From Acidimicrobiales bacterium (lineage in GTDB: Bacteria; Actinomycetota; Acidimicrobiia; Acidimicrobiales; AC-14): a DNA stretch of 64,000 nt. Below the pieces are notes generated by a model. That model saw nothing but the letters and a program-made list of their open reading frames with translations. It did not search any database and was not told where the DNA came from. Positions 1-64,000 of this stretch are shown piece by piece. The stretch lies in NCBI GenBank assembly GCA_025463925.1, contig JAODBK010000046.1, forward strand, positions 1 through 64,000. Reading direction: 5' to 3'. Each line of letters opens with the position of its first letter. Positions within the stretch are counted from its first letter, which is position 1. The position numbers and the translations under genes were made by a program.

Positions 1-190
1 CTTCGTCCAGGCAACGCGGGACCACCTGGCGCGGATCGGTGATGCCGTGCACCCGAGCAACGCCCGACGAGCGCAGTGTGCGCTCGAGCAGCGTCACGTT
101 CGTCTCCTCATCGTCGACGATCAGCACGGTGGCCTCGGCCAGCGCCGAGGGGACGGCGGTGGCGAGTGGCGGCGCCGAGCGGGGGCTCAA
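1..190 (-). CDS. Response regulator receiver-domain protein, truncated by the window edge
   Basis: The minus strand reads without a stop from about position 300 to the window edge and encodes a receiver-domain N-terminus. A hydrophobic strand TVLIVDDEETN carries the acidic pocket (DDE), followed by a helix with LLERTLRSSG and then RVHGITDPRQVV, as in CheY-like domains. The phosphoacceptor Asp and any output domain lie outside the window. No ATG or GTG precedes the domain in frame. I chose the TTG at 190, but the start is uncertain, and the in-frame region upstream to about 304 is low-complexity Pro/Asp/Arg. The gene is divergent from the MerR/PAS gene. A signalling role is known for the family; the output is unknown. 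Confidence 0.6.
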   Translation of the reverse strand, partial: MSPRSAPPLATAVPSALAEATVLIVDDEETNVTLLERTLRSSGVARVHGITDPRQVVPRCLDE

Positions 191-445
191 CGATGCCGCC
201 GTGTCGGGATCGCCGTCATCGCCCGGTCCGTCCGCCGGCCGGCGCGGCAGTTGCCACCGACGCGCGACTCGTTCGCTCGGTGATGGGCGGCAGGCATCGT
301 GATCTCACAAGTCCCCCAATCACCCCAGACTTCGCATCGGCTCCATGTCGACTGTCGGAGGAGCTTGCGCAAAGATCAACAGATACATTCGACCTTGCGC
401 GCGGGAACTCTTGTACTTCCTGTAGAGGTGTCTTACCGTCAGGCG

Positions 446-1915
446 ATGGGCATGCGCATCGGGGAGCTCGCACGGCGGACCGGCGTCGGGGTGAGCACGC
501 TGCGAGCCTGGGAGATCCGATTCCAATTCCTCGAGCCGGAACGGTCGCCGGCGGGGCATCGCATCTACGTCGAAGCGGATATCGATCGCGTTGATGCCGT
601 GATTCGCCTCGTTGCCGAGGGCCTTACTCTCCCGGCCGCCATCGCACGGGTGGCGAACATGGGCACTGGGGCCCTCCCCGATGGCGAGGGCGAGGCATTG
701 CTCTACAGCCAGATCCTCCACGCGGCCGACCAAGGCGTCTGGGTCTCCCTGAACGGACGTACCCGATACGCCAATCGGCGCATGGCGGAGCTCCTCGGCT
801 ATTCGGTCGAGGAACTCGTGGCCATGCCCGTCGTCGACTTCGTCGACTCCGAGGCGTTGCCCGCCCTCAAGGAGCGAGGCGAGCAGACTCGTGCTGGCAA
901 GCTGCTCCATTTCACCCAGAACCTCCGCCGGGCCGACGGATCGACGTTCCTTGCCGAGATAACGACGACCCCCCTGCGCAACACCGCCGGCCGGTACCAG
1001 GGCGGAGTCGCGCTCGTGTGCGACATCACCGATCGCAACCAAGCCGACACCCACGCGCGGCTGCGGGCCACGCTGCTTGACTCGATCGGAGAAGCCGTCG
1101 CGGCCGCGACTCCGGACGCGAAGGTCGTCTACATCAATGCGGCTGCGGAGCGTCTCTTGGGCTGGCGGGCAGCCGACGTGATTGGCCGAGACGGCCGCAC
1201 GCTGTTCGCCGCGCCGGAGGCATCCGAGGACGCCGAGCGCATTCACTCCTCGCTCATCAAAGGGGAGCGCTATTCGGGGAGGCTCAAGATGTCTCGTCGC
1301 GACGGCACTCGATTCGAAGCACACTTGACATCGGGGCCGGTTCTTGATGAGGAGGGCAGCCTCGTCGGTCTGGTCGCCGTCATCAGCGACCAAACCGAAC
1401 GCGACCAGCTCGACCACGACCTGCAAACGCGAGAGCGACAAGCGGAAACGCTCGCATTGCTCGGCGCCCAGGCGCTCCGCCAACGCATGGACCCCGCCGT
1501 CGCCGCGACGCTGATCGTTACTGAAGCGGTAGAAGCGACCCGACGGCTGCTTGGCGCAGACCGTGCCATGGTCCTCGACCTGATCGCCGACGCCAACGAG
1601 CTCCACGCGCGTGCCGCTTCACCTCAGATCGATGAGCGGATCGTGGTCCCAGCTGGAAGTCGGTCGTTCGCGGGGTACATCGCACTCGCCCGCAAGGTCG
1701 TCATCGTCGAAAACACCGAGTACGACCGAAGATTCGACGCCTCCACACCCGCAGTCGCCCCGACCGCCTCCGCCATCGGCGCCCCGATCTTCGGGCCCGG
1801 CGGCATCGTCGGCGTGCTCACCGCCGAAAGCTCAACCCCCAACGGATTCCATCGAGTCGACGCTCATTTCATCCAAGAGATGGCGAACATCGTTGGGTTC
1901 GCTCTCCTTGACTGA
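446..1915 (+). CDS. MerR-type DNA-binding domain fused to two PAS domains and a GAF domain
   Basis: The protein has 489 residues from the ATG at 446. Residues 1-73 form a MerR-like winged helix (RIGELARRTGVGVSTLRAWE, then GHRIY), which is the part of the MerR family that binds promoter DNA. Residues about 85-200 and 205-320 are PAS domains (YANRRMAELLGYSVEEL; YINAAAERLLGWRAADVIG), and residues about 335-489 form a GAF-like domain. There is no kinase or output module other than the HTH. It therefore looks like a one-component sensor that binds a ligand or cofactor through PAS/GAF and acts directly on DNA. The reading frame is open further upstream, but MerR homology begins at the ATG pair 446/452. 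The target genes cannot be read from the sequence. Confidence 0.75.
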   Translation: MGMRIGELARRTGVGVSTLRAWEIRFQFLEPERSPAGHRIYVEADIDRVDAVIRLVAEGLTLPAAIARVANMGTGALPDGEGEALLYSQILHAADQGVWVSLNGRTRYANRRMAELLGYSVEELVAMPVVDFVDSEALPALKERGEQTRAGKLLHFTQNLRRADGSTFLAEITTTPLRNTAGRYQGGVALVCDITDRNQADTHARLRATLLDSIGEAVAAATPDAKVVYINAAAERLLGWRAADVIGRDGRTLFAAPEASEDAERIHSSLIKGERYSGRLKMSRRDGTRFEAHLTSGPVLDEEGSLVGLVAVISDQTERDQLDHDLQTRERQAETLALLGAQALRQRMDPAVAATLIVTEAVEATRRLLGADRAMVLDLIADANELHARAASPQIDERIVVPAGSRSFAGYIALARKVVIVENTEYDRRFDASTPAVAPTASAIGAPIFGPGGIVGVLTAESSTPNGFHRVDAHFIQEMANIVGFALLD

Positions 1916-1928
1916 CCACCTGATCACG

Positions 1929-1978
1929 CGGCGCGACGGCGTCGACTGAGCTGCGAACGAGTCACGTCAGTCGCGCCG
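1929..1978. terminator. Inverted repeat between convergent genes
   Basis: CGGCGCGAC (1929-1937) is complementary to GTCGCGCCG (1970-1978). The element sits between two convergent genes, and its right arm overlaps the last codons of the rhamnosidase gene. It has no T-run, so a terminator role is inferred from position only. Confidence 0.35.
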
Positions 1979-4900
1979 TCTCCTCGTCCAGCCCACCGCC
2001 ACGGCCACAACACTCGCCGTGATGAGACCGAGAGGCCAAGTTCGCCGAGACTCCCCCGACCGGCGGGCACCGTCGAGCGCGCCGGAGATCCCCGAGTTCG
2101 TGCGGTTGTTCGCGGGTGGGGCGCCCGGCACGGCAGCCGGCGGATGGCTGATCGGCGAGGATGCCGCGGCCGGCACGTGCGAGCTGGTGAGCCGGTAGGA
2201 GCCCGCCCCGACTTTGACGACCGCGTAGGCGCCGTCCATGCGAACCGAGGCCACTCCGCGCGCTCGCCTGATGGCCACGCCCGCGTCCTTCACCCCGGCG
2301 ACATCGCGTGCCGGGAGGCGGACAGTCGCAGACGTGTTGGGTGGGACGGTCACGTCCACCTCGAACGGAACGGTGCCCGCCGTCGGGCGGCTCCAATGCA
2401 CCTCGATCGTCCCGTGGGGGGTCGGCACGCTCCCTGATGCGTAGGCCAGCACGTGGAGGGGCGGCGTCAGGTCGAACGATGCGAATCCCGGAGCGACTGG
2501 CGTGACGCCGAGGAGCGTCTGCTGGATGGCGACCAGCACGTTGGAGCTGAAGCCGTGCGACATGCTGTCGCCGTTGCCGAAGAACGAACCAAGCGGCGTG
2601 CCGCCGACAACAACGTCGTTGCCGGTCGGGTTCCATACTTCCCAGCCAAAGGTGCCACCCCGGGCCAGGATGTTCGCCCAGCCAGGTTCAGTCGCGTCGG
2701 TCAGCAGGTGCAGCATCGTCGGATCGTCACCGGCGGCCCCAAGCGCCTGGAGGAGGTCTCCGGCGAAGATCGGCGGCGTCGACATGTGTTGGCTTGCGAC
2801 GTAGCGCGCCACCAAGGCGATGCGCGCCGCCGGCACGACGCCGAACTGCAGCGCGTATGCGTTGTCGGATTGGCGCGACGCCGCGTTGAGCGACGTCGGC
2901 GCAGCTGCGACCCGCGTGCCGTTCGCGTCGAGGCCGACGTCGTAGGTACCGTCAGGTGCGACGAGGCGCGTATTGATGCCTGCGGTGACGGTGGCGGCTC
3001 GGTTCTGCTGGAGCGCGAGCTCTGCTGTCGGTCGGCCGAGGGCGCGAGCCATGTCGCCAACCCGGTGAAAGACGTTCACCGCCAGCAGGTTGAGCTGGGC
3101 ATCGGCCGGGAACGCGAAGGCACTCGTGTTTCCCGTCATGTTGGTGATGAGACCGTCGGCGCGATTGACGAAACTCCACAGGTGATCCGACACCTTGACG
3201 ACGACCGGGTACAACATGGCGAGCGCGGCGCGGTCCCCCGTGTGCATCCAGTACTGCCAGACCCAGTCGGGGTAGACCTCGGTCCCCTCCGGGATCTCCT
3301 GGGCGCCGAGCGACGTCGGGTAGAGCTTGTTGATCGCGCCGTTGGGCCAGAAGCGCGTTTGGGACTGGGCGAACTCGAAGAGGGACTTGCGCGTCATGTT
3401 CACGTCCCCGAAGGCATCCATCGCGGTCTGGGACTCGTTGCGGCCGTCACCGAGCCACGAACCCTTCTCGCGGGTAGGCGTGTCGACGAACTGTTCTTGC
3501 ATGGTGAACAGTGCGGAGTGGGCTCCGAGGTCGAACACGGCGTCGACTGTCGGATCCGAAGAGCTGAAGACGCCGGCGCGCTCGTCAGGCACCGAAGCAT
3601 GGCGAGCAAAGACGATGACGTCCTTGGCTGAAAGGGCCTCGCCGGGGTCGTCGATCTGCAGGTACCGGAAGCCGAGATAGTCGAACGGCCGGAACGTCTC
3701 GGTTCCCCCGCGCTCGACATAGGAGTAGCTCATGTCGGTGTGCTGGGTGCCCCGGGTGACCGAGACGTTGCCCGACGACTGATCCAGCACGAACCCCGAA
3801 TGCATGGTCACCAGGTGCCCGGGCAGCCCGTGGCGGAACGTGACGCTCGGGATGGCCGCGTACACCTTGCCGAAGTCGGCCACCACCGCCCCTGAGGGCA
3901 GCTTGTTGATGGATGCCGCATGGACGGGCTCGTACACGATCCGAGTCCGGACGGATATCAGGTGGCTCCACGGAGCGACCGGATGCGGGCCGATGACGGT
4001 CGCCGGCGTCCACGCGGCTGCGAGATAGCCCGGCCGGTCCCAACCAAGCGGCTGGGCCGGGCCGTTTATGTTCTCCGTGTAGTCGACCGGGTCTCCCTCC
4101 TCGTCGCGCTGGGTTCCCGGGAGCCAGGCGCCGGGCAGGACCCGCCACGTACCGTCGGTCGTGATGACCTCGGACGACCCGTCTCGATGCAGGACGGAAA
4201 TGTGCGCGATCACGCCAGGCGTGCCGGCCGCCCGGCCCTTCCCGGGTCCCTGCCAGTTGTAGATGATGCCGAATGCGTTGGCTACGCCCGCGCGAACGAG
4301 CCCGGTGATGTCTTGGGTCTCGTAGTACTGCGAGTCGGGGAACTGGTAGGCCTGACCCTTGCCGGCCAAGGCGCCGTTGACGTACAGCTCGTATTGCTGG
4401 TCGGCGGAGATGTAAGCGCGAGCCCGCACGATGGGCGAGCCGCTCAGCTTCGTCTCCTTGCGGACGTAGCTGTACTCGTCCTTGTTCTCCCAGACGCCGA
4501 AACCGTTCTGCAGCGCGAAGCTGTCGGCCGAGTCGCTGGGCTCGACCGTCAGCCGCTTGATCCAGTCGGCGTGCCAGTCTCCGTCGCGCAGGCCCGTGTC
4601 GAAGGTCGCGGTGGGGGCCATCGGCCCCGAGTTCCCCGACCTGTCCCATGTCTGCACCGTCCACTGGTAGGTGGTGTCGGCCGCCAGCGCCGGCCCGCCG
4701 TAGGGGACGAACGCTTGGGTTGCTGACGGGACCTTGCCCGAGTCCCAGACTGCTGGCGCGCTCCCTCGGCTCGTGCCAGCCAGGACCGGACGCGACACCA
4801 AGATTCGGTACGCGCTCTGGACCGCACCACGGCGGCTGTCATTGACGTGCCAGCCGAAAAAGATGTCGCGCTGATCGAGCCCGACTGGTGCGGCCAAGTC

Positions 4901-5044
4901 GTCCACCGTCAGGGCCACCGGCACCCCGGGCCCCATGGGCGCCGTCGCCGCGCCCGCCTCGACTCGGGGCGCGATCAGCGCCAACCCGGCGACGAGTGCT
5001 GTGCCGATCCAAAGGGTTCCGCTCCCCAGCGGCCGAGCACCCAT
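1967..5044 (-). CDS. Alpha-L-rhamnosidase (GH78), secreted and membrane-anchored
   Basis: This 1025-residue protein has the order typical of GH78. It starts with a signal peptide (MGARPLGSGTLWIGTALVAG), followed by an Fn3/beta-sandwich region around VALTVDDLAAPVGLDQRDIFFGW and the Bac_rhamnosid_N region. The (alpha/alpha)6 barrel carries the active-site stretch DTPTREKGSWLGDGRNES and SHGFSSNVLVAIQQTLLGV, and a beta domain follows. GH78 enzymes release terminal L-rhamnose from glycosides. The last about 25 residues are a transmembrane helix (WPLGLITASVVAVAVGW) ending in RRRRD, so the enzyme is probably displayed on the outer face of the membrane. The frame is open to 5875, but the signal peptide fixes the start at 5044. 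It is divergent from the HtpX-like gene, and no rhamnose-catabolism genes adjoin it. Confidence 0.82.
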   Translation of the reverse strand: MGARPLGSGTLWIGTALVAGLALIAPRVEAGAATAPMGPGVPVALTVDDLAAPVGLDQRDIFFGWHVNDSRRGAVQSAYRILVSRPVLAGTSRGSAPAVWDSGKVPSATQAFVPYGGPALAADTTYQWTVQTWDRSGNSGPMAPTATFDTGLRDGDWHADWIKRLTVEPSDSADSFALQNGFGVWENKDEYSYVRKETKLSGSPIVRARAYISADQQYELYVNGALAGKGQAYQFPDSQYYETQDITGLVRAGVANAFGIIYNWQGPGKGRAAGTPGVIAHISVLHRDGSSEVITTDGTWRVLPGAWLPGTQRDEEGDPVDYTENINGPAQPLGWDRPGYLAAAWTPATVIGPHPVAPWSHLISVRTRIVYEPVHAASINKLPSGAVVADFGKVYAAIPSVTFRHGLPGHLVTMHSGFVLDQSSGNVSVTRGTQHTDMSYSYVERGGTETFRPFDYLGFRYLQIDDPGEALSAKDVIVFARHASVPDERAGVFSSSDPTVDAVFDLGAHSALFTMQEQFVDTPTREKGSWLGDGRNESQTAMDAFGDVNMTRKSLFEFAQSQTRFWPNGAINKLYPTSLGAQEIPEGTEVYPDWVWQYWMHTGDRAALAMLYPVVVKVSDHLWSFVNRADGLITNMTGNTSAFAFPADAQLNLLAVNVFHRVGDMARALGRPTAELALQQNRAATVTAGINTRLVAPDGTYDVGLDANGTRVAAAPTSLNAASRQSDNAYALQFGVVPAARIALVARYVASQHMSTPPIFAGDLLQALGAAGDDPTMLHLLTDATEPGWANILARGGTFGWEVWNPTGNDVVVGGTPLGSFFGNGDSMSHGFSSNVLVAIQQTLLGVTPVAPGFASFDLTPPLHVLAYASGSVPTPHGTIEVHWSRPTAGTVPFEVDVTVPPNTSATVRLPARDVAGVKDAGVAIRRARGVASVRMDGAYAVVKVGAGSYRLTSSHVPAAASSPISHPPAAVPGAPPANNRTNSGISGALDGARRSGESRRTWPLGLITASVVAVAVGWTRRRRD

Positions 5045-5137
5045 GTATGCCAAATGTGACAGGTGCCACCCGGTCTTGTCACGCCGACCGCGCCCACCCA
5101 TCTCGGCGAGAGCGTCCGGTCGACCTATCGTTCGAGC

Positions 5138-6061
5138 ATGCTCGAGGAGATCGCCCGGAACAAGCGGCGCAGCGTGTTCGTGATCTTGTCGTTCGTTCTG
5201 GTGTGGGTGGGGATCGGCGCCTTGCTTGGTGCGCTCCTCGGGGCGAGCTCGGGCTCGCCAGCCTCGGCCGTGGCGACCGGCATCACCATCGCGGCGATCG
5301 TCGCGTTGTTGGCGTCGGTGTACGCGTGGACGTCGGGCGCTCGCCTCGTGCTCAAGGTGTCGGGCGCTCGCCCGGCCGATCCGAACCAGTTCCAGCAGCT
5401 CCACAACGTGGTCGAGGAAATGGCGATCAGTGCCGGGCTGCCCAAGCCCAGCGTGTACGTGATCGACGACCCATCTCCCAACGCGTTCGCGACGGGCGTC
5501 AGCCCCAACAAGGCGGCGATCACCGCGACGACCGGGCTGCTGCAGATCATGAACCGCGACGAGCTCGAGGGCGTGGTCAGTCACGAGATGAGCCACATCA
5601 AGAACTACGACGTACGCCTCATCCTTGTCGTGAGCACGCTCATCGGCTTGGCGGGTCTGCTCGCGAGCCTGGTGTGGCGATCCGCCTTCTTCATGAGACC
5701 CCGGGGTCGGGACGGCCAGCAAATCACGCTCCTGATCTTCGCGGCTGGGATCTTGTTGACCGTCGTGGCGTTCGTCGTGGGTCCGCTGATCCGGTTTGCG
5801 CTGTCGCGTTCGCGCGAGGAGTTGGCCGACGTCAGCGGCGCCAAGCTGACGCGGAACCCCGCCGGCCTCATCCACGCGTTACAGAAACTGGAGCAGAACG
5901 ACAAGCCGTTCGCCGGGTTCAACCACGCGACCGCGGCGATGTGCATCGACGACCCGTTGCAGCACCACGAAGGCTTGGCCCACCGCCTGTTCGACACGCA
6001 CCCCCCGCTCGAAGAACGCATCGCCATCCTCCAGAGGATCGCGCAAGGCCAATCGGCGTAA
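5138..6061 (+). CDS. htpX: HtpX-like M48 membrane metalloprotease
   Basis: The protein has 307 residues. Two N-terminal transmembrane helices (about 12-35 and 42-65) precede the zinc motif HEMSH at residues 149-153. Two more helices (about 162-182 and 196-218) follow, and the third metal ligand lies in EELAD at about residue 227. This is the layout of HtpX, which degrades misfolded membrane proteins under stress. The ATG at 5138 precedes the first helix directly; the open frame upstream to 5063 overlaps the divergent gene's promoter and is not protein-like. The length is close to the family norm. Regulation is not visible. Confidence 0.85.
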   Translation: MLEEIARNKRRSVFVILSFVLVWVGIGALLGALLGASSGSPASAVATGITIAAIVALLASVYAWTSGARLVLKVSGARPADPNQFQQLHNVVEEMAISAGLPKPSVYVIDDPSPNAFATGVSPNKAAITATTGLLQIMNRDELEGVVSHEMSHIKNYDVRLILVVSTLIGLAGLLASLVWRSAFFMRPRGRDGQQITLLIFAAGILLTVVAFVVGPLIRFALSRSREELADVSGAKLTRNPAGLIHALQKLEQNDKPFAGFNHATAAMCIDDPLQHHEGLAHRLFDTHPPLEERIAILQRIAQGQSA

Positions 6062-6202
6062 TCGCCCGGGGCGGTCGATCATCGCGACCGCGGCGACAGC
6101 TGAGGTGGTCTGTTCCCGGCCCGGTGTCATGCGTACCGGGAGGCACGCGTTGGCGGAGCGCGGTCTCATCGACCAGCGGCCCAGCTGGAAGATGGACGGC
6201 AC

Positions 6203-6943
6203 CTAGCGGTTCGCGCGGTCCGCTGCCCGTGCCGAGAACCAGCCCTTGCCGATGGACCACACTTGCCGATCGAGCTCCATGGTCAGCGCTTGGGCGTGCG
6301 ATTCGAGCCGAGTCACCCGCTTCAGCGTCTGCTTGGTCATGGCAACGAGCTCGGGCGGATAGCCGGCGACCTTGTGGCCAAGTTCCAATGCCGCGGTCAG
6401 AAGGTCATCGTTCTCGACGCATTGCCAGACGAGGCCTACCCGTTCGGCCTCCTCACCCGACACCGGGACTCCGAACAACAGGAGCGCGTTTGCGGTTGGC
6501 TCGCCAACGGTCCGTTGCAGCATCCAGCTTGCGCCGCCGCCGGGATGGATGCCGATGTCCAAGAAGCGAGTGTCGAACACGGCACCACGGCCACAGATCC
6601 GTAGGTCGCAACACAGCGCCAAGTTGACCCCGGCGCCGATTGCCGGACCATTCACGGCTGCAATCGTGGGCAACTTGGACCGCCGCACCCGAAGGAAGCC
6701 TTCGTAAATGGCGCGCAGCTTGGTGTCATCCGCGTCGGCCAAGTCGCCGAGGTCGGCCCCGGCACAGAATGCCGGTGGCCGGCCGGTGATGACGACAGCA
6801 CGGACGTCACCTCGTTCGAGCTCATCGAAGGCAGTCGTCAGGTCAGCGCCCATCTCTAGCGAGATCGCGTTGCGCCGACGCTCGTCGACGAGCGTGATGA
6901 CCGCGACTCGGGCCTCATCGACCGAGACATCGACATGTGACAT
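6203..6943 (-). CDS. Enoyl-CoA hydratase/isomerase family protein
   Basis: This 246-residue crotonase-fold protein starts at the ATG at 6943, which has GAGGAG upstream. The oxyanion-hole segments are visible (PPAFCAGADL and NGPAIGAGVNLALCCDL). In hydratases two Glu residues sit near the second oxyanion loop; here the segment reads FDTRFLDIGIHPGGGASWML, so at least one usual Glu is replaced and the exact reaction (hydratase, isomerase or other) is open. It follows the cupin and dehydrogenase genes in the same direction after a 276-base gap with no copy of the shared operator, so its membership of the regulon is not established. Confidence 0.75.
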   Translation of the reverse strand: MSHVDVSVDEARVAVITLVDERRRNAISLEMGADLTTAFDELERGDVRAVVITGRPPAFCAGADLGDLADADDTKLRAIYEGFLRVRRSKLPTIAAVNGPAIGAGVNLALCCDLRICGRGAVFDTRFLDIGIHPGGGASWMLQRTVGEPTANALLLFGVPVSGEEAERVGLVWQCVENDDLLTAALELGHKVAGYPPELVAMTKQTLKRVTRLESHAQALTMELDRQVWSIGKGWFSARAADRANR

Positions 6944-7219
6944 GCGCGCTCCTCTTCCTCGTGGTTCGTGTTGCACTTCAGACCGGCGGAGGTGAACCGC
7001 GAGGGAGTCCCACTGAGTGGCTCGTGTACTTGTGGTTCTCGAGTCGTCTCCGGCCAATGTGACCCGCGGCGCGAACGGCCGGGCGGTCAATGGGGCCTGG
7101 GCCAGACCTGTATCGGACTGGCGACGACTCCTGTGGGCCCCTTCGACGAACGAGGCTCGACCCTGAGGAACCCTCGAGCAGGGAGTGATGAACCGAATCC
7201 GAGCCGCGCCGCCCTGCCG
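6944..7219. other. Intergenic region upstream of the enoyl-CoA hydratase gene
   Basis: This 276-base stretch has no coding evidence. It presumably carries the promoter of the hydratase gene. A short palindrome, CCACTGAGTGG, lies around 7009-7019. I found neither TTGACA nor the TADTGG-N13-TATAYGG element here. Confidence 0.5.
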
Positions 7220-8296
7220 TCAGGCCAGAGCGCTGGCAGCGACGTTCCGGATTTCGTCGGAGATGGCGGACACCATGTCGGCCGTCGTCGATGTGCCGCC
7301 TAGATCGACCGTGAGCACATTGCCGGTCGACAGGACGCGCCGGACCGCCTGCTCGAGCAGGTCGGCGGCGCGGATGGCGATCGGGTCATCGAAGCGCTCG
7401 CCGAGGAACTCCAGCATGAGCTTGCCAGCCATGATCTGTGAGATCGGATTGACAGTGCCTTTGCCGGTCTTGCCCGGTGCGGTGCCGTGGATCGGCTCGA
7501 AGTATCCCGTTGAGTCGCCGATGTTGCCGCGTCCGGCGAGCCCGACCGAGCCGCAGACCTCAGCGAACAAGTCCGTCATGATCGAGCCCCACTCGTTCGG
7601 CGTGATGATCACGTCGTACTGCTCTGGGTTGGCGATGATCGTGCCGGCGAACGCGTCGACCTTTCGCACCCAGAACTCGACATCGGGGTAGTCCTCAGCA
7701 ACCTCTTCACAGCTCTTGATGAAGAGCTTGTCGCTGTTGATCCCGACGGGATACGCGCAGACCGCCACCTTCTTGCGTCGTCGTCTTGCCATGTCGAACC
7801 CGACGCGAGCGATGCGCTGGGCAGCGCCGCGGGTGATGAAGCGGAAGTCGACGGTCATGTCCTCGGACGGGTACACGGAATGCATCGCGAACAACCCTTC
7901 GGAATTGTCACGGACGAGCGCAACGTCGATGTTCGGACGCAGCGCCGTCGGCACCCCGGCGTATGAGCGGAGTTCGTTCACATTGGCGTAGGCCTTCAGT
8001 TCCTTGCGCAGCATCAAGCTGACGGGAACGGTTTCCTTGGCCTTGGCCGAGGCGGTTGGCGCTTTGAACGCAATACCGATCTCGAGGATCGTCTTGAGCG
8101 CGTCCTCCGGCATCGAGGTGCCGTACTTCGGGTAGCAATGCGCCCCTGCCTCGACGGGGACGAAGTCGATCGTCGGCCCCTGGTTCGCTTCGAACAAGAC
8201 ACCGAGTACGGCCATTGCCGCGTCGGCCATCTCCGGGCCGGTTTCGTCCTCGGGCCCGCCGCGGACATATGCAACCCGGTGCACCTTCTCGGCCAT
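7220..8296 (-). CDS. Isocitrate/isopropylmalate dehydrogenase-family protein
   Basis: The protein has 358 residues and belongs to the beta-hydroxyacid oxidative decarboxylase family, which oxidises a malate-type substrate with NAD(P)+ and Mg2+. Typical segments are an RDNSEGLFAMH loop (RENTEG in the family), the Asp-rich metal site in NEWGSIMTDLFAEVCGS, and FEPIHGTAPGKTGKGTVNP near the cofactor site. The start is the ATG at 8296, preceded by AAAGAGGA; a GTG at 8311 is possible but lacks this spacing. It lies 12 bases after the cupin gene, so the two are cotranscribed. The context suggests a catabolic substrate rather than leucine synthesis, because the biosynthetic leuA lies elsewhere in the window. 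Confidence 0.78.
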   Translation of the reverse strand: MAEKVHRVAYVRGGPEDETGPEMADAAMAVLGVLFEANQGPTIDFVPVEAGAHCYPKYGTSMPEDALKTILEIGIAFKAPTASAKAKETVPVSLMLRKELKAYANVNELRSYAGVPTALRPNIDVALVRDNSEGLFAMHSVYPSEDMTVDFRFITRGAAQRIARVGFDMARRRRKKVAVCAYPVGINSDKLFIKSCEEVAEDYPDVEFWVRKVDAFAGTIIANPEQYDVIITPNEWGSIMTDLFAEVCGSVGLAGRGNIGDSTGYFEPIHGTAPGKTGKGTVNPISQIMAGKLMLEFLGERFDDPIAIRAADLLEQAVRRVLSTGNVLTVDLGGTSTTADMVSAISDEIRNVAASALA

Positions 8297-8307
8297 CTGT
8301 TCCTCTT

Positions 8308-8787
8308 TCACAACGCGATCATCACGACGAGCAGTACGGCGCCGTTTGGACCGGCCCGCCAGCCATGGTTGACACCAGGGAGCAATACGCAGTCACCCGC
8401 GCCCAAGCGGATCTCCTCGTCGTCGAGCAGAAGATCCAACTGCCCACTGAGGACGACGTCGTAATCCAACGTTTTCGTGCGGTGGCTCGCGGCGACCCGG
8501 TTCGGCCCGTGGTGGACAAGTCGCCACCGTGTGCCACCCGCCGGGAACTCACGCTCCCACTCCATGTCCTCCGTCGGATCCACCTCGTCGATCACCGGCG
8601 GTGTCTGCGCCGTGGCCCAGAGCTCGGTGACGACGACGTCCTTGCTGCCCAGGCCTCGGGGAAGATCGTCGAGGTTCGGGAGCTTTTCCGGCGCGCTGTT
8701 CGGGTTCTTGAAGATGGTCAGTGGGTTGCCGCGTCGCAGCACGGTCGACGTGCCGTCTGCGCGCTCACCTGCGACGATCCGCTGCAT
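8308..8787 (-). CDS. Cupin-domain protein
   Basis: This 159-residue protein starts at the ATG at 8787, which has GGAG upstream. Its second half is a single cupin barrel (LDYDVVLSGQLDLLLDDEE, then LGAGDCVLLPGVNHGWRAG). In many cupins His and Glu residues bind a metal; here only the His in VNHGW is clear in the second motif. It is the first gene of the leftward unit controlled by the operator at 8808-8833 and is followed closely by the dehydrogenase-like gene. Its reaction is unknown; a ligand-binding or dioxygenase-type role is possible. Confidence 0.72.
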   Translation of the reverse strand: MQRIVAGERADGTSTVLRRGNPLTIFKNPNSAPEKLPNLDDLPRGLGSKDVVVTELWATAQTPPVIDEVDPTEDMEWEREFPAGGTRWRLVHHGPNRVAASHRTKTLDYDVVLSGQLDLLLDDEEIRLGAGDCVLLPGVNHGWRAGPNGAVLLVVMIAL

Positions 8788-8807
8788 CAGGCTCCGTTTG
8801 CCGTCGA

Positions 8808-8833
8808 CCGTATAATGACATTGCAAACCATTA
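8808..8833 (-). promoter_or_regulatory. Shared operator element, copy F (cupin-dehydrogenase unit)
   Basis: On the minus strand TAATGG is followed after exactly 13 bases by TATACGG; read as an inverted repeat it is TAATGG-N9-TCATTA. A perfect TTGACA lies at 8870-8865, 37 bases upstream of the element start. The element ends 21 bases before the cupin ATG. Five further copies with identical spacing occur in this locus. Binding by the adjacent IclR-family protein is inferred. Confidence 0.72.
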
Positions 8834-8874
8834 CCTGACCCACGCTCGCACAGGACCACTTCGCTGTCAACGGT

Positions 8875-9687
8875 TCAGCGCTGTGAGCTGAGCGGCTTCC
8901 GGTCGTCGTGGTACAGAGACGTCGAGATTCGGCCCGCCGCCGCGACGACAGATTCGATGCAACGCTTCTTGCGCTCAGCGGTGATCCCGCTGCGTCGTGC
9001 CAGCGTGCTCAGCGCGGCAACGACCTTTCCGGTGTGGTCTCGCACCGGTGCGGCAACGGCCCACAGATCAGGATCCGTTTCACCTTCATTGATCGCATAG
9101 CCCCGGGATCGGACCTTGTCCAGGCTGGCCACGAAGGCCTTCTTGGTGATCGCGGCACCCGACAAGTAGGCCGGCCACGACGACGAGTCCGGCAACATCG
9201 ACGCGACTTCATCTGGTTCGCGCCACGCCAAGAGAACCCGTCCGCTCGCTCCACCCTCGAATGAGTTGTAGCGACGACCCGTCGGAGGATAGATCGACAA
9301 CTGGCTCAGGCTTTGGCGAATCGAGAGGTGCATCACCACCGTGCCGTCGAGAACGCTCAGGACCAGGGTCTCGTTTATTTCCTCGATGAGCGCGTCGAGC
9401 ACGGGGGTCGCAGCACGCACCAAGTCGTTCGTCGCGAGCGCGACGGACGCGAGGCGGACGACTTCGAGGTGCAATCGTTGCCGGCCGCTTGCCGGATCGG
9501 TGCTGAGGTAGCCGTGCTGCTCCAATGTGGCGACCAGGCGACGAACCGTGCTCGGCGCAAGTTGGAGATCCTTCGCGATGTCAGCGATCCGCCCGGTCGG
9601 GTGATCCAGGTTGAACCAGCTGAGGATCTTGAGCATTCGCTCCGCCGACCGAACCGGCGTCATTTCCTCCGACGACGCCTTTGTCAC
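8875..9687 (-). CDS. IclR-family transcriptional regulator
   Basis: The protein has 270 residues. An N-terminal winged helix (SAERMLKILSWF ... IADIAKDLQLAPSTVRRLVATLEQHGYL) is followed by the IclR effector-binding domain (SFEGGASGRVLLAWREPDEV ... AVAAPVRDHTGKVVAALS). I start it at the GTG at 9687, which has GGGAG 6 bases upstream; the open frame extends to 9819 but crosses the promoter of the divergent gene. It is the only transcription-factor gene in the 7.2-32.3 kb locus and lies between two copies of the shared operator. It is therefore the obvious candidate regulator of all six units. Whether it represses or activates cannot be read, although operators placed near the predicted start sites favour repression. 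Confidence 0.88.
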   Translation of the reverse strand: MTKASSEEMTPVRSAERMLKILSWFNLDHPTGRIADIAKDLQLAPSTVRRLVATLEQHGYLSTDPASGRQRLHLEVVRLASVALATNDLVRAATPVLDALIEEINETLVLSVLDGTVVMHLSIRQSLSQLSIYPPTGRRYNSFEGGASGRVLLAWREPDEVASMLPDSSSWPAYLSGAAITKKAFVASLDKVRSRGYAINEGETDPDLWAVAAPVRDHTGKVVAALSTLARRSGITAERKKRCIESVVAAAGRISTSLYHDDRKPLSSQR

Positions 9688-9736
9688 GGTGCTCCCTTCA
9701 TGGACGGGGCGCACCACCGCGCCACCTGCGAGCAGG

Positions 9737-9800
9737 TTGACATCCGGACCCCTTGACGTCGACGATGGGACAGTTAATGGTTTGGCAAGACAGTATATGG
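9737..9800 (+). promoter_or_regulatory. Promoter with shared operator, copy A (selenoprotein unit)
   Basis: TTGACA at 9737-9742 is a perfect -35 hexamer. The operator TAATGG (9775-9780), 13 bases, TATATGG (9794-9800) starts 38 bases after the start of TTGACA. The element ends 18 bases before the ATG at 9818, just ahead of the ribosome-binding site. It lies in the gap shared with the divergent IclR gene, so autoregulation is plausible. Confidence 0.72.
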
Positions 9801-9817
9801 CTAGGAGGATGAAGCCC

Positions 9818-10363
9818 ATGGCGTCGGTGAAGGTGTACTCCCCCCGGCCTGTTCAGTTCGCGGAACCTGAAGGCGAGGCCGTCGCCGCACCTGAACGGCA
9901 CTCCCTGGTGGGCGCCGTGGTCGGCATCGTCGACAACGGCAAGATGCTCAAGCTGGGCGAGGCGATCGAGCGCCGGCTTCTCGCACTGGGAGCGGCAGAG
10001 GTCCGCCGGTTCCGAGCGCCGCGCTACACGGATCTGGCGACGGCCGAGTTCCTCGACGACATCGCCGCCAACGTCGCGGGCGCGGTCACCGGTCTCGGCA
10101 ATTGAGGTAGCTGCACGGCGTGGAGTTGCCACGCCACAGTTGAACTGGCCCGCCGGGGGATCGCGGCGCCGACGTTGGTCATCGAGTCGTTCCGAGCTTG
10201 GGGAGAAGCGGCCACCAAGAGCTTCGGTGGCGGCATCGAAACCGTGTTCGTCCTCCGCGAGGACGTCGATTTCGTGACCGGTGATCCACTCCAGGCGGAG
10301 GCGGACCGGGTCGCCCGCGCCGTGCTCGGTCTGCCAATCAGTGAGGGCGCAACGCATGCTTGA
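9818..10363 (+). CDS. UGSC-family selenoprotein (in-frame TGA read as selenocysteine)
   Basis: The frame runs from the ATG at 9818 (AGGAGG at 9803-9808) to a TGA at 10103-10105. It continues in the same frame, without another stop, to the TGA at 10361-10363. Read through, the product has 181 residues with selenocysteine at position 96 in the sequence GLGN-U-G-S-C-TAWSCH. The part after the TGA looks like normal protein (TVELARRGIAAPTLVIESF, then DFVTGDPLQAEADRVARAVL). U-G-S-C is the signature of a selenoprotein family first predicted in marine metagenomes; its biochemistry is unknown to me. A stem-loop immediately after the TGA fits a bacterial SECIS. The stop overlaps the start of the next gene. 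Automatic annotation would give a 95-residue stump and a 62-residue orphan. The selenocysteine machinery (selA, selB, selC) is not in the window. Confidence 0.85.
10109..10141 (+). ncRNA. SECIS-like stem-loop directing selenocysteine insertion
   Basis: The inner stem GGCGTGG (10117-10123) pairs perfectly with CCACGCC (10129-10135) around the loop AGTTG, with G as the second loop base. A lower stem, AGCTG (10109-10113) with CAGTT (10137-10141), is separated by a small internal loop. The apical loop starts 18 bases after the TGA. Bacterial SECIS elements have a short apical loop with a G near its 5' side about 16-37 bases after the UGA, so both geometry and position fit. It lies inside the coding sequence, as in bacteria. 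Confidence 0.8.
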
Positions 10364-11378
10364 CGAACTCGATCTTCCCGAGGACCTGGCCGACGAGATG
10401 TTCTTCGAGCGTGGATGGACTGACGGTATGGCCGTGCGGCTGCCCACCACGGACCGCGTGGATGAGTTCATCGCACGATCGGGTCTCGATCGCGATCTCG
10501 TGATCGGACCGGTGCCGCCGTCGAACGGGATCGCCACGGTCGAGAACATCGCCGTGAACGCGCTGATGGCCGGTTGCCGACCTGAGCACCTGAAGATTGT
10601 CACTGCCGCAATGACGGCGATGCTTCAGGAGAAGTTCAACCTCTACGTGGTCCAATGCACCACGAATCCGGTAACGCCTCTCACGATCGTGAATGGACCC
10701 GCTCGCATCGACGGCGGAATGAATTTCGGTCGGGGGGCACTGGGCCCGGGCCGCCACTGGAACGGTGCTATCGGCCGGGCCGTTCGCCTGGCGATGGGCA
10801 ATCTCGGGGGCTCGTTCGACGAGAACGTCGATATGGCGACACATGGAAACCCGCTGAAGTTCAGCTGCTGCCTCGCTGAAGCGGAGGAAGAGAGCCCTTG
10901 GGATCCGCTTCATGTTGCGCTCGGTTACTCGCCGACCGACAGCGTGGTCACCACGGCTGCCGTCGAGGGGCTCATCGACATCGTTCCGTCCTACGGCAAC
11001 ACGCAGGCGAAGCATCTCATCGACCACATCGGACGCGCGATGCGCACCATCGGCACTTGCTACTACTGGTCGCAAGGAAACCCGGTCGTAATCCTGAATC
11101 CGACCCATGCACACATCCTCGACAACGAAGGCATCGGACGAGCGCAGCTGCAGGAGGTCCTCTTCCAGGAAGCTCGCGTCGCGCTCGACACCATGCCGCT
11201 CGGGAACATCCCGGTCGGCGACTGGAAAGTCGTCGACGAGCACGCACTGGGCTACGCGCGTCCCGAGGATCTCTACATCGTCGTCGCGGGCCAGACCGGT
11301 GGCCACCACACTCTTTACGCGATGGGCTTCGCGCTCAGCTACGCGACGAGCTCGATCGTCCCGTCTGCGATCGGTTGA
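10356..11378 (+). CDS. Conserved hypothetical protein paired with the UGSC selenoprotein
   Basis: This 340-residue soluble protein starts at ATG 10356, overlapping the last codons of the selenoprotein gene, so the two are translationally coupled. I do not recognise a named domain. Visible features are a Gly-rich stretch (NGPARIDGGMNFGRGALGPG), a Cys pair in KFSCCLAEAEEES, further single Cys residues (AGCRPEHL, VVQCTTNP, GTCYYW), a His-Asp rich segment (NPTHAHILDNEGIG) and a C-terminal GQTGGHHTLYAMGF. There is no signal peptide or membrane helix. The coupling suggests a complex or consecutive reactions with the selenoprotein, perhaps a redox reaction; that is inference. Confidence 0.8.
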   Translation: MLDELDLPEDLADEMFFERGWTDGMAVRLPTTDRVDEFIARSGLDRDLVIGPVPPSNGIATVENIAVNALMAGCRPEHLKIVTAAMTAMLQEKFNLYVVQCTTNPVTPLTIVNGPARIDGGMNFGRGALGPGRHWNGAIGRAVRLAMGNLGGSFDENVDMATHGNPLKFSCCLAEAEEESPWDPLHVALGYSPTDSVVTTAAVEGLIDIVPSYGNTQAKHLIDHIGRAMRTIGTCYYWSQGNPVVILNPTHAHILDNEGIGRAQLQEVLFQEARVALDTMPLGNIPVGDWKVVDEHALGYARPEDLYIVVAGQTGGHHTLYAMGFALSYATSSIVPSAIG

Positions 11379-11442
11379 CAAGCGAAGCCACGCCCGCGCA
11401 GAATGGGACGGCCAGGTAATGGCTTGAGTCACCATTATATGG
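11375..11442 (+). promoter_or_regulatory. Promoter with shared operator, copy B (AtuA operon)
   Basis: TTGACA at 11375-11380 and a possible -10 CAGAAT (11399-11404, spacer 18) precede the operator. The operator is TAATGG (11417-11422), 13 bases, TATATGG (11436-11442). The inverted repeat TAATGG-N9-CCATTA is perfect here. The element ends 34 bases before the AtuA ATG. Confidence 0.75.
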
Positions 11443-11476
11443 ACTAGTACTCAGACGGCAGCCAGGGAGCGGCTTG

Positions 11477-12835
11477 ATGACGCGGAACTCCGTCAGGATC
11501 GGGTCCGGCAGCGCGGGCGCCATCGACCGCGTCGAGCTGGCCGTGGACATGGTCAGAGGTGGCGACGTCAAGTACCTCGCCTTGGACTGCCTGGCCGAGC
11601 GGACGCTGGCCCTTGCGCAATTGCGGAAATCGGCGGGGACCGGCCCCGGCTATGACCCACGAGTACCGGCGTTCGGCAAGCAGTTGCTCCCCTTGGCCCG
11701 CGAGCGAGGCGTCACCGTGATCGCCAACATGGGTGCCGCTGATCCGCATGGTGCGCTGGAGCATTTTCAAGAGCACGCGGACGCGTACGGCCTGCGAGGC
11801 CTCAAGGTCGCGGTCATCGACGGCGACGACGTGCTCGACCACCTCAAGCAAACCGATCCGGTTGTCATGGAGACGAACCGCCGGGTGTCGGAGCTGGCGA
11901 ACGGGATCGTGTCGGCGAACGCCTACATCGGTTATGAGCGGATCTTCGAGGCGCTGGCGGACGGGGCTGACCTCGTGATCGGCGGCCGTATCGCCGACAG
12001 CTCCCTGTTCCTCGCGCCGCTTGCGTACGAACTCGGTTGGGCGGCCGACGACTGGGACCGGCTGGCTGCCGGAACGTGCGTGGGCCACCTTCTCGAGTGC
12101 GGCACCTACGTCACCGGAGGAAACTTCGCGGACCCGCCATTCACGACCATCGACGATTTCGACAATCCGAGCCTGCCCATGGCAGATGTCTCGGCCGATG
12201 GCACGGCCGTGTTGCGCAAGCTCCCAGGTTCGGGCGGTCGCCTGGACACGCTCACGTGCAAGCTCCAGCTGGCCTACGAAGTGCACGACCCCACGCAGCA
12301 TCGCTCGCCGGATGTCATCTCGAATTTCGCCGGAATCGAGGTCAGCGACTCCGGCGATGGCGGGGTGGCGATTCGCGGGGCCACCGGCACGCCACGGCCG
12401 GAACAGCTGAAGGTCGTCGTCGGCGTCGCCGAAGGCTTCATCGGCGAGAATCAGATCTCGTACGCGGGCGCCGGCGCGCTCGACCGAGCGATGCTGGCGA
12501 AGGGCATCCTCGAGAGGCGCATCGGAGGCCTCGCGAGTGATCGCGACATCGAGGAATGGCGTGTCGACCTGCTGGGCGTCAACGCACTGCACGGCAACCG
12601 CTCGTCAGTATCGGTCGATGCGCCGCCGTACGAGGTCCACGTTCGGGGCGCGGCCCGCTGCGGCGATCGCCGTGCCGCTGAGGCTGTGGCCGCCGAGGTC
12701 GAGTACCTCATGCTCTGGGGGCCGGCCGGCGCGGCCGCCGGTCACCGCGCTCGAATCGCCCAGATCGTGTCGGCCTACAGCGCGTTCGTCGATCGGGACG
12801 ACGTCAGCACCCGGCTCACGATGTGCACGCTGTGA
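11477..12835 (+). CDS. atuA: AtuA-family (DUF1446) acyclic terpene utilisation protein
   Basis: The 452-residue protein is recognisable as AtuA/DUF1446 from its N-terminal VRIGSGSAGAIDRVELAVDM, the DGDDV segment, GLIxGGRxxDSSLFLAPLAYELGW-like region (VIGGRIADSSLFLAPLAYEL), ECGTYVTGGNFADPPF and the C-terminal domain with GAGALDRAML. AtuA is essential for citronellol/geraniol catabolism in Pseudomonas through an unclear step. The ATG at 11477 has AGGGAG seven bases upstream. It is the first gene of a ten-gene unit under operator B. In many genomes AtuA carries an additional C-terminal domain; here that domain is the next, separate gene. Confidence 0.85.
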   Translation: MTRNSVRIGSGSAGAIDRVELAVDMVRGGDVKYLALDCLAERTLALAQLRKSAGTGPGYDPRVPAFGKQLLPLARERGVTVIANMGAADPHGALEHFQEHADAYGLRGLKVAVIDGDDVLDHLKQTDPVVMETNRRVSELANGIVSANAYIGYERIFEALADGADLVIGGRIADSSLFLAPLAYELGWAADDWDRLAAGTCVGHLLECGTYVTGGNFADPPFTTIDDFDNPSLPMADVSADGTAVLRKLPGSGGRLDTLTCKLQLAYEVHDPTQHRSPDVISNFAGIEVSDSGDGGVAIRGATGTPRPEQLKVVVGVAEGFIGENQISYAGAGALDRAMLAKGILERRIGGLASDRDIEEWRVDLLGVNALHGNRSSVSVDAPPYEVHVRGAARCGDRRAAEAVAAEVEYLMLWGPAGAAAGHRARIAQIVSAYSAFVDRDDVSTRLTMCTL

Positions 12836-12846
12836 TGGGAGGGAAC

Positions 12847-13176
12847 GTGGCCGTCAAGCGCGTATCGGTGCGTGAGATCGCGTGCGCCCGTGCGGGAGAC
12901 AAGGGCGATGTGAGCAATGTGGTGGTCGTGCCCTACGAAGCGGCCGGCTACGAATTCCTCCGTGAGGAGCTTACGGTCGAGCGTGTGCGCGAGCACTTCG
13001 GGGAACTGGTGGTCGGCGACATCGTCCGCTACGAGTTGCCAGGCATCCAGACCCTCAATTTCGTGATGACGGGTGCGCTGGCCGGTGGCGTTACTCGTTC
13101 GATCTGGCTCGACGCGCATGGCAAGTCGCGCGCTTCGTTGATGTTGACGCTCGAGCTCGACGGCTGGCCGGCTTGA
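12847..13176 (+). CDS. AtuA-like C-terminal domain protein, encoded separately
   Basis: This 109-residue protein has the motif ACARAGDKGDVSNVVVVPY, the start of the domain that usually forms the C-terminus of AtuA-like proteins. GTG 12847 is preceded by GGAGGG. An ATG at 12835 overlapping the atuA stop is an alternative start that would add four residues. Separation from AtuA suggests the two polypeptides form one complex. Its role is unknown beyond this association. Confidence 0.82.
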   Translation: MAVKRVSVREIACARAGDKGDVSNVVVVPYEAAGYEFLREELTVERVREHFGELVVGDIVRYELPGIQTLNFVMTGALAGGVTRSIWLDAHGKSRASLMLTLELDGWPA

Positions 13177-13183
13177 GAGGGAG

Positions 13184-14395
13184 ATGACTGTGTCCGACTT
13201 CATGGCCACAACGCCCATTGTGGACAGCGACAGCCACGTCACTGAGCCGCCCGATCTGTGGACGTCGCGCGTCGCCAAGAAGTGGGGCGACGAGGTGCCT
13301 CACCTCGAGCTGGATGAGGCGATCGGGGAGATGCGCTGGCGGGTCGGGCAGACCACGCTGAACGAAGAGGCGAAGTTCACCATGGCGGGTTGGCGCGACT
13401 TCCCGCCGTCACATCCGCCCTCTCTGGCCGATGCCGACCCTGCCGGGTGGGACCCGACGGCCCGTCTCGAACGCATGGACGAGTACGGCATGTGGGCTCA
13501 GGTTCTGTACCCGAACATCATCGCATTCTCCACGCACGCCTTCCTCGGTATGAGCGATCCAAAGCTGGCGCTCGCGTGCGTGTCTGCCTACAACGACTTC
13601 CTCGCCGAGTTCGCCGACTGCGACCGGCAACGGTTGATCCCGATCATGATGTTGCCGTTCTGGGATGTCGAGGCCAGCTACGCCGAGCTCGAGCGGGCAA
13701 CCGACCTCGGCCACAAGGGCGTCATCTTCGCTGCCCACTTCGACAAGGTGGGCCTGCCTCCCATTTGGCATGACCACTGGAGTCGACTGCTTTCGATGGT
13801 CGAGGAACGCGGCCTCTCGGTGAACTTCCACATCGGGTTCTCGGACATGACGAAGGCGGAGCAGGCCGAGCGTACCGAGGCCAGCGGTGACGACCACGCG
13901 CGGATCACGAGCGTCGCCATGCTGGGCAACGCCCGCGCCATCGCTGATGTGATCTGCAAAGGCGTCTGCCATCGCCATCCCGGGCTCAACTTCGTCTCCG
14001 TCGAGAGCGGCGCAGGGTGGTTGCTCTACCTGTTGGAGTCCCTCGACTGGCATTGGAAGAGCTACGGGGGAATGCGCGATCGTCCCGAGCTCGAGCTACC
14101 GAGCGTCTACTTCCGCCGCCAGGTCTACGGTTCGTTTTGGTTCGAGGAAGAGTCACTCCGTCGAGTGATCGGCGCGCTCCCCGACAACATCATGTTCGAG
14201 ACGGACTTCCCGCACCCGACCAGCCTCTCGCCGGGCCCAGCCTCGAGCTCTGGGAACCCGCGGAAGATGGCGGAGGCGGCGCTCGCGGGCATGGACGAGA
14301 AAATCGTCCGGAAGGTGTTCTACGAGACGGCGGCCAGGCTGTACCACCTCGACGTGTCCTCGGCTCGGGCGCTGGTGACGTCGGCGGACAGTTGA
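13184..14395 (+). CDS. Amidohydrolase-family (PF04909-type) metal-dependent hydrolase, copy 1
   Basis: The protein has 403 residues with a TIM-barrel amidohydrolase-2 layout. An N-terminal metal loop (VDSDSHVTEP) is followed by central HIGFSD and HPGLNFVSVESG, and by the late Asp in ETDFPHPTSL. Members of this family (ACMSD and gamma-resorcylate decarboxylase relatives) perform hydrolysis or non-oxidative decarboxylation. The ATG follows GAGAGGGAG. A paralogue with the same start (DSHVTEPPDLWTSR) lies at 22606 in the third unit of the same regulon. The two probably handle related intermediates or formed by local duplication. Confidence 0.85.
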   Translation: MTVSDFMATTPIVDSDSHVTEPPDLWTSRVAKKWGDEVPHLELDEAIGEMRWRVGQTTLNEEAKFTMAGWRDFPPSHPPSLADADPAGWDPTARLERMDEYGMWAQVLYPNIIAFSTHAFLGMSDPKLALACVSAYNDFLAEFADCDRQRLIPIMMLPFWDVEASYAELERATDLGHKGVIFAAHFDKVGLPPIWHDHWSRLLSMVEERGLSVNFHIGFSDMTKAEQAERTEASGDDHARITSVAMLGNARAIADVICKGVCHRHPGLNFVSVESGAGWLLYLLESLDWHWKSYGGMRDRPELELPSVYFRRQVYGSFWFEEESLRRVIGALPDNIMFETDFPHPTSLSPGPASSSGNPRKMAEAALAGMDEKIVRKVFYETAARLYHLDVSSARALVTSADS

Positions 14396-14940
14396 ACGAG
14401 TCGGTGGTCGACGGCGTCGATGCGAGTGAAACGGATGCGTACGAAGCCGCCCGTCAGCACCTCATCGCAACCCGCGGCCAGGTCGCGCTGCCATTCGAGC
14501 TGTTGTTGCGAGTACCCCAGCTGTGCACGCGCGTCGCTGATCTCGGGGAGGTCATCCGGTTCCGAGGCCTGCTGCCTGACCGGCTGCGGGAGACGGCCAT
14601 TCTCGCGACAGCGCGTGAGGTCCGGTGCCGATACGAGTTCGACAGTCACCTGCCGATCGCCCGATCGGCCGGCGTTGCCGAGGCGACCATCGCGCTGGCC
14701 AGCGGGGCTGACGCCGACGCACCGGTGGACGAGTCACTCGTCGTGTCCTTCGTTCATGAACTGCTCCAGCGCCGGGAGGTTGGCGAGGCGACCCTCGTCG
14801 GCCTGGGTGCGGTGCTCTCGGAGCCCGAGCTCGTCGAGCTCTGTGTCACCGTCGGCTATTACGCGCTGCTCGCCGGCGTCGTCAACGTCTTCGCCGTCGA
14901 TCAGGCGGAGAACATGGATCAGGAAGGGGCAGGGCAATGA
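14392..14940 (+). CDS. Carboxymuconolactone decarboxylase-like (CMD fold) protein, copy 1
   Basis: The protein has 182 residues. The conserved core LRETAILATAREVRCRYEFDSHLPIARSAGV matches the CMD/AhpD superfamily, in which a Glu-xx-His pair acts at the active site. The CxxC of AhpD peroxidase-type members is absent. The TTG start at 14392 overlaps the stop of the amidohydrolase gene (TTGA); GTG 14404 is an alternative. A second CMD-like gene occurs at 25336. In this locus it may decarboxylate or isomerise a lactone- or ketoacid-type intermediate; that is inference. Confidence 0.72.
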   Translation: MNESVVDGVDASETDAYEAARQHLIATRGQVALPFELLLRVPQLCTRVADLGEVIRFRGLLPDRLRETAILATAREVRCRYEFDSHLPIARSAGVAEATIALASGADADAPVDESLVVSFVHELLQRREVGEATLVGLGAVLSEPELVELCVTVGYYALLAGVVNVFAVDQAENMDQEGAGQ

Positions 14941-15218
14941 CGGAACCGCAGGACGCGGGCGATCCGCCCTCTTCGGCCGCTCTGACGTCGATCGCAGCGT
15001 CGTTGCGCGCCGACGGCTACCGCATGCACGTCAGCGAACCGCAACCATCTCGGGTGCGGGTCATGGTTGAAGCACTCCCAGACGCATGCGAGGAATGTCT
15101 CGTTCCCAAGGCGATCATGACTTCGATCATCGAGAGCGCCTTGGAGGGCGCTGGCATCGCACCGTCGGTCGTCGAACTCCTGTATCCCGGCGAACGTGCG
15201 GAGGTGGCGGATGCCTGA
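14937..15218 (+). CDS. Small conserved-looking hypothetical protein
   Basis: This 93-residue protein starts at an ATG overlapping the preceding stop (ATGA). The sequence has a compact alpha/beta look: ALTSIAASLRADGYRMHVSE, then RVRVMVEALPDACEECLVPK with a CEEC motif, then a helix IIESALEGAGI. The CxxC could bind metal or be redox-active. The next gene's ATG lies inside its 3' end. I do not recognise a family. Tight coupling to the CMD-like and CoA-transferase genes supports a role in the pathway. Confidence 0.7.
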   Translation: MTEPQDAGDPPSSAALTSIAASLRADGYRMHVSEPQPSRVRVMVEALPDACEECLVPKAIMTSIIESALEGAGIAPSVVELLYPGERAEVADA

Positions 15219-16422
15219 TCTGGGCGTTCTCCCCGATGCCGCCTTTCACGGGCTGAAGGTCGTCGAGATCGCGCAGCTGATCGCCGGACCGTTGTCGGGC
15301 AGCCTGCTCGCGGATCTCGGCGCCGACGTGGTCCATGTGGAGGATCCCGGCTCCGGCGATCCGCACCGTGCGACCGGTGTCGACAAGGACGGCGTCCATC
15401 TCTGGTGGAAGGTGTCGGGGCGCAACAAGCGATCAGTGACGCTGGATCTGCGCAGCGAAGAAGGGCAGGAGATCGCGCGGCGACTCGTCCGGTGGGCTGA
15501 CGTTGTCATTACCAACTTCCGGCCAGAGACACTCGAGAACTGGAAAATGGACTGGCCCAGTCTCCACGAGGTGAACCCGAAGCTGATCATGCTGCAGGTC
15601 ACCGGCTTCGGCGCCAACAGCAGCCGCCGAAACAGTCGGGGTTACGGCAAGGTCGGCGAGGCGATGAGTGGCGTCGTGTATCTCACCGGCTTTCCGGACG
15701 GCCCGCCGGTCCACACCGGCTTCTCACATGCTGACTCGACCACCGGCTTGTTCGGGGCCTTCGCGATCGCGGCCGCTCTCTTCCGTCGTTCGACCGACCC
15801 GGACTTTCAGGGCGAGTGGATCGACATGGCGTTGTTCGAGGCCTTGTACCGCCTTTGCGAGTGGCAGGTGACGATGTATGACCAGCTCGGTGTCGTGCCG
15901 ACACGGGCCGGCAACCAGTTGGCCAACGCCCCAGCGGCGGTGGTCAACACCTACCTCTCGGTCGACGACCAGTGGGTGACCGTGACGACGGGAACTGCAA
16001 AGGCGGTGCTCGACGTGGCCAAGCTGCTGGGCGAACCGGTTGAGGACTACGACAGCACCCAAAAGCAGAACGACCGCCGCGATCGGTTGGATGAGCTCCT
16101 CCGCCAGTTCGTCGCCGAGCGCACATGCGACGATGCCCTGGAAACGATGCGCAAAACCGGAGTCGTGGCATCCCGCATTTACAACGTCGAGGACATCCTC
16201 GCCGACCAGACGTACGCCGAGCGAGAAGAGATCGTTGTGGTTGACGACTCGGACCTCGGCCCAGTGCGCATGCCGGCGGCCCTGCCCAAGATGGCGAATC
16301 ACGGCGGGCAGGTGTGGCGAAGCGGTCCGAAGCTCGGAGAGGACAACGACCTCGTCTACAAGAGCTACCTCGGGCTGACGGACGAGGAGTACGAGGCGTT
16401 GCAGAAGGACTCGGTCATCTAG
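15211..16422 (+). CDS. CaiB/BaiF-type (family III) CoA-transferase
   Basis: The protein has 403 residues. Family III features are GLKVVEIAQLIAGPLSGSLLADLGADVVHVEDP at the N-terminus, the KRSVTLDL segment, and the catalytic Asp in HADSTTGLFGAFAIAAALF. These enzymes move CoA between carboxylic acids through an aspartyl-CoA intermediate. The ATG at 15211 has GAGG seven bases upstream and overlaps the previous gene by eight bases. It likely activates a carboxylic acid intermediate so that the DUF35/thiolase-like and crotonase-like enzymes can act. Confidence 0.85.
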   Translation: MPDLGVLPDAAFHGLKVVEIAQLIAGPLSGSLLADLGADVVHVEDPGSGDPHRATGVDKDGVHLWWKVSGRNKRSVTLDLRSEEGQEIARRLVRWADVVITNFRPETLENWKMDWPSLHEVNPKLIMLQVTGFGANSSRRNSRGYGKVGEAMSGVVYLTGFPDGPPVHTGFSHADSTTGLFGAFAIAAALFRRSTDPDFQGEWIDMALFEALYRLCEWQVTMYDQLGVVPTRAGNQLANAPAAVVNTYLSVDDQWVTVTTGTAKAVLDVAKLLGEPVEDYDSTQKQNDRRDRLDELLRQFVAERTCDDALETMRKTGVVASRIYNVEDILADQTYAEREEIVVVDDSDLGPVRMPAALPKMANHGGQVWRSGPKLGEDNDLVYKSYLGLTDEEYEALQKDSVI

Positions 16423-16437
16423 TGGCTCCCCACTAGC
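16420..16437. other. Small perfect hairpin over the CoA-transferase stop codon
   Basis: CTAGTGG-CTCC-CCACTAG is a perfect seven-base inverted repeat that includes the TAG stop codon. It lies inside the operon, just before the SDR gene, and may affect translation of the next gene or mRNA stability. Confidence 0.4.
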
Positions 16438-16442
16438 CGGCC

Positions 16443-17174
16443 TTGGATCTTCAACTGCGTGGCAAGAGGGCCCTCGTCACTGGCGGGAGCCGGGGGATCG
16501 GCCGGGCAACCGCGCGAGGATTCGGATTCGAGGGGTGCGCGGTCGCGCTGTGCGCTCGCAGCGGCGACGAGCTGGCGATCGCGACATCCGAGCTCGCACG
16601 AGAGACCGGAGCGAAATTCGTCGGCATTCCGTGCGACACCCACGACGACGACTCGATCCGTGCCTTTGTCACCGCGGCCGCCGCAGAACTCGGTGGTGTC
16701 GACATCCTCGTGAACGCGGCCGCCCGCGTCGGCGGCACCGCGCCCGAGGACTTCGACTCCGTCAGTGACGCCCTCCTGATGGGGGACTTCGAGGAGAAGG
16801 CGGTGGGCTACTTCCGGTGCTCGCGCGCCGTCGTGCCGTACATGCGCAACGAAGGGTGGGGTCGCATCGTCAACATTGCGGGCTTGTCGGCACGGCGACC
16901 GGGGTCGGCCATGAGCACGCCGGCGCGGAACGCGGCTGTGGTGGCTATGACGATCGCCATGGCGAACTCGCTCGGGCGCTATGGCATCGGGGTCAATGCG
17001 GTTCACCCAGGCCGAACGATGACAGAATCGGTCGGGGAGCGCCTGCCAGAAGGTACGGCGACCACACGGTTCGTCTCGCCCGATGAAGTGGCGAGCGTGG
17101 TGATCTTCCTGAGCTCACCGCCCGCGGCGGGCATCTCGGGTGAGGCGATCGCGGTCACGCGGGAATCGGCGTGA
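16443..17174 (+). CDS. Short-chain dehydrogenase-like protein lacking the catalytic Tyr-Lys pair
   Basis: This 243-residue Rossmann protein starts at a TTG (16443). The cofactor motif TGGSRGIG and the NAA motif (LVNAAARVGG) are intact. However, the segment that should read YxxxK is STPARNAAVVAM, so the Tyr and Lys needed for classical SDR hydride transfer are Thr and Asn. The Ser region (NIAGLSARRPG) is present. It may bind NAD(P)(H) without classical dehydrogenase chemistry, or catalyse another reaction. Its stop overlaps the start of the DUF35 gene. Confidence 0.8.
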   Translation: MDLQLRGKRALVTGGSRGIGRATARGFGFEGCAVALCARSGDELAIATSELARETGAKFVGIPCDTHDDDSIRAFVTAAAAELGGVDILVNAAARVGGTAPEDFDSVSDALLMGDFEEKAVGYFRCSRAVVPYMRNEGWGRIVNIAGLSARRPGSAMSTPARNAAVVAMTIAMANSLGRYGIGVNAVHPGRTMTESVGERLPEGTATTRFVSPDEVASVVIFLSSPPAAGISGEAIAVTRESA

Positions 17175-17620
17175 ACGGGATCACCGACGCCGCGGTGTTC
17201 GAATCGTTTCCGGGCGTGGCGATCGACCACGACAACATCGAGCATTACCGCGGGATCCTGCAACGTCGGCTGCTCGTCAACCGATGCGCCGACTGTGGGA
17301 CGTGGCACGAGCCCGCCCGGTCGCGCTGCCCGGCGTGCTGGTCCACCCGGGTCGAGCCCACGAAGATCAGTGGCCGGGGCGTCATCGCCCTCTTCACGGT
17401 CCTGCATCATGGTCCCCCCGCGACGGGCATCGACTACCAAGAGGGGCATCCCGTCGCGGCCGTCGAACTCGCCGAGCAGCCGGGCCTGCGCTTTACCGCG
17501 ACCATCGTCGACTGCAAGCGCGAGACTTTGCGCATCGGGCTGCCGGTTGAACTGACTTGGATCGAGCGAGTCGGTGTGCCGGTACCGGCTTTTCGCCCGG
17601 CCGAACCCCGAAACGCATGA
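17171..17620 (+). CDS. DUF35-type OB-fold/zinc-ribbon protein, acyl-CoA-binding partner of the thiolase-like gene
   Basis: The protein has 149 residues: an N-terminal helix, a zinc ribbon CADCGTWHEPARSRCPAC (two CxxC pairs), then an OB-fold (GRGVIALFTVLHHGPP ... AAVELAEQPGLRF). Such proteins form complexes with thiolase-like proteins such as the Ltp2 steroid-side-chain retro-aldolase, where they bind the acyl-CoA. GTG 17171 overlaps the SDR stop, and the stop overlaps the thiolase-like ATG, which fits a stoichiometric complex. Confidence 0.83.
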   Translation: MNGITDAAVFESFPGVAIDHDNIEHYRGILQRRLLVNRCADCGTWHEPARSRCPACWSTRVEPTKISGRGVIALFTVLHHGPPATGIDYQEGHPVAAVELAEQPGLRFTATIVDCKRETLRIGLPVELTWIERVGVPVPAFRPAEPRNA

Positions 17621-18780
17621 CGCTTCCGATCAAGGATCGGGTGGCCATTGCCGGATTGGGGTCTACGCCGTTCTCTCGCGACGCCGGCCGGGCCGCCGGC
17701 GCGATGGTGCTCGACGCCTGCGTCGGTGCCGTTCGCGATGCCGGTCTCACCGCGAGCGACATCGATGGCTTGTGCGGCTCGAACGTCGTACCGGCCAGAT
17801 ACGTGCAGGGCGCGCTCGGCATTCCGGAGTGCACCTGGCACGCCAACCTCACCATTCCTTTCCAGCACCAGATCATCGAGTCCATGAACGCCATCCACGC
17901 CGGCATGTGCTCAACGGTGCTGGCGTACCACGGCGTCTACCGTGCCTCGGGCACATCTCGCGCAGCATCCGCCGACCCGTTTCGCGCGCGCTACGGCGCC
18001 GGTCCGAACGTGCTCTTCCAGACGCCCGACACCTTCGAAGGCGCGGTGGGACATTCCCCGTGGGCCCGGCGGTACCTGGACAAGTACGGGGTCGGACGCG
18101 AAGTCTTCGGAAAGGTCGCCATCAATAATCGGTCCAATGCCGTCCTGAACGAGCGGGCTGCCATGCGGCAGCCGCTCACGATGGAGGACTATCTGTCGGC
18201 GCGCCTCGTGCGCGAACCGCTGACGCTCTATGACATGGACCTTCCGGTCGACGGCGCTGACGCCTTCATCATCACCAGCGCGGAGCGAGCCCGTGACCTG
18301 CCTCACCGTCCGGTGCTGATCCACGCCGCTGCCCTCGGGCAGAATGACCGGCCGTTCTCTGCACAGATGCTCGACGTCGATTGCACTGGCCAGCAGATCG
18401 CGATTCGACAGCTGTGGCGTCATAGCGACGTGCGACTCGGGGATGTCGACGTCTTCTTCCCGTACGACGGCTTCTCCATCATCACCGTGCGGTGGTTCGA
18501 GACCGCTGGGTACTGTGACGACGGCGAGGCGAACGCGTTCTTCGACGCGCACTGGGAGACGTCCACCGACCGGATCCTCATCGACGGACGCGTCGCGGTG
18601 AATACGCATGGCGGCAGCATGTCCGAGGGTGCGACGCAGGGATCCGGTCACTTCCGCGAAGCGGCGGCGCAGCTGCGCGGCGAGGCAGGCGTTCGACAGG
18701 TTCCCAACGCAAAGCACGCGTTGGTGACGCCTGGCGGATTCTTCTTCAATGCCGGGGCTGTGATGCTCCGTACCGAGTAG
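17617..18780 (+). CDS. Thiolase-superfamily (SCP2-thiolase/Ltp2-like) protein
   Basis: The protein has 387 residues with the thiolase fold (VAIAGLGSTPFSRDAGRAAGAMVLDACVGAVRDAGL at the N-terminus). The usual nucleophilic Cys in the first half is not evident, and the C-terminal segment reads VNTHGGSMSEGATQGSGHF, the non-condensing Ltp2/lipid-transfer type. Together with the DUF35 protein it most likely performs a retro-aldol or other acyl-CoA C-C cleavage rather than thiolysis. The ATG at 17617 overlaps the preceding stop. Confidence 0.8.
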   Translation: MTLPIKDRVAIAGLGSTPFSRDAGRAAGAMVLDACVGAVRDAGLTASDIDGLCGSNVVPARYVQGALGIPECTWHANLTIPFQHQIIESMNAIHAGMCSTVLAYHGVYRASGTSRAASADPFRARYGAGPNVLFQTPDTFEGAVGHSPWARRYLDKYGVGREVFGKVAINNRSNAVLNERAAMRQPLTMEDYLSARLVREPLTLYDMDLPVDGADAFIITSAERARDLPHRPVLIHAAALGQNDRPFSAQMLDVDCTGQQIAIRQLWRHSDVRLGDVDVFFPYDGFSIITVRWFETAGYCDDGEANAFFDAHWETSTDRILIDGRVAVNTHGGSMSEGATQGSGHFREAAAQLRGEAGVRQVPNAKHALVTPGGFFFNAGAVMLRTE

Positions 18781-18809
18781 GACGACTTCGGTCCCACAAA
18801 GGGAGAAAT

Positions 18810-19580
18810 GTGCCGCCGATCTTCGACGAATACTCGACACGTTATGAGCATGTCGCCATGCGCCGCGATGCCGACGGCATTCTCGAGCTGCGCTTGCACA
18901 CCGCCGGCGGCCCTCTCATTTGGGGCGCCGGGCCGCACACCGAGCTCGGTTACGCGTTCACTGACGTCGGCAGTGATCCCGAAAATCGGGTCGTGATCCT
19001 GACCGGTACCGGTGACCGATTTATCGCTGCCATCGATTCAACGTGGATCGGACCGATGTCGCCCAAGAAATGGGACACGATCTACGCGCACGGAAAGCGG
19101 TTGCTCCAACGGTTGCTCGACATCGAAGTGCCTGTCATCGGCGCCGTCAACGGGCCCGCAAGCGTGCACGCGGAGCTGGCGGTGTTGTCTGACATCGTCC
19201 TCGCCGCCGATCACGCGTACTTCTCCGATGCGCCGCATTTCCGACGCGGGACGGTGCCCGGCGACGGTGTCCACGTGGTCTGGCCCCTTCTGCTCGGGCC
19301 GAATCGTGGTCGGTACTTCCTCCTCACCGGCCAACGGCTGTCGTCGGCGGACGCCGCAGAGCTCGGAGTCGTGAGCGAAGTGTTGCCGGCGGACCGACTT
19401 CTCGACCGTGCCTGGGAACTCGCTCGGCAACTGTCGGCCCAGCCCGATACGACGCTTCGGTACACGCGTGAAGCCGTGACACTGCCGATCAAGCGGCTCC
19501 TGCTCGACAACCTCGGGTACGGCCTCGCGCTCGAAGGGCTGGGCGCATATGCCTCGTGGCCGACGACCTCCGGATCCTGA
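18810..19580 (+). CDS. Crotonase-family retro-Claisenase, 6-oxocamphor-hydrolase-like
   Basis: The 256-residue protein closely follows 6-oxocamphor hydrolase (OCH), a crotonase that cleaves the C-C bond of cyclic beta-diketones. Shared segments are VVILTGTGDRF, LLDIEVPVIGAVNGP, LSDIVLAA, PHFRRGTVPGDGVHVVWP and NRGRYFLLTGQ. From memory, the OCH active-site residues are Trp40, His45, His122, His145, Asp154 and Glu244. Here W38, H43, H120, H143, D152 and E242 occupy the same positions with a constant offset of two. GTG 18810 has AGGGAG upstream. It is the last gene of the AtuA unit and the best clue to a cyclic beta-diketone intermediate. Confidence 0.82.
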   Translation: MPPIFDEYSTRYEHVAMRRDADGILELRLHTAGGPLIWGAGPHTELGYAFTDVGSDPENRVVILTGTGDRFIAAIDSTWIGPMSPKKWDTIYAHGKRLLQRLLDIEVPVIGAVNGPASVHAELAVLSDIVLAADHAYFSDAPHFRRGTVPGDGVHVVWPLLLGPNRGRYFLLTGQRLSSADAAELGVVSEVLPADRLLDRAWELARQLSAQPDTTLRYTREAVTLPIKRLLLDNLGYGLALEGLGAYASWPTTSGS

Positions 19581-19588
19581 CCGCACCC

Positions 19589-19651
19589 TTGACAGCCGGA
19601 CCGACCATTGGCAGTATTGGCCACTAAATGGTGGGGGACACCATTATATGA
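19589..19651 (+). promoter_or_regulatory. Promoter with shared operator, copy C (NitT/TauT-type importer unit)
   Basis: TTGACA (19589-19594), a 17-base spacer and CAGTAT (19612-19617) form a good promoter. The operator AAATGG (19626-19631), 13 bases, TATATGA (19645-19651) follows around the expected transcription start. Confidence 0.75.
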
Positions 19652-19709
19652 ACAGTCTGAGTTCGAGGAGGCAGGCGCAGGTAGCCGACTCCCGCTCCGG
19701 AAGGTGGCC

Positions 19710-20603
19710 GTGTCGATCGAGTACCGCCGGTCGGTCGAGAAGCGAAGGCGCGCCTCTGGCCGCGCAATGCGTGCGCCGCGGTCGGCGGACCCCTCGCAAA
19801 GCGTCGCTCCCGATCAGCTGATGCCCTCTGCCATGCGCGTGTCGGTCGATGGCGTGACCCACGCCTTCCGCGTCGGCAAGCCGGTTCTCGCGGATGTCTC
19901 GCTCGACGTCAAAAAGGGTGAGTTCGTCTCGATCGTTGGACCGAGCGGCGGCGGAAAGAGCACCTTGCTGAACATCGTGGCCGGTGTCCTCCAACCGGCG
20001 CAGGGCCGGGTTCTCTACAACGGCACCGAGATTCATGCGCCGAACCGCGAGGTCGGCTATGTGACGCAGGCAGACCGGCTCTTGTACTGGAGAACGGTCG
20101 AGCAGAACGTGCGTCTGCCCTTGCAGTTCCGCGGAGTACGAAAGGACGCGGCGGCCGAGTCCGTCGCACGGGTGATCAAACTGGTTGGCCTGGAAGGGTA
20201 TGAGCGGTACTACCCGAGCCAGTTGTCGGGGGGTATGCGCCAACGTGTCAACCTCGCTCGCAGCCTCGTCTACGAGCCTGACACGCTCCTGATGGACGAA
20301 CCGTTCGGCAGCCTCGATGCGTATCTCCGCGTCCGCATGCAGAAGGAACTGTCAGACATCGTGGAGCGACTCGCGCCGACGGTTGTGTTCGTGACGCATG
20401 ACCTGTCGGAAGCCGTAGCGCTCTCTGATCGGATCCTCGTTCTCAGCGGGCGACCGGCGCGGGTGACGTCGACCGTGGAGGTTGACATCCCACGGCCGCG
20501 AGACGTGATCGCGGTGCGCTCATCCGAGGAGATGCGCGAGTTGCTCGGGGTCCTGTGGTCTGCCGTCGAGTTGGGTTATGACACCGAAGAGAGAGAGAGC
20601 TGA
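19710..20603 (+). CDS. ABC transporter ATP-binding protein, NitT/TauT type
   Basis: The protein has 297 residues from GTG 19710, which has GGAAGG upstream; an ATG near 19831 is an alternative that would remove a 40-residue Arg-rich N-terminal tail. Walker A GPSGGGKS, the Q-loop (VTQADRL), signature LSGGMRQR, Walker B LLMDEP and the H-loop VTHDLSEAV are all intact. It resembles SsuB/TauB, which drive uptake of sulfonates, nitrate or small organic molecules. It is followed by its binding lipoprotein and its permease. Confidence 0.85.
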   Translation: MSIEYRRSVEKRRRASGRAMRAPRSADPSQSVAPDQLMPSAMRVSVDGVTHAFRVGKPVLADVSLDVKKGEFVSIVGPSGGGKSTLLNIVAGVLQPAQGRVLYNGTEIHAPNREVGYVTQADRLLYWRTVEQNVRLPLQFRGVRKDAAAESVARVIKLVGLEGYERYYPSQLSGGMRQRVNLARSLVYEPDTLLMDEPFGSLDAYLRVRMQKELSDIVERLAPTVVFVTHDLSEAVALSDRILVLSGRPARVTSTVEVDIPRPRDVIAVRSSEEMRELLGVLWSAVELGYDTEERES

Positions 20604-20604
20604 C

Positions 20605-21726
20605 ATGCAAGAACGCGGGTGGAGAGAGCATCGCAGTCGGTCACGATGGTCGGTCGCGCTCGCGGTCGTCCTGTTGGCTATGGCCCTTGCCGCATGCGGG
20701 TCCAGCAAGTCCAAAATCGCCGCTCCCAACGCGACGACCGGACCGGCCACGACGCTCCAGCCCGTGAGCATCAAGATGGTCATCGGTCAGTCGACGCCGC
20801 CGCTCTACCCGATTTACATCGCGCAGGACAAGGGTTTCTTCGCCAAGTTTGGTTTGAAGGTCGACGTCTCGATCGCCGGTAGCGACGCACTCGGCCTGGC
20901 CCAGTTGGTGAGCGGCAATGCAGATGTCGCTGACATGGGCACCTCGACCCTTGTGATTGCCAAGGCGACCCAAGGCACCTCGTTGGTGTCGGCGATGTCG
21001 CCGTACTCCGGCCCGGGCCTGTTCACCGTGCTGAGGAAGCCGGTTGCCGACAAGCTGGGCGTCGCCGCAGACGGGCCGCTCGACGCGCGGGTGAAGGCCC
21101 TCAAGGGATTGGCCATCGCCGTGCCGAGCAAGGCCAGCGCGTTGACCACGGTGCTCGACAAGGTCACCAGTGCGGCCGGCGTGTCGTACAAGCAGGTCAT
21201 CATGCAGGCGCCGGCGATGATCGCAGCCTTCCAGCGTGGCGACATCGATGGGGTTCAGATGGTGTCGCCGGTCGTGGAGACGGCAATCCAGAAGAACGGC
21301 GGCGTGATGTGGCTGAACGGGCTCAAGGGTGACATGGCCGTCGGTGGCGTCACCGAGACCTACCCCTTCATGTCGGTCACGATTCCCCGGACGTACCTCG
21401 ACAAGAACTCGGATGCCGCCGTCCGGCTTACCGCAGCGCTGCTCTACACGTCGGAATGGATCAAGAACAATGCGACCGACGCCGAGGCGACGGCGAAGGC
21501 TCGTTGGGGCGCGACGATCGGCGATCTGTGGGACCAGGTCTGGGCAAACAACTACCCCGGCTACATCAAGCAGCCGGTTCCGTCCGATTCCGGCCTCAAG
21601 CAGATCATCGCCACCTTGCCTAGCGACGTGGTGTCGGCCGACAAGGCGGCACGCCTGACCGCCACGGAGTTCCTCGACACCAGCCTTCTCGACAAGGCGA
21701 AGAAGTTGGCTGCGGACACCAAGTGA
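20605..21726 (+). CDS. ABC transporter substrate-binding lipoprotein, NitT/TauT (NMT1/SsuA) type
   Basis: This 373-residue lipoprotein has a signal peptide ending in the lipobox LAAC (MALAACGSSKS). The binding fold has the family hallmark PPLYPIYIAQDKGFFAKFGL followed by GNADVADMGTSTLVIA. It captures the substrate outside the membrane for the adjacent NBD and permease. ATG 20605 follows a GA-rich stretch (GAGAGAGAGAG). A strong hairpin follows the stop, before the permease gene. Confidence 0.87.
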   Translation: MQERGWREHRSRSRWSVALAVVLLAMALAACGSSKSKIAAPNATTGPATTLQPVSIKMVIGQSTPPLYPIYIAQDKGFFAKFGLKVDVSIAGSDALGLAQLVSGNADVADMGTSTLVIAKATQGTSLVSAMSPYSGPGLFTVLRKPVADKLGVAADGPLDARVKALKGLAIAVPSKASALTTVLDKVTSAAGVSYKQVIMQAPAMIAAFQRGDIDGVQMVSPVVETAIQKNGGVMWLNGLKGDMAVGGVTETYPFMSVTIPRTYLDKNSDAAVRLTAALLYTSEWIKNNATDAEATAKARWGATIGDLWDQVWANNYPGYIKQPVPSDSGLKQIIATLPSDVVSADKAARLTATEFLDTSLLDKAKKLAADTK

Positions 21727-21747
21727 CGGATCGAGTACTCGTGGCCC

Positions 21748-21773
21748 GCCCGGGAGCAGTGCAGCTCCCGGGC
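21748..21773 (+). other. Intra-operon hairpin after the binding-protein gene
   Basis: GCCCGGGAGC (21748-21757) pairs perfectly with GCTCCCGGGC (21764-21773) around AGTGCA. It has no T-run and lies between the lipoprotein and permease genes, a position where hairpins commonly stabilise the upstream mRNA to give excess binding protein. Confidence 0.65.
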
Positions 21774-21796
21774 CGTCACGGCGGGGCAGGAGCGCA

Positions 21797-22600
21797 GTGA
21801 GCGCAACCGAAAGTGCCGGGCGGCGACGCTACCGCTTCATCATCTCGCAGATCATCGTTTGGACGGTCCTTCTCGGACTCTGGCAGCTCTCGACGTACCT
21901 CTTCGATTCCCAGAACAACACGAGCGGACCGACCCTCGTCGCCCGACGAGTCGTGAAGTGGCAGCGAGATGGTGTTCTTTGGTCGGCGACCTGGTACACG
22001 CTGAAGGCGACCCTGTTCGGTTTCGGTTTCGGCACGGTGGGCGGAGCCGTCAGCGGCTTCGTCCTGGGTCGGAGCCGACGCCTCGGGCCGTTGCTCAACC
22101 CGGTCGCGATCGCTCTCTACTCCGTTCCGAAGATCACCCTCGGGCCACTGTTTGTGATCTGGTTCGGCATTGGCCTTCAGATGAAGACGATGATGGCCGC
22201 ATCGCTCGTCTTCTTCTTCGTGTTCTTCACGACTTACAACGGTACGAGACGGATTGATGAAGATCTCGTATTGCACGCCCGCATCATGGGAGCGAGCAAG
22301 TTCCAAATCCTGCGGCGCATCGTCCTTCCGCAAGCGGCCGTTTGGGTGTTCACCGGGATTCGCTTGTCGCTCCCGTACGCCCTGATCGGCGCCGTCGTCG
22401 GAGAATTCATCGCCTCGACCGATGGATTGGGCTACCTCGCCAACACGTCAAGTCAGGTCTTCGACACCACCGGGGTGTTCACCGCTCTGACGGTCCTCAC
22501 CGTGCTGGCGCTGCTGCTCAACGGCGTTGTCATGATCTTCGAGCGTCTGCTCATGCCGTGGGAGTCGCGAGAAGAGTCACTTCCCGTGCCCGCGGCCTGA
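21797..22600 (+). CDS. ABC transporter permease, NitT/TauT type
   Basis: The 267-residue protein has about six membrane helices. The cytoplasmic coupling motif EDLVLHARIMGASKFQILRRIVLP is the EAA loop of BPD_transp_1 permeases, and the core pattern VPKITLGPLFVIWFGIGLQMK is typical of SsuC/TauC. GTG 21797 follows AGGAGC. Only one permease gene is present, so it should act as a homodimer. Confidence 0.87.
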   Translation: MSATESAGRRRYRFIISQIIVWTVLLGLWQLSTYLFDSQNNTSGPTLVARRVVKWQRDGVLWSATWYTLKATLFGFGFGTVGGAVSGFVLGRSRRLGPLLNPVAIALYSVPKITLGPLFVIWFGIGLQMKTMMAASLVFFFVFFTTYNGTRRIDEDLVLHARIMGASKFQILRRIVLPQAAVWVFTGIRLSLPYALIGAVVGEFIASTDGLGYLANTSSQVFDTTGVFTALTVLTVLALLLNGVVMIFERLLMPWESREESLPVPAA

Positions 22601-22605
22601 TCGCA

Positions 22606-23769
22606 ATGGCGCTCGTCGACGAAATTCCGGTCATCGACTGCGACAGCCATGTCACGGAGCCGCCCGACTTGTGGACCTCACGTCTGTCGGGGCGTTGGCG
22701 AGATGGCGTCCCGCATGTCATCTGGGACGAGCGACTGAACGAACACCGGTGGCTGGTCGGTGATCGGAAGCTCAACGGCGTGGCCTCGTTCGCGATGGCC
22801 GGGTGGCACGAGTATTCGCCGGCCCACCCCCCGTCACTCGAGGAGGCAGACCCGGGCGCCCATGACCCGCGGGCGCGGCTGAGCCGGCTCGACGAGTACG
22901 GGGTCCACGCGCAGGTCATCTACCCCAACCTGTTGGGCTTCTACGTGCCGGCCTTCCTCGATCTCGAGCCTGCGCTCGCACTCGACTGCGTGCGGGCCTA
23001 CAACGACTTCCTCGCTGAGTTCTGCTCAGTTGATCCGAAACGTCTCGTCCCGCTGATGTTCCTGCCGTTCTGGGACCTCGATGCCTCGCTTGCGGAGATG
23101 AAGCGAGCGCTCGACCTCGGTCACAAGGGCCTCGTGTTCGGGGTCGACTTCGCGAAGGTCGGCCTCCCACCGATCACCGACCCCACGTGGGACCCCCTGC
23201 TGTCGGCTGCCGAGGATGCCGAGCTTTCGATCAACTTCCACATCGGGTTCAGCCAAGTCACCGAAGACGAGCTCAGGTCGCAGATCCGCCTACAGGACCG
23301 CGTGGAGTTCGTGAAGAACAGCGCGTTGATGATGCTCGGCAATGCCCGAGCGGTCGCCGATGTCGTGACATCAGACATCTGCGCGCGCCACCCCGGGCTG
23401 AACTTCGTTTCCGTCGAGAGCGGCTGTGGTTGGCTGCTGTTCCTGCTCGAGGCGCTCGACTGGCAGTGGGAGAACACCGGGGCGCATCTCGCCTTTCCCG
23501 AGCGTGAATTTCCGAGCGTGTACTTCCGGCGCCAGGTCTACGGCTCGTTCTGGTTCGAACGTGACTCCATGCGTCGAACGATCGGGGCCCTGCCTGACAA
23601 CGTGATGTTCGAGACCGACTTTCCGCATCCGACGAGCTTGTGCCCCGGGCCGGCGTCTTCCGCCGAGAACCCACGAGACGCGATCGAGCGCGCGCTCGGT
23701 GACCTGCCGCGAGACGTGGTGCAGAAGGTGCTTCACGACACCGCGGCCCGCCTGTACCACTTGGAATGA
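22606..23769 (+). CDS. Amidohydrolase-family metal-dependent hydrolase, copy 2
   Basis: The protein has 387 residues and is a clear paralogue of the gene at 13184. It has the same metal loop (DCDSHVTEPPDLWTSR), the same HIGFS and HPGLNFVSVESG segments, and an identical block VYFRRQVYGSFWFE followed by ETDFPHPTSL. ATG 22606 lies five bases after the permease stop. It is embedded in the transport unit, whereas copy 1 is in the AtuA unit. The two may act on free and activated forms or on stereoisomers; that is inference. Confidence 0.86.
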   Translation: MALVDEIPVIDCDSHVTEPPDLWTSRLSGRWRDGVPHVIWDERLNEHRWLVGDRKLNGVASFAMAGWHEYSPAHPPSLEEADPGAHDPRARLSRLDEYGVHAQVIYPNLLGFYVPAFLDLEPALALDCVRAYNDFLAEFCSVDPKRLVPLMFLPFWDLDASLAEMKRALDLGHKGLVFGVDFAKVGLPPITDPTWDPLLSAAEDAELSINFHIGFSQVTEDELRSQIRLQDRVEFVKNSALMMLGNARAVADVVTSDICARHPGLNFVSVESGCGWLLFLLEALDWQWENTGAHLAFPEREFPSVYFRRQVYGSFWFERDSMRRTIGALPDNVMFETDFPHPTSLCPGPASSAENPRDAIERALGDLPRDVVQKVLHDTAARLYHLE

Positions 23770-23791
23770 CCGCAGCCGCGAAGGTGCGTCG

Positions 23792-25339
23792 ATGTCGATA
23801 GGGGAGCTTCTTCTTCGCGATGTGCTCTTCCGAGACGTGGATCTGTACGCCCGCGACCCAGCCGTCATTTCGGATGACGTGCAGCTCAATTGGGAAGAGC
23901 TCGCGTCGCGGGTGATGCGGCTGGCGAATCAATTGCGCTCACAAGGCATCGGTGTCGGCGACCGGGTGGCAGCGATGCAGGGAAACGGATTCGAACTGGT
24001 GGAGATTGCCTATGCCGCCGCGGTGCTGGGCGCGGTACTCGTTCCGGTCAGCCCGAGACTCGCGCAGCCCGAGGTCGAGTTTCTCAAGAACGACGCCGAG
24101 GTTCGTTTCGCATTCGTCGAGCGCGACCACAAGGCGCGCGGTGTCTTCTCAGACGTTGCGGTCGTAGAGACCCGCAGCAAGGACTACGACGAGTTCCGGG
24201 ACGCCGGCGACGCGTCGGAGCCACCTGAAGTGGCAACGCCGGACACTGCGGTCTTGCAGCTCTACACGTCGGGCACGACCGGACGGCCCAAAGGCGCAGT
24301 CGTGACGCAGCGAGCAATGATCCAAAACGGGCTCACGGTGCAGCTGTCACAGGGACTCACGCATGCCGATGTGTTCCTTTCGGCGACACCACTTACTCAT
24401 GCTGCCGCCGGCACGCGGATCTTCAGCCTCGGTCTCGACGGCATCGCTCATGTCATTCTCAGCAAGTTCTCCTCCGAACGTTTCTTCGAAGCAGTGGCGA
24501 GGCATCGCGTGACGACGAGCATCGTGGTTCCGACGATGCTCGCCGATCTCCTCGACGCGCCGACGCGAGCCAATGCCGACCTCTCCAGCCTTCGGCTTCT
24601 CGTCTATGGGGCCGCGCCGACCTCGCCAGCCCTGGTCGAGCGGGCCATTGCCGAGCTCCAATGTGGTCTCTTGCATGGTTACGGCCTCACGGAGACCTGT
24701 CCGGCACTCACGGCACTGACTCCCGACGATCACCGACGCTTCGCAGTGGACCCAGGGCTACGGCATCGACTCCAGTCGATCGGACGACCGGTACCCAGCG
24801 TGCGTATTCGCATTGTCGACGGCGCCGGCGATGACCTTCCTCCCGGCGAACCGGGCGAGCTGATGGTCCGATCAACCAAGACGATGTCGGCGTACTGGCA
24901 CAACGCTGAAGCGACGGCGAAGGCATTCAACGATGGCTGGTTCGCCACCGGTGATGTGGGCTATCGCGACACCGACGGCTACATCTTCCTGGTTGAGCGG
25001 AAGAACGACATGATCATCTCCGGCGGGATGAACATCTACCCCTCCGAAATCGAGCGCGTCCTCCTCCTCGACGGCGCGGTGCGGGAAGCTGCCGTTGTTG
25101 GCGTTCCTGCGGAGCGCTGGGGAGAACGACCTGTGGCCTTCGTCAGTTTCAAGGAGGGCGTGGATCCCGATACGGACCGACTTACGTCGTTGTGTCGTGA
25201 ACATCTTGCTGGTTACAAGCTGCCGACGAGGATCGAAGTGATCAACACGCTGCCCCGAAACGAGACCGGCAAGGTCCTCAAGCAGGCGTTGCGTGAACGC
25301 GCCGCGATGGACTCGGCAGTGACAGTGCCCCGGCAGTGA
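23792..25339 (+). CDS. Acyl-CoA synthetase (AMP-dependent ligase)
   Basis: The 515-residue ANL enzyme has the phosphate-binding loop YTSGTTGRPKGAV, GYGLTETCP, the hinge DGWFATGDVGYRDTDGY and the catalytic Lys in NETGKVLKQ. It converts a carboxylic acid to its CoA thioester using ATP. ATG 23792 has GAAGG upstream. Its stop overlaps the GTG of the next gene. Together with the CoA-transferase it points to CoA-bound intermediates. Confidence 0.87.
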   Translation: MSIGELLLRDVLFRDVDLYARDPAVISDDVQLNWEELASRVMRLANQLRSQGIGVGDRVAAMQGNGFELVEIAYAAAVLGAVLVPVSPRLAQPEVEFLKNDAEVRFAFVERDHKARGVFSDVAVVETRSKDYDEFRDAGDASEPPEVATPDTAVLQLYTSGTTGRPKGAVVTQRAMIQNGLTVQLSQGLTHADVFLSATPLTHAAAGTRIFSLGLDGIAHVILSKFSSERFFEAVARHRVTTSIVVPTMLADLLDAPTRANADLSSLRLLVYGAAPTSPALVERAIAELQCGLLHGYGLTETCPALTALTPDDHRRFAVDPGLRHRLQSIGRPVPSVRIRIVDGAGDDLPPGEPGELMVRSTKTMSAYWHNAEATAKAFNDGWFATGDVGYRDTDGYIFLVERKNDMIISGGMNIYPSEIERVLLLDGAVREAAVVGVPAERWGERPVAFVSFKEGVDPDTDRLTSLCREHLAGYKLPTRIEVINTLPRNETGKVLKQALRERAAMDSAVTVPRQ

Positions 25340-25920
25340 GCGAGGCGAGAGTCCGGCGCTTGAGTCAAGCGGACGCCCTTGCCGCGGCGGAAGCGGCAGG
25401 GATTCCCGGGGCGGCGGCGAACCTCAGCTCCTTCCGGGTCCTGCTCCGACATCCTGGTCTCGCTCGAGTCATGAACGATCTCCTCGCGCTGCTCGCGCGC
25501 GACGCGCGGCTGGACTCGCGGTTGCGGGAGCTCGCGATCATGCGGATCGGCTGGCTCACGGAATCGGACTACGAGTGGACCCAGCATTGGCGTATCGCGC
25601 GCAAGCTCGGCGTGCCCGACGACGATCTCCTCGGGGTTCGGGACTGGAAGGCCTACGCCGGCTTCGGGCCGGCAGAGCGCGCCGTGCTCATGGCGGCCGA
25701 CGAGCTCGTGGTGGATGGTTCCATCACGGCCACGACATTTGGGGAATGCAGCGAAGCCTTGCAGGACGACGAGCTTGTCCTGCTCGAGCTGGTAGCCACC
25801 CTCAGCACGTGGCGGATGATCGCTTCGATTCTTCAGAGCCTCGATGTACCGCTCGAGGAAGGGGTCGACAGCTGGCCGCCGGACGGCCGCAGCCCTGCAG
25901 ATGTGAGCGTCGCCAACTGA
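25336..25920 (+). CDS. Carboxymuconolactone decarboxylase-like (CMD fold) protein, copy 2
   Basis: The protein has 194 residues. The core LRELAIMRIGWLTESDYEWTQHWRIARKLGV is the CMD signature with the YEWxxH pair and no CxxC, so it is not an AhpD-type peroxidase. GTG 25336 overlaps the ligase stop (GTGA). It ends the third unit of the regulon and is followed by a strong hairpin. It is a distant relative of the protein at 14392. Confidence 0.8.
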   Translation: MSEARVRRLSQADALAAAEAAGIPGAAANLSSFRVLLRHPGLARVMNDLLALLARDARLDSRLRELAIMRIGWLTESDYEWTQHWRIARKLGVPDDDLLGVRDWKAYAGFGPAERAVLMAADELVVDGSITATTFGECSEALQDDELVLLELVATLSTWRMIASILQSLDVPLEEGVDSWPPDGRSPADVSVAN

Positions 25921-25970
25921 CGCTTCCAGTCGCCGAGCCGGCTGTTTCCCCTGGGCCGGCCGACGAGGAG

Positions 25971-25997
25971 CCCGGGGGGGCATTTCGCTCCCCCGGG
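25971..25997. terminator. Hairpin terminator between convergent genes
   Basis: CCCGGGGG (25971-25978) pairs perfectly with CCCCCGGG (25990-25997). It lies between the stop of the CMD-like gene and the stop of the convergent monooxygenase-like gene and could serve both strands. No T-run follows. Confidence 0.7.
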
Positions 25998-26014
25998 TGA
26001 TCCGAGCTGGCGAG

Positions 26015-26374
26015 TCACCGCCCGCCGCTCAGCGTCCGATACACCGTTACCGGCGCATCGAAGCTCTTGAGAGTGGCCTCCAATTGTTCTGACGGGTCCC
26101 CGAACACCTCGAGCACCCCGATGTCGACCGTCTCCAACAGCCGATCGAACGAGGCCGTGGCCATGTGGTTGAGCATCGCGTCGGAATCCTCGTACATCTC
26201 GATCATGAGGAGCCGTTCCGACGAGCCGTCGGTGAAGAACTGATACGCGAGGACACCGGGCTTTCCGAGCGTCTTGCTCCACTGTTCGTAGGCCGCGGCC
26301 TTGGCGTCCTCGAAGCGTCCCGGACGCGCTGACAGGACTCCCTTGATGGTGATCGTTTGCGTGCTGTTCGGCAT
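26015..26374 (-). CDS. ABM-domain (antibiotic biosynthesis monooxygenase-like) protein
   Basis: The 119-residue protein has the dimeric alpha/beta-barrel pattern (ITIKGVLSARPGRFEDAKAAAYEQWSK, then VLAYQFFTDGSSERLLMIEMYEDSDAMLNHM). Family members are small cofactor-free quinol monooxygenases or dimerisation domains. ATG 26374 has AGGAG six bases upstream. It is divergent from the ribose-type importer genes, and operator copy D is in the shared gap but oriented toward the importer. Confidence 0.78.
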   Translation of the reverse strand: MPNSTQTITIKGVLSARPGRFEDAKAAAYEQWSKTLGKPGVLAYQFFTDGSSERLLMIEMYEDSDAMLNHMATASFDRLLETVDIGVLEVFGDPSEQLEATLKSFDAPVTVYRTLSGGR

Positions 26375-26461
26375 TGCATGCTCCTAACGCATCGTCTCGA
26401 TGGCGAGGCATCCGGCGGACCGGAGGGGAACGTGCGATCGCTCGAGCGGTCAAGGCGGCTG

Positions 26462-26525
26462 TTGACACTGCTTCCGCGGCCGCCCATACTCCAACCGTAT
26501 AGTGGCGCTAGCAGCCAGTATATGG
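26462..26525 (+). promoter_or_regulatory. Promoter with shared operator, copy D (ribose-type importer unit)
   Basis: TTGACA (26462-26467), 17 bases and CATACT (26485-26490) form a promoter. The operator TAGTGG (26500-26505), 13 bases, TATATGG (26519-26525) follows. It ends 37 bases before the ATG at 26563. Confidence 0.74.
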
Positions 26526-26562
26526 ATATATCGCTTGCGGAGACATCGACTGAGGGCGCCTG

Positions 26563-28107
26563 ATGGACAACGAGGCCGTGCTCGAGCTGCACAACGTGGC
26601 CAAGACGTTCGAGGGTCAGGTCGCGTTGTACGGCTTGGACCTTTCGATCGCTTCCGGAGAGATACACGGTCTCGTTGGACACAACGGTTCAGGTAAATCG
26701 ACCCTGATCAAGATTCTGGCGGGCTTTCATCGACCTGATCCGGGCGCCGACGGACGGTTGGCCGGCAATGCATTGACGTTCGGGTCGAGCACGGCCGCCG
26801 CTGCGGCCGGCATCCGCTTCGTTCATCAGGAGCTTGGACTCATCGATGAACTCGATGTCGTCGACAACCTGTGCTTGTCCCGGCCGTACCGCAGGTCAGG
26901 GTTCATTCGCCTTCGGCGAGAGCTCAGGGATGCCGAAGCGATGCTCAGCAGTCTGGGGATTCACCTGGACGCCCGCCGGCCCGTCGGCGAAATGCGAGCC
27001 TCCGACCGGGTGCGGGTTGCCATCGCGCGAGCGGTGGACGGATACCGCCAGGGCGCGATCAGTCTGCTCGTTCTCGATGAACCTGACACCTTGCTGCCGA
27101 CGGAGGAGATGAATCGGCTGTTCGATCTGATCCGGACGGTTGCTTCGCTCGGCGTCGCCATCCTTTACGTGTCACACAATCTGTCCGAGGTCATGGACTT
27201 GGCGGACAGGATCACCGTTCTCAGGGACGGAGAGCGCGTCTGGTCCGGTGGATCCCATCAATTGCAATACGAGGAACTCGTTGCATTGGTGGTTGGGAAG
27301 CCGGCCGAGGCGGAGATCACTGAGCCAAAGGCCCTCATCGATCTCGAGTCCGAGGGCCCAATCTTCGAGGCCATATCCGTCAGTGGTTGGGTTGTGGACG
27401 ATGTCAGCGTCGCCGTCTCCCGGGGCGAGATTGTCGGCCTTGCCGGGTTGGCCGGCTCAGGGCGCGACGAGTTTCCATCGATCATCGGTGGTGCGCAGGA
27501 ATGCATTGCCGGCGAACTGAGAGTTCGCGGTGTGGTGGTGAAGGCCGGATCACCGCGACGAGCCGCGGCTTCGGGCATCGTGCTCATGCCGAGCGATCGC
27601 CGCCGTCAGGGTGCGGTCGTCAAGATGAACGCTCGCGAGAACATCACGCTGCCTACGGTCGGCAGGAGTCACGCGCTGAAGTGGATGGGTATCCGGAGTG
27701 AACGAACGGACAGCCGTGCCTGGCTCCAAAGAATTGGCGTGACGCCGGCCGCTCCGGACCACCCGTTCGAGACTTTCAGCGGGGGCAATCAGCAAAAGGT
27801 TCTCCTCGCCCGAGCACTCCGGACGAATCCTGCGGTACTCGTCCTCGACGATCCGTTCCAGGGGGTCGACCTCGGAGCTGTTCTCGCCGTTTCCGCGCGG
27901 TTGAAGGACGCCGCACGGGCTGGCGTCGCGATCATCGTCGCCTCCACTGACCCGGCAGAGCTCGTGGAACTGTGCGATCGGGTGCTCGTCTTCCGGGGAG
28001 GCCGAATCGCTGCCGAGCTCAGAGGAGACGATCTGACGGTGGCAAATGCGTTCGTCGAGAGCGGCGGTAGGACGGAGTCGAGCGAACCGCACGGGATCGC
28101 GCAGTGA
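26563..28107 (+). CDS. Ribose-type ABC importer ATPase with two nucleotide-binding domains
   Basis: The 514-residue protein has two tandem NBDs as in RbsA/XylG. NBD1 has Walker A GHNGSGKS and Walker B LLVLDEPD, but its signature region reads EMRASDRVRVAIARA instead of a clear LSxGxxQ. NBD2 has no canonical Walker A (GLAGLAGSGRDEF, normal for this family), signature FSGGNQQKVLLARAL and Walker B VLVLDDPFQGVDLGA. This family drives uptake of sugars and other polyols, and some members import steroids, autoinducers or terpenoid-like compounds. Its stop overlaps the permease start. Confidence 0.86.
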   Translation: MDNEAVLELHNVAKTFEGQVALYGLDLSIASGEIHGLVGHNGSGKSTLIKILAGFHRPDPGADGRLAGNALTFGSSTAAAAAGIRFVHQELGLIDELDVVDNLCLSRPYRRSGFIRLRRELRDAEAMLSSLGIHLDARRPVGEMRASDRVRVAIARAVDGYRQGAISLLVLDEPDTLLPTEEMNRLFDLIRTVASLGVAILYVSHNLSEVMDLADRITVLRDGERVWSGGSHQLQYEELVALVVGKPAEAEITEPKALIDLESEGPIFEAISVSGWVVDDVSVAVSRGEIVGLAGLAGSGRDEFPSIIGGAQECIAGELRVRGVVVKAGSPRRAAASGIVLMPSDRRRQGAVVKMNARENITLPTVGRSHALKWMGIRSERTDSRAWLQRIGVTPAAPDHPFETFSGGNQQKVLLARALRTNPAVLVLDDPFQGVDLGAVLAVSARLKDAARAGVAIIVASTDPAELVELCDRVLVFRGGRIAAELRGDDLTVANAFVESGGRTESSEPHGIAQ

Positions 28108-29177
28108 CCGAAGGCCTGGGTCTACTGGAGGTCGAGGAGCGGGAACATCGAGAGTCGGGCTCCGACGCACGCGGGCGCCGACTCTTCGACGGCCTGCGCA
28201 CCAACCTCTCCGTCGGTCGGATCAGCGGCGTCTACATGGGCGTTGTGATCATCGCAGTGTTCTCGCTGTGGCTGCCCGATGTGTTTCCGACGGTCACGAC
28301 ATTCCAGAGTGTCTTGAGCGGTCAGGCCGTCACGGGCATCGCCGCGGTAGGACTGCTGTTCGCGCTGGCGGCCGGGGCATACGACCTGTCGGTCGGTTAC
28401 ACGATGAGCGTCGTGGGGATCTCGACGGCTCTGTTGTTCGACTCGGGCATGAATTGGGGCCTCGCCGTCTTGATCGGAATCCTGATCGCCTGCGCGATCG
28501 GCGTGGTGAACGGCGCGCTCGTCGAGTTCCTCGGCATCGACTCCTTCATCGCGACGCTTGCCACCGGAGCGCTCCTGCAGGCGGCGGCGCTGGGTCTGTC
28601 CGGGGCTCGACAGATAACCGGGTTTCCGAAGGGATTTCTGCACTTGAGCACCGCTTCAGCCGGAGGTGTACCACTCGACTTCATCTTCCTGATCGGCTTG
28701 GCGCTTGTCGCGTGGTACATCCTCGTACACACGTCTTTCGGGCGACGCCTCTATGCCATCGGCTACGGCAGGGAGGCAGCGCGGCTCGCCGGTGTGACGG
28801 TGAGGAGGTCGAGCTTCTTCGCCTTCGTGCTGACGGCGATGTACGCCGGCATCGCCGGCGTCGTTCTGTCGGGACGTATCGGCGTGGCATCACCGGACAT
28901 CGGCTCGTCTTACCTGATTCCGATCTTTGCGGCCGCGCTTCTCGGCGCGACCCAGATCCATCCGGGCCGACCGAACGTCTGGGGAACGCTCATCGCCACC
29001 TACCTCTTGGCAACGGGCACGGCGGGGCTGCAGCTCGCCGGCGGCACGACGTGGGTCGCCAATGTCTTCAATGGAGTCGCGCTGATCTTTGCCGTCGGTT
29101 TGGCGGTGTTCCAGAGGAAGGTTGCGTTGTGGCGTCGCATTCGGTCGAGGTCCAAGGCTGTCGCGAGAAGCTCGTGA
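28104..29177 (+). CDS. Ribose-type ABC importer permease
   Basis: The 357-residue BPD_transp_2 (RbsC-like) permease has about ten membrane helices. Family segments are GLLFALAAGAYDLSVGYTMSVVG, DSFIATLATGALLQAAALGLS and TSFGRRLYAIGYGREAARLAGV. GTG 28104 overlaps the ATPase stop. A roughly 40-residue hydrophilic N-terminal extension precedes the first helix. The cognate binding protein is at 31151 under its own copy of the promoter. Confidence 0.86.
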   Translation: MTEGLGLLEVEEREHRESGSDARGRRLFDGLRTNLSVGRISGVYMGVVIIAVFSLWLPDVFPTVTTFQSVLSGQAVTGIAAVGLLFALAAGAYDLSVGYTMSVVGISTALLFDSGMNWGLAVLIGILIACAIGVVNGALVEFLGIDSFIATLATGALLQAAALGLSGARQITGFPKGFLHLSTASAGGVPLDFIFLIGLALVAWYILVHTSFGRRLYAIGYGREAARLAGVTVRRSSFFAFVLTAMYAGIAGVVLSGRIGVASPDIGSSYLIPIFAAALLGATQIHPGRPNVWGTLIATYLLATGTAGLQLAGGTTWVANVFNGVALIFAVGLAVFQRKVALWRRIRSRSKAVARSS

Positions 29178-29196
29178 GTTGTCGAAGGGGGGATCA

Positions 29197-30336
29197 GTGA
29201 CTTCTGCGCGTCAAGAGGTGGCCGAGGCGATGGCCGCGGCGGCGACCGCAGTGCTGGGCTCGCTCGAAGCGGATCAATTGGACGTGATGGCCAAGGCATT
29301 CCCCAGTGACGACGAGCGAAGGCTTTGGTTCTACAGTCCCACCGACCACGGCGGGATGGCACTCTGTGACCTGCGCCCCGCCCAGCAACGCCTGGCGCTC
29401 AAACTCGTCGCCACCGGCCTCTCACGCGCCGGCTACGTGACAGTGACCACCATCATGGGTGTCGAGAACGTGCTCGACGAGCTGGAGGGATTCACCGAGT
29501 CGTGGGGTCATGAACGCGCGCGGGATCCGGCGCGCTACTACCTGCGGATCTTCGGTGACCCAGGCGCCGAGGCGAACTGGGCATGGCGCTTCGGCGGCCA
29601 CCACGTATCGATCAACTACACCGTGATCGATGGCCGGCTGAGTGCGATGACGCCGTGCTTCCTGGGCGTGACGCCGGCGAGTTCGCCGCTGCTCGGGCCA
29701 CACCCCTTGCGGCCGCTGGCCGGCGCGGAAGACCTCGGGCGCGAGCTCGTGCGCTCGCTCGACGCGGATCAACGCGCACGTGTTGTGTTGTCGCCGGTGG
29801 CACCGATGGACATCGTCGGAGCGAATCGGCCCCGAGTGGGGGAGGGCGACCTTCCGCTGCCGCTCGCCGATCTCTGGCGCAGCCCCTTCGGAGGTGCGCT
29901 CGACCAGCGACTGCGCACCATCGATGCCGAGGCCGAGCGGGCCGCGGGTCTGAGTGCCGGCCACCTCGAAGCGCTGCGACTGTCGCTTGCTCCGAAGGGC
30001 CTGCGTGCTTCGGCACTCGGTTCGGGCCAGCAGGAGCTCCTCCGCGCCCTTCTCGATGTGTACGTCAGGCGCATGCCTGATGCGGTCGCCGACGAGGAGG
30101 CTGCGAAGTACCGAGGCGAGCACCTCGACAAGCTGACCTTCGCGTGGGCCGGCGGGATGGAGCCTGGCGAGGGCCACTACTACCGCGTGCAAGGACCACG
30201 GATGTTGGTCGAATACGACAACACCCATCGCGGCGCGAACCATGTTCACACTGTTTGGCGTGACCCCGACGGCGACTTTGGCGAGGACGCGCTGCTGAGC
30301 CACCACATCACTTCGCACGGAGGTGCACCCCATTGA
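29197..30336 (+). CDS. DUF3500-domain protein
   Basis: The 379-residue soluble protein fits DUF3500, a family of unknown function: ERRLWFYSPTDHGGMALCDLRPAQQRLALKL near the N-terminus, RYYLRIFGDPGAEANWAWRFGGHHVSINYTV in the centre and HYYRVQGPRMLVEYDNTHRGANHVHTVWRD at the end. The clustered His residues (GGHHVS; NTHRGANHVHTVWRD) look like a metal site. GTG 29197 has GGGGGGA upstream. It lies between the permease and an isochorismatase-like gene, with coupled stops and starts, so it belongs to the pathway. Confidence 0.83.
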   Translation: MTSARQEVAEAMAAAATAVLGSLEADQLDVMAKAFPSDDERRLWFYSPTDHGGMALCDLRPAQQRLALKLVATGLSRAGYVTVTTIMGVENVLDELEGFTESWGHERARDPARYYLRIFGDPGAEANWAWRFGGHHVSINYTVIDGRLSAMTPCFLGVTPASSPLLGPHPLRPLAGAEDLGRELVRSLDADQRARVVLSPVAPMDIVGANRPRVGEGDLPLPLADLWRSPFGGALDQRLRTIDAEAERAAGLSAGHLEALRLSLAPKGLRASALGSGQQELLRALLDVYVRRMPDAVADEEAAKYRGEHLDKLTFAWAGGMEPGEGHYYRVQGPRMLVEYDNTHRGANHVHTVWRDPDGDFGEDALLSHHITSHGGAPH

Positions 30337-30947
30337 GCACGCGTCCCCCCGATGGCACGGCCGCTTTGGCGACCGAGGCACTGTTGGTCATGGATGTGCA
30401 GAACGGTGTGGTGGAGCATTACGCCAGCCAGCCGGAGCCGCTGCTGTCGGCCCTGCAAGGAGCCGTGTCTGCGGCCCGGGCGGCCGGTGTTCAGGTCATC
30501 TATGTCCGCGTGGCTTTCCGAGAAGGGGCCCCAGAGATCAGTCCACGAAATCTGCTCCTGTCGGCGGTCGCGAAATCGGGTGGTATGGGCGAAACCGAAC
30601 CGGCGACACAAGTGCATGCTGCCATCGCGCCCCAACCCGGCGACATCGTGATCACGAAGAAGCGAGTGAGCGCATTCGCCGGAAGTGATCTCGACGTGGT
30701 GCTGCGGTCGCTCGGCATCGAATCGCTTGTGTTGAGCGGCATCGCGACCAGCGGCGTGGTGCTCTCCACACTTCGCCAAGCCTCGGACCTCGACTTCGAG
30801 ATCACCGTGCTCCGGGACGGATGCGACGACACCGACGCCGAGGTGCACCGTGTGCTGTTGGACAAGGTCTTTCCCCGTCAAGCAACTGTCGTGACGAGCG
30901 ACGAGTGGATCGCGCATCTCGGCCGTGGGCCGTCGGCTACGAGCTGA
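30333..30947 (+). CDS. Isochorismatase-fold hydrolase with the nucleophilic Cys replaced
   Basis: The 204-residue isochorismatase-like protein has the conserved Asp (LLVMDVQNGVV) and Lys (ITKKRVSAFAGS). The Cys-bearing motif of amidases (GVxTDxCV) reads GIATSGVVLSTLRQA, with Val at the Cys position. Cys-lacking members such as PhzD hydrolyse vinyl ethers rather than amides, so an amidase function is unlikely. The TTG start overlaps the stop of the DUF3500 gene. Confidence 0.82.
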   Translation: MSTRPPDGTAALATEALLVMDVQNGVVEHYASQPEPLLSALQGAVSAARAAGVQVIYVRVAFREGAPEISPRNLLLSAVAKSGGMGETEPATQVHAAIAPQPGDIVITKKRVSAFAGSDLDVVLRSLGIESLVLSGIATSGVVLSTLRQASDLDFEITVLRDGCDDTDAEVHRVLLDKVFPRQATVVTSDEWIAHLGRGPSATS

Positions 30948-31056
30948 GGATTCAAATGTCGACGCGCCGAACGTGTCGGCGTGAGCGCGATCTGGGTCAT
31001 CACTGCGCGGTTCACTCGCACCCTCCGCCGTCGCGGCGACAGCAATCGCGGAGGTA

Positions 31057-31124
31057 TTGACATCGGTGGGGCGCGATCGTACGGTGAGCTTGACCATCTA
31101 GTGGTTACTAAAACCATTATATGG
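31057..31124 (+). promoter_or_regulatory. Promoter with shared operator, copy E (binding-protein gene)
   Basis: TTGACA (31057-31062), 17 bases and TACGGT (31080-31085) form a promoter. The operator TAGTGG (31099-31104), 13 bases, TATATGG (31118-31124) follows. An ATG contained in the operator is in frame with the gene but is not the likely start. Confidence 0.74.
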
Positions 31125-31150
31125 CACAACGAGGAAATAGGGGGCTTCCG

Positions 31151-32335
31151 GTGACTGACGGTAAGAGCGGATCTCGGCGCGGAACTCGGCGGTCATCCGG
31201 ACGCTTTGGGATGAGTGGGATGGCCATCGCGATGCTGTTGGGGGTCGCGTTGCTCGCGAGCGCCTGCTCGAGCAGCAAGAAGAGTCAGGCTGCGGTCCAG
31301 ACGACGACCCAAGGCAGCAACGACGGCGTGGCGAAGGCGCGGGCATTCGTCGCCGCCCATTCCGACAATCCGACATCGATCGCAGTCACCGACCCGGTTC
31401 CCGCCAAGCCACCCACCGGGAAGAAGATCGTTTACATCCAGCTCCCGCAGACCGGATCTTTGGATTTCGGCGCTGGGATCAAAGACGCGGCCGCGATCCT
31501 TGGTTGGACCGTTGAAGTCGTCGAGACACAGCCGACCCCGGAAGCGGTATCGAACGCGATGAGCATCGCCGTGGAGAAGAAGCCCGACGCAGTGATCTCG
31601 GGTGCGGCGTTTGCGGTGTCGACCTTCGCGAAGCAAGTCGCCCAACTAGCGGCAGCCGGCATCCCGTTCGTAACCGCCAACACCCAGGATCCGCTCGGAA
31701 ATGGGGTAACGGCAAACATCGGCAGCGGTGCTGACTTCACGCGCCGGGGCCAGTGGATGGCGAATTGGATTGTGGCGGATTCCGATGGCAAAGCCGACAT
31801 CGCCGTCTTCAACCTCAGCACGTTCCCTGTCCTCAATCTCCTGGTCGACGGACTGAAATCGACGCTGACCGAGCTGTGCTCCTCTTGCAAGGTCGCCGTC
31901 AACGACGTGCTGGCCTCATCGATCAGCACGACCCTTCCGGGCGAGATCGTTTCCTACTTGCGAGCCCATCCTTCGGTGACATACGTCGTGACTGCGTTCG
32001 GCGACATGACGCTGGGACTGCCTGCTGCTCTTCAGGCCGCGGGCTTGACGTCAAAGGTCAAAGTGGTCACGCAACATGCGAGCAAGGCGAATCTCAAGAA
32101 CATCCAGGACGGAACCGAGGCCATGAACCTTCCGGAACAGGGGATCGAAAGTGGCTGGATGATGGTCGACGCCGTGGTCCGCGCCTTCGCCAAGGCTCAA
32201 ATTCCTGAGAAGCAGTACGAGACCACGACTGGCAACTACGTCACGAAGGCGAACGTGAGTACGGTTTCGACAGATCATTACATCGCCGTCACCGACTATC
32301 AGGCGCAGTTCGCGAGGCTGTGGCTCGTGAAGTGA
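31151..32335 (+). CDS. Ribose-type ABC importer substrate-binding lipoprotein
   Basis: The 394-residue lipoprotein starts at GTG 31151. Its signal peptide (MSGMAIAMLLGVALLASAC) ends in the lipobox ASAC. The Peripla_BP_4-like fold shows VSNAMSIAVEKKPDAVISGAA, IPFVTANTQDP and the second-lobe segment VTYVVTAFGDMTLGLPAALQAAG. It is the binding component for the 26563/28104 importer, transcribed from its own operator-controlled promoter, which allows a higher level than the membrane components. Confidence 0.86.
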   Translation: MTDGKSGSRRGTRRSSGRFGMSGMAIAMLLGVALLASACSSSKKSQAAVQTTTQGSNDGVAKARAFVAAHSDNPTSIAVTDPVPAKPPTGKKIVYIQLPQTGSLDFGAGIKDAAAILGWTVEVVETQPTPEAVSNAMSIAVEKKPDAVISGAAFAVSTFAKQVAQLAAAGIPFVTANTQDPLGNGVTANIGSGADFTRRGQWMANWIVADSDGKADIAVFNLSTFPVLNLLVDGLKSTLTELCSSCKVAVNDVLASSISTTLPGEIVSYLRAHPSVTYVVTAFGDMTLGLPAALQAAGLTSKVKVVTQHASKANLKNIQDGTEAMNLPEQGIESGWMMVDAVVRAFAKAQIPEKQYETTTGNYVTKANVSTVSTDHYIAVTDYQAQFARLWLVK

Positions 32336-32394
32336 CCATGTGCAAGGCGCCGCACATTCGCGATCGCTAAGCCTCGATCCACCGATGACATGCC

Positions 32395-32413
32395 ACCCGG
32401 CTGCCGGCCGGGT
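32395..32413. terminator. Hairpin between convergent genes
   Basis: ACCCGGC (32395-32401) pairs perfectly with GCCGGGT (32407-32413) around TGCCG. It lies between the stops of the binding-protein gene and the convergent kinase-like gene. It has no T-run. Confidence 0.6.
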
Positions 32414-32415
32414 CG

Positions 32416-33120
32416 CTACCTCGGCAGCCGGTCTCGGGCAGCAGCGATGTCGCGCTCGAGGTCGTCGTCGTCGTCGTGGGCCCAAAAGGCCTGGGCCGCG
32501 TTTGCGAGCAGATCCACACACGCGTCGAGCGTCAGCACGGAGGTGTCGACGACGAGGTGGTAGAGCGATGGGTCGGCCGGGTCCTGGTGGTACAGCTTCC
32601 GCACGGACCGCGATCGCACCGTGTCGGTGTCGGTGAGGTGGGCCCGCGCCGTGTCGAGGTCGACGCCTTCCCAAGCGGCGCCGCGACGCGCCCGTCGTTC
32701 GACGGGTCCGTCCAAGCGAACGTGGAACGCGCCCGGCCGGCGTCCGAGCGCGATCGCCGCGGCCCGACCGAGGATCACCGCGCCGCCGTTCGCGATCAGT
32801 GCTCCAATGCTCGCCTCGAGGTGGTTTCGCACGTGCTCCGGGAGGAGCTCGGGATCACGAGGCACCGGGATGTTCCAGCCGGCGCTCAAGAGCGCGAGTC
32901 CGTCCAGGACCGTGTTTCTCGGCTCCTCGGCCCGCTCGGCCTCGCTGAGCACGTCACCGGCGGACGACGCCATCGGCTTGGATCCGCCGAGCCGATCGGC
33001 GAACGGGAGGCCCAGCCGCGTCGCCAGCAACGGCGCGATCAGGGTGCCACCGGCGCCGTAGGTGGCCGACACTGTCACCACCCGTACCGCTCCGGGCGAC
33101 GATCCCACGTGCTCAGTCAA
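32416..33120 (-). CDS. Cytidylate kinase-like P-loop protein
   Basis: The 234-residue protein has the cytidylate-kinase-like (PF13189-type) opening VSATYGAGGTLIAPLLATRLGLPFADR, a central GGAVILGRAAAIAL and a C-terminal DTSVLTLDACVDLL. Related proteins phosphorylate nucleotides or other small molecules, but the target of this subfamily is unknown. The TTG start overlaps the stop of the exporter gene (TTGA), so the two form one unit. Confidence 0.75.
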   Translation of the reverse strand: MTEHVGSSPGAVRVVTVSATYGAGGTLIAPLLATRLGLPFADRLGGSKPMASSAGDVLSEAERAEEPRNTVLDGLALLSAGWNIPVPRDPELLPEHVRNHLEASIGALIANGGAVILGRAAAIALGRRPGAFHVRLDGPVERRARRGAAWEGVDLDTARAHLTDTDTVRSRSVRKLYHQDPADPSLYHLVVDTSVLTLDACVDLLANAAQAFWAHDDDDDLERDIAAARDRLPR

Positions 33121-34820
33121 GCATCACCACCGAGGAGCGCCGGATCCGGATCGAATGGCTCGAGCGGTTCCAGCTCGTTGACCCCGCGAGCACGCCCTCG
33201 ATCCGGCCGCGACGCGTCACTCGGGATGAGCAGCGACACGCCGGCCCCGAGTGCGATCACCACGGCTGCGAAGACCAGGGCGAACCGGGTCCCACTCGTG
33301 ACTGCCTGCTGGGTCGCCCGTTGCAGGAACGCGGCGTCGGCGCGGCTCGCCGATGGCGGCGGCGAGTAGCCCGAACCCAGCGCGTGCACGCCGGCCAACG
33401 CCTGCGCCTTCACCGAGACCGCCAACGGCGCGGCCCGGATGCGACTGCTGGCGACGCTGATCGAGCGGATCGTGAGCAACGAGCCGATGACCGATACTCC
33501 GAGGGCACTGCCGACCTGCCGAACGGTGGTGTTGGCACCGCTGGCCACGCCGGAGCTCTCCGGAGGGATCTCCGACAGGACCACGTTGGTGAGTTGCGCG
33601 CCCGCGAAGCCGATGCCGCATCCATACAGCGCGAGGCCGGGCAGGAGCGACCATGCCGTGATGTCCAGCGACACCACGCGAAGGATCAGCAGGATCCCGC
33701 CGGCATAGAGGAGGAGGCCCACCCGCACGATGGCGGTCGTCCCGAAGCGGCGGATGAGCAGGCCCGCCAGCTGCGCGCCGACGATGACGAACAGACCGCT
33801 CGGCAACATCCACAGCCCGTTGCGAGCCGCGGTCAGGTGCTTGGCGTCCTGCAGGAAGACGGGAAGGACGAAGCTGAGGCCGAGCTGTCCCATGGCCAGC
33901 ACGAGACCGGTGAGGAGGCCGTAGCGATAGGTCTTGAAGCGCAGGTGGGCGAATTCGAAGAGCGGGGAACGCCCGGCGCGCTCGTTCGCAATCTCGAGGA
34001 ACACGAACCCGGTGAGGATCACCACCGCCCCGGCGAAGATCATCGGAATCAACGAGACCCCTTCGGATGCCGCCCACATCGTGTGGCCGGCGATCGTGAC
34101 GTCCTTGAGCGGCGTCCACCAGCCGTAAACGCCGCCTTGGCTGAGGGCGAACACCAGCAGGAACATCCCGAGCGCGATGAGCAGAGCTCCCGGTACGTCG
34201 ATGCGAGCTCGACGATTCGTCCGCACGCCCGGCTTCATGAAGATCAGCGCACCGATGATGGCGAGGGGTGCCACGATGACGTTGATCCGGAAGGACCAAC
34301 GCCAGGAGTAGTTGGTCGTGAGGAACCCACCGAGGACCGGCCCGCTGGCGGCTGCGACCCCGGCTGATGCCCCCCACGCCGCGAACGCGGTGGCGCGTTC
34401 GCGGCCCCTGAAGGTGCCCGAGAGGATCGCGAGCGTCGCCGGCAACATCAGCGACGCTCCGATGCCCTCGATGATCGCCTCGCCCACGATCAGCTGGCCG
34501 ACCGACTTCGACACCGACGCGATGAGCGAACCGACGCCGAACAACGCGACGCCGACGACCAACACCCGTCGGTGACCGTAGACATCGCCCAGACGCCCAC
34601 CAACGATGAGGAGTGTGGCGAAGGTCAACGCGTAGCCGGTGATGACCCATTCGAGGCTCGGAAGGGTCGTGTGGAGCTCGCGCAGGATCGTGGGTATCGA
34701 CACGTTCAGGACCGTGTTGTCGAGCACGACGATGAACGCCGCCAGGATCGCGATGACGAGCGCGATCCAGCGACCGGGGTCGAGTGCCTCGTGGTCGGTC
34801 TCGGCTGCGGTGGCGGTCAC
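33117..34820 (-). CDS. MFS drug exporter, DHA2 (14-helix) family
   Basis: The 567-residue protein has 14 predicted membrane helices. Motif A (GGRLGDVYGHRRVL) and motif C (SGPVLGGFLTTNYSWRWSFRINV) of DHA2 drug:H+ antiporters are clear. The N-terminal LDNTVLNVSIPTI is motif D1. It probably exports a toxic compound. GTG 34820 faces the ATG of the divergent sulfotransferase-like gene only 15 bases away, so promoters overlap the coding ends. Confidence 0.85.
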   Translation of the reverse strand: MTATAAETDHEALDPGRWIALVIAILAAFIVVLDNTVLNVSIPTILRELHTTLPSLEWVITGYALTFATLLIVGGRLGDVYGHRRVLVVGVALFGVGSLIASVSKSVGQLIVGEAIIEGIGASLMLPATLAILSGTFRGRERATAFAAWGASAGVAAASGPVLGGFLTTNYSWRWSFRINVIVAPLAIIGALIFMKPGVRTNRRARIDVPGALLIALGMFLLVFALSQGGVYGWWTPLKDVTIAGHTMWAASEGVSLIPMIFAGAVVILTGFVFLEIANERAGRSPLFEFAHLRFKTYRYGLLTGLVLAMGQLGLSFVLPVFLQDAKHLTAARNGLWMLPSGLFVIVGAQLAGLLIRRFGTTAIVRVGLLLYAGGILLILRVVSLDITAWSLLPGLALYGCGIGFAGAQLTNVVLSEIPPESSGVASGANTTVRQVGSALGVSVIGSLLTIRSISVASSRIRAAPLAVSVKAQALAGVHALGSGYSPPPSASRADAAFLQRATQQAVTSGTRFALVFAAVVIALGAGVSLLIPSDASRPDRGRARGVNELEPLEPFDPDPALLGGDA

Positions 34821-34835
34821 AGACAGTTCTCAGCC

Positions 34836-36296
34836 ATGACGAGCACGATCCCTGTCGTGGACCGCGAACCGGTGTTGACGCGGCGGCAGTTCCTCGTGGC
34901 AGGTGGCCTGACTGCGGGTGCCCTGATGCTTCCGGGGTGCGTCGGCGCGTCGACGCCGGCGCCCACGACGAGCGCGTTCCGGTCGCGTCCTGACCTTCGA
35001 CCCCCCAAGCTCAGCGTCACGACGCGCCATGCATCCATCGGGCTCGGCCATCTGTTCTTCACGGTCGGTGGGCCGCTGATGATGGACAACGATGGCGGCC
35101 TTCTCTGGTACCACCCGCTCAGCGGTCCGCACGCGACCACGTTCCGCCCGCAGCGTTACCGCGGGGCACCGGTGCTCGCCTGGTGGGAGGGCGAAGTCGA
35201 CAAGGCCGGCTACGGAAGAGGCGAATATGTCATCGTCGATTCCTCGTACCGGGAGATTACGCGGGTCCGCGCCGGCAACGGCTACCAGGGGGACCTGCAC
35301 GAGTTCGTGATCACCCCGCGCGACACCGCGCTATTCACCGTCTACCAGCCCGGCACTGCCGACTTGTCCACGGTTGGCGGGCCGGCTGAGGCGACCATCC
35401 TCGACGGCATCGTGCAAGAGGTGGACATCGCGACAGGAGCGGTGCTCTTCGAGTGGCGAGCCAAGGATCACGTGGGCTTCGACGAATCGCACGCGGTCAT
35501 GCCGACAGGCAGTGGGCAGCTCTTCGACTTCTTCCACATCAACTCCATCTACTCCGAGGCCAACGGTGATCTTGTCGTATCGGCCCGCAACACGTGGGCG
35601 GTCTACAAGATCAGCCGGCAGAGCGGTGAGGTCGTCTGGCGACTCGGTGGCAAGAAGAACGACTTCTCGTCGAAGGTGGAAACCGCGTTCGAATGGCAGC
35701 ACGACGCCCGCCGCCATCATGACGGCACGATCACCCTGTTCGACAACGGTGCGACCCCGCAGGTCGAGCTTCAGTCGCGGGGACTGGTGATGGCAATCGA
35801 TGAGGGAGCGCGGTCGCTCACGCTGCAGCGGGAACTTCTTCACGCCCGGGTGCTCGCGAGCAGCCAGGGCAGCGTCCAAAGGCTTCCAGGAGGCAATTTC
35901 CTCGTGGGTTGGGGTGATCAGCCCTACGTGTCCGAGTTCGACGGCGAGGGTCGACTCGTATTCGATGCCCGCTTTCCCACCGGGTTTCAGTCGTATCGAA
36001 GCTTTCGCCTTTCCTGGGTCGGGCGTCCGAGCGAGCCACCCGCCATCGCGGTCGATGAGATCGGGTTGGGTCGGCTGACGATGCACGTCAGCTGGAACGG
36101 CGCGACTGAGGTCGCCCGCTGGGATGTGCTGGCCGGCCGCCGGAAGGATTCGCTCGAACGCATCGCCTCGGCACCCCGGTCCGGCTTCGAGACGAAGATC
36201 AGTGCGATCACGACCGATCGCTACGTCGCGGCGCGAGCCCACGACGCGAGCGGCGCGGTGTTGGGCACGTCGGCGGTGCGGACGGTCGCCTCTTGA
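34836..36296 (+). CDS. Arylsulfotransferase (ASST)-like exported lipoprotein
   Basis: The 486-residue protein has a Tat-like signal TRRQFLVAGG ending in a lipobox (LMLPGC), so it is probably a folded, exported lipoprotein. The body has the ASST-type beta-propeller pattern: GLLWYHPL, HEFVITPRDTALFTVYQP, FFHINSIYSEANGDLVVSAR, GEVVWRLGGKKNDF and FEWQHDARRHHDGTITLFDNG. The His residues in LHEF, FHIN and QHDARRHHDG match the catalytic positions of this family, which transfers sulfate between phenols. The frame is open upstream, but the signal peptide fixes the start. It is divergent from the exporter. Confidence 0.8.
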   Translation: MTSTIPVVDREPVLTRRQFLVAGGLTAGALMLPGCVGASTPAPTTSAFRSRPDLRPPKLSVTTRHASIGLGHLFFTVGGPLMMDNDGGLLWYHPLSGPHATTFRPQRYRGAPVLAWWEGEVDKAGYGRGEYVIVDSSYREITRVRAGNGYQGDLHEFVITPRDTALFTVYQPGTADLSTVGGPAEATILDGIVQEVDIATGAVLFEWRAKDHVGFDESHAVMPTGSGQLFDFFHINSIYSEANGDLVVSARNTWAVYKISRQSGEVVWRLGGKKNDFSSKVETAFEWQHDARRHHDGTITLFDNGATPQVELQSRGLVMAIDEGARSLTLQRELLHARVLASSQGSVQRLPGGNFLVGWGDQPYVSEFDGEGRLVFDARFPTGFQSYRSFRLSWVGRPSEPPAIAVDEIGLGRLTMHVSWNGATEVARWDVLAGRRKDSLERIASAPRSGFETKISAITTDRYVAARAHDASGAVLGTSAVRTVAS

Positions 36297-36336
36297 ACGA
36301 TCAGCTCGGTCTATGGTGCCGCACCATCCAGTTCGT

Positions 36337-36339
<3 letters not shown>
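36294..36339. terminator. Nested inverted repeats between convergent genes
   Basis: TGAACGA (36294-36300) pairs with TCGTTCA (36333-36339), and inside it ATGGTG (36313-36318) pairs with CACCAT (36322-36327). The element spans the gap between the stop of the sulfotransferase-like gene and the end of leuA. Confidence 0.45.
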
Positions 36340-38103
<1,764 letters not shown>

Positions 38104-38139
38104 CTAGGTGAGAAGGAGGAGTCCCAGGTCAGAACGCAT
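38104..38139 (-). CDS. leuL: Leucine leader peptide of the leuA attenuator
   Basis: This 11-residue reading frame encodes MRSDLGLLLLT, with five Leu codons (CTG, then CTC CTC CTT CTC) just before the stop. It lies 94 bases upstream of the leuA ATG and just ahead of the terminator hairpin. Ribosome stalling at Leu codons when leucyl-tRNA is scarce would prevent terminator formation. It is too short for routine gene calling. GTG 38142, directly upstream, is an alternative start. Confidence 0.85.
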   Translation of the reverse strand: MRSDLGLLLLT

Positions 38140-38392
38140 CACCGCGATCTTGACACGCCGCCACGATCGGCACAACCGAGATCGGGCATTCGGTTCGCGT
38201 GTCGGGTGCCGCCGGTCGACACCGCGTCGCGGGCGCTGGTGCCGAGCGGACCGCGGTTGCCCGCCGGCATCGATACCGGTTTCCGCCTCACCACGCCCGA
38301 CGCCCGCGCCGCCTCACGCCGGCGTGCTCCGACGTTTGAATGACTCGTTTGAAGGCATTCTGGACGAGACTGCGAGTTTCGGGGAGGAGAAC
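38140..38392. other. Divergent intergenic region between leuL and the DUF1801 gene
   Basis: This 253-base stretch presumably carries the leuA promoter on the minus strand and the DUF1801 promoter on the plus strand. I see no convincing coding sequence in it. Confidence 0.5.
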
Positions 38393-38824
38393 ATGAAGGA
38401 GTCCGATTCCAACGAGGGCCCGTCGGCATCTGAGCAGATCGACAAGAGGATCGCCGAGCTCGGAGACTGGCGCGGGGCGACCTTGAGCAGGATGCGCACG
38501 CTCATCAGGGAGGCAGTTCCGCACGTCGTCGAGGACGTGAAGTGGGTGAAGAAGACGAGCCCGGGCACTCCCACGTGGTCGCACGACGGAATCATCTGCA
38601 CTGGCGAGACGTACAAGTCCGTCGTGAAGCTCACGTTCGCCAAAGGGGCTTCGTTGAACGACCCGGCCAAGCTCTTCAACTCGAGCCTCGAGGGGAACAC
38701 CCGGCGCGCCATCGACATCCATGAGGGGGAGAAGGTCGACGCGGGCGCGTTCAAGGCGCTCATCCGTGCCGCGGTCGCCCTCAATGCATCTGCCGGAAAG
38801 GCACGGCCACGGCGAGCGAAGTGA
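38393..38824 (+). CDS. DUF1801-domain protein
   Basis: This 143-residue protein matches DUF1801 (YdhG-like): IDKRIAELGDWRGATLSRMRTLIREAVPHVVEDVKWVKKTSPGTPTWSHDGIICT, followed by KLTFAKGASLNDPAKLFN. The function of the family is unknown. ATG 38393 has the strong ribosome-binding site GGGGAGGAGA. The open frame upstream to 38108 is not protein-like. Confidence 0.85.
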   Translation: MKESDSNEGPSASEQIDKRIAELGDWRGATLSRMRTLIREAVPHVVEDVKWVKKTSPGTPTWSHDGIICTGETYKSVVKLTFAKGASLNDPAKLFNSSLEGNTRRAIDIHEGEKVDAGAFKALIRAAVALNASAGKARPRRAK

Positions 38825-38994
38825 GCCAGGGGATTCCGCTCCACGCGCGCCGAGCAGCGGCGGTGGGTGTTCGGGAAGCCCACTACGGTCGCGCCGGCTG
38901 CAAAGAACGAGCTTCTGGACGCTCGCAAGGGTTTGGCGTTCGCTCACCCGATCGAGTGAAGGCCGCCGGCCCGCTCGACCGGAATTGCGTCGCG

Positions 38995-39561
38995 GTGACT
39001 CTTCTCTTGCATCACCTCGACGATCGCGACGTCCGGCAAACGATGGTCAGGCAGTGGTCCGAGGAGCACGAGCACATGTGCTCGACGTTTCCGCCTGATG
39101 CGCGGGCCTACGGCAAGCTCTTCACTCCGGCGGGGTGGAACGCGCTGGCCGATGTGATGCCTGCCGCGTTGGCCGATCATGACGATGACTGGCTGCAACG
39201 ATCATTGGACGTTCCCGGGTACTGGGTCGACATGTACACCCGTCGTTCGAGGTCCGGGGACACGCAATTCGCCAACAACAAGGCGGATGCGATTCGACGA
39301 TTCGGGATCGGCGAGTTCAACACCGCGTACGTCCGGGCGCTGGCGACCGTCGGCTTGAGTCGCGGGCTCACCGAGGGCACAGTTTACCGGGCCGGCACCG
39401 CTGCGGAGCCCCGCCAACGCTGCTCCGAGCTCGAGGGTCAGCCAGTCTCGCTGCAGTGCCTGATCGATGACCATCGCTGCTACTTCCCACAACCGAGAGA
39501 ACCGGTGGCAGTGCCGATCCCATTCGGGCCAAACTGCCATCACAGCGTGACGCTCCGCTGA
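38995..39561 (+). CDS. Hypothetical protein
   Basis: The 188-residue protein starts at GTG 38995. It has ordinary soluble-protein composition: VTLLLHHLDDRDVRQTMVRQW, then GKLFTPAGWNALADVMP, DVPGYWVDMYTRRSRSGDTQF and FNTAYVRALATVGLSRGL. The frame is open from 38821, but that part is Arg/Ser-rich and looks non-coding. No family is recognised. Its position directly after the DUF1801 gene suggests cotranscription. Confidence 0.55.
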   Translation: MTLLLHHLDDRDVRQTMVRQWSEEHEHMCSTFPPDARAYGKLFTPAGWNALADVMPAALADHDDDWLQRSLDVPGYWVDMYTRRSRSGDTQFANNKADAIRRFGIGEFNTAYVRALATVGLSRGLTEGTVYRAGTAAEPRQRCSELEGQPVSLQCLIDDHRCYFPQPREPVAVPIPFGPNCHHSVTLR

Positions 39562-39585
39562 CGCACGTCGAGGACTGCCGCGGTG

Positions 39586-39810
39586 CTACTCGGGCGTGGG
39601 TTTGAGTCCCTGAACGAGAACCGCGGGGTCGACGCCGAGCGCTTCTGCGATTCGCAGGGGGTTGACCAGCGAGAGGTTGTGTTGGCCGCGATCGACGGAG
39701 CCGATGTACGTCCGATGGAGCCCGCTGATGGCCGCGAGGTCCTTCTGGGTCAGCCCGAGCTCGTGCCGTCGAGCCCGGACGCGCTCACCGAACACCCTGA
39801 GGGGCGACAT
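39586..39810 (-). CDS. XRE-family helix-turn-helix regulator
   Basis: This 74-residue protein consists almost wholly of an XRE/Cro-C1 helix-turn-helix (FGERVRARRHELGLTQKDLA, then ISGLHRTYIGSVDRG). It is a minimal DNA-binding protein. ATG 39810 has AGGA upstream; ATG 39846 is an alternative adding 12 residues. A palindrome just upstream of the gene may be its own operator. Confidence 0.82.
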   Translation of the reverse strand: MSPLRVFGERVRARRHELGLTQKDLAAISGLHRTYIGSVDRGQHNLSLVNPLRIAEALGVDPAVLVQGLKPTPE

Positions 39811-39857
39811 GCCATTCCTGGCGCCTGAGCCTGCGACTGAGTTCATGACAACGGCAT

Positions 39858-39877
39858 ACTATCGGTAGACCGACTAT
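39858..39877. promoter_or_regulatory. Possible operator of the XRE regulator
   Basis: ACTAT-CGGT-AG-ACCG-ACTAT combines a CGGT/ACCG palindrome with flanking direct repeats of ACTAT, 48 bases upstream of the 39810 start and 12 bases upstream of the alternative start at 39846. Autoregulation is inferred from position only. Confidence 0.4.
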
Positions 39878-39989
39878 TCGTCGCAACCTCTGACTCGACC
39901 GTGCCGCTGACCGGAACAATGCCGGATTGCCCGAGGCCTGACCGGTAGTGGCGCGGACATGGCCTCGGCTCGGGCGGCCCGAGCCGATG

Positions 39990-40322
39990 TCATCTTGCCG
40001 GCTGGACGAGGTCGGAGGCCTCAGGTCGCGGCCGAGCCGGTCCGACCGGGCCGACGCCGGCCCACCATCCGTTCCGAGCACCTCGTCGAAGGGCCTCGTC
40101 CAGATAGGTCAAGGCGTCGAGCGCGCTCGAGTCCTCGGGGCGCTCGCTGAGGAGGACCCGCCAGCGGGCCCGGGCCGCATCGAGCGGAGCCCGGCGCCGG
40201 GCCGCGAGGCCGATGAGCTCGGCGCCCCCCTCGTCGACCGAGGCCCGGCCGGTGGCGAGCGTCAGGGCATGGAGGAACACGAGACTGCCGGGATCGCGGC
40301 GGTCGTGATCGGGCGCGGTCAC
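39990..40322 (-). CDS. Hypothetical protein
   Basis: The 110-residue protein has an alpha-helical, Ala/Arg-rich sequence: GSLVFLHALTLATGRASVDEGGAELIGLAARRRAPLDAARARWR, then SSALDALTYLDEAL. GTG 40322 is the likely start. No family is recognised. It is divergent from the LuxR-type regulator. Open frames are common in such GC-rich DNA, so I hold it with moderate confidence. Confidence 0.5.
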   Translation of the reverse strand: MTAPDHDRRDPGSLVFLHALTLATGRASVDEGGAELIGLAARRRAPLDAARARWRVLLSERPEDSSALDALTYLDEALRRGARNGWWAGVGPVGPARPRPEASDLVQPAR

Positions 40323-40474
40323 ACGAGAACGTTGGTCGCAACGGGCATCCGTTCCTTCCGCCAGTTGGGGGAGGAAGGCGGCACCGCCAGCGCGTGGTTC
40401 TCACACCGCGGCGACGAGTTCCTGAACCGATCGGGGGATGTGCCCGAGACGCGCGATCGCCTATCGATGGACCT

Positions 40475-41116
40475 GTGGCAGACGATGAGTATCACGAGAC
40501 CGTGGTTGTGGTCGACACCGAGCCCGTTGCGCGTGAAGGCGTGATGCGGGTTCTGACCATGGGCGGGTGCCGGGTGCTCGGCGAGGCCGCGACCGGTCGG
40601 AATGCCGTTGACCTGGTGCGCGCGGTGGCCCCCGATGTCGTCGTCGCCGAGGTTCCGCTGCCGGATCTCGGCACGCCGGAGTTCTGCCGCGCGGTCACCG
40701 AGACGCGCGCCGAGACCGGCATCGTCGTCTTCAGCGGCCGGCACGAGCGACTCCTCGACGCGTTCGCGGCCGGCGCCCGCGCCGTCGTCACGAAGCGGGC
40801 GTACGGCGGCGTGTTCGTCGACGCCGTCCGGGCCGCGGCCGCCGGCGCGACGTTCATCGATCCGGCGTTGGCGACGGCGGCGTGGTTGGCGGCCCCGCCG
40901 GGAAGCCGGAAGGCCATCAGCCCGGCTGGGCTCACGGTCCAGGAGTTGCGAGTGCTCGCCTTGTTGCCGAAGGGGCTGACGAACGAGCAGATCGCGGTGC
41001 AGTTGCACGTGAGCCGCGACACCGTCAAGACGCACGTGGCCAACGCCCAGCGCAAGCTCAGGGTGCAGAGCCGCACCGAGGCGGCGGTGGCCGCACTCCA
41101 GCTCGGGCTCGGATGA
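40475..41116 (+). CDS. NarL/LuxR-type regulator with an atypical receiver domain
   Basis: The protein has 213 residues. The receiver-like N-terminal half opens with VVVVDTEPVAREGVMRVL, but the phosphorylation strand reads PDVVVAEVPLPD, with Glu in place of the phosphoacceptor Asp (family LDV). The C-terminal LuxR helix-turn-helix is normal (LTVQELRVLALLPKGLTNEQIA ... RDTVKTHVANAQRKL). It may therefore act independently of phosphorylation, because Glu can mimic the active state. No kinase gene adjoins it. GTG 40475 is chosen at the start of receiver homology. Confidence 0.82.
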   Translation: MADDEYHETVVVVDTEPVAREGVMRVLTMGGCRVLGEAATGRNAVDLVRAVAPDVVVAEVPLPDLGTPEFCRAVTETRAETGIVVFSGRHERLLDAFAAGARAVVTKRAYGGVFVDAVRAAAAGATFIDPALATAAWLAAPPGSRKAISPAGLTVQELRVLALLPKGLTNEQIAVQLHVSRDTVKTHVANAQRKLRVQSRTEAAVAALQLGLG

Positions 41117-41130
41117 CCGTTTCGGTCGTC
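41112..41130. terminator. Hairpin between convergent genes
   Basis: GATGACCG (41112-41119) pairs with CGGTCGTC (41123-41130, one G-T pair) around TTT. It contains the stop codon of the regulator gene and the gap to the convergent gene. Confidence 0.55.
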
Positions 41131-41731
41131 ACTTGATGGGGGCCGCGAAGGGGGAGGTGAGGCCCCATCGCCTGAGCGTGGTCTCAACGAGCGCTTCGGC
41201 CTGGTCCCACAAGGCATCGGCCGCTTGGGCGACTGGCGTGGCGCTCGTCATTGCGGATTTGACGCGGTCTGCCGGCTGTTTCGCGGCGTCCGAGAAGGCA
41301 TCGATGGCGCGCTCGTACTGGTGAAGCGCTTCGTCGAAGCGCCGAGCCGCGGGGCGCAATGCCTTCGGTGCGCGCAGGTGCGCGAACGCCCGCCGCACGT
41401 GCTCTATCTCTTGGTGCCACCTCTGCGCCTCGCTCACGAACTGCACCACGCTGACCTTCGACGCGTAGAGGTCGGCCAAGCGTGGCTTGATCCCTTCCAC
41501 GACGATGCGCCCGCCATCCTTCGCCAATGTGGCAGCTGCGTTGGCGTAGGTGGCGAACGCAGCGCGCTGGTCGGACCGTGGCGCAGAACTCGCGACGACG
41601 GTGAGAGCCACCGCCAACGCCAAGGGCGCGAGGGCGATCGCGGGAATCACGAGCGGCCACCGGCTCCGCCGGGAGGCCCAGCCGGCTCGGTGGCGCCTGC
41701 GAACCGGCCTGGGGTGTGCGAACGATCGCAA
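41129..41731 (-). CDS. Hypothetical membrane-anchored protein at the end of the liv operon
   Basis: The 200-residue protein has an Arg-rich N-terminus, one membrane helix (LVIPAIALAPLALAVALTVVAS) and an alpha-helical extracytoplasmic part (FATYANAAATLAKDGGRIVVEGIKPRLADLYASKVSV). The latter resembles a coiled-coil sensor-like domain. The TTG start directly follows the stop of livF (TAATTG), so it is cotranscribed with the importer. No family is recognised. Confidence 0.7.
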   Translation of the reverse strand: MRSFAHPRPVRRRHRAGWASRRSRWPLVIPAIALAPLALAVALTVVASSAPRSDQRAAFATYANAAATLAKDGGRIVVEGIKPRLADLYASKVSVVQFVSEAQRWHQEIEHVRRAFAHLRAPKALRPAARRFDEALHQYERAIDAFSDAAKQPADRVKSAMTSATPVAQAADALWDQAEALVETTLRRWGLTSPFAAPIK

Positions 41732-42583
41732 TTAGGTGCGGTTCGATGTGCGTTTGGGTGCCCGACGACTGGGGCGACGGGGAGGCTCGTCCGGCTTCGG
41801 TGCCTGCTCACCAAGGTAGGTCGCAATCAGTTGCGGGTCGGCCAGGAGATCCCTGCTGGGGCCCGCAAGAACCACCTCACCCTTGGCGAGCACGGCGGCC
41901 CGGTCGGTGTTCGCGAGGGCCATGTGAACGAACTGCTCGACGATGAGCACGGCGGTGCCAGCTCGATTGATCTCGGCCAGGATGTCGAACAGTTGGCTGA
42001 CGATCTTGGGAGCCAAACCCAGCGAGAGTTCGTCGACGATCAGCAGCCTCGGGTTCGACATGAGGGCCCGAGCCACGCCCAGCATCTGTTGCTCGCCTCC
42101 CGACAGCGTCCCAGCCGCCTGGTGGGCCCGCTCGCGCAGAATTGGGAAATGGTCCATCACCTGATCGCGCTGGGACTTGTAGGCCCGGCCGGCGCGCCGC
42201 TGGGACCAGAAACCGGCGCGCAGGTTCTCTTCGACCGAGAGCCCGAAGAAGAGTTCCCGGCCCTCGGGGAGATGAGCGATGCCCCGTTGCACGACCTTGT
42301 TCGCTGCCATGCCGCCGATCGGCTCGCCGTCGAACGTGATCCGTCCCCGAGTAGGGGCGAGCAGGCCGGAGATCGCGCGGAGAGTCGTGGTCTTGCCCGC
42401 ACCGTTGGCGCCGACGAGAGCAACCCGTTCGCCGGAACCGATCGTGAGGCTGACCGCGCGCAGGGCTTGGATGGGTCCGTAGTGCACATCGATGGCGTCG
42501 ACTGTCAACAGTGCAGCAGCCGAATCATTGCCGTCGGTGATGACATCGTGACTGCTCTCGGTTGTGACTACAGAGGGGCTCAC
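41732..42583 (-). CDS. livF: Branched-chain amino-acid-type ABC transporter ATPase, LivF
   Basis: The 283-residue NBD has Walker A GANGAGKT, Q-loop (AHLPEGRELF, typical of LivF), signature LSGGEQQMLGVARAL and Walker B LLIVDELSLGLAP. The substitution ELS after the Walker B Asp is normal for LivF. GTG 42583 overlaps the stop of the fused LivMG gene. It pairs with the NBD of that fusion. A 25-residue basic tail ends the protein. Confidence 0.9.
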   Translation of the reverse strand: MSPSVVTTESSHDVITDGNDSAAALLTVDAIDVHYGPIQALRAVSLTIGSGERVALVGANGAGKTTTLRAISGLLAPTRGRITFDGEPIGGMAANKVVQRGIAHLPEGRELFFGLSVEENLRAGFWSQRRAGRAYKSQRDQVMDHFPILRERAHQAAGTLSGGEQQMLGVARALMSNPRLLIVDELSLGLAPKIVSQLFDILAEINRAGTAVLIVEQFVHMALANTDRAAVLAKGEVVLAGPSRDLLADPQLIATYLGEQAPKPDEPPRRPSRRAPKRTSNRT

Positions 42584-44844
42584 GTCAGCACCTCTGCGCC
42601 TTGTTCGACGCCCGCGATCGACGCATCGCTGGAGATATGGCGGCCGTTGCTGTCGTTGGCTGCGGATTTCGGTTCTTCGGCTTGACCGAGATAGGCGGCA
42701 ATGACTTCGGGATTGGACTGAATCTCGCTCGGCGTCCCGTCGGCCAGTGGCTCGCCGCGGTTGATGACGTACATGTAGTCGGACACCGCCGTCACCATCC
42801 GAACATCGTGTTCGATCAAGAGGATGGAGACGCCGAGTTGCGACCGGACGAAGTAGAGAAGCTGAGCGAGTTCGTCGGTCTCCGCGTTGTCGAGCCCAGA
42901 CGCCGGTTCGTCGAGCATGAGAAGCGGTGCTTCGGTCACGAGCGCTCGTGCGATCTCGACTTGTCGGAGGATGCCGAACGGGAGGCCGGCAGTCGGCCTC
43001 GAGGCGACCTCCTCGAGGCCCAACATCTCGACGACCAGACGGACGCGAGCGCGAGCGTCGGCCTCTGATGCGATGGCCCGACTCATGAGCGCCAGGTGGC
43101 TGAAGATGCCGGTCGGGTTGTGGACGTGAGTCGCGACCAAGAGATTGTCGAACACAGTCAACTGGGGGAACAGTTGGATCAGCTGAAACGTGCGACCAAC
43201 TCCCATCTGAGCTCGGACGTGGACGGGGAACTTGGTGGCGTCCACGCCAAACAGCCGGACGGTTCCCGAAGTGGGTTCGTTGAGGCCGGCGATCGCGTTG
43301 AATGTCGTGGTCTTGCCGGCCCCGTTCGGGCCGATCAGGCCGACGATCTCGTGCTCGCGCACCACAACGGTCACGTCATTCACGGCCGTCAGCCCGCCGA
43401 AGCGAACGACAACGTGTTCGGCCTCGAGGACAGGAGGCCGTTCGCTGCGGTCAGGTGCGAGCGGGTAGGGCGGGATGACCATCGTGCGCCATGAGGCTCT
43501 GGCCGTCTCGACGTCGTCGCCGGCGGTCATCTCTCGGACATCGACGGCACTGTTCGGCTCGAGCGCCGTCCGGCCGAGCACTGAGAGATCGATCGATCGC
43601 CGGATCACCGGCGAGCGGGAGCGCCGCGTCGGCAGGCGTTGGGCGAAAGCGGCCGCGCGCGACGTGCCGGGCCGGCGCTGCCGCCGGTCGCCGACTTCGA
43701 CGGGCACGGGTGTCACCGTGCCGATCTGACCGTCGGAAGGACGCCGCCGGCGCAGCATCGCGGAGCCTTTGGCGATCGGTCGCTCGATCAGACGAGACAG
43801 CCATTTGGTGACACCCCGGAATCGACGTTCCGTGGCCGTTCCCAGCGCACCCAGTCCACCGGGATAGCCGAGGAGCACACCGAGAAGGAGTGCGACCGCG
43901 ACGATGTCTCGCCACCCGGTGAGCGTCTTGACCCGATAGAAGACCTCCGTGAGCGCGGCGAACAAGATGCCGGCGGCGACACCACCACCGAGACTGTTGA
44001 TGCCACCAACGACTGCGATGGACAGGTAGAACAGTGAGACCGTGAACTGGAAGACGACCGGCGTGGCGACTCTCACGTTGGTCATGATCAGGTTGCCGGC
44101 GATGCCTGCCAGGGCCCCGGACACCGCGAAGGCCAAGAGCTTGTAGCGGGTCACGTCAACGGCGAGGGACACCGCTGCCACTTCCGAGCCCCGGATCGCG
44201 AAGAACGCTCGGCCCGTCTTCGAGTCCCGCAGGTTCACCGCCGCGTACCATGCGGTCGCGACTGCCGTGACGACGACCAAGTAGAACACCCGTTGGTTGG
44301 ACAGGTCGAAGGTGGTCATCGTCCCCGGATGGCCGATGACGGTGTTCGGTATGGACGAGGCTGCCGCCTTGCCGACGAACCACTGCTGGCTGAACAGGTA
44401 GGCGTCGCACATCCAAGCGAAGATGAGCGTCGCCACCGCGAGATACAAGCCCCGGACCCGGAGGGCGACCAACCCCAACATCGACGCCACGCCGGCAGAA
44501 ACGAGTGCGACCAACGGTAGGTTCAGCGGAAAAGGAATGCCGAATCGACGCGCCAAGATTCCGGTCGTGAAGGCGCCGATGCCGACAAAGCTCCCTTGTC
44601 CAAGACTGATCTGGCCGACCCATCCGGTCAGGATGACGAGGCTGAAGGCGACCAGCGCGTATTCGCCGGCCAAGTTGGCGTCGACGATGTAGGAGAACGG
44701 GACCGAGGGCAGCCAGCGGTTCAGCGGGAAGCCCGGCAGCCAGGGAAAGTAGAGGACGAGCCACGCGATGACGACTTGCCTGGCTCGAATCGGGCTCGCC
44801 CTCACGTCCCGGCCCCGCGTTGCGTGACATTCCGAAGGGACCAT
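42580..44844 (-). CDS. Fused LivM permease and LivG ATPase of a branched-chain amino-acid-type importer
   Basis: The 754-residue fusion has an N-terminal LivM-type permease, with about ten helices including GWVGQISLGQGSFVGIGAF and SLAVDVTRYKLLAFAVSGALAG. A basic, low-complexity linker of about 125 residues follows (FRGVTKWLSRLIERPIAKGS ... ERPPVLEAE). The LivG ATPase comes last, with Walker A GPNGAGKT, LPFGILRQVEIARAL and LLMLDEPASGLD. In most genomes livM and livG are separate. ATG 44844 lies eight bases after livH; an in-frame start at 44892 would overlap livH. Confidence 0.88.
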   Translation of the reverse strand: MVPSECHATRGRDVRASPIRARQVVIAWLVLYFPWLPGFPLNRWLPSVPFSYIVDANLAGEYALVAFSLVILTGWVGQISLGQGSFVGIGAFTTGILARRFGIPFPLNLPLVALVSAGVASMLGLVALRVRGLYLAVATLIFAWMCDAYLFSQQWFVGKAAASSIPNTVIGHPGTMTTFDLSNQRVFYLVVVTAVATAWYAAVNLRDSKTGRAFFAIRGSEVAAVSLAVDVTRYKLLAFAVSGALAGIAGNLIMTNVRVATPVVFQFTVSLFYLSIAVVGGINSLGGGVAAGILFAALTEVFYRVKTLTGWRDIVAVALLLGVLLGYPGGLGALGTATERRFRGVTKWLSRLIERPIAKGSAMLRRRRPSDGQIGTVTPVPVEVGDRRQRRPGTSRAAAFAQRLPTRRSRSPVIRRSIDLSVLGRTALEPNSAVDVREMTAGDDVETARASWRTMVIPPYPLAPDRSERPPVLEAEHVVVRFGGLTAVNDVTVVVREHEIVGLIGPNGAGKTTTFNAIAGLNEPTSGTVRLFGVDATKFPVHVRAQMGVGRTFQLIQLFPQLTVFDNLLVATHVHNPTGIFSHLALMSRAIASEADARARVRLVVEMLGLEEVASRPTAGLPFGILRQVEIARALVTEAPLLMLDEPASGLDNAETDELAQLLYFVRSQLGVSILLIEHDVRMVTAVSDYMYVINRGEPLADGTPSEIQSNPEVIAAYLGQAEEPKSAANDSNGRHISSDASIAGVEQGAEVLT

Positions 44845-44851
44845 CGGTGTC

Positions 44852-45742
44852 TCATGCGCCGGCCATGTCTGCGACCGAGAACCGGTTTCCACGCAAGCTC
44901 ATGACGACGAACGCCAGCGCCGCGAGCGCAAGCTGCGGCGCTCCGACTTGTTTTCCGATCTGTCCGAACGACGGCACGAGACCCAATGTCAGCCCGACGA
45001 CGACGGCGCCGACGACTGCTCCACCGATCGATTCGAGGCCACCGATCAGCGCGGCGACGAAGGCCGGCAAGACTTGCAGCGACAGGGTGTACGGATGGAG
45101 GTTCGTGGACGCCCCGAGCATGATCCCGCCCAGCGCAGCCAACAACCCGGCGAAGCACCAGGCCATCGACGTCGTCCGGTCCGGGTCAATCCCCATCAAG
45201 CGGGCAGCCCGGCGGTTGTCGGCCGCGCACCGCATCGCAAGACCGAGGTCGGTGAACCGAAACAATGCAATGAACACCGCGGCGGCGATCAACGCGACGA
45301 CCAGCGTGCCGATGTCGCCGAGCTGCAGGAGAGCGTTGCCGACGCGAAAGGTGTGCCGCGGGAAGAGCGAAACCCCTTGCACCGGCGTGGTCCCCCACTG
45401 GCGTGCCGCCAGGGCAATCAGCAAGCCGAGCACGCCAACCGTGCCGACGGTTTGGGATGTGGCCGACGCGCTCCGCAAGCGGCGCACGACAACGATCTCG
45501 ACGACCACACCGAGGAGGCCGCCCGCCAGGAGCGCAACGAGGGTGGCACCGATCGCCCCGAAGGTCGACGCCAGTGCGTAGGCGATGTATGCGGGCAACA
45601 TCGCCATCGCGCCGTGCGCCAGGTTCAGCACTTTGGACGCGCGGTAGATGAACACCAGCCCCAAGGCGAACATCGTGTACGCACCCACGAGCGGAACCGT
45701 GAGGACGACATTGATCAGGAGGTCGCGCAGGACGTGGGGCAT
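44852..45742 (-). CDS. livH: Branched-chain amino-acid-type ABC permease, LivH
   Basis: The 296-residue permease has about eight helices with LivH features: YTMFALGLVFIYRASKVLNLAHGAMAML at the N-terminus, FTDLGLAMRCAADNRRAARLMGID as the coupling loop, and AFVAALIGGLESIGGAVVGAVVVG. ATG 45742 lies two bases after the stop of the binding-protein gene. It forms a heterodimer with the permease part of the LivMG fusion. Confidence 0.9.
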   Translation of the reverse strand: MPHVLRDLLINVVLTVPLVGAYTMFALGLVFIYRASKVLNLAHGAMAMLPAYIAYALASTFGAIGATLVALLAGGLLGVVVEIVVVRRLRSASATSQTVGTVGVLGLLIALAARQWGTTPVQGVSLFPRHTFRVGNALLQLGDIGTLVVALIAAAVFIALFRFTDLGLAMRCAADNRRAARLMGIDPDRTTSMAWCFAGLLAALGGIMLGASTNLHPYTLSLQVLPAFVAALIGGLESIGGAVVGAVVVGLTLGLVPSFGQIGKQVGAPQLALAALAFVVMSLRGNRFSVADMAGA

Positions 45743-45744
45743 CG

Positions 45745-47397
45745 CTAGAAGTCCTGGTTCACTTCGTTGTCGGCAACGAAGTCGGTGTTGGCGTACCGCC
45801 ACTGGGTGAAGGAGTTGACGTTGTACACCGCCTCAAAGGCTTGCGCCGCGGTCGCCGCGAAATGGTTGCCAGCGCTGTACTGCAAGGGTCGCGAGAGACC
45901 GGTGTCGAGCGTCGTTGAGTCAAGAACGGTTTGGAGGTCAGCTCTGGTTGGTGCCGCCCCCAATTGCTGCAGCGCTTGGACCAAGAGCTTCATGCCGACG
46001 TACGCGCCTTCGACATGGGGGTTGGACGGGTCAGCGGTCGAGGACACCGCGGCGAGGTCGTTGCGGTATTCGGAGACCTTCGGATCGGTGTCAAAGGGCG
46101 AGATCGGCGGCTTGAAGCTCGTCCAAACTCGCAAGTTGGAGCAGGCACCGCCGCAGTTCACCGCGAACGACGTCACGAACAGCGGCTGCGGTGCCCCGAT
46201 GCCGATCGCCGGTCGATCGTTCTGCTTCTGGTCACCCAGACCGCCGTTCTTGACCCACGTCTCGGCCGTCGCCGGCTCCAGCAGCATGGCCACGAAGTCG
46301 CACTTCTTGAACTGACCGGCGCTGGTCGAACATTTGTCGACGAAGCTCTTGACCTCGTTGAGGTAGGACTGGCTGCCACCTTGGACCGGCTGGTCTGAGG
46401 CGACCTGGAGGCCCATGCGCTTCACCGCGCCAACGAACGCGTCGTGGCCCTCCACGCCGAACCGGTACTTGTTGTCGTACACGATGGCAAACGTCTTTGC
46501 GCCCCGAGCCGCGGCGTCGTGGGCCATGATGTGCATGACGGAATGGGTGGACGTCGCGACGGGCCACACCCACGGGTGTTGGTACTGATCGATCAGCATC
46601 CCATCAGCGCCGACCACCGGGAACTGGTTGTTGTCGATCAGGCCGTTCTCGATCGGATAGCGGAGGCCCTCTGAGGACGGATTCACGGCAAGGCCGAAGT
46701 AGCACTTGCAGCCGATGTACTTGTTGATCAGATCGTTTCCCGCGGCCGGATCCCAGCCGTCGTCGTCGTATTTGATGTTGACCTGACGCCCGCAGATGCC
46801 GCCGGCAGCATTGACTTTGCGGCGAACGGCCTCCATGCCGGACTGGGCGTCGGAGAGGAAGTCCTTGGCGATGCCGGTCTTGACGACCGTTGCCGCGAAC
46901 TCGATGGAGGTCGCGGTGACGCCCTGGTCGGTCGCGCCGGCGTTCTTGTGGGCCGCGCAATCGGCCGAGATCGCCCCGGGCGTGGTGCCAGCCGCGGCCG
47001 CGGCACCACCTCCGGGCGCGGAGCCGGAGACCGACGGGTCGGCACTGGCAACCACCGGGTTTCCGTTGGCGTCGACCACCGGGTTGCCGTTCTCATCGAC
47101 CACGACGTCCCCGCCGGCAGTTCCCGGGTCGGATCCCGCCGCCCCGCCGCCTCCGCCAGATCCCGTCGATCCCGACCCAGATCCGCCACTTGCGGATGCG
47201 CCAGTCGTACCGGAACTCTTGACGCCCTTCAGGGTGGTCGTCTTCCGGGCGCCGTTCGCCGCGGCGCCGCCGGTGCCGGTCGCGGTGTTGGCCGTCAGCG
47301 TGAAGGTCGACAGCAAGCTGATCACGATGACCGCGATCGCCGCCGTCCAGGCGCCTCCTGAGGAACCTCCAGCCGGCGGAGCAGGATCGGAATTCAT
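45745..47397 (-). CDS. Liv-type substrate-binding protein, membrane-tethered with a Gly/Ser-rich stalk
   Basis: The 550-residue protein is longer than usual LivJ/LivK proteins (about 380). It has no lipobox. Instead an N-terminal membrane helix (AAIAVIVISLLSTFTLTAN) is followed by a stalk of about 100 residues rich in Gly, Ser and Ala, containing the repeat DENGNPVVDANGNPVV. The Peripla_BP_6 domain follows (AGATDQGVTATSIEFAATV ... GGICGRQVNIKYDDDGWDPAAG). ATG 47397 has AAGGAG upstream. It heads the livH-livMG-livF-hypothetical operon. Confidence 0.85.
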   Translation of the reverse strand: MNSDPAPPAGGSSGGAWTAAIAVIVISLLSTFTLTANTATGTGGAAANGARKTTTLKGVKSSGTTGASASGGSGSGSTGSGGGGGAAGSDPGTAGGDVVVDENGNPVVDANGNPVVASADPSVSGSAPGGGAAAAAGTTPGAISADCAAHKNAGATDQGVTATSIEFAATVVKTGIAKDFLSDAQSGMEAVRRKVNAAGGICGRQVNIKYDDDGWDPAAGNDLINKYIGCKCYFGLAVNPSSEGLRYPIENGLIDNNQFPVVGADGMLIDQYQHPWVWPVATSTHSVMHIMAHDAAARGAKTFAIVYDNKYRFGVEGHDAFVGAVKRMGLQVASDQPVQGGSQSYLNEVKSFVDKCSTSAGQFKKCDFVAMLLEPATAETWVKNGGLGDQKQNDRPAIGIGAPQPLFVTSFAVNCGGACSNLRVWTSFKPPISPFDTDPKVSEYRNDLAAVSSTADPSNPHVEGAYVGMKLLVQALQQLGAAPTRADLQTVLDSTTLDTGLSRPLQYSAGNHFAATAAQAFEAVYNVNSFTQWRYANTDFVADNEVNQDF

Positions 47398-47487
47398 CGC
47401 AACAGCACTCCTTCGAGCGTCGGATCGGCGGAACCCCGAGTTCTCGTGCGCCGTCTCGAGAAGGGTTGGCGCCCGTTGCCGGTTGCT

Positions 47488-47539
47488 CCTTCCACCAAAT
47501 GGGTGAGGGTCTTGACTCTTGAGGTGGGAGACCTCACCC
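47488..47539 (-). promoter_or_regulatory. Repeated inverted-repeat leader element, copy 1
   Basis: On the plus strand TCCTTCCACC is followed by GGGTGA (47501-47506), 27 bases and TCACCC (47534-47539), giving an inverted repeat. The stem extends with GGGTCT/AGACC. The core matches elements at 54494 and 58452. It lies about 100 bases upstream of the Liv binding-protein gene. Confidence 0.55.
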
Positions 47540-47557
47540 CTCTTTGCGGCGCTGCGG

Positions 47558-50500
47558 TCAGGTGATGGCGGTTTGGATCGCCGCCGCGATGGCATCGGGC
47601 AGCGCAGCGGTGCCGCCGAAGACATAGGCGGAGGCGATGGCGGCCTTGTTCGCGACGAGGTAGCTCGCGGTTGTATTGGGCAGGCCGGTCGCGGCGCTGA
47701 GTACCAACGGTGCACCGCGGCCGGCGATGTGGGGCCCGGCGCCGAGCGCGTCGGGATAGTTGGTGCCGATCGCCACGCCGACCGTCGTCGGCTTGTTGAA
47801 GAACTGATTGGCGATCTTGGTCGACGTCTCATACCGATCGGCGCCGACCAGTGGAGTGGCCGATGAGTCGGCCTTCGCAGCCGGACCGCCAAGGGCGTAG
47901 CGCTTTGCTGGTGGGTGCGCGGCGAGGTAGTTCTTGGTCGCGGTCGGCATCGTCGCACCGGCCGTCAGGAGGATGGCCGCTTTCGCGTGGGTCGCCGCCG
48001 CGCCGCCGGTAAGCGCATCAGGGAAGTTGTCGCCGGTGGCCAAGAGATCCATCGTGGGATTGCCCAGGCCCTGGTCGGCGATGACGGTCGCGGTGGCGTA
48101 CCGGTCGGAACCTGCATACCGGGTCGATGAGTAACCGAGGGACTGCAGCGAGGCTTCGTAACCTGATCCCAGGGCGGCCAGACCGCCGAGCAGGTAGACG
48201 GTCCGGCCCTTCGGGAGGATGCGCTGAATCTCGGCGCCGACATTCCCATCGAGCCCGGCCGTTGGGCTCAACAGCAACGGGCCGCCTTTCGCGGCGGCGA
48301 GTGGGCCGCCGGCCAGTGCGTCCGGATAGTTGAAGGCGGTGGCCAGGACAACGGCGTTCGCCTTGCCAGCGTCCGGGTAGGCGTCCCTCGAGATGGCGAT
48401 GGCGGTCCCGATTCGGTCGTTTCCCCACAGACGGATGATCGGATCCGAACCGGGCACGGCGGCGTTGGAGGTGGCGCCGGGCCCGTCACCAATGGCATTG
48501 GTGGCAACCACCGTGAAGGTGTAGGACGTGCCGTTGGTCAAGCCCCCGACGTCCACCGATGTCACCGTGCCGGACACTGTTTGCGTCGCACCACCGGGTT
48601 GGGCCGTGATGGTGTAGCCGGTGATCGGGCTGCCCCCGTCGGAGTCGGGCGTCGCCCAACTGACGTGAGCCCCCTTGTCGATCCCGATGGCAGCAACCTT
48701 CGTCGGCGGGCCGGGCACCGTCGCCGCGGCGACCTTCCGGATCAAGTGGTTGACCGTGTCGCTGACGTAGAGATTCCCGGCGGCGTCGAACGTCACCGCC
48801 TCGGGACGGGCCAGCTGTGCCGATGTGGCCGGACCGCCGTCGCCCCCGTAGCCGCAGGATCCTGCGGCACCAGCGACCGTCGACACGTTCCCGCCGGCGT
48901 CGACTTTGCGCACGGTGCACGTGCCGGCATCGGCCACGTAGAGGTTCCCGGCGGCGTCGAAGGCGAGACCTTCAGGATCATTGAACCGGGCCGATACCGC
49001 CGGACCGTCTGCGTACCCGCAGTTGTTGCCAGTTCCGGCACCCGAGGTGGTCCCGGCCAGGGTGGAGATCGTGCCGCTGGCCCGGTCGAGTTTGCGGATC
49101 AGGCAGTTGTCGGCGTCCGCGATGTACACGTTGCCGGCACTGTCGTAGGCCACACCACGGGGGTGGTTCAGCGAGGCCAGGCCAGCCGCTTGGCCGTCGC
49201 CGCCGTAGCCGGCGTGTTGCGCGATTCCCGCGATGGTCCTGATGGTCCCCGAGCTGTTGACCTCTCGCACGATGTGGTTGTTGGTGTCGGCGATCAGCAG
49301 GTTGCCGGCGGCATCGACGGCAACCGCCCGCGGGTTGTTGAGGTGGGCAGAGGTCGCGGGCACGAGGTTCTCGGTCGCCCCGTAGCCACATTGCGGGGTA
49401 GTCGGGTCAGTGGGCGTTGTGCCGGCCACGTCGCTGATCGCGTGCGACGGCGTGATCTTTCGGACCAGACAGTTCGCCTCGTCCGCCACGAACACGTTTC
49501 CTGCTCCGTCCAGCGCCACGCCCGACGGTGACCAGAAATGGGCTTGCATGGCCTGGCCGCCACCGCCGCTGTAGGAGCCGGGCGCGTTCACGCCGGCGAT
49601 CGTCGCGATTGTCGGCGGCGTCCCGGGGGCAACGGCCCGAATGACGTTGGCTCCGGCATCGGCGAAGAGGAGGGTGCCAGTGTGTTGATCGACCGCCTCG
49701 CCGGCCGGGGCGTTGAGCTCCGCGTTCACGGCCGGACCGCCGTCGCCCGAGTCACGGACGTTTCCGTTGCCGGCGACCGTGCGGATGATGCCGGTCGAGG
49801 TGTCGATCTCGCGCACGCGGCGGTTGCTCTGGTCGGCGACGTAGAGCTTCGTGCCGACGACGACGAGACCGGCGAGATGACCGACGCGGGCCGAAGTGGC
49901 TGGCCCGTTGTCGCCCAGGTACCCGCAGGTGTTGTCGGGCGACGCCCAAGAGGCGTTGTAGCCGTCCGGATCCCCGCTCATCGCAGGGTAGGTCCCACCG
50001 GCGGTTCCGATGATCGCGTCCGCAGCGAATGTCGCCTTCTGGATGACGCAGTTGTCTCGTTCGGCGATGTAGAGGTTCCCTGATGGGTCAAATGCGATGC
50101 CGGTCGGTACACGCATTCGTGCCTGTTGGGGATCGTCGTGGTCAGCGCCAGGGCTGGGTGCGTAGCCCGCGTCGCACGGCTGCTGGTTCACGCCGACGGC
50201 ACGTGCCGAGTCGGCGGCATCGCCAGTCGGGAGGACAATGTGATGCTGCGCGCCGTCGACTCTCCGCACCTTGCACTCGCTCAGCGATGCCCAGGAGGCC
50301 GAGACATCTCCTGACGGGTCGACAGCCAACCCCCGAGCTGCGGCGAGCGACGGGTCGACAACAACCGTCGTGATGTAGTTGGTCCCGCCAAAGCCCTGGT
50401 GGATCTCGCGGATCGCCTGCTGGTTTCGGTCGGCCAGGAAGAGTCGGCCACTGGCGTCATAGGCGAGCGCGGTCGGCGTCCCCAGCTGGGTCTGATCGGC

Positions 50501-51028
50501 CGCACCACCGTCGCCCGGGCACACCTGGCTCGCCGAGTCGCACGGCGACGTCACGGGAGAACCTGGGATACCGGCCAGCGTCGTGATCTGGCCAGTGGTG
50601 TCGACCTTCCGGACGACGGCATTGCCGGTGTCGGCAATGTAGAGGTTGCCGGCTGGATCGACCGCGATGCCGCTCGGCGGCTCGGCTGAGACGGAGAGTT
50701 TGGCGTTGATCGCCGGCCCATTGTCGCCTGAGTACCCCAGCGTGCCGGTGCCGGCGACGACGGTCTCATTGTTGGTCGCGTGGTCGATCCGGCGCACGAC
50801 ATCGGATTCAACGTCGACGACGTAGAGATCACCGGCACTGTTCGCCGCCAACCCGCCCGGCGTTTGCGTCACCTCGGTCGCCGGCCCTTGGCCGAGGCCA
50901 CCGGCGTAGGTCGTGATCGTCGACAGCGCCGGCCCGGTGCCCGCGGCCCGCGCCCGATGATTCGGGAGCGCAAGGAGCGCCGCAGCCAGGGCGAGCGTCG
51001 CCGCGATCGAGGCAGGTCGGTGGTTCAT
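47558..51028 (-). CDS. Large secreted NHL-repeat protein with Fn3 and three cell-wall-binding repeats
   Basis: The 1156-residue protein has a signal peptide (AATLALAAALLALPNHRARA). About ten NHL beta-propeller repeats follow (GIAVDPAGNLYIADTGNAVVRKV; GVALDGAGNVFVADEANCLVRKI; many GYGGDG motifs). An Fn3 domain (PPTKVAAIGIDKGAHVSWATP) and three cell-wall-binding repeat 2 (PF04122) modules complete it (NYPDALAGGPLAAAKGGPLLLS; DNFPDALTGGAAATHAKAAILL; NYPDALGAGPHIAGRGAPLVL). The last part anchors proteins to cell-wall polymers. It is probably a surface adhesion or scaffolding protein. ATG 51028 has GAGG upstream. Confidence 0.88.
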   Translation of the reverse strand: MNHRPASIAATLALAAALLALPNHRARAAGTGPALSTITTYAGGLGQGPATEVTQTPGGLAANSAGDLYVVDVESDVVRRIDHATNNETVVAGTGTLGYSGDNGPAINAKLSVSAEPPSGIAVDPAGNLYIADTGNAVVRKVDTTGQITTLAGIPGSPVTSPCDSASQVCPGDGGAADQTQLGTPTALAYDASGRLFLADRNQQAIREIHQGFGGTNYITTVVVDPSLAAARGLAVDPSGDVSASWASLSECKVRRVDGAQHHIVLPTGDAADSARAVGVNQQPCDAGYAPSPGADHDDPQQARMRVPTGIAFDPSGNLYIAERDNCVIQKATFAADAIIGTAGGTYPAMSGDPDGYNASWASPDNTCGYLGDNGPATSARVGHLAGLVVVGTKLYVADQSNRRVREIDTSTGIIRTVAGNGNVRDSGDGGPAVNAELNAPAGEAVDQHTGTLLFADAGANVIRAVAPGTPPTIATIAGVNAPGSYSGGGGQAMQAHFWSPSGVALDGAGNVFVADEANCLVRKITPSHAISDVAGTTPTDPTTPQCGYGATENLVPATSAHLNNPRAVAVDAAGNLLIADTNNHIVREVNSSGTIRTIAGIAQHAGYGGDGQAAGLASLNHPRGVAYDSAGNVYIADADNCLIRKLDRASGTISTLAGTTSGAGTGNNCGYADGPAVSARFNDPEGLAFDAAGNLYVADAGTCTVRKVDAGGNVSTVAGAAGSCGYGGDGGPATSAQLARPEAVTFDAAGNLYVSDTVNHLIRKVAAATVPGPPTKVAAIGIDKGAHVSWATPDSDGGSPITGYTITAQPGGATQTVSGTVTSVDVGGLTNGTSYTFTVVATNAIGDGPGATSNAAVPGSDPIIRLWGNDRIGTAIAISRDAYPDAGKANAVVLATAFNYPDALAGGPLAAAKGGPLLLSPTAGLDGNVGAEIQRILPKGRTVYLLGGLAALGSGYEASLQSLGYSSTRYAGSDRYATATVIADQGLGNPTMDLLATGDNFPDALTGGAAATHAKAAILLTAGATMPTATKNYLAAHPPAKRYALGGPAAKADSSATPLVGADRYETSTKIANQFFNKPTTVGVAIGTNYPDALGAGPHIAGRGAPLVLSAATGLPNTTASYLVANKAAIASAYVFGGTAALPDAIAAAIQTAIT

Positions 51029-51095
51029 CGTGACCTCATTGGTTGATCCACGTCGTGGAGGACCGGTCGTCGGTGCAGTGGGTCTGCGACGTCGG

Positions 51096-54000
51096 CTAGA
51101 GCGACAGTGCCCGGAGGAATTGGCGCCGGCGGGCGAACAAGTACGCCGGGCCGGCAAGGAACGACCACATCACGAAGAGCAACGCGAACTCGCCCGGCCG
51201 GGTAACCAACATCTCGATCGCTTGGCGAAGCGCTTCCCCGGGTGCTCCCAACACCTGGCGCAAAGTGCCGCCCGGCGAGGTTGGCACCGTGCGTTCTGCC
51301 ACGAGCGGCTGCGTGGCCACCCGGACCGCCGGGGCGGCGCGTCCGCTCTCCCGTCGACCAGTCACTGCAGCGCGGTGAACGGTACGTGATCGGGGCGGAC
51401 TCGGGCGCGCCGCCGGCGGAGGCGTGACCAGGGCCTTCGACGCCGTCGTCGGTTGGGTGACCGTGGGGATCGTGACCATTGCGGTCGTCGTCGGCGTTGT
51501 ATCGATGGACCCGAAGTCGGACAGCGGCGTGATTCCGTAACGAGACTCGGCATGCACGCCGGCGAGCTGCACCACCGTGCGACTGCGACCCTCGGACCCG
51601 TCGTTGTAGAACACGGCCTGCAGGCCGGCCACGGTGTGTGATGCGTCGTCGTTGACCGCATTGTCAGCGGCTGCCTCGCCGGGATCTTTGGTCACGACCG
51701 CCTGATAACCGCCAGGGGTTGCCTCCCCGTGCGGCACGGCATCACCTGGCGAATGGTTCGCGTCGGGCACGCTGATCGTGACTCGTCCCAGAGCCTGGCT
51801 GATCAGGTCGAGAACATCACGGTGATCGGCCGGATCAAAGCAACCCGATGACTCGATTCCGGGGCCAGTCAGGCCACACCAGGCTCGGCGGAAGATCGTG
51901 TGCGCGGTCCCGGTTCGACCATGGGCGACCGTCACAGCGGTTGTGACGACCTCGGCGATCGAGAACGGCCCGAGCCGAACACCATCGGCCGTTGCCACTG
52001 CTGTGGTGACTTGACCCGGGTAGGACGTGCCGCCGATCGTCACCGACCCTGGTTGTGTCGACACCGCGCTGGATGTGTGACCAACGGACAGCACTGGGGT
52101 CGACGAGACGTTGAGCGCGAAACCTGCGGCCGAGGCCGACGCCACCGATGCGTTCTTCACGGCGTCGCAGGCCGCCTGGGACTCCATCATCTGCGCCAGG
52201 GGTGCCGGCTGTTGTCCCGTTTGGTGGTCCGCGGCTGGCGTCGTGCCGAAGTCGGCGCACTGTGAGCTGGGGGCAGGGAACCCTCTCCCATCCGCTCCTG
52301 CGGTGCCTTGGGACGCGTCCGGAACCGGCGCGCCTGACTGGGCCACGCCCTGCTTCGCTCCCGCGCACGCAGGGTCCACGGCCTGCGAGGCAGGTGCAAA
52401 CGGCGTGTTCTGAAGGGCAATGGAACCACAGCTGCCGACGTTCTTCAGATCGCTGTCGGTTGCCTGCTCCGACGATGGAAATGCCAGCCCGGCTCCGGAT
52501 GCCGTAGATCCGGTGTCAGATCCTGACGACGCCATGGTCGACGCGAGGAAGGCCTCTCGACCACCGGGCGAGGCGGCAACGTCGGCCGCGCAGGAGCCAT
52601 TGAACTGCCCTCGCTCGAACGCAAGCTGTCCAGCCGTGAATGTTTGGTTCAACGACACGAGGAGCTGGTTCTGGTCACAGAAGGGATCATTGGGGTTCAC
52701 GATCCTGCCGACGCCGCCAACAACGATCATGTGTGCGCCGGAGGCGATCGCCTCCCCAGTCGCCGATGCCACTGTCTTGCCCGGCGCTTCGTCGATTTGG
52801 TGGGTCAAAGCGTCCCGGTCGACCGGGAGCGCGTCAGGCGGGTCGGGCAGATCGTCTTGCACGACCGTCCAGCCACCTCGACCTGCGATGGGCACAAACA
52901 ACCGGTGCGCCGCCGGTGCAACGGCGATGACCTGCTGGGAGATCTCGAAGCCCGCCTGACCCGCGGTCTGGACGAAATTGGGTGCGTTCTGCGTGTTGGC
53001 GAGCACCGGATAGATCACCCCGCCGGGAAGGGGCCGGCCGCGCTCGGGCGCGACCAGGATGCCCTTCGAGGTCAACAAGTAGAGCCGACCGCGCACCGCG
53101 TCGATCCCCATCGCGACGTTTCCATCGGGCTGGTCGGTGACGCCGCCGGTGACCACCCCGACGAATCGATGCGCACCGGGATGGGGGTCGTACACCCAGA
53201 CGGCGTTGCCGGAGAGGGCGTCGGCCGTCACGAGCATCAGGTTGCCCGTGACCTTGTCGACGATTGGCGTTGGGGCATCCTTGATCGTCGGGGATGCCAG
53301 AGCGGGGAAGCGGGCAACGGTGGCATTGACCATGGCGCCCGTGGTCGGATCGGTTTGGCCACCGCACGGCGAGGCCAGCGGCGAACCTGGTGCACTCGCG
53401 GCGGGGTTGGGCGCCGCGGAGGTCGGGCCGACCGGGACAGGGCACATCAAGGCGGTGGTTCCGGACGGTTGGATCGGGATGCGCACCACGTATCCCTGAG
53501 CTCCGACCGGTTGCGTGAAGTACCCGGCTGACGGATCGAAGCAATAGCTCAAGATCGCGTCGCCGCTCGTGTCGTGGAGGCGTTGCACGAGCGGGGGAAG
53601 CGCCGCCCCTGCCCTTTGGTCCGGGAATCGGCCACAGCCAGCCGAACGGAGATCGATTGTCCAGTCGATCTGCGCCGCCGGGATCGATTTCACCGTCGGC
53701 GAGAGCCCGCCGTCGTCGATCGCGGTGAGCGTGGCGCCGGACAATGAGATCTGCTCGATCAACAGCGGAGAGCCGTCATTGGCGCTGCCGCCTTCGACCT
53801 GCGCCACGATCGGCGGCGTCTGCGAGGACTTTGCGGCACTCGTCGAATCCGTACCGACGAGATAGAGCTTGGCCGCGCCGCCCTCGGCCGGTTGATAGAA
53901 GAAGGCGCCCTGCGGCTGCAGGTTCACCGGCGTCGGGCACAACAGCGGGATCTGCCCTGCATATGTGACGTTGCGAGTGCCGTCGGCGAGCACGGTGGAG

Positions 54001-54422
54001 TAGTCGTAGACGAGGATCCCCGAGGCAGGCTTCACTCGCGCGTCGGTGACCTGGTTGTTGCACGTGTTGCCGAAGAAGAACAGGAGCTGACGCGCCGGAT
54101 CGATGGCGAACTGGGAGATCGTGTGCGTGGCGGTGCTGCCATCGAAGCCGTCCCGTCGCCACGCGACCCGCATTCGCACCAGGTCGTACATGACCAGGCC
54201 GATCTGGTCCTCGTAGGTGAAGCCGAGGCTGTGCTGGTCGTCGACGATCATGTCGGTCGGCTTGCCTGACGCAGCCGGCATGACGCCGGCAACTCGCAGG
54301 CTCGGCGAGTCCGCGTGGGCCGACGGGAGCGCCGAGATGCCGAGCGAGCCGGCCAACAGAAGCATCGACGCGACCACGCTGCGACCGCGACGTCGGCGTC
54401 GCCCGTATCCCGTCGGTGTCAT
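51096..54422 (-). CDS. Very large secreted protein of unknown function with a C-terminal membrane anchor
   Basis: The 1108-residue protein has an N-terminal signal (VVASMLLLAGSLGISALPSAHA) and a single C-terminal helix (FALLFVMWSFLAGPAYLFA) followed by RRRQFLRAL, so it is likely anchored on the outer surface. The middle has WD/NHL-like beta-propeller character (QFAIDPARQLLFFFGNTCNNQ; VMLVTADALSGNAVWVYDPHPGAHRFVGVV; MGIDAVRGRLYLLTSKG). A Ser/Ala-rich part follows. No named family is recognised. A promoter-proximal inverted repeat (copy 2) lies upstream. Confidence 0.75.
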   Translation of the reverse strand: MTPTGYGRRRRRGRSVVASMLLLAGSLGISALPSAHADSPSLRVAGVMPAASGKPTDMIVDDQHSLGFTYEDQIGLVMYDLVRMRVAWRRDGFDGSTATHTISQFAIDPARQLLFFFGNTCNNQVTDARVKPASGILVYDYSTVLADGTRNVTYAGQIPLLCPTPVNLQPQGAFFYQPAEGGAAKLYLVGTDSTSAAKSSQTPPIVAQVEGGSANDGSPLLIEQISLSGATLTAIDDGGLSPTVKSIPAAQIDWTIDLRSAGCGRFPDQRAGAALPPLVQRLHDTSGDAILSYCFDPSAGYFTQPVGAQGYVVRIPIQPSGTTALMCPVPVGPTSAAPNPAASAPGSPLASPCGGQTDPTTGAMVNATVARFPALASPTIKDAPTPIVDKVTGNLMLVTADALSGNAVWVYDPHPGAHRFVGVVTGGVTDQPDGNVAMGIDAVRGRLYLLTSKGILVAPERGRPLPGGVIYPVLANTQNAPNFVQTAGQAGFEISQQVIAVAPAAHRLFVPIAGRGGWTVVQDDLPDPPDALPVDRDALTHQIDEAPGKTVASATGEAIASGAHMIVVGGVGRIVNPNDPFCDQNQLLVSLNQTFTAGQLAFERGQFNGSCAADVAASPGGREAFLASTMASSGSDTGSTASGAGLAFPSSEQATDSDLKNVGSCGSIALQNTPFAPASQAVDPACAGAKQGVAQSGAPVPDASQGTAGADGRGFPAPSSQCADFGTTPAADHQTGQQPAPLAQMMESQAACDAVKNASVASASAAGFALNVSSTPVLSVGHTSSAVSTQPGSVTIGGTSYPGQVTTAVATADGVRLGPFSIAEVVTTAVTVAHGRTGTAHTIFRRAWCGLTGPGIESSGCFDPADHRDVLDLISQALGRVTISVPDANHSPGDAVPHGEATPGGYQAVVTKDPGEAAADNAVNDDASHTVAGLQAVFYNDGSEGRSRTVVQLAGVHAESRYGITPLSDFGSIDTTPTTTAMVTIPTVTQPTTASKALVTPPPAARPSPPRSRTVHRAAVTGRRESGRAAPAVRVATQPLVAERTVPTSPGGTLRQVLGAPGEALRQAIEMLVTRPGEFALLFVMWSFLAGPAYLFARRRQFLRALSL

Positions 54423-54663
54423 CGATCAGCCCCTCCGCGAAGTCGTCCGAGATGGTGATTGGGCCCGCCTAGCCCGCCTTCCTTCCACCGAATGGGTGAG
54501 AAGCGCCGTTGTCTCAGGTGGGAGTTCACCCGGAGCGCGGTCCGCTGCGACGGGATTTCACCTTGAAGAAGGTCTAGGGCCTAATACGCCGGCCCGACGA
54601 GGAAGTCCGCTGTTGCCGATCGGCGCAGGCGCCGACATCTCCGACCGTACAGGACCCAGAGAA
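54423..54663. other. Intergenic region upstream of the large secreted protein
   Basis: This 241-base stretch holds leader element copy 2 at 54481-54531. No coding sequence is evident. The remainder probably carries the promoter of the leftward gene. Confidence 0.5.
54481..54531 (-). promoter_or_regulatory. Repeated inverted-repeat leader element, copy 2
   Basis: CCTTCCACCGAAT is followed by GGGTGA (54494-54499), 26 bases and TCACCC (54526-54531), with GGTGGGAG just before the right arm as in copy 1. It ends about 72 bases upstream of the gene start at 54422. Confidence 0.55.
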
Positions 54664-54700
54664 CAGTACGGCGGGCCCGATGACCGGGCCCGCCGTACTG
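54664..54700. terminator. Perfect 15-pair terminator-like hairpin
   Basis: CAGTACGGCGGGCCC (54664-54678) pairs perfectly with GGGCCCGCCGTACTG (54686-54700) around GATGACC. It lies 24 bases after the stop of the leftward 54724 gene, so it would terminate that transcript. It has no T-run in the leftward direction, as is common in actinobacteria. Confidence 0.8.
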
Positions 54701-54723
54701 GTGCAACTTTGTTTTGTGAGGCC

Positions 54724-55461
54724 CTACGGGGTGTCGGGGTAGGAGGTGGCCGACGTGTTCACCGGTCCCGAGACGAAGTCGGTCGTTCCGATCGGCGGCG
54801 GGCAAGGGCCCGGCGGCGTCGGCACCTGGGTGCACGGAACAACCGCCAGCGTGGCGTGGGCGTCGATCGAGCCGATGTCGGCGCTTCCCACCGCGTCGGA
54901 CGGGGCGCAGCTCGTCTGGCCGGTGGCGATGGTGCAGATGTCGAACTCGAGGTCGAGTTCGGCATTGGCGACCGCACCGGCGACAGTGAACACACCGCTG
55001 TCGACTGCGCCGGTGACGCACTGTGTCGCGCTGCATCCGCTGAAGCCGCCGAAGTTGATCGTGCCGAACAGCGGGACCTTATGTTGCGAGGGGTCGTATA
55101 CCACGCAGGCCGTGACTCCTGCCGGCGCGATGACGGTGACGTTCGCGGCGGTTTCGGCAACGTCGCTGGAATCGCCGTCGCCATTTAGTTCGTTGTCGAT
55201 GAAGGTGCCGCTGATGGTCAGGCCGGTGAAGGTCGCCGTCGTTCCTGCGAAGCCGGCGAGTGGCGACCCGGCGGGCGCGTCCTCCCCGCCAGTGGTGCAG
55301 TCGCTGACGTTGCTGTTACCACGCGCCACCGTGCCGGTGACAGCCGCGGCAATGCCACCAGTTGTATCATCGACCACGGCGTGGGCCGGAGCCATGCCGA
55401 CGGCCAGCAGGCCGGCGACACCGGTTAGGAGCGCCAGCGCGCGACCTTTGTAATGTCTCAT
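54724..55461 (-). CDS. Secreted protein of unknown function
   Basis: The 245-residue protein has a signal peptide (ALALLTGVAGLLAVGMAPAHA). The mature part is beta-rich, has seven Cys residues (possible disulfides) and acidic/Thr-rich loops: VVDDTTGGIAAAVTGTV, LNGDGDSSDVAETAANVTV, FGGFSGCSATQCVTGAV. No family is recognised. ATG 55461 has AGAGG upstream. It is monocistronic, ending in a strong hairpin. Confidence 0.75.
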   Translation of the reverse strand: MRHYKGRALALLTGVAGLLAVGMAPAHAVVDDTTGGIAAAVTGTVARGNSNVSDCTTGGEDAPAGSPLAGFAGTTATFTGLTISGTFIDNELNGDGDSSDVAETAANVTVIAPAGVTACVVYDPSQHKVPLFGTINFGGFSGCSATQCVTGAVDSGVFTVAGAVANAELDLEFDICTIATGQTSCAPSDAVGSADIGSIDAHATLAVVPCTQVPTPPGPCPPPIGTTDFVSGPVNTSATSYPDTP

Positions 55462-55678
55462 GAGGGTTCCTCTCGTGGGGTTGATCTGAGTAGTCGGTGC
55501 GTGGACGAGCGGGCACGTGGCGTCGAGATCTGCCGTCCTTGCCGACCACTTCGGGACGCTAACGATCGGTCGCTGACGAATCTTCACCCGTTCGGGCCAA
55601 AGCGCTCGGACTTCTCGGGTGAGCATCGGCCGCCGCCAAGTCCCACGGTTTTGGCACAGGATCGGGAGGACAACACGG

Positions 55679-55699
55679 CGCGACGTGATGGACGTCGCG
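55679..55699. terminator. Hairpin downstream of the L,D-transpeptidase gene
   Basis: CGCGACGT (55679-55686) pairs perfectly with ACGTCGCG (55692-55699). It follows the stop of the leftward L,D-transpeptidase gene by about 25 bases and probably ends that operon. Confidence 0.6.
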
Positions 55700-55712
55700 T
55701 CAAAGTGAGCGA

Positions 55713-55735
55713 CATCAAACTCTTACGGTTTGATG
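55713..55735. other. Hairpin over the L,D-transpeptidase stop codon
   Basis: CATCAAAC (55713-55720) pairs perfectly with GTTTGATG (55728-55735), spanning the TAA stop. It may add to termination or mRNA stability together with the hairpin at 55679. Confidence 0.5.
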
Positions 55736-56478
55736 GACACCGGCGTACCGAGCGGCAACAGGCTCGCAAGCGTGGTGATGGCGTTGTTGCTCATGCGGAT
55801 GCAACCGTGGCTCACGTCGTGACCGAGGCTGCCGAGGTCGTCGGTACCGTGAATGCCGACGATGCCCGGGCCTCCACCGAAGCTGTCGAGGACATCGGAG
55901 TATCCCGAGATGCCGAATGCGTATGGTCCATAGAATCCCGCAGGATCCGGCGGGCGGAGCAACTCGGTGATGTAGTAGAGCCCGGTCGGAGTGCGGGTAC
56001 TTCGGCTGCCGACGCCGATTGGTTGCTGGAGCACCGTTGCCGTTCCCCGCAGGACCGTCACGCGATGGTCCCGAAGCCTGACGGTGACCGAATAGGGGTC
56101 GACTGTCAGACGGACGTCATTCCTGCGTATCCAACCAGTCGTGCCGTTTGGCCGGATCGGGAGGAGGACGTTCAGCCAGTCGCCTTGGCGGTCCACCGCG
56201 AGAAAGACGCGCGGCGCGCCGTCCTCGTTCGGATTGGAGAATCGGCTGTTGGGGACGGCATCGTCCGGGTGGGCGTACACCGGAACAGATGATCCAGTGG
56301 CTTCGGCCACCAGACTTCCTGTGACTGCTTGGCTCCCTGATCCCTCGACGGCGACGTATGCCTGCCGGTCGGCTCCTGTGATCGCCGGCGTCCTGCTCGC
56401 GATCGAACGCGCACTGAGCGCGAAGACCGCAACGATTGCTACTGCAAGGAGCCCGTTCGCAACATGGCGAGGTGACAT
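55723..56478 (-). CDS. L,D-transpeptidase (YkuD family), membrane-anchored
   Basis: The 251-residue protein has an N-terminal signal anchor (NGLLAVAIVAVFALSARSI), a linker and an SH3-like part (FLAVDRQGDWLNVLLPIRPNGTTGWI). The YkuD catalytic domain ends with the signature GIHGTDDLGSLGHDVSHGCIRM, where HGT and SHGCIRM carry the catalytic His and Cys. Such enzymes form 3-3 peptide cross-links or attach proteins in peptidoglycan outside the membrane. It is the last gene of the leftward unit 58408-55723. Confidence 0.88.
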   Translation of the reverse strand: MSPRHVANGLLAVAIVAVFALSARSIASRTPAITGADRQAYVAVEGSGSQAVTGSLVAEATGSSVPVYAHPDDAVPNSRFSNPNEDGAPRVFLAVDRQGDWLNVLLPIRPNGTTGWIRRNDVRLTVDPYSVTVRLRDHRVTVLRGTATVLQQPIGVGSRSTRTPTGLYYITELLRPPDPAGFYGPYAFGISGYSDVLDSFGGGPGIVGIHGTDDLGSLGHDVSHGCIRMSNNAITTLASLLPLGTPVSIKP

Positions 56479-56496
56479 CGCCGCCGCGGTGATCCC

Positions 56497-57003
56497 TCAG
56501 CCCGTGAAACGAGGGCGGGCGGCGACCGGCTGAGCAGTGAGGGACACGCCGGCCACCTGTAACGGAGGATCGGCGGCGGCGACCGTGGTCGACGGCGAGC
56601 AGGGAATGGTCGTGGCCGGCGCGCCGGACGTCGGTGTCGACGTTGCGCCGGACGTCGGTGTCGACGTCGTGCTCGCGCCGGTCGTCGACGTCGTGCTCGC
56701 GCTGGTCGTCGACGTCGTCGTCGCCCCGGTCGTCGAGGTGGTGGTCGCCCCGGTCGTGGACGTGGTGGTCGCGCCGGTCGTCGACGTCGTCGTCGCCCCG
56801 GTCGTCGAACTGGTACTCACGTCGGTTGTCGACGTTGGGTTCGTCGTGGGCGTCGACGTGGTGGTCCCCCCGGCCGTCGAGGTCGGCGTTGATGGCTGCA
56901 TACACGCGTCGGCCGTCGCGATCGCGCTTGTTGGCGTGAGCCAGATCGGTACCAACGACAGCAGCGTCGTCGCCGCGACGCCGGCGAAGATTCGTCGTAC
57001 CAT
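56497..57003 (-). CDS. Thr/Ser-rich low-complexity secreted protein
   Basis: The 168-residue protein has a signal peptide (FAGVAATTLLSLVPIWLT) and a mature part dominated by Thr/Ser/Ala repeats. GATTTSTT recurs several times, then SASTTSTT, GASTTST and TSGATSTPTSGA. Such regions are often heavily glycosylated wall-spanning stalks. One Cys lies near each end of the repeat region. ATG 57003 follows AAGGGAG. It sits 18 bases before the L,D-transpeptidase gene. Confidence 0.72.
   Translation of the reverse strand: MVRRIFAGVAATTLLSLVPIWLTPTSAIATADACMQPSTPTSTAGGTTTSTPTTNPTSTTDVSTSSTTGATTTSTTGATTTSTTGATTTSTTGATTTSTTSASTTSTTGASTTSTPTSGATSTPTSGAPATTIPCSPSTTVAAADPPLQVAGVSLTAQPVAARPRFTG
56630..56830 (-). 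repeat. Tandem 24-base repeats encoding GATTTSTT
   Basis: Near-perfect tandem units encode GATTTSTT inside the Thr-rich gene, with degenerate copies on both sides. Such units are prone to copy-number change between strains. Confidence 0.7.
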
Positions 57004-57082
57004 GCGCATTCTCCCTTCGTGTCGCCCGAACGAAGACTGCCGCCGGGTATGTGTCGTGTGTTGATCGGCCCTCACTCGTCCG

Positions 57083-58408
57083 TCACGGCAAGGGAATGTC
57101 GGGAACCGGCGTCCGCGTCGATCGGCGTCGCCGAACCTGCCACGCGACCGTTGCGATGACGACCAGCCCGAACAGGGTGGTGGTGAAGTTGTCGGTCGGC
57201 GTGGACCGAGCGTCGGCGGCGTTGAGCAACGCGTTTCGTCGGCCGCTGGCCGACACCGTTGGTCCCGAGCGGTTCATCGGGTGGGTGCGAGCAGCCATGT
57301 TCTGCGCAGTGTGGAGCGCATCTGCGAGCCAACGGTCCAAGTACGGCATCGGATCAGTCGGTCCCTGGCCCGGCGGCTCGACTTGAAAGGAGAGGTGGGG
57401 CGCGACCAACGGGTCGTCGGCCGGCGGTACGGATCCGAGCACCGTGCCACCGACGACGCTCTGCCCGTCGACCAGACCGGCCACGAACTTGTCGAGGCGT
57501 TGATAGTGAAAGGTGGTCCCGTCCGCCGCGGTCAGGACGAGGCCACCAGAACCGGCCGTGTCACCTGGCACGAAGTGCACGGTTCCGGCCCCGGAGGCGA
57601 TGACCGGGGTACCGGCAACGCTGACGATGTCGACGCCCGGCGCGGCCGGCGGGGGCGGTGGTGCGGGCGGCGCCGAGGTGGTTGTTCCGGGCGTGACGAC
57701 GGAGGGCTGGATCGTCGCCGGCGACGCGGGGTACGAGGCTGGTCCGGCGACTGGGAAAGGCGCGAGCACCTGGGCAAGCAAGGCGGTGTTCAGATTGAGA
57801 CCTCGGAGCGCGCGCAGCACCGCAAGCGTCGAACGTGGGCCATCGGCAACCGTGAACGTCGTGTCCCCCAGCATCGGCCCGTCGACGCTGAGACTGATGG
57901 CGCCAGTCTGGTCGGGCGGCAGCGACAGGAACTGACTGAGGCCGGGGTTCCCGTCGGTGGCGGTCCCACTCGAGGACCCGCCCGTGCCCGGCTGGGAGGA
58001 CGGCGCCGCGCCGCCCGTGGGTCCGGGTGCCGACGACGAGCCCGCCGGCGGCGCACCGGCAGGTCCGTCCCACACCACCGGTTGCGTCGAACCCGGACGG
58101 CCCGCGGCCGGTGTGGTCGTCGTCGGCCCGGCAGTCGAGGACGTCGTCGTGGAAGACGGAGCCGGCGTCGCGGTCGAGGTCGTCGATGTTGGTGCGGGAG
58201 CAGTGGTCGTCGTCGGGCAGGGTTCGGACGTCGGAATCGGAACGCTGCCGTCACAACCCGACGGGGGGGCCGGCGCGTCGGCGCGGGCGGGGCCGGGCCA
58301 CAGAGTGGCGAGCGCGGCAAAGACCGTTGCCATGACGGTCAAGACCCCGACCGCGGTCTGATTCGACGCCACCCGCCTGCCTCGCACTCGTCCTCCTGCC
58401 AGAGCCAT
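57083..58408 (-). CDS. Membrane-anchored protein with a degenerate M23-like (LytM) domain
   Basis: The 441-residue protein has a signal anchor (VGVLTVMATVFAALATLWPG), a long Pro/Thr/Ser-rich stalk and an M23-like domain around residues 210-360 (VAGTPVIASGAGTVHFV, GLVLTAADGTTFHYQRLDKF, PHLSFQVEPPG). The zinc motifs of active LytM peptidases (HxxxD, then HxH) are not intact: the last reads HLSF. Hence it may bind peptidoglycan or activate amidases rather than cut. A C-terminal membrane helix ends in RRRRST. ATG 58408 has AAAGGAG upstream. It shares the stretch APFPVAGPA with the 59922 protein. Confidence 0.72.
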   Translation of the reverse strand: MALAGGRVRGRRVASNQTAVGVLTVMATVFAALATLWPGPARADAPAPPSGCDGSVPIPTSEPCPTTTTAPAPTSTTSTATPAPSSTTTSSTAGPTTTTPAAGRPGSTQPVVWDGPAGAPPAGSSSAPGPTGGAAPSSQPGTGGSSSGTATDGNPGLSQFLSLPPDQTGAISLSVDGPMLGDTTFTVADGPRSTLAVLRALRGLNLNTALLAQVLAPFPVAGPASYPASPATIQPSVVTPGTTTSAPPAPPPPPAAPGVDIVSVAGTPVIASGAGTVHFVPGDTAGSGGLVLTAADGTTFHYQRLDKFVAGLVDGQSVVGGTVLGSVPPADDPLVAPHLSFQVEPPGQGPTDPMPYLDRWLADALHTAQNMAARTHPMNRSGPTVSASGRRNALLNAADARSTPTDNFTTTLFGLVVIATVAWQVRRRRSTRTPVPDIPLP

Positions 58409-58439
58409 GCGCTCCTTTGGCGGCAACGAGCGCTCGGTC

Positions 58440-58489
58440 CTTCGGCCATTCGGGTGAGAGACCGAAGAAGGGCGGGTGAGGTGTCACCC
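58440..58489 (-). promoter_or_regulatory. Repeated inverted-repeat leader element, copy 3
   Basis: TCCTTCGGCCATTC, then GGGTGA (58452-58457), 26 bases and TCACCC (58484-58489). It lies between two divergent genes, 43 bases from the start of the M23-like gene and about 80 bases from the start of the wall-binding gene at 58570. Confidence 0.55.
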
Positions 58490-58569
58490 GGCAAGGGGGG
58501 AAATTGGCCGCCGGCGCCGTATCGCATCCAGAGCGTGACCCGTGATCGCGCCGAGCGGAGGCCCGAGAC

Positions 58570-59901
58570 ATGCAGACCGTCGCACTTGGCTATCGCCGTT
58601 CATTGGGCGTCGTGGCAGTCCTCGTCGCGACACTCGCGCTCCACACCCTCGTGCGTACGCCGGCGCAGGGCGCCGCGACCGTGCAGTCGGGACGCATCGG
58701 CGGGTCGGACCGCTACGAGACCGCGCGCCTGGTCGCCGAGCAGGCCTTCGCCAGTGGTGCGCCGTTCGCAGTGTTGGCGCGAGGCGATGCATTTCCAGAT
58801 GCGTTGGCCGGGAGCTACTTGGCCGGTGCCGCCGCCGCGGGCGGGGGCAAGCGGGGCCCGGTCCTGCTCACGACCGGTGACCACCTGAGCCCGTCGGCAT
58901 CGACGGCGATCAACAACCTTCACATTGGTGGCGTACTCGTCCTCGGCGGCGTCTCCGCGATCAGCGACGATGTGCTGGTCCAGCTCGACACGATGAAGGT
59001 GCAGCACAAGCGCATCGGCGGTGCCACCCGGTATGACACTGCCAAAGCGGTGGCCGAGGCGCTCGGCAGCGACGCGGTCGGGAAGCTCGATGGTGATCGC
59101 ACCGCGATCGTGGCGACCGGCGCGAACTTCGCCGACGCCCTGAGCTCGGGACCGATCTCGTTCGTCGACGGCTTCCCGACGATCCTGACGTCGCCGGGCA
59201 GCCTCGCGCCGCAAGCATCTCAGGCACTGCGGGATCTCCACATCGTGCACGTGTTGATCGTTGGCGGGCCGGCGGCCGTTTCGACGGCAGTCGAGGCTGA
59301 GATCAAGGCCCTGGGAATCACCAAGATCGACCGGTTCGCGGGGCGCGATCGACAGGACACTGCGCAACAGATCGCCAGCTTCGAGCTGGCGAAGCTTGGC
59401 TTCGGTGCGACGCACGTGAACCTCGCGCGTGGAGACGACTTTCCCGATGGTCTCGCCGGCGGTCCGCACGCCGGAATGGACAGTCACGCGTCGGGTGCGC
59501 CCATCTTGCTGACGGACACTCCGACAGACCTGGGTTCCGCGGCGCGGGCGTACCTGGCCTCCCATGATGCCGCCATCACGAGTGTCGATGGACTAGGTGG
59601 CCCGGCCGCGCTGAGCCAGTCGGTGCTCGATGAAGCCACTGGCATCGCAACCTGTCAGTCGATGGCGATGACGAGCTCGACATCATCAAGCTCGTCGTCA
59701 TCCACCACGTCGACCACCGCGAACTCGGCATCGACGATCGACGGCAACAAGCCGTGCACCGCGCCGACGAGCACGACCGGCGGATCATCGTCGACGGGGA
59801 CTGCGACCTCGTCGAGCAGCACGACGCCCGCCACTTCTCCCACGACGACGGCCGCCCTTCTCCCGTGCCCGTTTCCCGGAACGATCCCGTGCAACCCGTG
59901 A
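58570..59901 (+). CDS. Secreted cell-wall-binding repeat 2 protein
   Basis: The 443-residue protein has a signal peptide (LGVVAVLVATLALHTLVRTP), then three cell-wall-binding repeat 2 modules (GGSDRYETARLVAEQAFASGAPFAVLARGDAFPDALAGSYLA; GGATRYDTAKAVAEAL; AGRDRQDTAQQIASF). A Ser/Thr-rich tail (about residues 365-430) follows. There is no catalytic domain, so it is probably a surface-layer-like wall-attached protein. It is divergent from the M23-like gene. Confidence 0.85.
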   Translation: MQTVALGYRRSLGVVAVLVATLALHTLVRTPAQGAATVQSGRIGGSDRYETARLVAEQAFASGAPFAVLARGDAFPDALAGSYLAGAAAAGGGKRGPVLLTTGDHLSPSASTAINNLHIGGVLVLGGVSAISDDVLVQLDTMKVQHKRIGGATRYDTAKAVAEALGSDAVGKLDGDRTAIVATGANFADALSSGPISFVDGFPTILTSPGSLAPQASQALRDLHIVHVLIVGGPAAVSTAVEAEIKALGITKIDRFAGRDRQDTAQQIASFELAKLGFGATHVNLARGDDFPDGLAGGPHAGMDSHASGAPILLTDTPTDLGSAARAYLASHDAAITSVDGLGGPAALSQSVLDEATGIATCQSMAMTSSTSSSSSSSTTSTTANSASTIDGNKPCTAPTSTTGGSSSTGTATSSSSTTPATSPTTTAALLPCPFPGTIPCNP

Positions 59902-59921
59902 GCTGCACGAACCGTTGCTCG

Positions 59922-61199
59922 TCACCGACGCCGAGCGCCTCGCGTCCGCGCCACGATTCGGTACAACCGGCCGACCGGCCACACGACCACAGTCAAGACC
60001 ATTGCCAAGGTCTTGACGCCCAGTCCGAGTGGTGAAGACGGGGCGGAGGAACCTGTTCGACGCGGGGTGTAGTCGAGGCCGATGGTTGGGGCCGATGGCG
60101 ACGGGTGAGCCACGGGCTGTGGCCCAACAGGACTCGGAGCCGTGTTCGTCGCAGCGACGCTCACGACCGCTCGGGCCCGCTCGAGAGCTCCATCGAGCCA
60201 CTCGTCGAGCTTGGCTGCGGTACGTGTCTCGCCGCTTCCGGGCGCGCGCACTTCGAACGTAAAGCCAGGCGCGTCGGGCACGACGCGACGGATTGCTTGG
60301 ATGTTGCTGAAGTCGATCGGCCTGATCGAAACGAGCTGCCCGGCGTAGGGCGCTTGGATTTCCTCATGGCCGCCGACGTACATCGCGACATGCCCGAAAT
60401 CGCGCACGTCGCCACTTGGTCCGCCTCGTCGAAAGATCAGATCGCCCGGACGCAGGTCGCGAGGTGTGACGGCAACGCCACGACGCGCCTGGTCGAATGT
60501 CGTCCGCGGGACTCGAATGCCGACCTCGCCGTAGGCCCACTGGACAAGTCCGGAACAGTCGAGTCCAGTGCCGGGACTTGTGCCGCCCCAGACGTACGGC
60601 GTGCCCAGCGCTCGCAGGGCAACCGCGACGGCGCGCGGACCGACTGGCACTTCGACACGAGTAAATGCGTCGCTCCCAGCGCCAACGACCAATGGGCCTT
60701 CGCGGTGCGTAGTGAAGCCGATGACGGCACCAACCGTCACTTCCTGCCCGCTCTCGGTCCAGGACGCGGCTCGTTCGAGACCCCGGTAGGCGTATGTCGT
60801 CCCGTCAAAGCCGATCAGGGTGGCGGCGACGTCCCCGTTCGGTCCGTAGTACTCGACCACCCCGTCCGCCGACGCAACGACAGGCGCGTTGCTGGCAGTC
60901 GCCAACCGCACCTTGCCGACCGAGGGCTGGCTCAGGTACCACGCCGGGCCGGCGACGGGAAAGGGTGCCATGACGCGCGCCACCTGCTCGTTTGTCGGGT
61001 GGAGTGGACCAAGCATCGCGAGAGGCGCCGCCGTCGATCGAACCGGTGCGGTCACGCCGCCGAACGGCGACGGCTCGGTACGTGGGATCCCAAGGCCAGA
61101 CGCGCTTGGGTACGTCGGCCATATTGTCAGCCAGAGGACCGCCGCCGCCGCTGACACCTGGCGCGCCGCCGGGGTCGGTTTCCATGCTGTCCGTCGCAC
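59922..61199 (-). CDS. NlpC/P60-family endopeptidase with an N-terminal LytM-like domain
   Basis: The 425-residue protein has a signal peptide (VSAAAAVLWLTIWPTYPSAS). An M23-like region follows (MAPFPVAGPAWYL ... VVASADGVVEYYGPNG). The NlpC/P60 domain has catalytic Cys in GTGLDCSGLVQWAYGE, His in DFGHVAMYVGGHEEI and an intact fold. A C-terminal membrane helix (LAMVLTVVVWPVGRLY) ends in RTRGARRR. It probably cleaves peptidoglycan stems during growth or division. GTG 61199 lies 14 bases after the response-regulator stop, so it is cotranscribed with the two-component system. Confidence 0.86.
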   Translation of the reverse strand: MRRTAWKPTPAARQVSAAAAVLWLTIWPTYPSASGLGIPRTEPSPFGGVTAPVRSTAAPLAMLGPLHPTNEQVARVMAPFPVAGPAWYLSQPSVGKVRLATASNAPVVASADGVVEYYGPNGDVAATLIGFDGTTYAYRGLERAASWTESGQEVTVGAVIGFTTHREGPLVVGAGSDAFTRVEVPVGPRAVAVALRALGTPYVWGGTSPGTGLDCSGLVQWAYGEVGIRVPRTTFDQARRGVAVTPRDLRPGDLIFRRGGPSGDVRDFGHVAMYVGGHEEIQAPYAGQLVSIRPIDFSNIQAIRRVVPDAPGFTFEVRAPGSGETRTAAKLDEWLDGALERARAVVSVAATNTAPSPVGPQPVAHPSPSAPTIGLDYTPRRTGSSAPSSPLGLGVKTLAMVLTVVVWPVGRLYRIVARTRGARRR

Positions 61200-61213
61200 T
61201 CAGCCCTCGGCGA

Positions 61214-61843
61214 TCATGCCAATCCCTCACGAATTGCCAAGGCGGCGGCTTGCGTTCGGTCCCGTGCGTTCAGCTTGCGCATGGCGTGTGCGAGGTGGGA
61301 CTTCACAGTCTGCGCTGAGACCCCGAGCGCGGTTCCGATCTCGCTGTTGGTGAGTCCGCGCGGCAGGTGCTCCAGGACGCGCATCTCCATCAGCGTGAGG
61401 TCGTGCGGCCCCTTGACTCGTCGACCGCGGGTGGCAAGGGCGACGAGCTTGCAGGCGACCTGCGGGTCGAAGAACGTCTCGCCGCGAATGACCGTGCGCA
61501 CCGCTTGGCGCAGCACGGTGCGGTCGGTGGTCTTCACAAGGAAGCCTTTGGCGCCGGCGGCGATCGCTTCGGAGATTGCGCCCTCGCTCGGGAAGCTGGT
61601 TAGAAGGATGACCTTCACCTTCGGATGCTTCGCCAGCAGCATGGCGCACGTGTCAATGCCGTTGATCCCCGGCAAACGGACGTCGAGAACGACGATGTCG
61701 GGGTCCATTCGCGCTGTCTCGCGGATCGCCTCTTCGCCGGTGGAGGACTCGCCTACCACGACGAGGTCGTGCTCGGCCGACAAGATGGCCGCAAAGCCTT
61801 CGCGTACGACCGGGTGATCGTCGACCAACAGGATGCGGATCAC
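61214..61843 (-). CDS. NarL/LuxR-family response regulator
   Basis: The 209-residue regulator has a typical receiver (ILLVDDHPVVREGFAAIL; phosphoacceptor in PDIVVLDVRLPG; LLTSFPSEG) and a LuxR helix-turn-helix (LTLMEMRVLEHLPRGLTNSEIG ... SAQTVKSHLAHAMRKL). GTG 61843 follows GGAGGGAAGC and overlaps the stop of the kinase gene. Together with the downstream NlpC/P60 gene it forms an operon, suggesting the system responds to and remodels the cell envelope. Confidence 0.9.
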   Translation of the reverse strand: MIRILLVDDHPVVREGFAAILSAEHDLVVVGESSTGEEAIRETARMDPDIVVLDVRLPGINGIDTCAMLLAKHPKVKVILLTSFPSEGAISEAIAAGAKGFLVKTTDRTVLRQAVRTVIRGETFFDPQVACKLVALATRGRRVKGPHDLTLMEMRVLEHLPRGLTNSEIGTALGVSAQTVKSHLAHAMRKLNARDRTQAAALAIREGLA

Positions 61844-63999
61844 GCTTCCTCCCTCGGGACACACGCCTCGACCAAGACCCCGCACGGTGATGCGCTCTCC
61901 ACCCGGACCGAGCCGCCGGCGGCGGCGATCACCCGACGCATGCCGAGGATTCCGACGTGCAGGCCATCGCCGTTGGGACTCTCGGCGAGGCCGACACCAT
62001 CGTCGGATACTCGGAGCGAGACGTGGTCCTCACCGAATCTCAGATGGATGTGCACGGCGGTGCCGCGCGAGTGACGCCAGGCGTTCATCAGAGCTTCGTG
62101 CGCGACCCGGTACAGCGCCTGCTCCACCCGACCAGGCATCCGTACTGCACGACCGTGCACCGCCACCTTGATCGTGATCCCACTGTCGGCCGCGACGGAG
62201 CGGGCAAGGGCTCGGATCGACGGCGCCATTCCGCGCTGCGCGGCCGGCAGGAAGCTGAGCGCCAAGATCGCTTCGTCGATCTGGTGCTTCCCGCGGCCGG
62301 CCAGTTCGACCAGACGGCAAGCTTGCGCAGCCAGGCTCGGGTCGTGCTCCAGCTGCTCTTGGAGCCGGCCGGCCAGCAGGCCGACCGCAATGAAGAGCTG
62401 ACCCGCAGTGTCGTGGAGGTCGGCCGCCATGCGGTCACGCTCGTTCTCGATGGCCTGATCCCGCCGCGCCTCTTCCAACTCCGCGCGGAGCGCCCCTCGA
62501 CTGGCGACCTCAGCAATGCCGGTCGCCAATGCCTCGAGGAACGAGCGTTGCGCCGTCTCGAGCGAAGCCGGGCGGGCACGGATCGTCCCGACGAGCCGAC
62601 CGCCGAGCCGCATCGGGATCGCCAGCGACCCGTCGGCCAGCTCGACGCAGCCATCGTTCGCCTTCCAGGCGGCCCGCTCCTGGGGCGTCGGTCGGTCGCC
62701 ACCGAGATGGCGAGCGAGTTTCGGGTCGCGGAAGGTCACGCCCACGGCCTTGATGCCGTGGCTCTGGAGCAGCCTGTTGAGGCCGGCGACGAAGTCGCCG
62801 GCGTTGCCGCCTTCGGCCAGCGTCGCGCTCACGTGGTACAGCGCATCGAGCCTCCGCAGTTGGTGTGACAAGCGGCCGAGGAGCTCGTGGCGCTCGAGCG
62901 CGGCAGCCGCGATCGCCGCCAGTGCCTCCGCGGCGGCGCGTTCCTCGTCATCGAGGCGGGTGTCGTCGTCGAAGCCCAACAACGCCGCGCCGCTCGTCTC
63001 ACCGTCGATGAGGAGGGGCAGCAGGAGATACCACGAGGCGCCGACCTCCCGGGCACCGAGGAACTCGTCGAGCCAAGGTTCGTCACGGAGGTCGACCGGG
63101 CGCTTGGCTTCCGCCCACGCCACGCCCAGCTCGTCGATGATCCGCGCCGGAATCTCGCTGAGCGGCATCGGCGTCAGGACTGGGCGGGTGTTGCGGGCCG
63201 CGACCGACGTGAGTACGTCGCGGTCGAGGTCCACGAGCGCGATGACGCAGACACGCGCGCCGAGGAGCTCGCTGTAGCTGTCGGCGAGCCGTTCGACGAT
63301 CTCACTTGGCGTGAGCGGGGCGGCGAGCGCGGCGGCGCCGCGGGCGAGCGCGGCTTGCAAGCGGGCCCGCCGGCGAACCATCTCGAAGGGCCGGGCGTTG
63401 CTGACCGCCATCCCGGCATACGACGCCAGGGTCTCGAGCGTGCGGAGCTCCTCAGCCCCGAACGAGTGTGTGGCCGCCCAGTCGAGCGTCATCAGGCCGC
63501 ATGGTTTCCCCGCGCACCGAAGGGCCATCATCGCCACGCCACGCAACGAGAAGGTGTCGACCCACTCACGCGGGATGAGCTCACTCTCTCGCGCGTCCTC
63601 GAGCGCGATCGCTCCGCCCTCCAGGAAGTGTCGAGCTCGGTTGGCGTCCACCGCGACCGGCTTCATCGTTCGGAATGCCTGCCAGTGCTCTGGAGACGGC
63701 TGGCGCGCGATCGACACCGCGGGATACAACCGCGTCTCCTCCAAGAGGAAGATGCTGCAGCGATCGGCACCTGACGTCTCGCGCGTGATCTCAGCAAGGA
63801 GGCGCAACACCTCTTTCAACTCGAGCGGCGAGTTCAGCGCGGTCGAGACGCGCCAGAGAAGTTCCTCGGCATCGTTCGAGGAGCGGGCGAGGCGCTGCGC
63901 GCGTGGGTCCAGCTGCAATGCGATGCCCCCCTGATCCATCACCCCGAGTGACCCGTTGTTGTCGGCCCTGATCAATTGGCTGGCCACCACGTCGTTCAC
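61840..63999 (-). CDS. GAF-domain sensor histidine kinase (NarX/DegS type), start at the window edge
   Basis: The protein has at least 719 residues. Several GAF-like domains (about residues 55-200, 210-370 and 385-500) precede a HisKA_3 dimerisation region with the phosphorylated His in ERDRMAADLHDTAGQLF. A HATPase domain follows (VAHEALMNAWRHSRGTAVHIHL, VSDDGVGLAES, GILGMRRVIAAAGGSVRV). No membrane helix is seen, so it is probably a soluble sensor of small molecules or gases. The first visible start (GTG 63999) is one base from the edge; ATG 63939 is an alternative, or the true start may lie outside. Confidence 0.85.
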   Translation of the reverse strand: MNDVVASQLIRADNNGSLGVMDQGGIALQLDPRAQRLARSSNDAEELLWRVSTALNSPLELKEVLRLLAEITRETSGADRCSIFLLEETRLYPAVSIARQPSPEHWQAFRTMKPVAVDANRARHFLEGGAIALEDARESELIPREWVDTFSLRGVAMMALRCAGKPCGLMTLDWAATHSFGAEELRTLETLASYAGMAVSNARPFEMVRRRARLQAALARGAAALAAPLTPSEIVERLADSYSELLGARVCVIALVDLDRDVLTSVAARNTRPVLTPMPLSEIPARIIDELGVAWAEAKRPVDLRDEPWLDEFLGAREVGASWYLLLPLLIDGETSGAALLGFDDDTRLDDEERAAAEALAAIAAAALERHELLGRLSHQLRRLDALYHVSATLAEGGNAGDFVAGLNRLLQSHGIKAVGVTFRDPKLARHLGGDRPTPQERAAWKANDGCVELADGSLAIPMRLGGRLVGTIRARPASLETAQRSFLEALATGIAEVASRGALRAELEEARRDQAIENERDRMAADLHDTAGQLFIAVGLLAGRLQEQLEHDPSLAAQACRLVELAGRGKHQIDEAILALSFLPAAQRGMAPSIRALARSVAADSGITIKVAVHGRAVRMPGRVEQALYRVAHEALMNAWRHSRGTAVHIHLRFGEDHVSLRVSDDGVGLAESPNGDGLHVGILGMRRVIAAAGGSVRVESASPCGVLVEACVPREEA

Positions 64000-64000
64000 C

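Follow-up and report, generated by a model that had tools for sequence, protein, structure and literature searches.

The window, that is, the whole stretch of 64,000 nucleotides of DNA that was analysed, contains a probable UGSC-family selenoprotein gene, which is followed on the same strand by a partner gene and a series of catabolic and uptake genes. A gene for an IclR-type regulator lies on the opposite strand. The features of the locus are as follows.

8875 to 9819, minus strand: divergent IclR-type regulator, with a listed ORF start that is too early
9803 to 9808, plus strand: AGGAGG ribosome-binding site, read directly, 9 nt upstream of ATG 9818
9818 to 10363, plus strand: probable UGSC-family selenoprotein gene, 181 residues, Sec96 in the UGSC motif, stop 10361-10363 included
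10103 to 10105, plus strand: in-frame TGA, probable selenocysteine (Sec) at residue 96, assigned from the Sec/Cys column of the homologue alignment
10117 to 10135, plus strand: SECIS-like hairpin of the bacterial type, with a 7-bp stem and the loop AGUUG (10124-10128) placed 18 nt past the UGA
10356 to 11378, plus strand: near-obligate partner gene, 340 aa, no Pfam/NCBIfam family, ATG overlapping the UGSC stop
11474 to 12835, plus strand: AtuA (PF07287) protein
12823 to 13176, plus strand: AtuA ferredoxin-like domain protein (PF23544)
13184 to 14395, plus strand: amidohydrolase-2 family protein (PF04909)
14404 to 14940, plus strand: carboxymuconolactone decarboxylase/AhpD-like protein (PF02627)
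15196 to 16422, plus strand: CoA-transferase family III (PF02515)
16443 to 19580, plus strand: short-chain dehydrogenase, ChsH2-like OB-fold/zinc ribbon, thiolase-like protein, and enoyl-CoA hydratase
20578 to 29177, plus strand: NMT1-like solute-binding protein, AMP-binding acyl-CoA ligase, and ABC ATPase and permease, the apparent remainder of the catabolic/uptake cluster

An earlier note on this DNA had read 9818-10363 as one protein frame that stays open through TGA 10103-10105, carries the signature U-G-S-C at Sec96, and overlaps the start of the next gene with its stop. All three points are borne out. Translation of 9818-10360 with TGA as U yields 181 residues with the motif GLGNUGSCTAWS (GNUGSCTAW at residues 94-102), in which U is residue 96, and the Pfam UGSC match spans the TGA. 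The gene ends at TGA 10361-10363, and this end is overlapped by the partner ATG at 10356-10358; the partner coding frame is 10356-11375. GC3 is high on either side of TGA 10103-10105, at 0.83 before and 0.75 after. In-frame ATGs are also present at 9797 and 9809, both of them poorly spaced from the AGGAGG.

The window protein is a divergent new member of the known, uncharacterised UGSC family. UGSC is among the most abundant environmental selenoprotein families and contributes 255 sequences to the Global Ocean Sampling set (PMC2398784). The Pfam model PF24696 (UGSC) finds residues 11-170 with 85.9 bits (cut-off 25) and an E value of 4.7e-24; the match covers model positions 5-167 of 172 and runs across the TGA. 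Membership was assigned on a score above the curated cut-off over most of the model, together with a UGSC motif with Sec or Cys, and the family assignment made earlier holds over the full length. Against the NCBIfam equivalog NF041046, the protein scores 46.3 bits, below the curated cut-off of 125, so that it is placed under PF24696 and would be left unnamed by NCBI's rule. A paralogue on contig C56 of the same assembly reaches 158.1 bits with this model. The window gene resembles the family (PF24696/NF041046; GOS 'UGSC-containing protein') in its whole-length match, Sec motif, hairpin, and adjacent partner, but differs from most members in lying on a divergent branch, with 23-30% identity. 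Naming rules now in use miss such divergent members, and annotation splits them. The prediction that gene callers would split these genes is confirmed in Paracoccus ferrooxidans (CP038202), where two 'hypothetical proteins' flank the TGA. This gene is located on plasmid pFER4 (L219:6372-6941), with the break at the Sec TGA, and selB is found ~4.4 kb downstream on the same plasmid.

A UGSC search in 60 related genomes gave 57 matches, spread over 27 of the genomes, and almost every match has a single in-frame TGA. Four such copies belong to the assembly from which the window comes. Throughout the alignment (34-35 members), the Sec column holds either Sec or Cys, and G97 and C99 are invariant. 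Cys forms are few among the relatives (in genome G028 and in a fusion in G021). The earlier note had called for both halves of the frame to be aligned to the family, and both align to homologues. It had named homologues that end at this position as counter-evidence; none do, as their frames read through the TGA or have Cys. The Pfam match across the TGA and the recurrence of this single TGA among relatives both greatly exceed what chance would give. On this comparison of sequences, 9818-10363 almost certainly encodes a full-length UGSC selenoprotein in which UGA 10103-10105 is read as Sec.

By the standard code the ORF closes at this TGA, and a 95-residue product is expected without Sec insertion. 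If the TGA were a true stop, the gene would have decayed or been sequenced wrongly, or there would be two small ORFs independent of each other. This is very improbable, since homology is unbroken across the TGA, the same TGA occurs in nearly all relatives, and only Sec or Cys stands at this position in 35 aligned members. In addition, the coding signal persists past the TGA, and the hairpin is under selection in Sec forms. Homology by itself shows merely that the frame is read through, which would also fit a full-length product with a non-Sec residue, inserted by suppression or under a TGA-reassigned code. The chance of this is slighter still: the replacement seen in homologues is Cys, as Sec would lead one to expect; the assembly contains tRNA-Sec and SelB; and TGA terminates other genes of the window normally, as well as the UGSC gene itself (10361-10363).

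The hairpin after the TGA had been likened to bacterial SECIS elements, and its stem, loop, and spacing are as described; as evidence taken alone, it is weak. Positions 10117-10123 pair with 10129-10135 (GGCGTGG/CCACGCC) around the loop AGTTG, with 11 nt from the TGA to the stem and 18 nt to the loop. Bacterial SECIS elements were defined by an apical loop ~16-37 nt after the UGA with G/U at the loop start, and the window hairpin has this form (loop +18, AGUUG). Among 3,491 codon positions of ORFs nearby, 44 have an equally strong hairpin at the same offset. When the same 15 codons are recoded synonymously, 1,765 of 20,000 recodings (~9%) match the window hairpin, so that the hairpin alone proves little in a single sequence. 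Its use as stand-alone proof of Sec was rejected on this ground. An Rfam scan of 9700-10500 with E values up to 1 gave no match; thus, no Rfam model covers the hairpin.

Across the Sec-type UGSC relatives, the hairpin is strongly selected, and it has largely disappeared from Cys forms. Synonymous recodings were compared with 88 Sec-type members, whose hairpins, with the loop 17-20 nt downstream of the UGA, outperform the recoded sequences at a median p of 0.016 (Fisher combined p 8e-58, which ignores relatedness). The loop lies at +19 in 76 of the 88 and starts with GU in 69. The hairpin is mostly absent from seven Cys forms (median p 0.41), one of which may not be a family member. The Cys-type UGSC gene of the archaeon Natrialba asiatica (L187, near 4641) retains a 7-bp SECIS-like hairpin at +18, which looks like the relic of a bacterial Sec gene recently converted to Cys.

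The ribosome would read UGA 10103-10105 as Sec by using SelB, tRNA-Sec, and the hairpin 10117-10135. The earlier note had proposed a search of the genome for selA, selB, selC, and selD, and all four are found in the assembly. The tRNA-Sec gene is on contig C54 (68 bits, cut-off 47, anticodon TCA), and SelB on C95 and SelD on C2 are both above their cut-offs. SelA is split into two pieces, one at an end of C29 and the other at an end of C95, as a contig break within the gene would leave it. Among the 60 genomes, tRNA-Sec is present in 23 of 25 with TGA-type UGSC versus 18 of 35 others (Fisher p 7e-4); the two genomes that have TGA-type UGSC and show no tRNA-Sec are 84% and 96% complete.

The window contig (C63) may come from elsewhere. 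Its GC content is 0.64-0.68 versus 0.69-0.76 in other sampled stretches of the bin, and its tetranucleotide correlation is lower than theirs. LeuA at 36340-38010 is of a form that is missing from all nine genomes of the same family and is 75% identical to LeuA of G022, a genome of another family. The bin, with an estimated contamination of 3%, also holds a family-type LeuA on C107. Because GC and LeuA type misfit the bin and the family, C63 is probably mis-binned or a large acquired region, and the Sec machinery may consequently belong to another genome of the bin. This doubt weakens only the step that places machinery and gene in one cell, and the evidence for Sec from comparison does not depend on that step.

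The gene that follows encodes a protein of 340 residues, with which Pfam and NCBIfam were searched without a match. D23, G24, C74, N136, R141, and E175 are invariant or near-invariant among its relatives, and C172 is conserved in 87 of 93. The partner search in the 60 genomes found matches beside essentially every UGSC match, and each paralogue has its own partner in genomes with 4 to 10 copies. A scan of 84,980 species gave at least 567 partner relatives. The best 80 of these came from Betaproteobacteria, Chloroflexota, Rokubacteria, Acidimicrobiia, Deltaproteobacteria, an archaeon, and others. At 75 of these 80 loci, found through the partner alone, a UGSC gene lies within the 5 kb flanks, usually adjoining. 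The order of the two genes varies (UGSC first in 73, partner first in 43), and the median gap is 99 nt, measured between profile matches. The UGSC and partner trees correlate: r is 0.79 when 116 pairs are compared and 0.73 for seven paralogue pairs of one genome. In four genomes (G036, G048, G050, and G021) and in Sporomusa, the two are a single polypeptide. Direct comparison of UGSC with the partner showed no homology between them, and a PDB sequence search gave no match for either. Judging from near-obligate adjacency and fusions, UGSC and the 340-residue partner very likely work as one two-subunit enzyme.

A domain called 'Unknown_1', with a conserved Cys, was described in 2008 as fused to UGSC-containing proteins (PMC2398784). 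The partner is probably the same domain, because it is likewise fused to UGSC in several genomes; the comparison is by the published description. Unlike the rare fusion with Unknown_1 (PMC2398784), the partner in the window is a separate gene, and it stands beside nearly every UGSC gene. No statement of this near-obligate pairing was found in the accessible literature. The partner, together with the reductase link and the acid-catabolism context described below, is new beyond the first reading of the locus. One fusion, on plasmid pSPTER of Sporomusa termitida (L222:6305-8029), has Met in place of Sec/Cys (GDMGTSS), so that there must be relatives that function with neither Sec nor Cys. This Met-type fusion adjoins an FAD oxidoreductase and belongs to a branch that lost the redox residue.

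UGSC-partner pairs sit in clusters for CoA-linked acid catabolism. Recurring neighbours at the 80 loci are TctC (29), MmgE/PrpD (10), and CoA-transferase III (10), followed by enoyl-CoA hydratase and acyl-CoA dehydrogenase (7 each), although some ORFs in these groups may have been called wrongly. An operon of fixed composition that extends past the pair was considered and rejected, as the neighbours differ between genomes. In the window, the helix-turn-helix of the IclR-type regulator begins at residue 58 of the listed ORF. The listed start is therefore too early, which leaves a divergent promoter region at ~9650-9800. A trxB gene is directly beside the Cys-type UGSC gene in Roseovarius THAF8 and within the same cluster in Variovorax SRS16 (L223:8766-9746 and L220:4077-5024). 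Its closeness to Cys-type genes hints at an electron donor; of about 100 further loci, only 4 have trxB-like genes nearby.

The structure of UGSC was predicted with a pLDDT of 87.7. The model has five alternating strand-helix units, and Sec96 opens the helix after strand 3. UGSC is thus predicted to be an alpha/beta domain of the flavodoxin/Rossmann type with a Cys three residues after Sec. The fold search gave only generic flavodoxin/Rossmann-like matches (best E 1e-3). The top match, with Z 11.9, is a chain of the methyl-coenzyme M reductase activation complex, and LarB (Z 10.8, rmsd 2.9, 120 aligned) and PurE (Z about 10) are also among the matches. The lists contain no thioredoxin chain and no reductase Sec subunit, although the absence of thioredoxin from such a list is no proof against that fold. 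A thioredoxin-like fold and a redox function have been suggested for UGSC, which was grouped with thioredoxin-fold families (PMC2398784); the model does not favour this fold. For the partner, the fold search gave no convincing match (best E 1.3e-3 at TM 0.29; best Z 7.2 over 91 residues), and the matches to its predicted fold are within the range of chance arrangements.

Profile comparison supports a distant relationship between the Sec region of UGSC and the Sec subunits GrdB/PrdB. With hhalign, UGSC and PrdB-like Sec proteins of the same order align with a probability of 94.4% and a score of 55, and their Sec and Cys positions coincide. Masking of the invariant Cys/Sec columns leaves a score of 45, and none of the controls (reversed and column-shuffled alignments, plus twelve unrelated ones) exceeds 25.5. 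Comparison with GrdB scores 33. A paralogue on contig C112 of the same assembly matches the NCBIfam glycine reductase selenoprotein B over the Sec region (E 6.6e-4). The window protein itself gave only PF24696 in hmmscan, with no direct match to PF07355 (GrdB/PrdB), and UGSC appears to be a distant relative of PF07355 rather than a member. GrdB/PrdB (PF07355, TIGR01917/TIGR01918) and the PrdB-like proteins share with UGSC the position of Sec after a beta strand at the helix start and a downstream 'LExAGIPT' stretch; the short PrdB-like selenoproteins also share UxxC. The N-terminal domains that GrdB has are missing from UGSC proteins. The partner resembles no known reductase subunit (no Pfam/NCBIfam match, no clear structural match), and no similarity was found between it and the pyruvoyl subunit of the GrdB/PrdB reductases. 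Loci L092-L111 of the same order encode full GrdB and many short PrdB-like selenoproteins with the motif UPVCHQ.

In glycine and D-proline reductases, one subunit holds the substrate while the Sec subunit attacks it, and thiol systems supply the electrons. By analogy, the most likely reading of UGSC and its partner is a reductive enzyme that may work like the Sec subunit of these reductases, a tentative assignment held at somewhat under even odds. The partner would hold the substrate for attack by the selenolate, the UxxC pair would form a selenenyl sulfide, and the re-reduction of this bond would fall to a donor of the thioredoxin-reductase type. In the window, the role would be the breakdown of a CoA-activated organic acid under the IclR regulator. 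We infer the complex formation, the chemistry, and the electron donor. The explanation as a whole, which combines selenoprotein, partner complex, and reductase, is given a probability of roughly 0.55. The dedicated partner and the likeness to known selenoenzymes turn a family with no assigned function into a testable case.

The UxxC motif, the grouping with thioredoxin-fold families (PMC2398784), and the trxB neighbours in two genomes would also suit a thiol-redox helper, such as a peroxide/disulfide reductase or an electron carrier, that serves the partner and the catabolic enzymes instead of attacking a substrate. This is near the published guess of a thioredoxin-like redox protein (PMC2398784). 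We regard it as unlikely, yet as a serious competitor. The model shows a doubly wound sheet of the flavodoxin/Rossmann type with best matches of the same type, the Sec region matches reductase Sec subunits, and a general helper does not need one dedicated partner per paralogue. LarB and PurE among the structural matches, the acid-catabolism context, and the Sporomusa fusion without Sec/Cys point in another direction, to a substrate-binding or lyase-type enzyme (LarB/PurE-like or racemase-like) with Sec/Cys as a nucleophile and no net redox. Alpha/beta matches at such Z values are common, and the strong preference for Sec and the invariant resolving Cys99 speak for redox chemistry, which makes such an enzyme a distinctly poor prospect.

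On the reductase reading, a wider picture can be drawn, although it is doubtful in its full extent. UGSC and its partner may represent a widespread, undescribed class of selenium-dependent reductases with two subunits, which would be a distant offshoot of the Sec domain of glycine/D-proline reductase. This class would serve largely aerobic bacteria and, in a Cys form, haloarchaea in breaking down organic acids taken up by TctC/TRAP/ABC systems. An unusual expansion of the family is seen in G021, of the same order, which has up to ten UGSC copies in a 3.4 Mb genome (contigs C13, C29, C53, C64, C83, C112, C146, C224, and C277), nearly all with their own partner.

Follow-up and report, generated by a model that had tools for sequence, protein, structure and literature searches.

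Does the gene at positions 18810-19580 of the window (the whole 64,000-nucleotide stretch of Acidimicrobiales DNA that was analysed) encode a hydrolase that opens beta-diketones by C-C cleavage, in the manner of 6-oxocamphor hydrolase (OCH), and, if so, what do its neighbours tell about the compound on which it acts? Very few C-C hydrolases of the OCH/ABDH family (ABDH being the beta-diketone hydrolase of Anabaena) have solved structures, and the related genes, which are widespread in bacteria and plasmids, are mostly annotated as enoyl-CoA hydratases. The open reading frame at the coordinates of the preliminary description is real (256 aa, with a GTG start and a ribosome-site-like run, AAGGGAG, shortly 5' of it), and it belongs to a run of same-strand genes, mostly separated by short gaps or overlapping, that extends from 9818 to 25920 and is composed as follows:

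9818..11378, + strand: UGSC-family gene and a 340-aa partner (from 10356), the first genes of the run
11474-12835, + strand: AtuA
12835-13176, + strand: AtuA ferredoxin-fold protein (AtuC)
13202..14395, + strand: ARO1, PF04909-type by Pfam, about 60% identical to ARO2
14392..14940, + strand: carboxymuconolactone-decarboxylase-like protein (CMD1)
15196..16422, + strand: CaiB/BaiF CoA-transferase (class III)
16443..17174, + strand: short-chain dehydrogenase (SDR), candidate for the ketone-forming step
17171..17620, + strand: DUF35/ChsH2-type zinc-ribbon and OB-fold protein
17617..18780, + strand: thiolase-like protein, Ltp2 type (steroid side-chain aldolase), with a YDGF motif (6ok1, E 6e-41)
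18810..19580, + strand: OCH/ABDH-type beta-diketone hydrolase
19608..22600, + strand: ABC importer (ATPase, NMT1-like binding protein, permease), directly after the OCH-type gene
22603..23769, + strand: ARO2, PF04909-type, candidate PtmU3/DitZ-like dinuclear oxygenase (start provisional)
23786..25339, + strand: AMP-binding acyl-CoA ligase (start provisional)
25336..25920, + strand: second CMD-like protein (CMD2), closing the tightly packed part of the run

Overlaps are found at UGSC/B, AtuA/AtuC, ARO1/CMD1, SDR/DUF35, DUF35/thiolase-like and ligase/CMD2, and the larger gaps measure 95, about 255 and some 70 bases. Beside the start of the run at 9818 lies an opposite-strand gene that we take to be IclR-like, and past 25920 a gap of 642 bases separates the run from a second transporter, of the ribose type, and from a DUF3500 gene. 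The OCH-type gene starts 29 bases after the thiolase-like one and, since the importer, ARO2, the AMP ligase and CMD2 come after it, occupies a mid-cluster position rather than, as had been proposed, the end of an AtuA operon (same-strand genes go on to at least 25920).

Some observations concern other members of the run. In the UGSC-family gene (9818-10363) an in-frame TGA (10103-10105) falls on the U of U-G-S-C, a motif whose family is described among known selenoproteins in PMC2398784. SelB and tRNA-Sec both score over cut-off in the same genome; a GGCGTGG/CCACGCC hairpin begins 12 bases past this TGA (the fold of the whole region having a z of only -1.1), and Rfam gave no match near it. The 340-aa partner (10356-11378) has no Pfam or PDB match, and homologues of it occur in 65 of the 148 genomes searched (own genome included), several of them near a UGSC-like gene. 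The DUF35 and Ltp2-type genes adjoin, with an overlap of 4 bp. Y279 of the Ltp2-type protein (17617-18780) aligns with the catalytic Y294 of the YDHF motif, and in the same motif alignment A335 stands for Y344 and G281 for H296 (the roles of Y294, H296 and Y344 are given for characterised aldolases in PMC12329534); of the residues found in the latter, this YDGF protein lacks the His/Cys as well as the second Tyr, which makes its reaction uncertain.

The resemblance to OCH had been proposed on account of six residues, and all of them (W38, H43, H120, H143, D152 and E242) are where they had been placed, in alignment with W40, H45, H122, H145, D154 and E244 of OCH. The claim that no insertions or deletions intervene holds as well, as the comparison with chain 1o8u has 0 gaps and 110 identities over the 205 columns from W38 to E242; the sole gap falls before W38, and the OCH numbering given for the residues agrees with that of the 1o8u chain, shifted by 2 throughout after this early gap. 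Against ABDH there is 1 gap between W38 and E242, and F occupies the position of W38. All six are present at once in 52 of the 87 aligned rows. Column 120 is H in 65 rows (52 of which carry the complete set) and G in 21 rows, either ordinary or sister ones, including 17 with the pattern I,S,G,E,D,Q. The sister row L003, from the same genome, retains H43, H143, D152 and E242 with G, not H, at column 120, so these four residues alone are no proof of an OCH-type enzyme; as 3q1t of M. avium is also reported with similar residues (PMC3584854), we regard H120 as the most diagnostic of the six. It is the six-residue set, and H120 above all, that separates OCH-type genes from enoyl-CoA hydratases.

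The affiliation suggested by these columns is borne out by sequence, structure and phylogeny. A phmmer search of the PDB returned ABDH (9.9e-81) and OCH (1.3e-75), matches far beyond chance, followed by an ordinary crotonase at 6.8e-22. The AlphaFold2 model (pLDDT 94.9) retrieved 1o8u (1.7e-34) and 2j5g (8.9e-34) with Foldseek, at TM scores of 0.92-0.97 to these two structures, and the next family at 1.8e-19; the VIA structure comparison superposed it on 1szo at 1.2 A over 249 residues (Z 39.5) and gave 2j5s a Z of 39.0, the first entry from outside the family reaching 31.4. Furthermore, the trees split the OCH/ABDH group together with the window protein from L003 and the ordinary crotonases, with supports of 100/99 in the first (52 of the 87 rows) and 99/98 in the second (39 chosen rows). 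An alignment against OCH and ordinary hydratases had been recommended in the preliminary description, and in it the protein sides with OCH/ABDH, the diagnostic residues being absent from the ordinary rows; a position among the ordinary enoyl-CoA hydratases, which had been named as the outcome that would speak against the reading, was recovered in neither tree.

These results bear directly on the notion that the gene encodes a CoA-dependent enoyl-CoA hydratase or isomerase of the ordinary kind, the function under which plasmid records list such genes. Such a function would agree with the Pfam ECH_1 match (3e-30), with the CoA-ester enzymes nearby and with the name of enoyl-CoA hydratase/isomerase family protein given to most of the plasmid homologues listed, but the protein falls far under all the NCBIfam hydratase cut-offs listed, it has H120 where ordinary rows show G and H143 where most of them show E, and both the trees and the structure comparison place it elsewhere. 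We consider this function highly improbable, and have set it aside on the cut-offs, trees, structure and residue columns.

The protein is a fresh member of an already known enzyme family, for which the label ‘6-oxocamphor-hydrolase-like’ is slightly too specific: the trees bear out an OCH/ABDH-type enzyme, and do not bear out a strict 6-oxocamphor hydrolase, since neither its position in the tree, which is not in the OCH clade, nor its pocket loop is that of OCH. A true 6-oxocamphor hydrolase engaged in camphor breakdown would be expected to keep the OCH residues, and it does keep all six, W38 (F in ABDH) included. Against this role, its identity of about 52% to OCH is equalled by about 52% to ABDH, and in the second tree it belongs to a five-row clade of its own (with L009, L099, L002 and L010; support 100/100), apart from OCH, which groups with L129 and L019 at 98/99. 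Within this clade, L009 is 77% identical (76% in the tree), and the own-genome paralogue L002 73%. Moreover, the loop motif S-W-[IV]-G-x-M-[ST]-P (residues T/S78 to P85, with T at 78 in the window protein), present in all five clade rows, replaces that of OCH; OCH and ABDH carry other residues there, and the pocket loop 77-83 of the window protein differs from both. As no P450 gene was matched within 6 kb of the OCH-type gene in the window either, we rate a camphor function as having very little chance of being correct. The separate clade and its private pocket loop make ‘beta-diketone hydrolase’, with no substrate named, a fair description and ‘6-oxocamphor hydrolase’ an unfair one, and from the loop common to the five rows it can be argued that the substrate is probably shared within the branch and is not camphor.

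OCH-type genes are uncommon among relatives (6 of 148 genomes at E <= 1e-50, and 9 of 395 genomes of the same class at E <= 1e-70 with alignment, the own genome included in both), and the family is wide, with 33 plasmid records. OCH and ABDH were the only solved family members with a named function in the PDB search, and the family may hold other chemistries.

We regard the window protein as very probably a crotonase-fold C-C hydrolase (retro-Claisenase). By analogy with these two enzymes, its conserved His/Asp/Glu set would activate a water molecule, which would attack a cyclic 1,3-diketone at one of its carbonyls; cleavage of the bond that separates the two carbonyls would yield a keto acid without the participation of coenzyme A. 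The analysis itself establishes the family, the fold, the set of catalytic residues and the order of the genes, while the hydrolysis of a diketone, its independence of CoA, the sequence of steps and the type of substrate are deduced. Upstream of this step, a ring substrate would probably be hydroxylated and then dehydrogenated to the 1,3-diketone; downstream, the acid product could be activated by the CoA ligase or CoA-transferase and its side chain cleaved by the DUF35/Ltp2-type pair. That the starting compound is cyclic and terpenoid-like is a suggestion to which we give somewhat less than an even chance.

Because the neighbouring genes handle CoA esters, the same fold might instead act on a CoA-bound beta-diketone. 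In keeping with this idea, the AMP ligase, CaiB and the Ltp2-type protein belong to the same gene run, and the own-genome paralogue in L089 is overlapped and directly followed by an AMP ligase ORF. OCH and ABDH, on the other hand, are both reported to work without CoA, so that we hold a CoA-ester C-C hydrolase to be unlikely, and favour cleavage of the free diketone.

Which partner gene would best indicate the substrate? The AtuA neighbourhood had been put forward as the strongest hint about the chemistry of the pathway, a view that the distribution of the two genes does not support. With the window AtuA as query (tblastn, E <= 1e-6), the loci holding an OCH-type gene yielded, besides the window, only the SAR86 loci L065, L066 and L068, in which AtuA and a distant OCH-type gene are about 8 kb apart. 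At E <= 1e-100 AtuA was found in 2 of the 99 genomes searched, namely the own genome and G065, and the latter has no OCH match at E <= 1e-50 (it is not among the six genomes with OCH). As close orthologues do not show the link and the two genes are found separately in relatives, AtuA was rejected as a pathway clue, and we infer that the PF04909 partner genes are a better one.

The association with PF04909 was assessed on 50 deduplicated OCH-type loci, over a distance of 6 kb. Before this count, 23 copies (L001-L003, L009, L093-L098 and L132-L144) were left out by name and rows more than 85% identical were merged (102 to 54); the 50 include at least one wrong row, as the H120 regular expression passed L128, in which column 120 is L. 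Some type of oxygenase was present at 21 loci and an SDR at 21. PF04909 genes were found near 7 loci, P450 near 7, luciferase-like genes near 9 and Rieske oxygenases near 8; in this set of 50, PF04909 is overall not commoner than P450, and rarer than the luciferase-like or Rieske types. All seven PF04909 loci (L089, L099, L145, L146, L147, L150 and the window) come from the class of the own genome, which supplies 14 rows of the locus list (the window, L089, L099, L100, L102, L103 and L145-L152), i.e. 7 of 14. The binomial p for this proportion, with the family chosen post hoc, is 0.0015 at a background of 0.14 (4 of 28 other own-genome crotonase hits) and 0.038 if the background is 0.25. In the own-genome comparison, the proportions with a PF04909 gene are 3 of 3 versus 4 of 28 (p 0.008), or, without the sister L003, 2 of 2 versus 5 of 29 (p 0.045), both comparisons having been picked after seeing the data.

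The arrangement of the pairs varies. In L145, which holds the 77% orthologue, an SDR (7252-8067) and a PF04909 gene ending at 9311 precede the OCH-type gene, which starts at 9308 (a 4-bp overlap), and a P450 gene (11789-13072) is also present about 1.7 kb downstream; at the locus of the own-genome paralogue, the OCH-type gene is followed first by an AMP ligase and, beyond it, by a PF04909 gene. The PF04909 gene of L099 and that of L150 are convergent with the OCH-type gene and do not share an operon with it. Searches of open-licence literature listed no paper that names an OCH-PF04909 pairing.

As for what the PF04909 proteins do, the best PDB matches of ARO2 are PtmU3 (6omp, 3.3e-32) and DitZ (8uyr, 2.7e-19), and Foldseek with its model, of middling confidence (pLDDT 76), returned DitZ and PtmU3 first, followed by an uncharacterised amidohydrolase and ACMSD. 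PtmU3 is described in PMC10127204 as a non-heme di-iron oxygenase that hydroxylates diterpenoid-CoA intermediates, and the metal ligands listed there (D-x-H, H, E and D-x-x-H) are aligned in 8 of the 8 PF04909 proteins compared, the N-terminal D-x-H falling outside the PtmU3 and DitZ segments used in the ligand alignment. On this evidence ARO1 and ARO2 are candidate amidohydrolase-related dinuclear oxygenases (AROs) for an O2-dependent hydroxylation; the idea that they are thioesterases or decarboxylases was dropped on the PtmU3 match and PMC10127204. A Pfam scan of 20 window ORFs found no Rieske ferredoxin partner, which AibH2 does have, and this counts against the oxygenase reading, other AROs having been defined partly through a partner of that kind (PMC10811679), although one is not known to be essential for PtmU3; according to PMC10811679, no features have been recognised that tell mono- from dinuclear sites.

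The oxygenase-dehydrogenase-OCH succession would then parallel that of camphor breakdown, with the PF04909 proteins in place of P450. We advance only tentatively, as a possibility that we think rather doubtful, that the close relatives share a P450-free ring-opening cassette in which a PtmU3/DitZ-like dinuclear oxygenase and an SDR would produce the ketone for cleavage by the OCH-type enzyme. If the pairing holds, AROs would gain a role in catabolism and a definite class of substrates on which they could be tested.

Several OCH-type loci from other replicons have contexts of their own. Those at L022:8961-12107 and L020:9992-11697 adjoin a BKACE beta-keto-acid cleavage gene (by Pfam in L020, by shared cluster in L022), and two further L022 ORFs are presumably acetoacetate CoA-transferase-like. 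On the plasmids L126 and L154, OCH-type genes lie near molybdenum hydroxylase (xanthine dehydrogenase family) genes, a context that suggests diketones derived from dearomatised rings. The match to the OCH-type gene L058:2930-3825 is split into two segments (56% and 69% identity), for which reason the gene is probably frame-shifted or mis-assembled.

In comparison with known systems, the window protein shares with OCH (1o8u, 1szo) the fold (Z 39.5), the six catalytic residues and the gap-free core, and differs from it in identity (52%), clade and gene neighbours, as well as in the pocket loop, where S77, W79, I80 and M83 replace F79..F82. Anabaena ABDH/alr4455 (2j5g, 2j5s) is the best sequence match and has the same fold (Z 39.0) and H, H, H, D, E set, but carries F for W38 and lies in a separate clade. 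With ordinary enoyl-CoA hydratases only the crotonase fold is held in common, the rows compared being devoid of the diagnostic residues at 38, 43, 120 and 143. Studies reportedly exist on a steroid ring-A beta-diketone hydrolase and on the curcumin enzyme CurH. The EchA15/3q1t-like crotonases, among which 3q1t is suggested to be beta-diketone hydrolase-like in the comparison of PMC3584854, resemble the window protein in H43, H143, D152 and E242 (as kept in L003), and depart from it by G at column 120 (in L003) and by an identity of 24-36%. Dihydrophloroglucinol cyclohydrolase likewise cleaves the ring of a cyclic 1,3-diketone by retro-Claisen hydrolysis, yet is Mn-dependent and belongs to another protein family, that of the cyclases (PMC10470551); in the phloroglucinol route described there, a BKACE enzyme acts after the retro-Claisen ring opening, and the L020/L022 pairing is reminiscent of this order. 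Lastly, L129 (Rhodococcus sp. 008 plasmid, 481-10762), where a homologue 66% identical to OCH is surrounded by P450, ferredoxin, SDR, AMP ligase, acyl-CoA dehydrogenase, zinc-ribbon and thiolase genes, has the appearance of a complete camphor-type cluster, and has several gene types in common with the window, following the same logic but with a P450.
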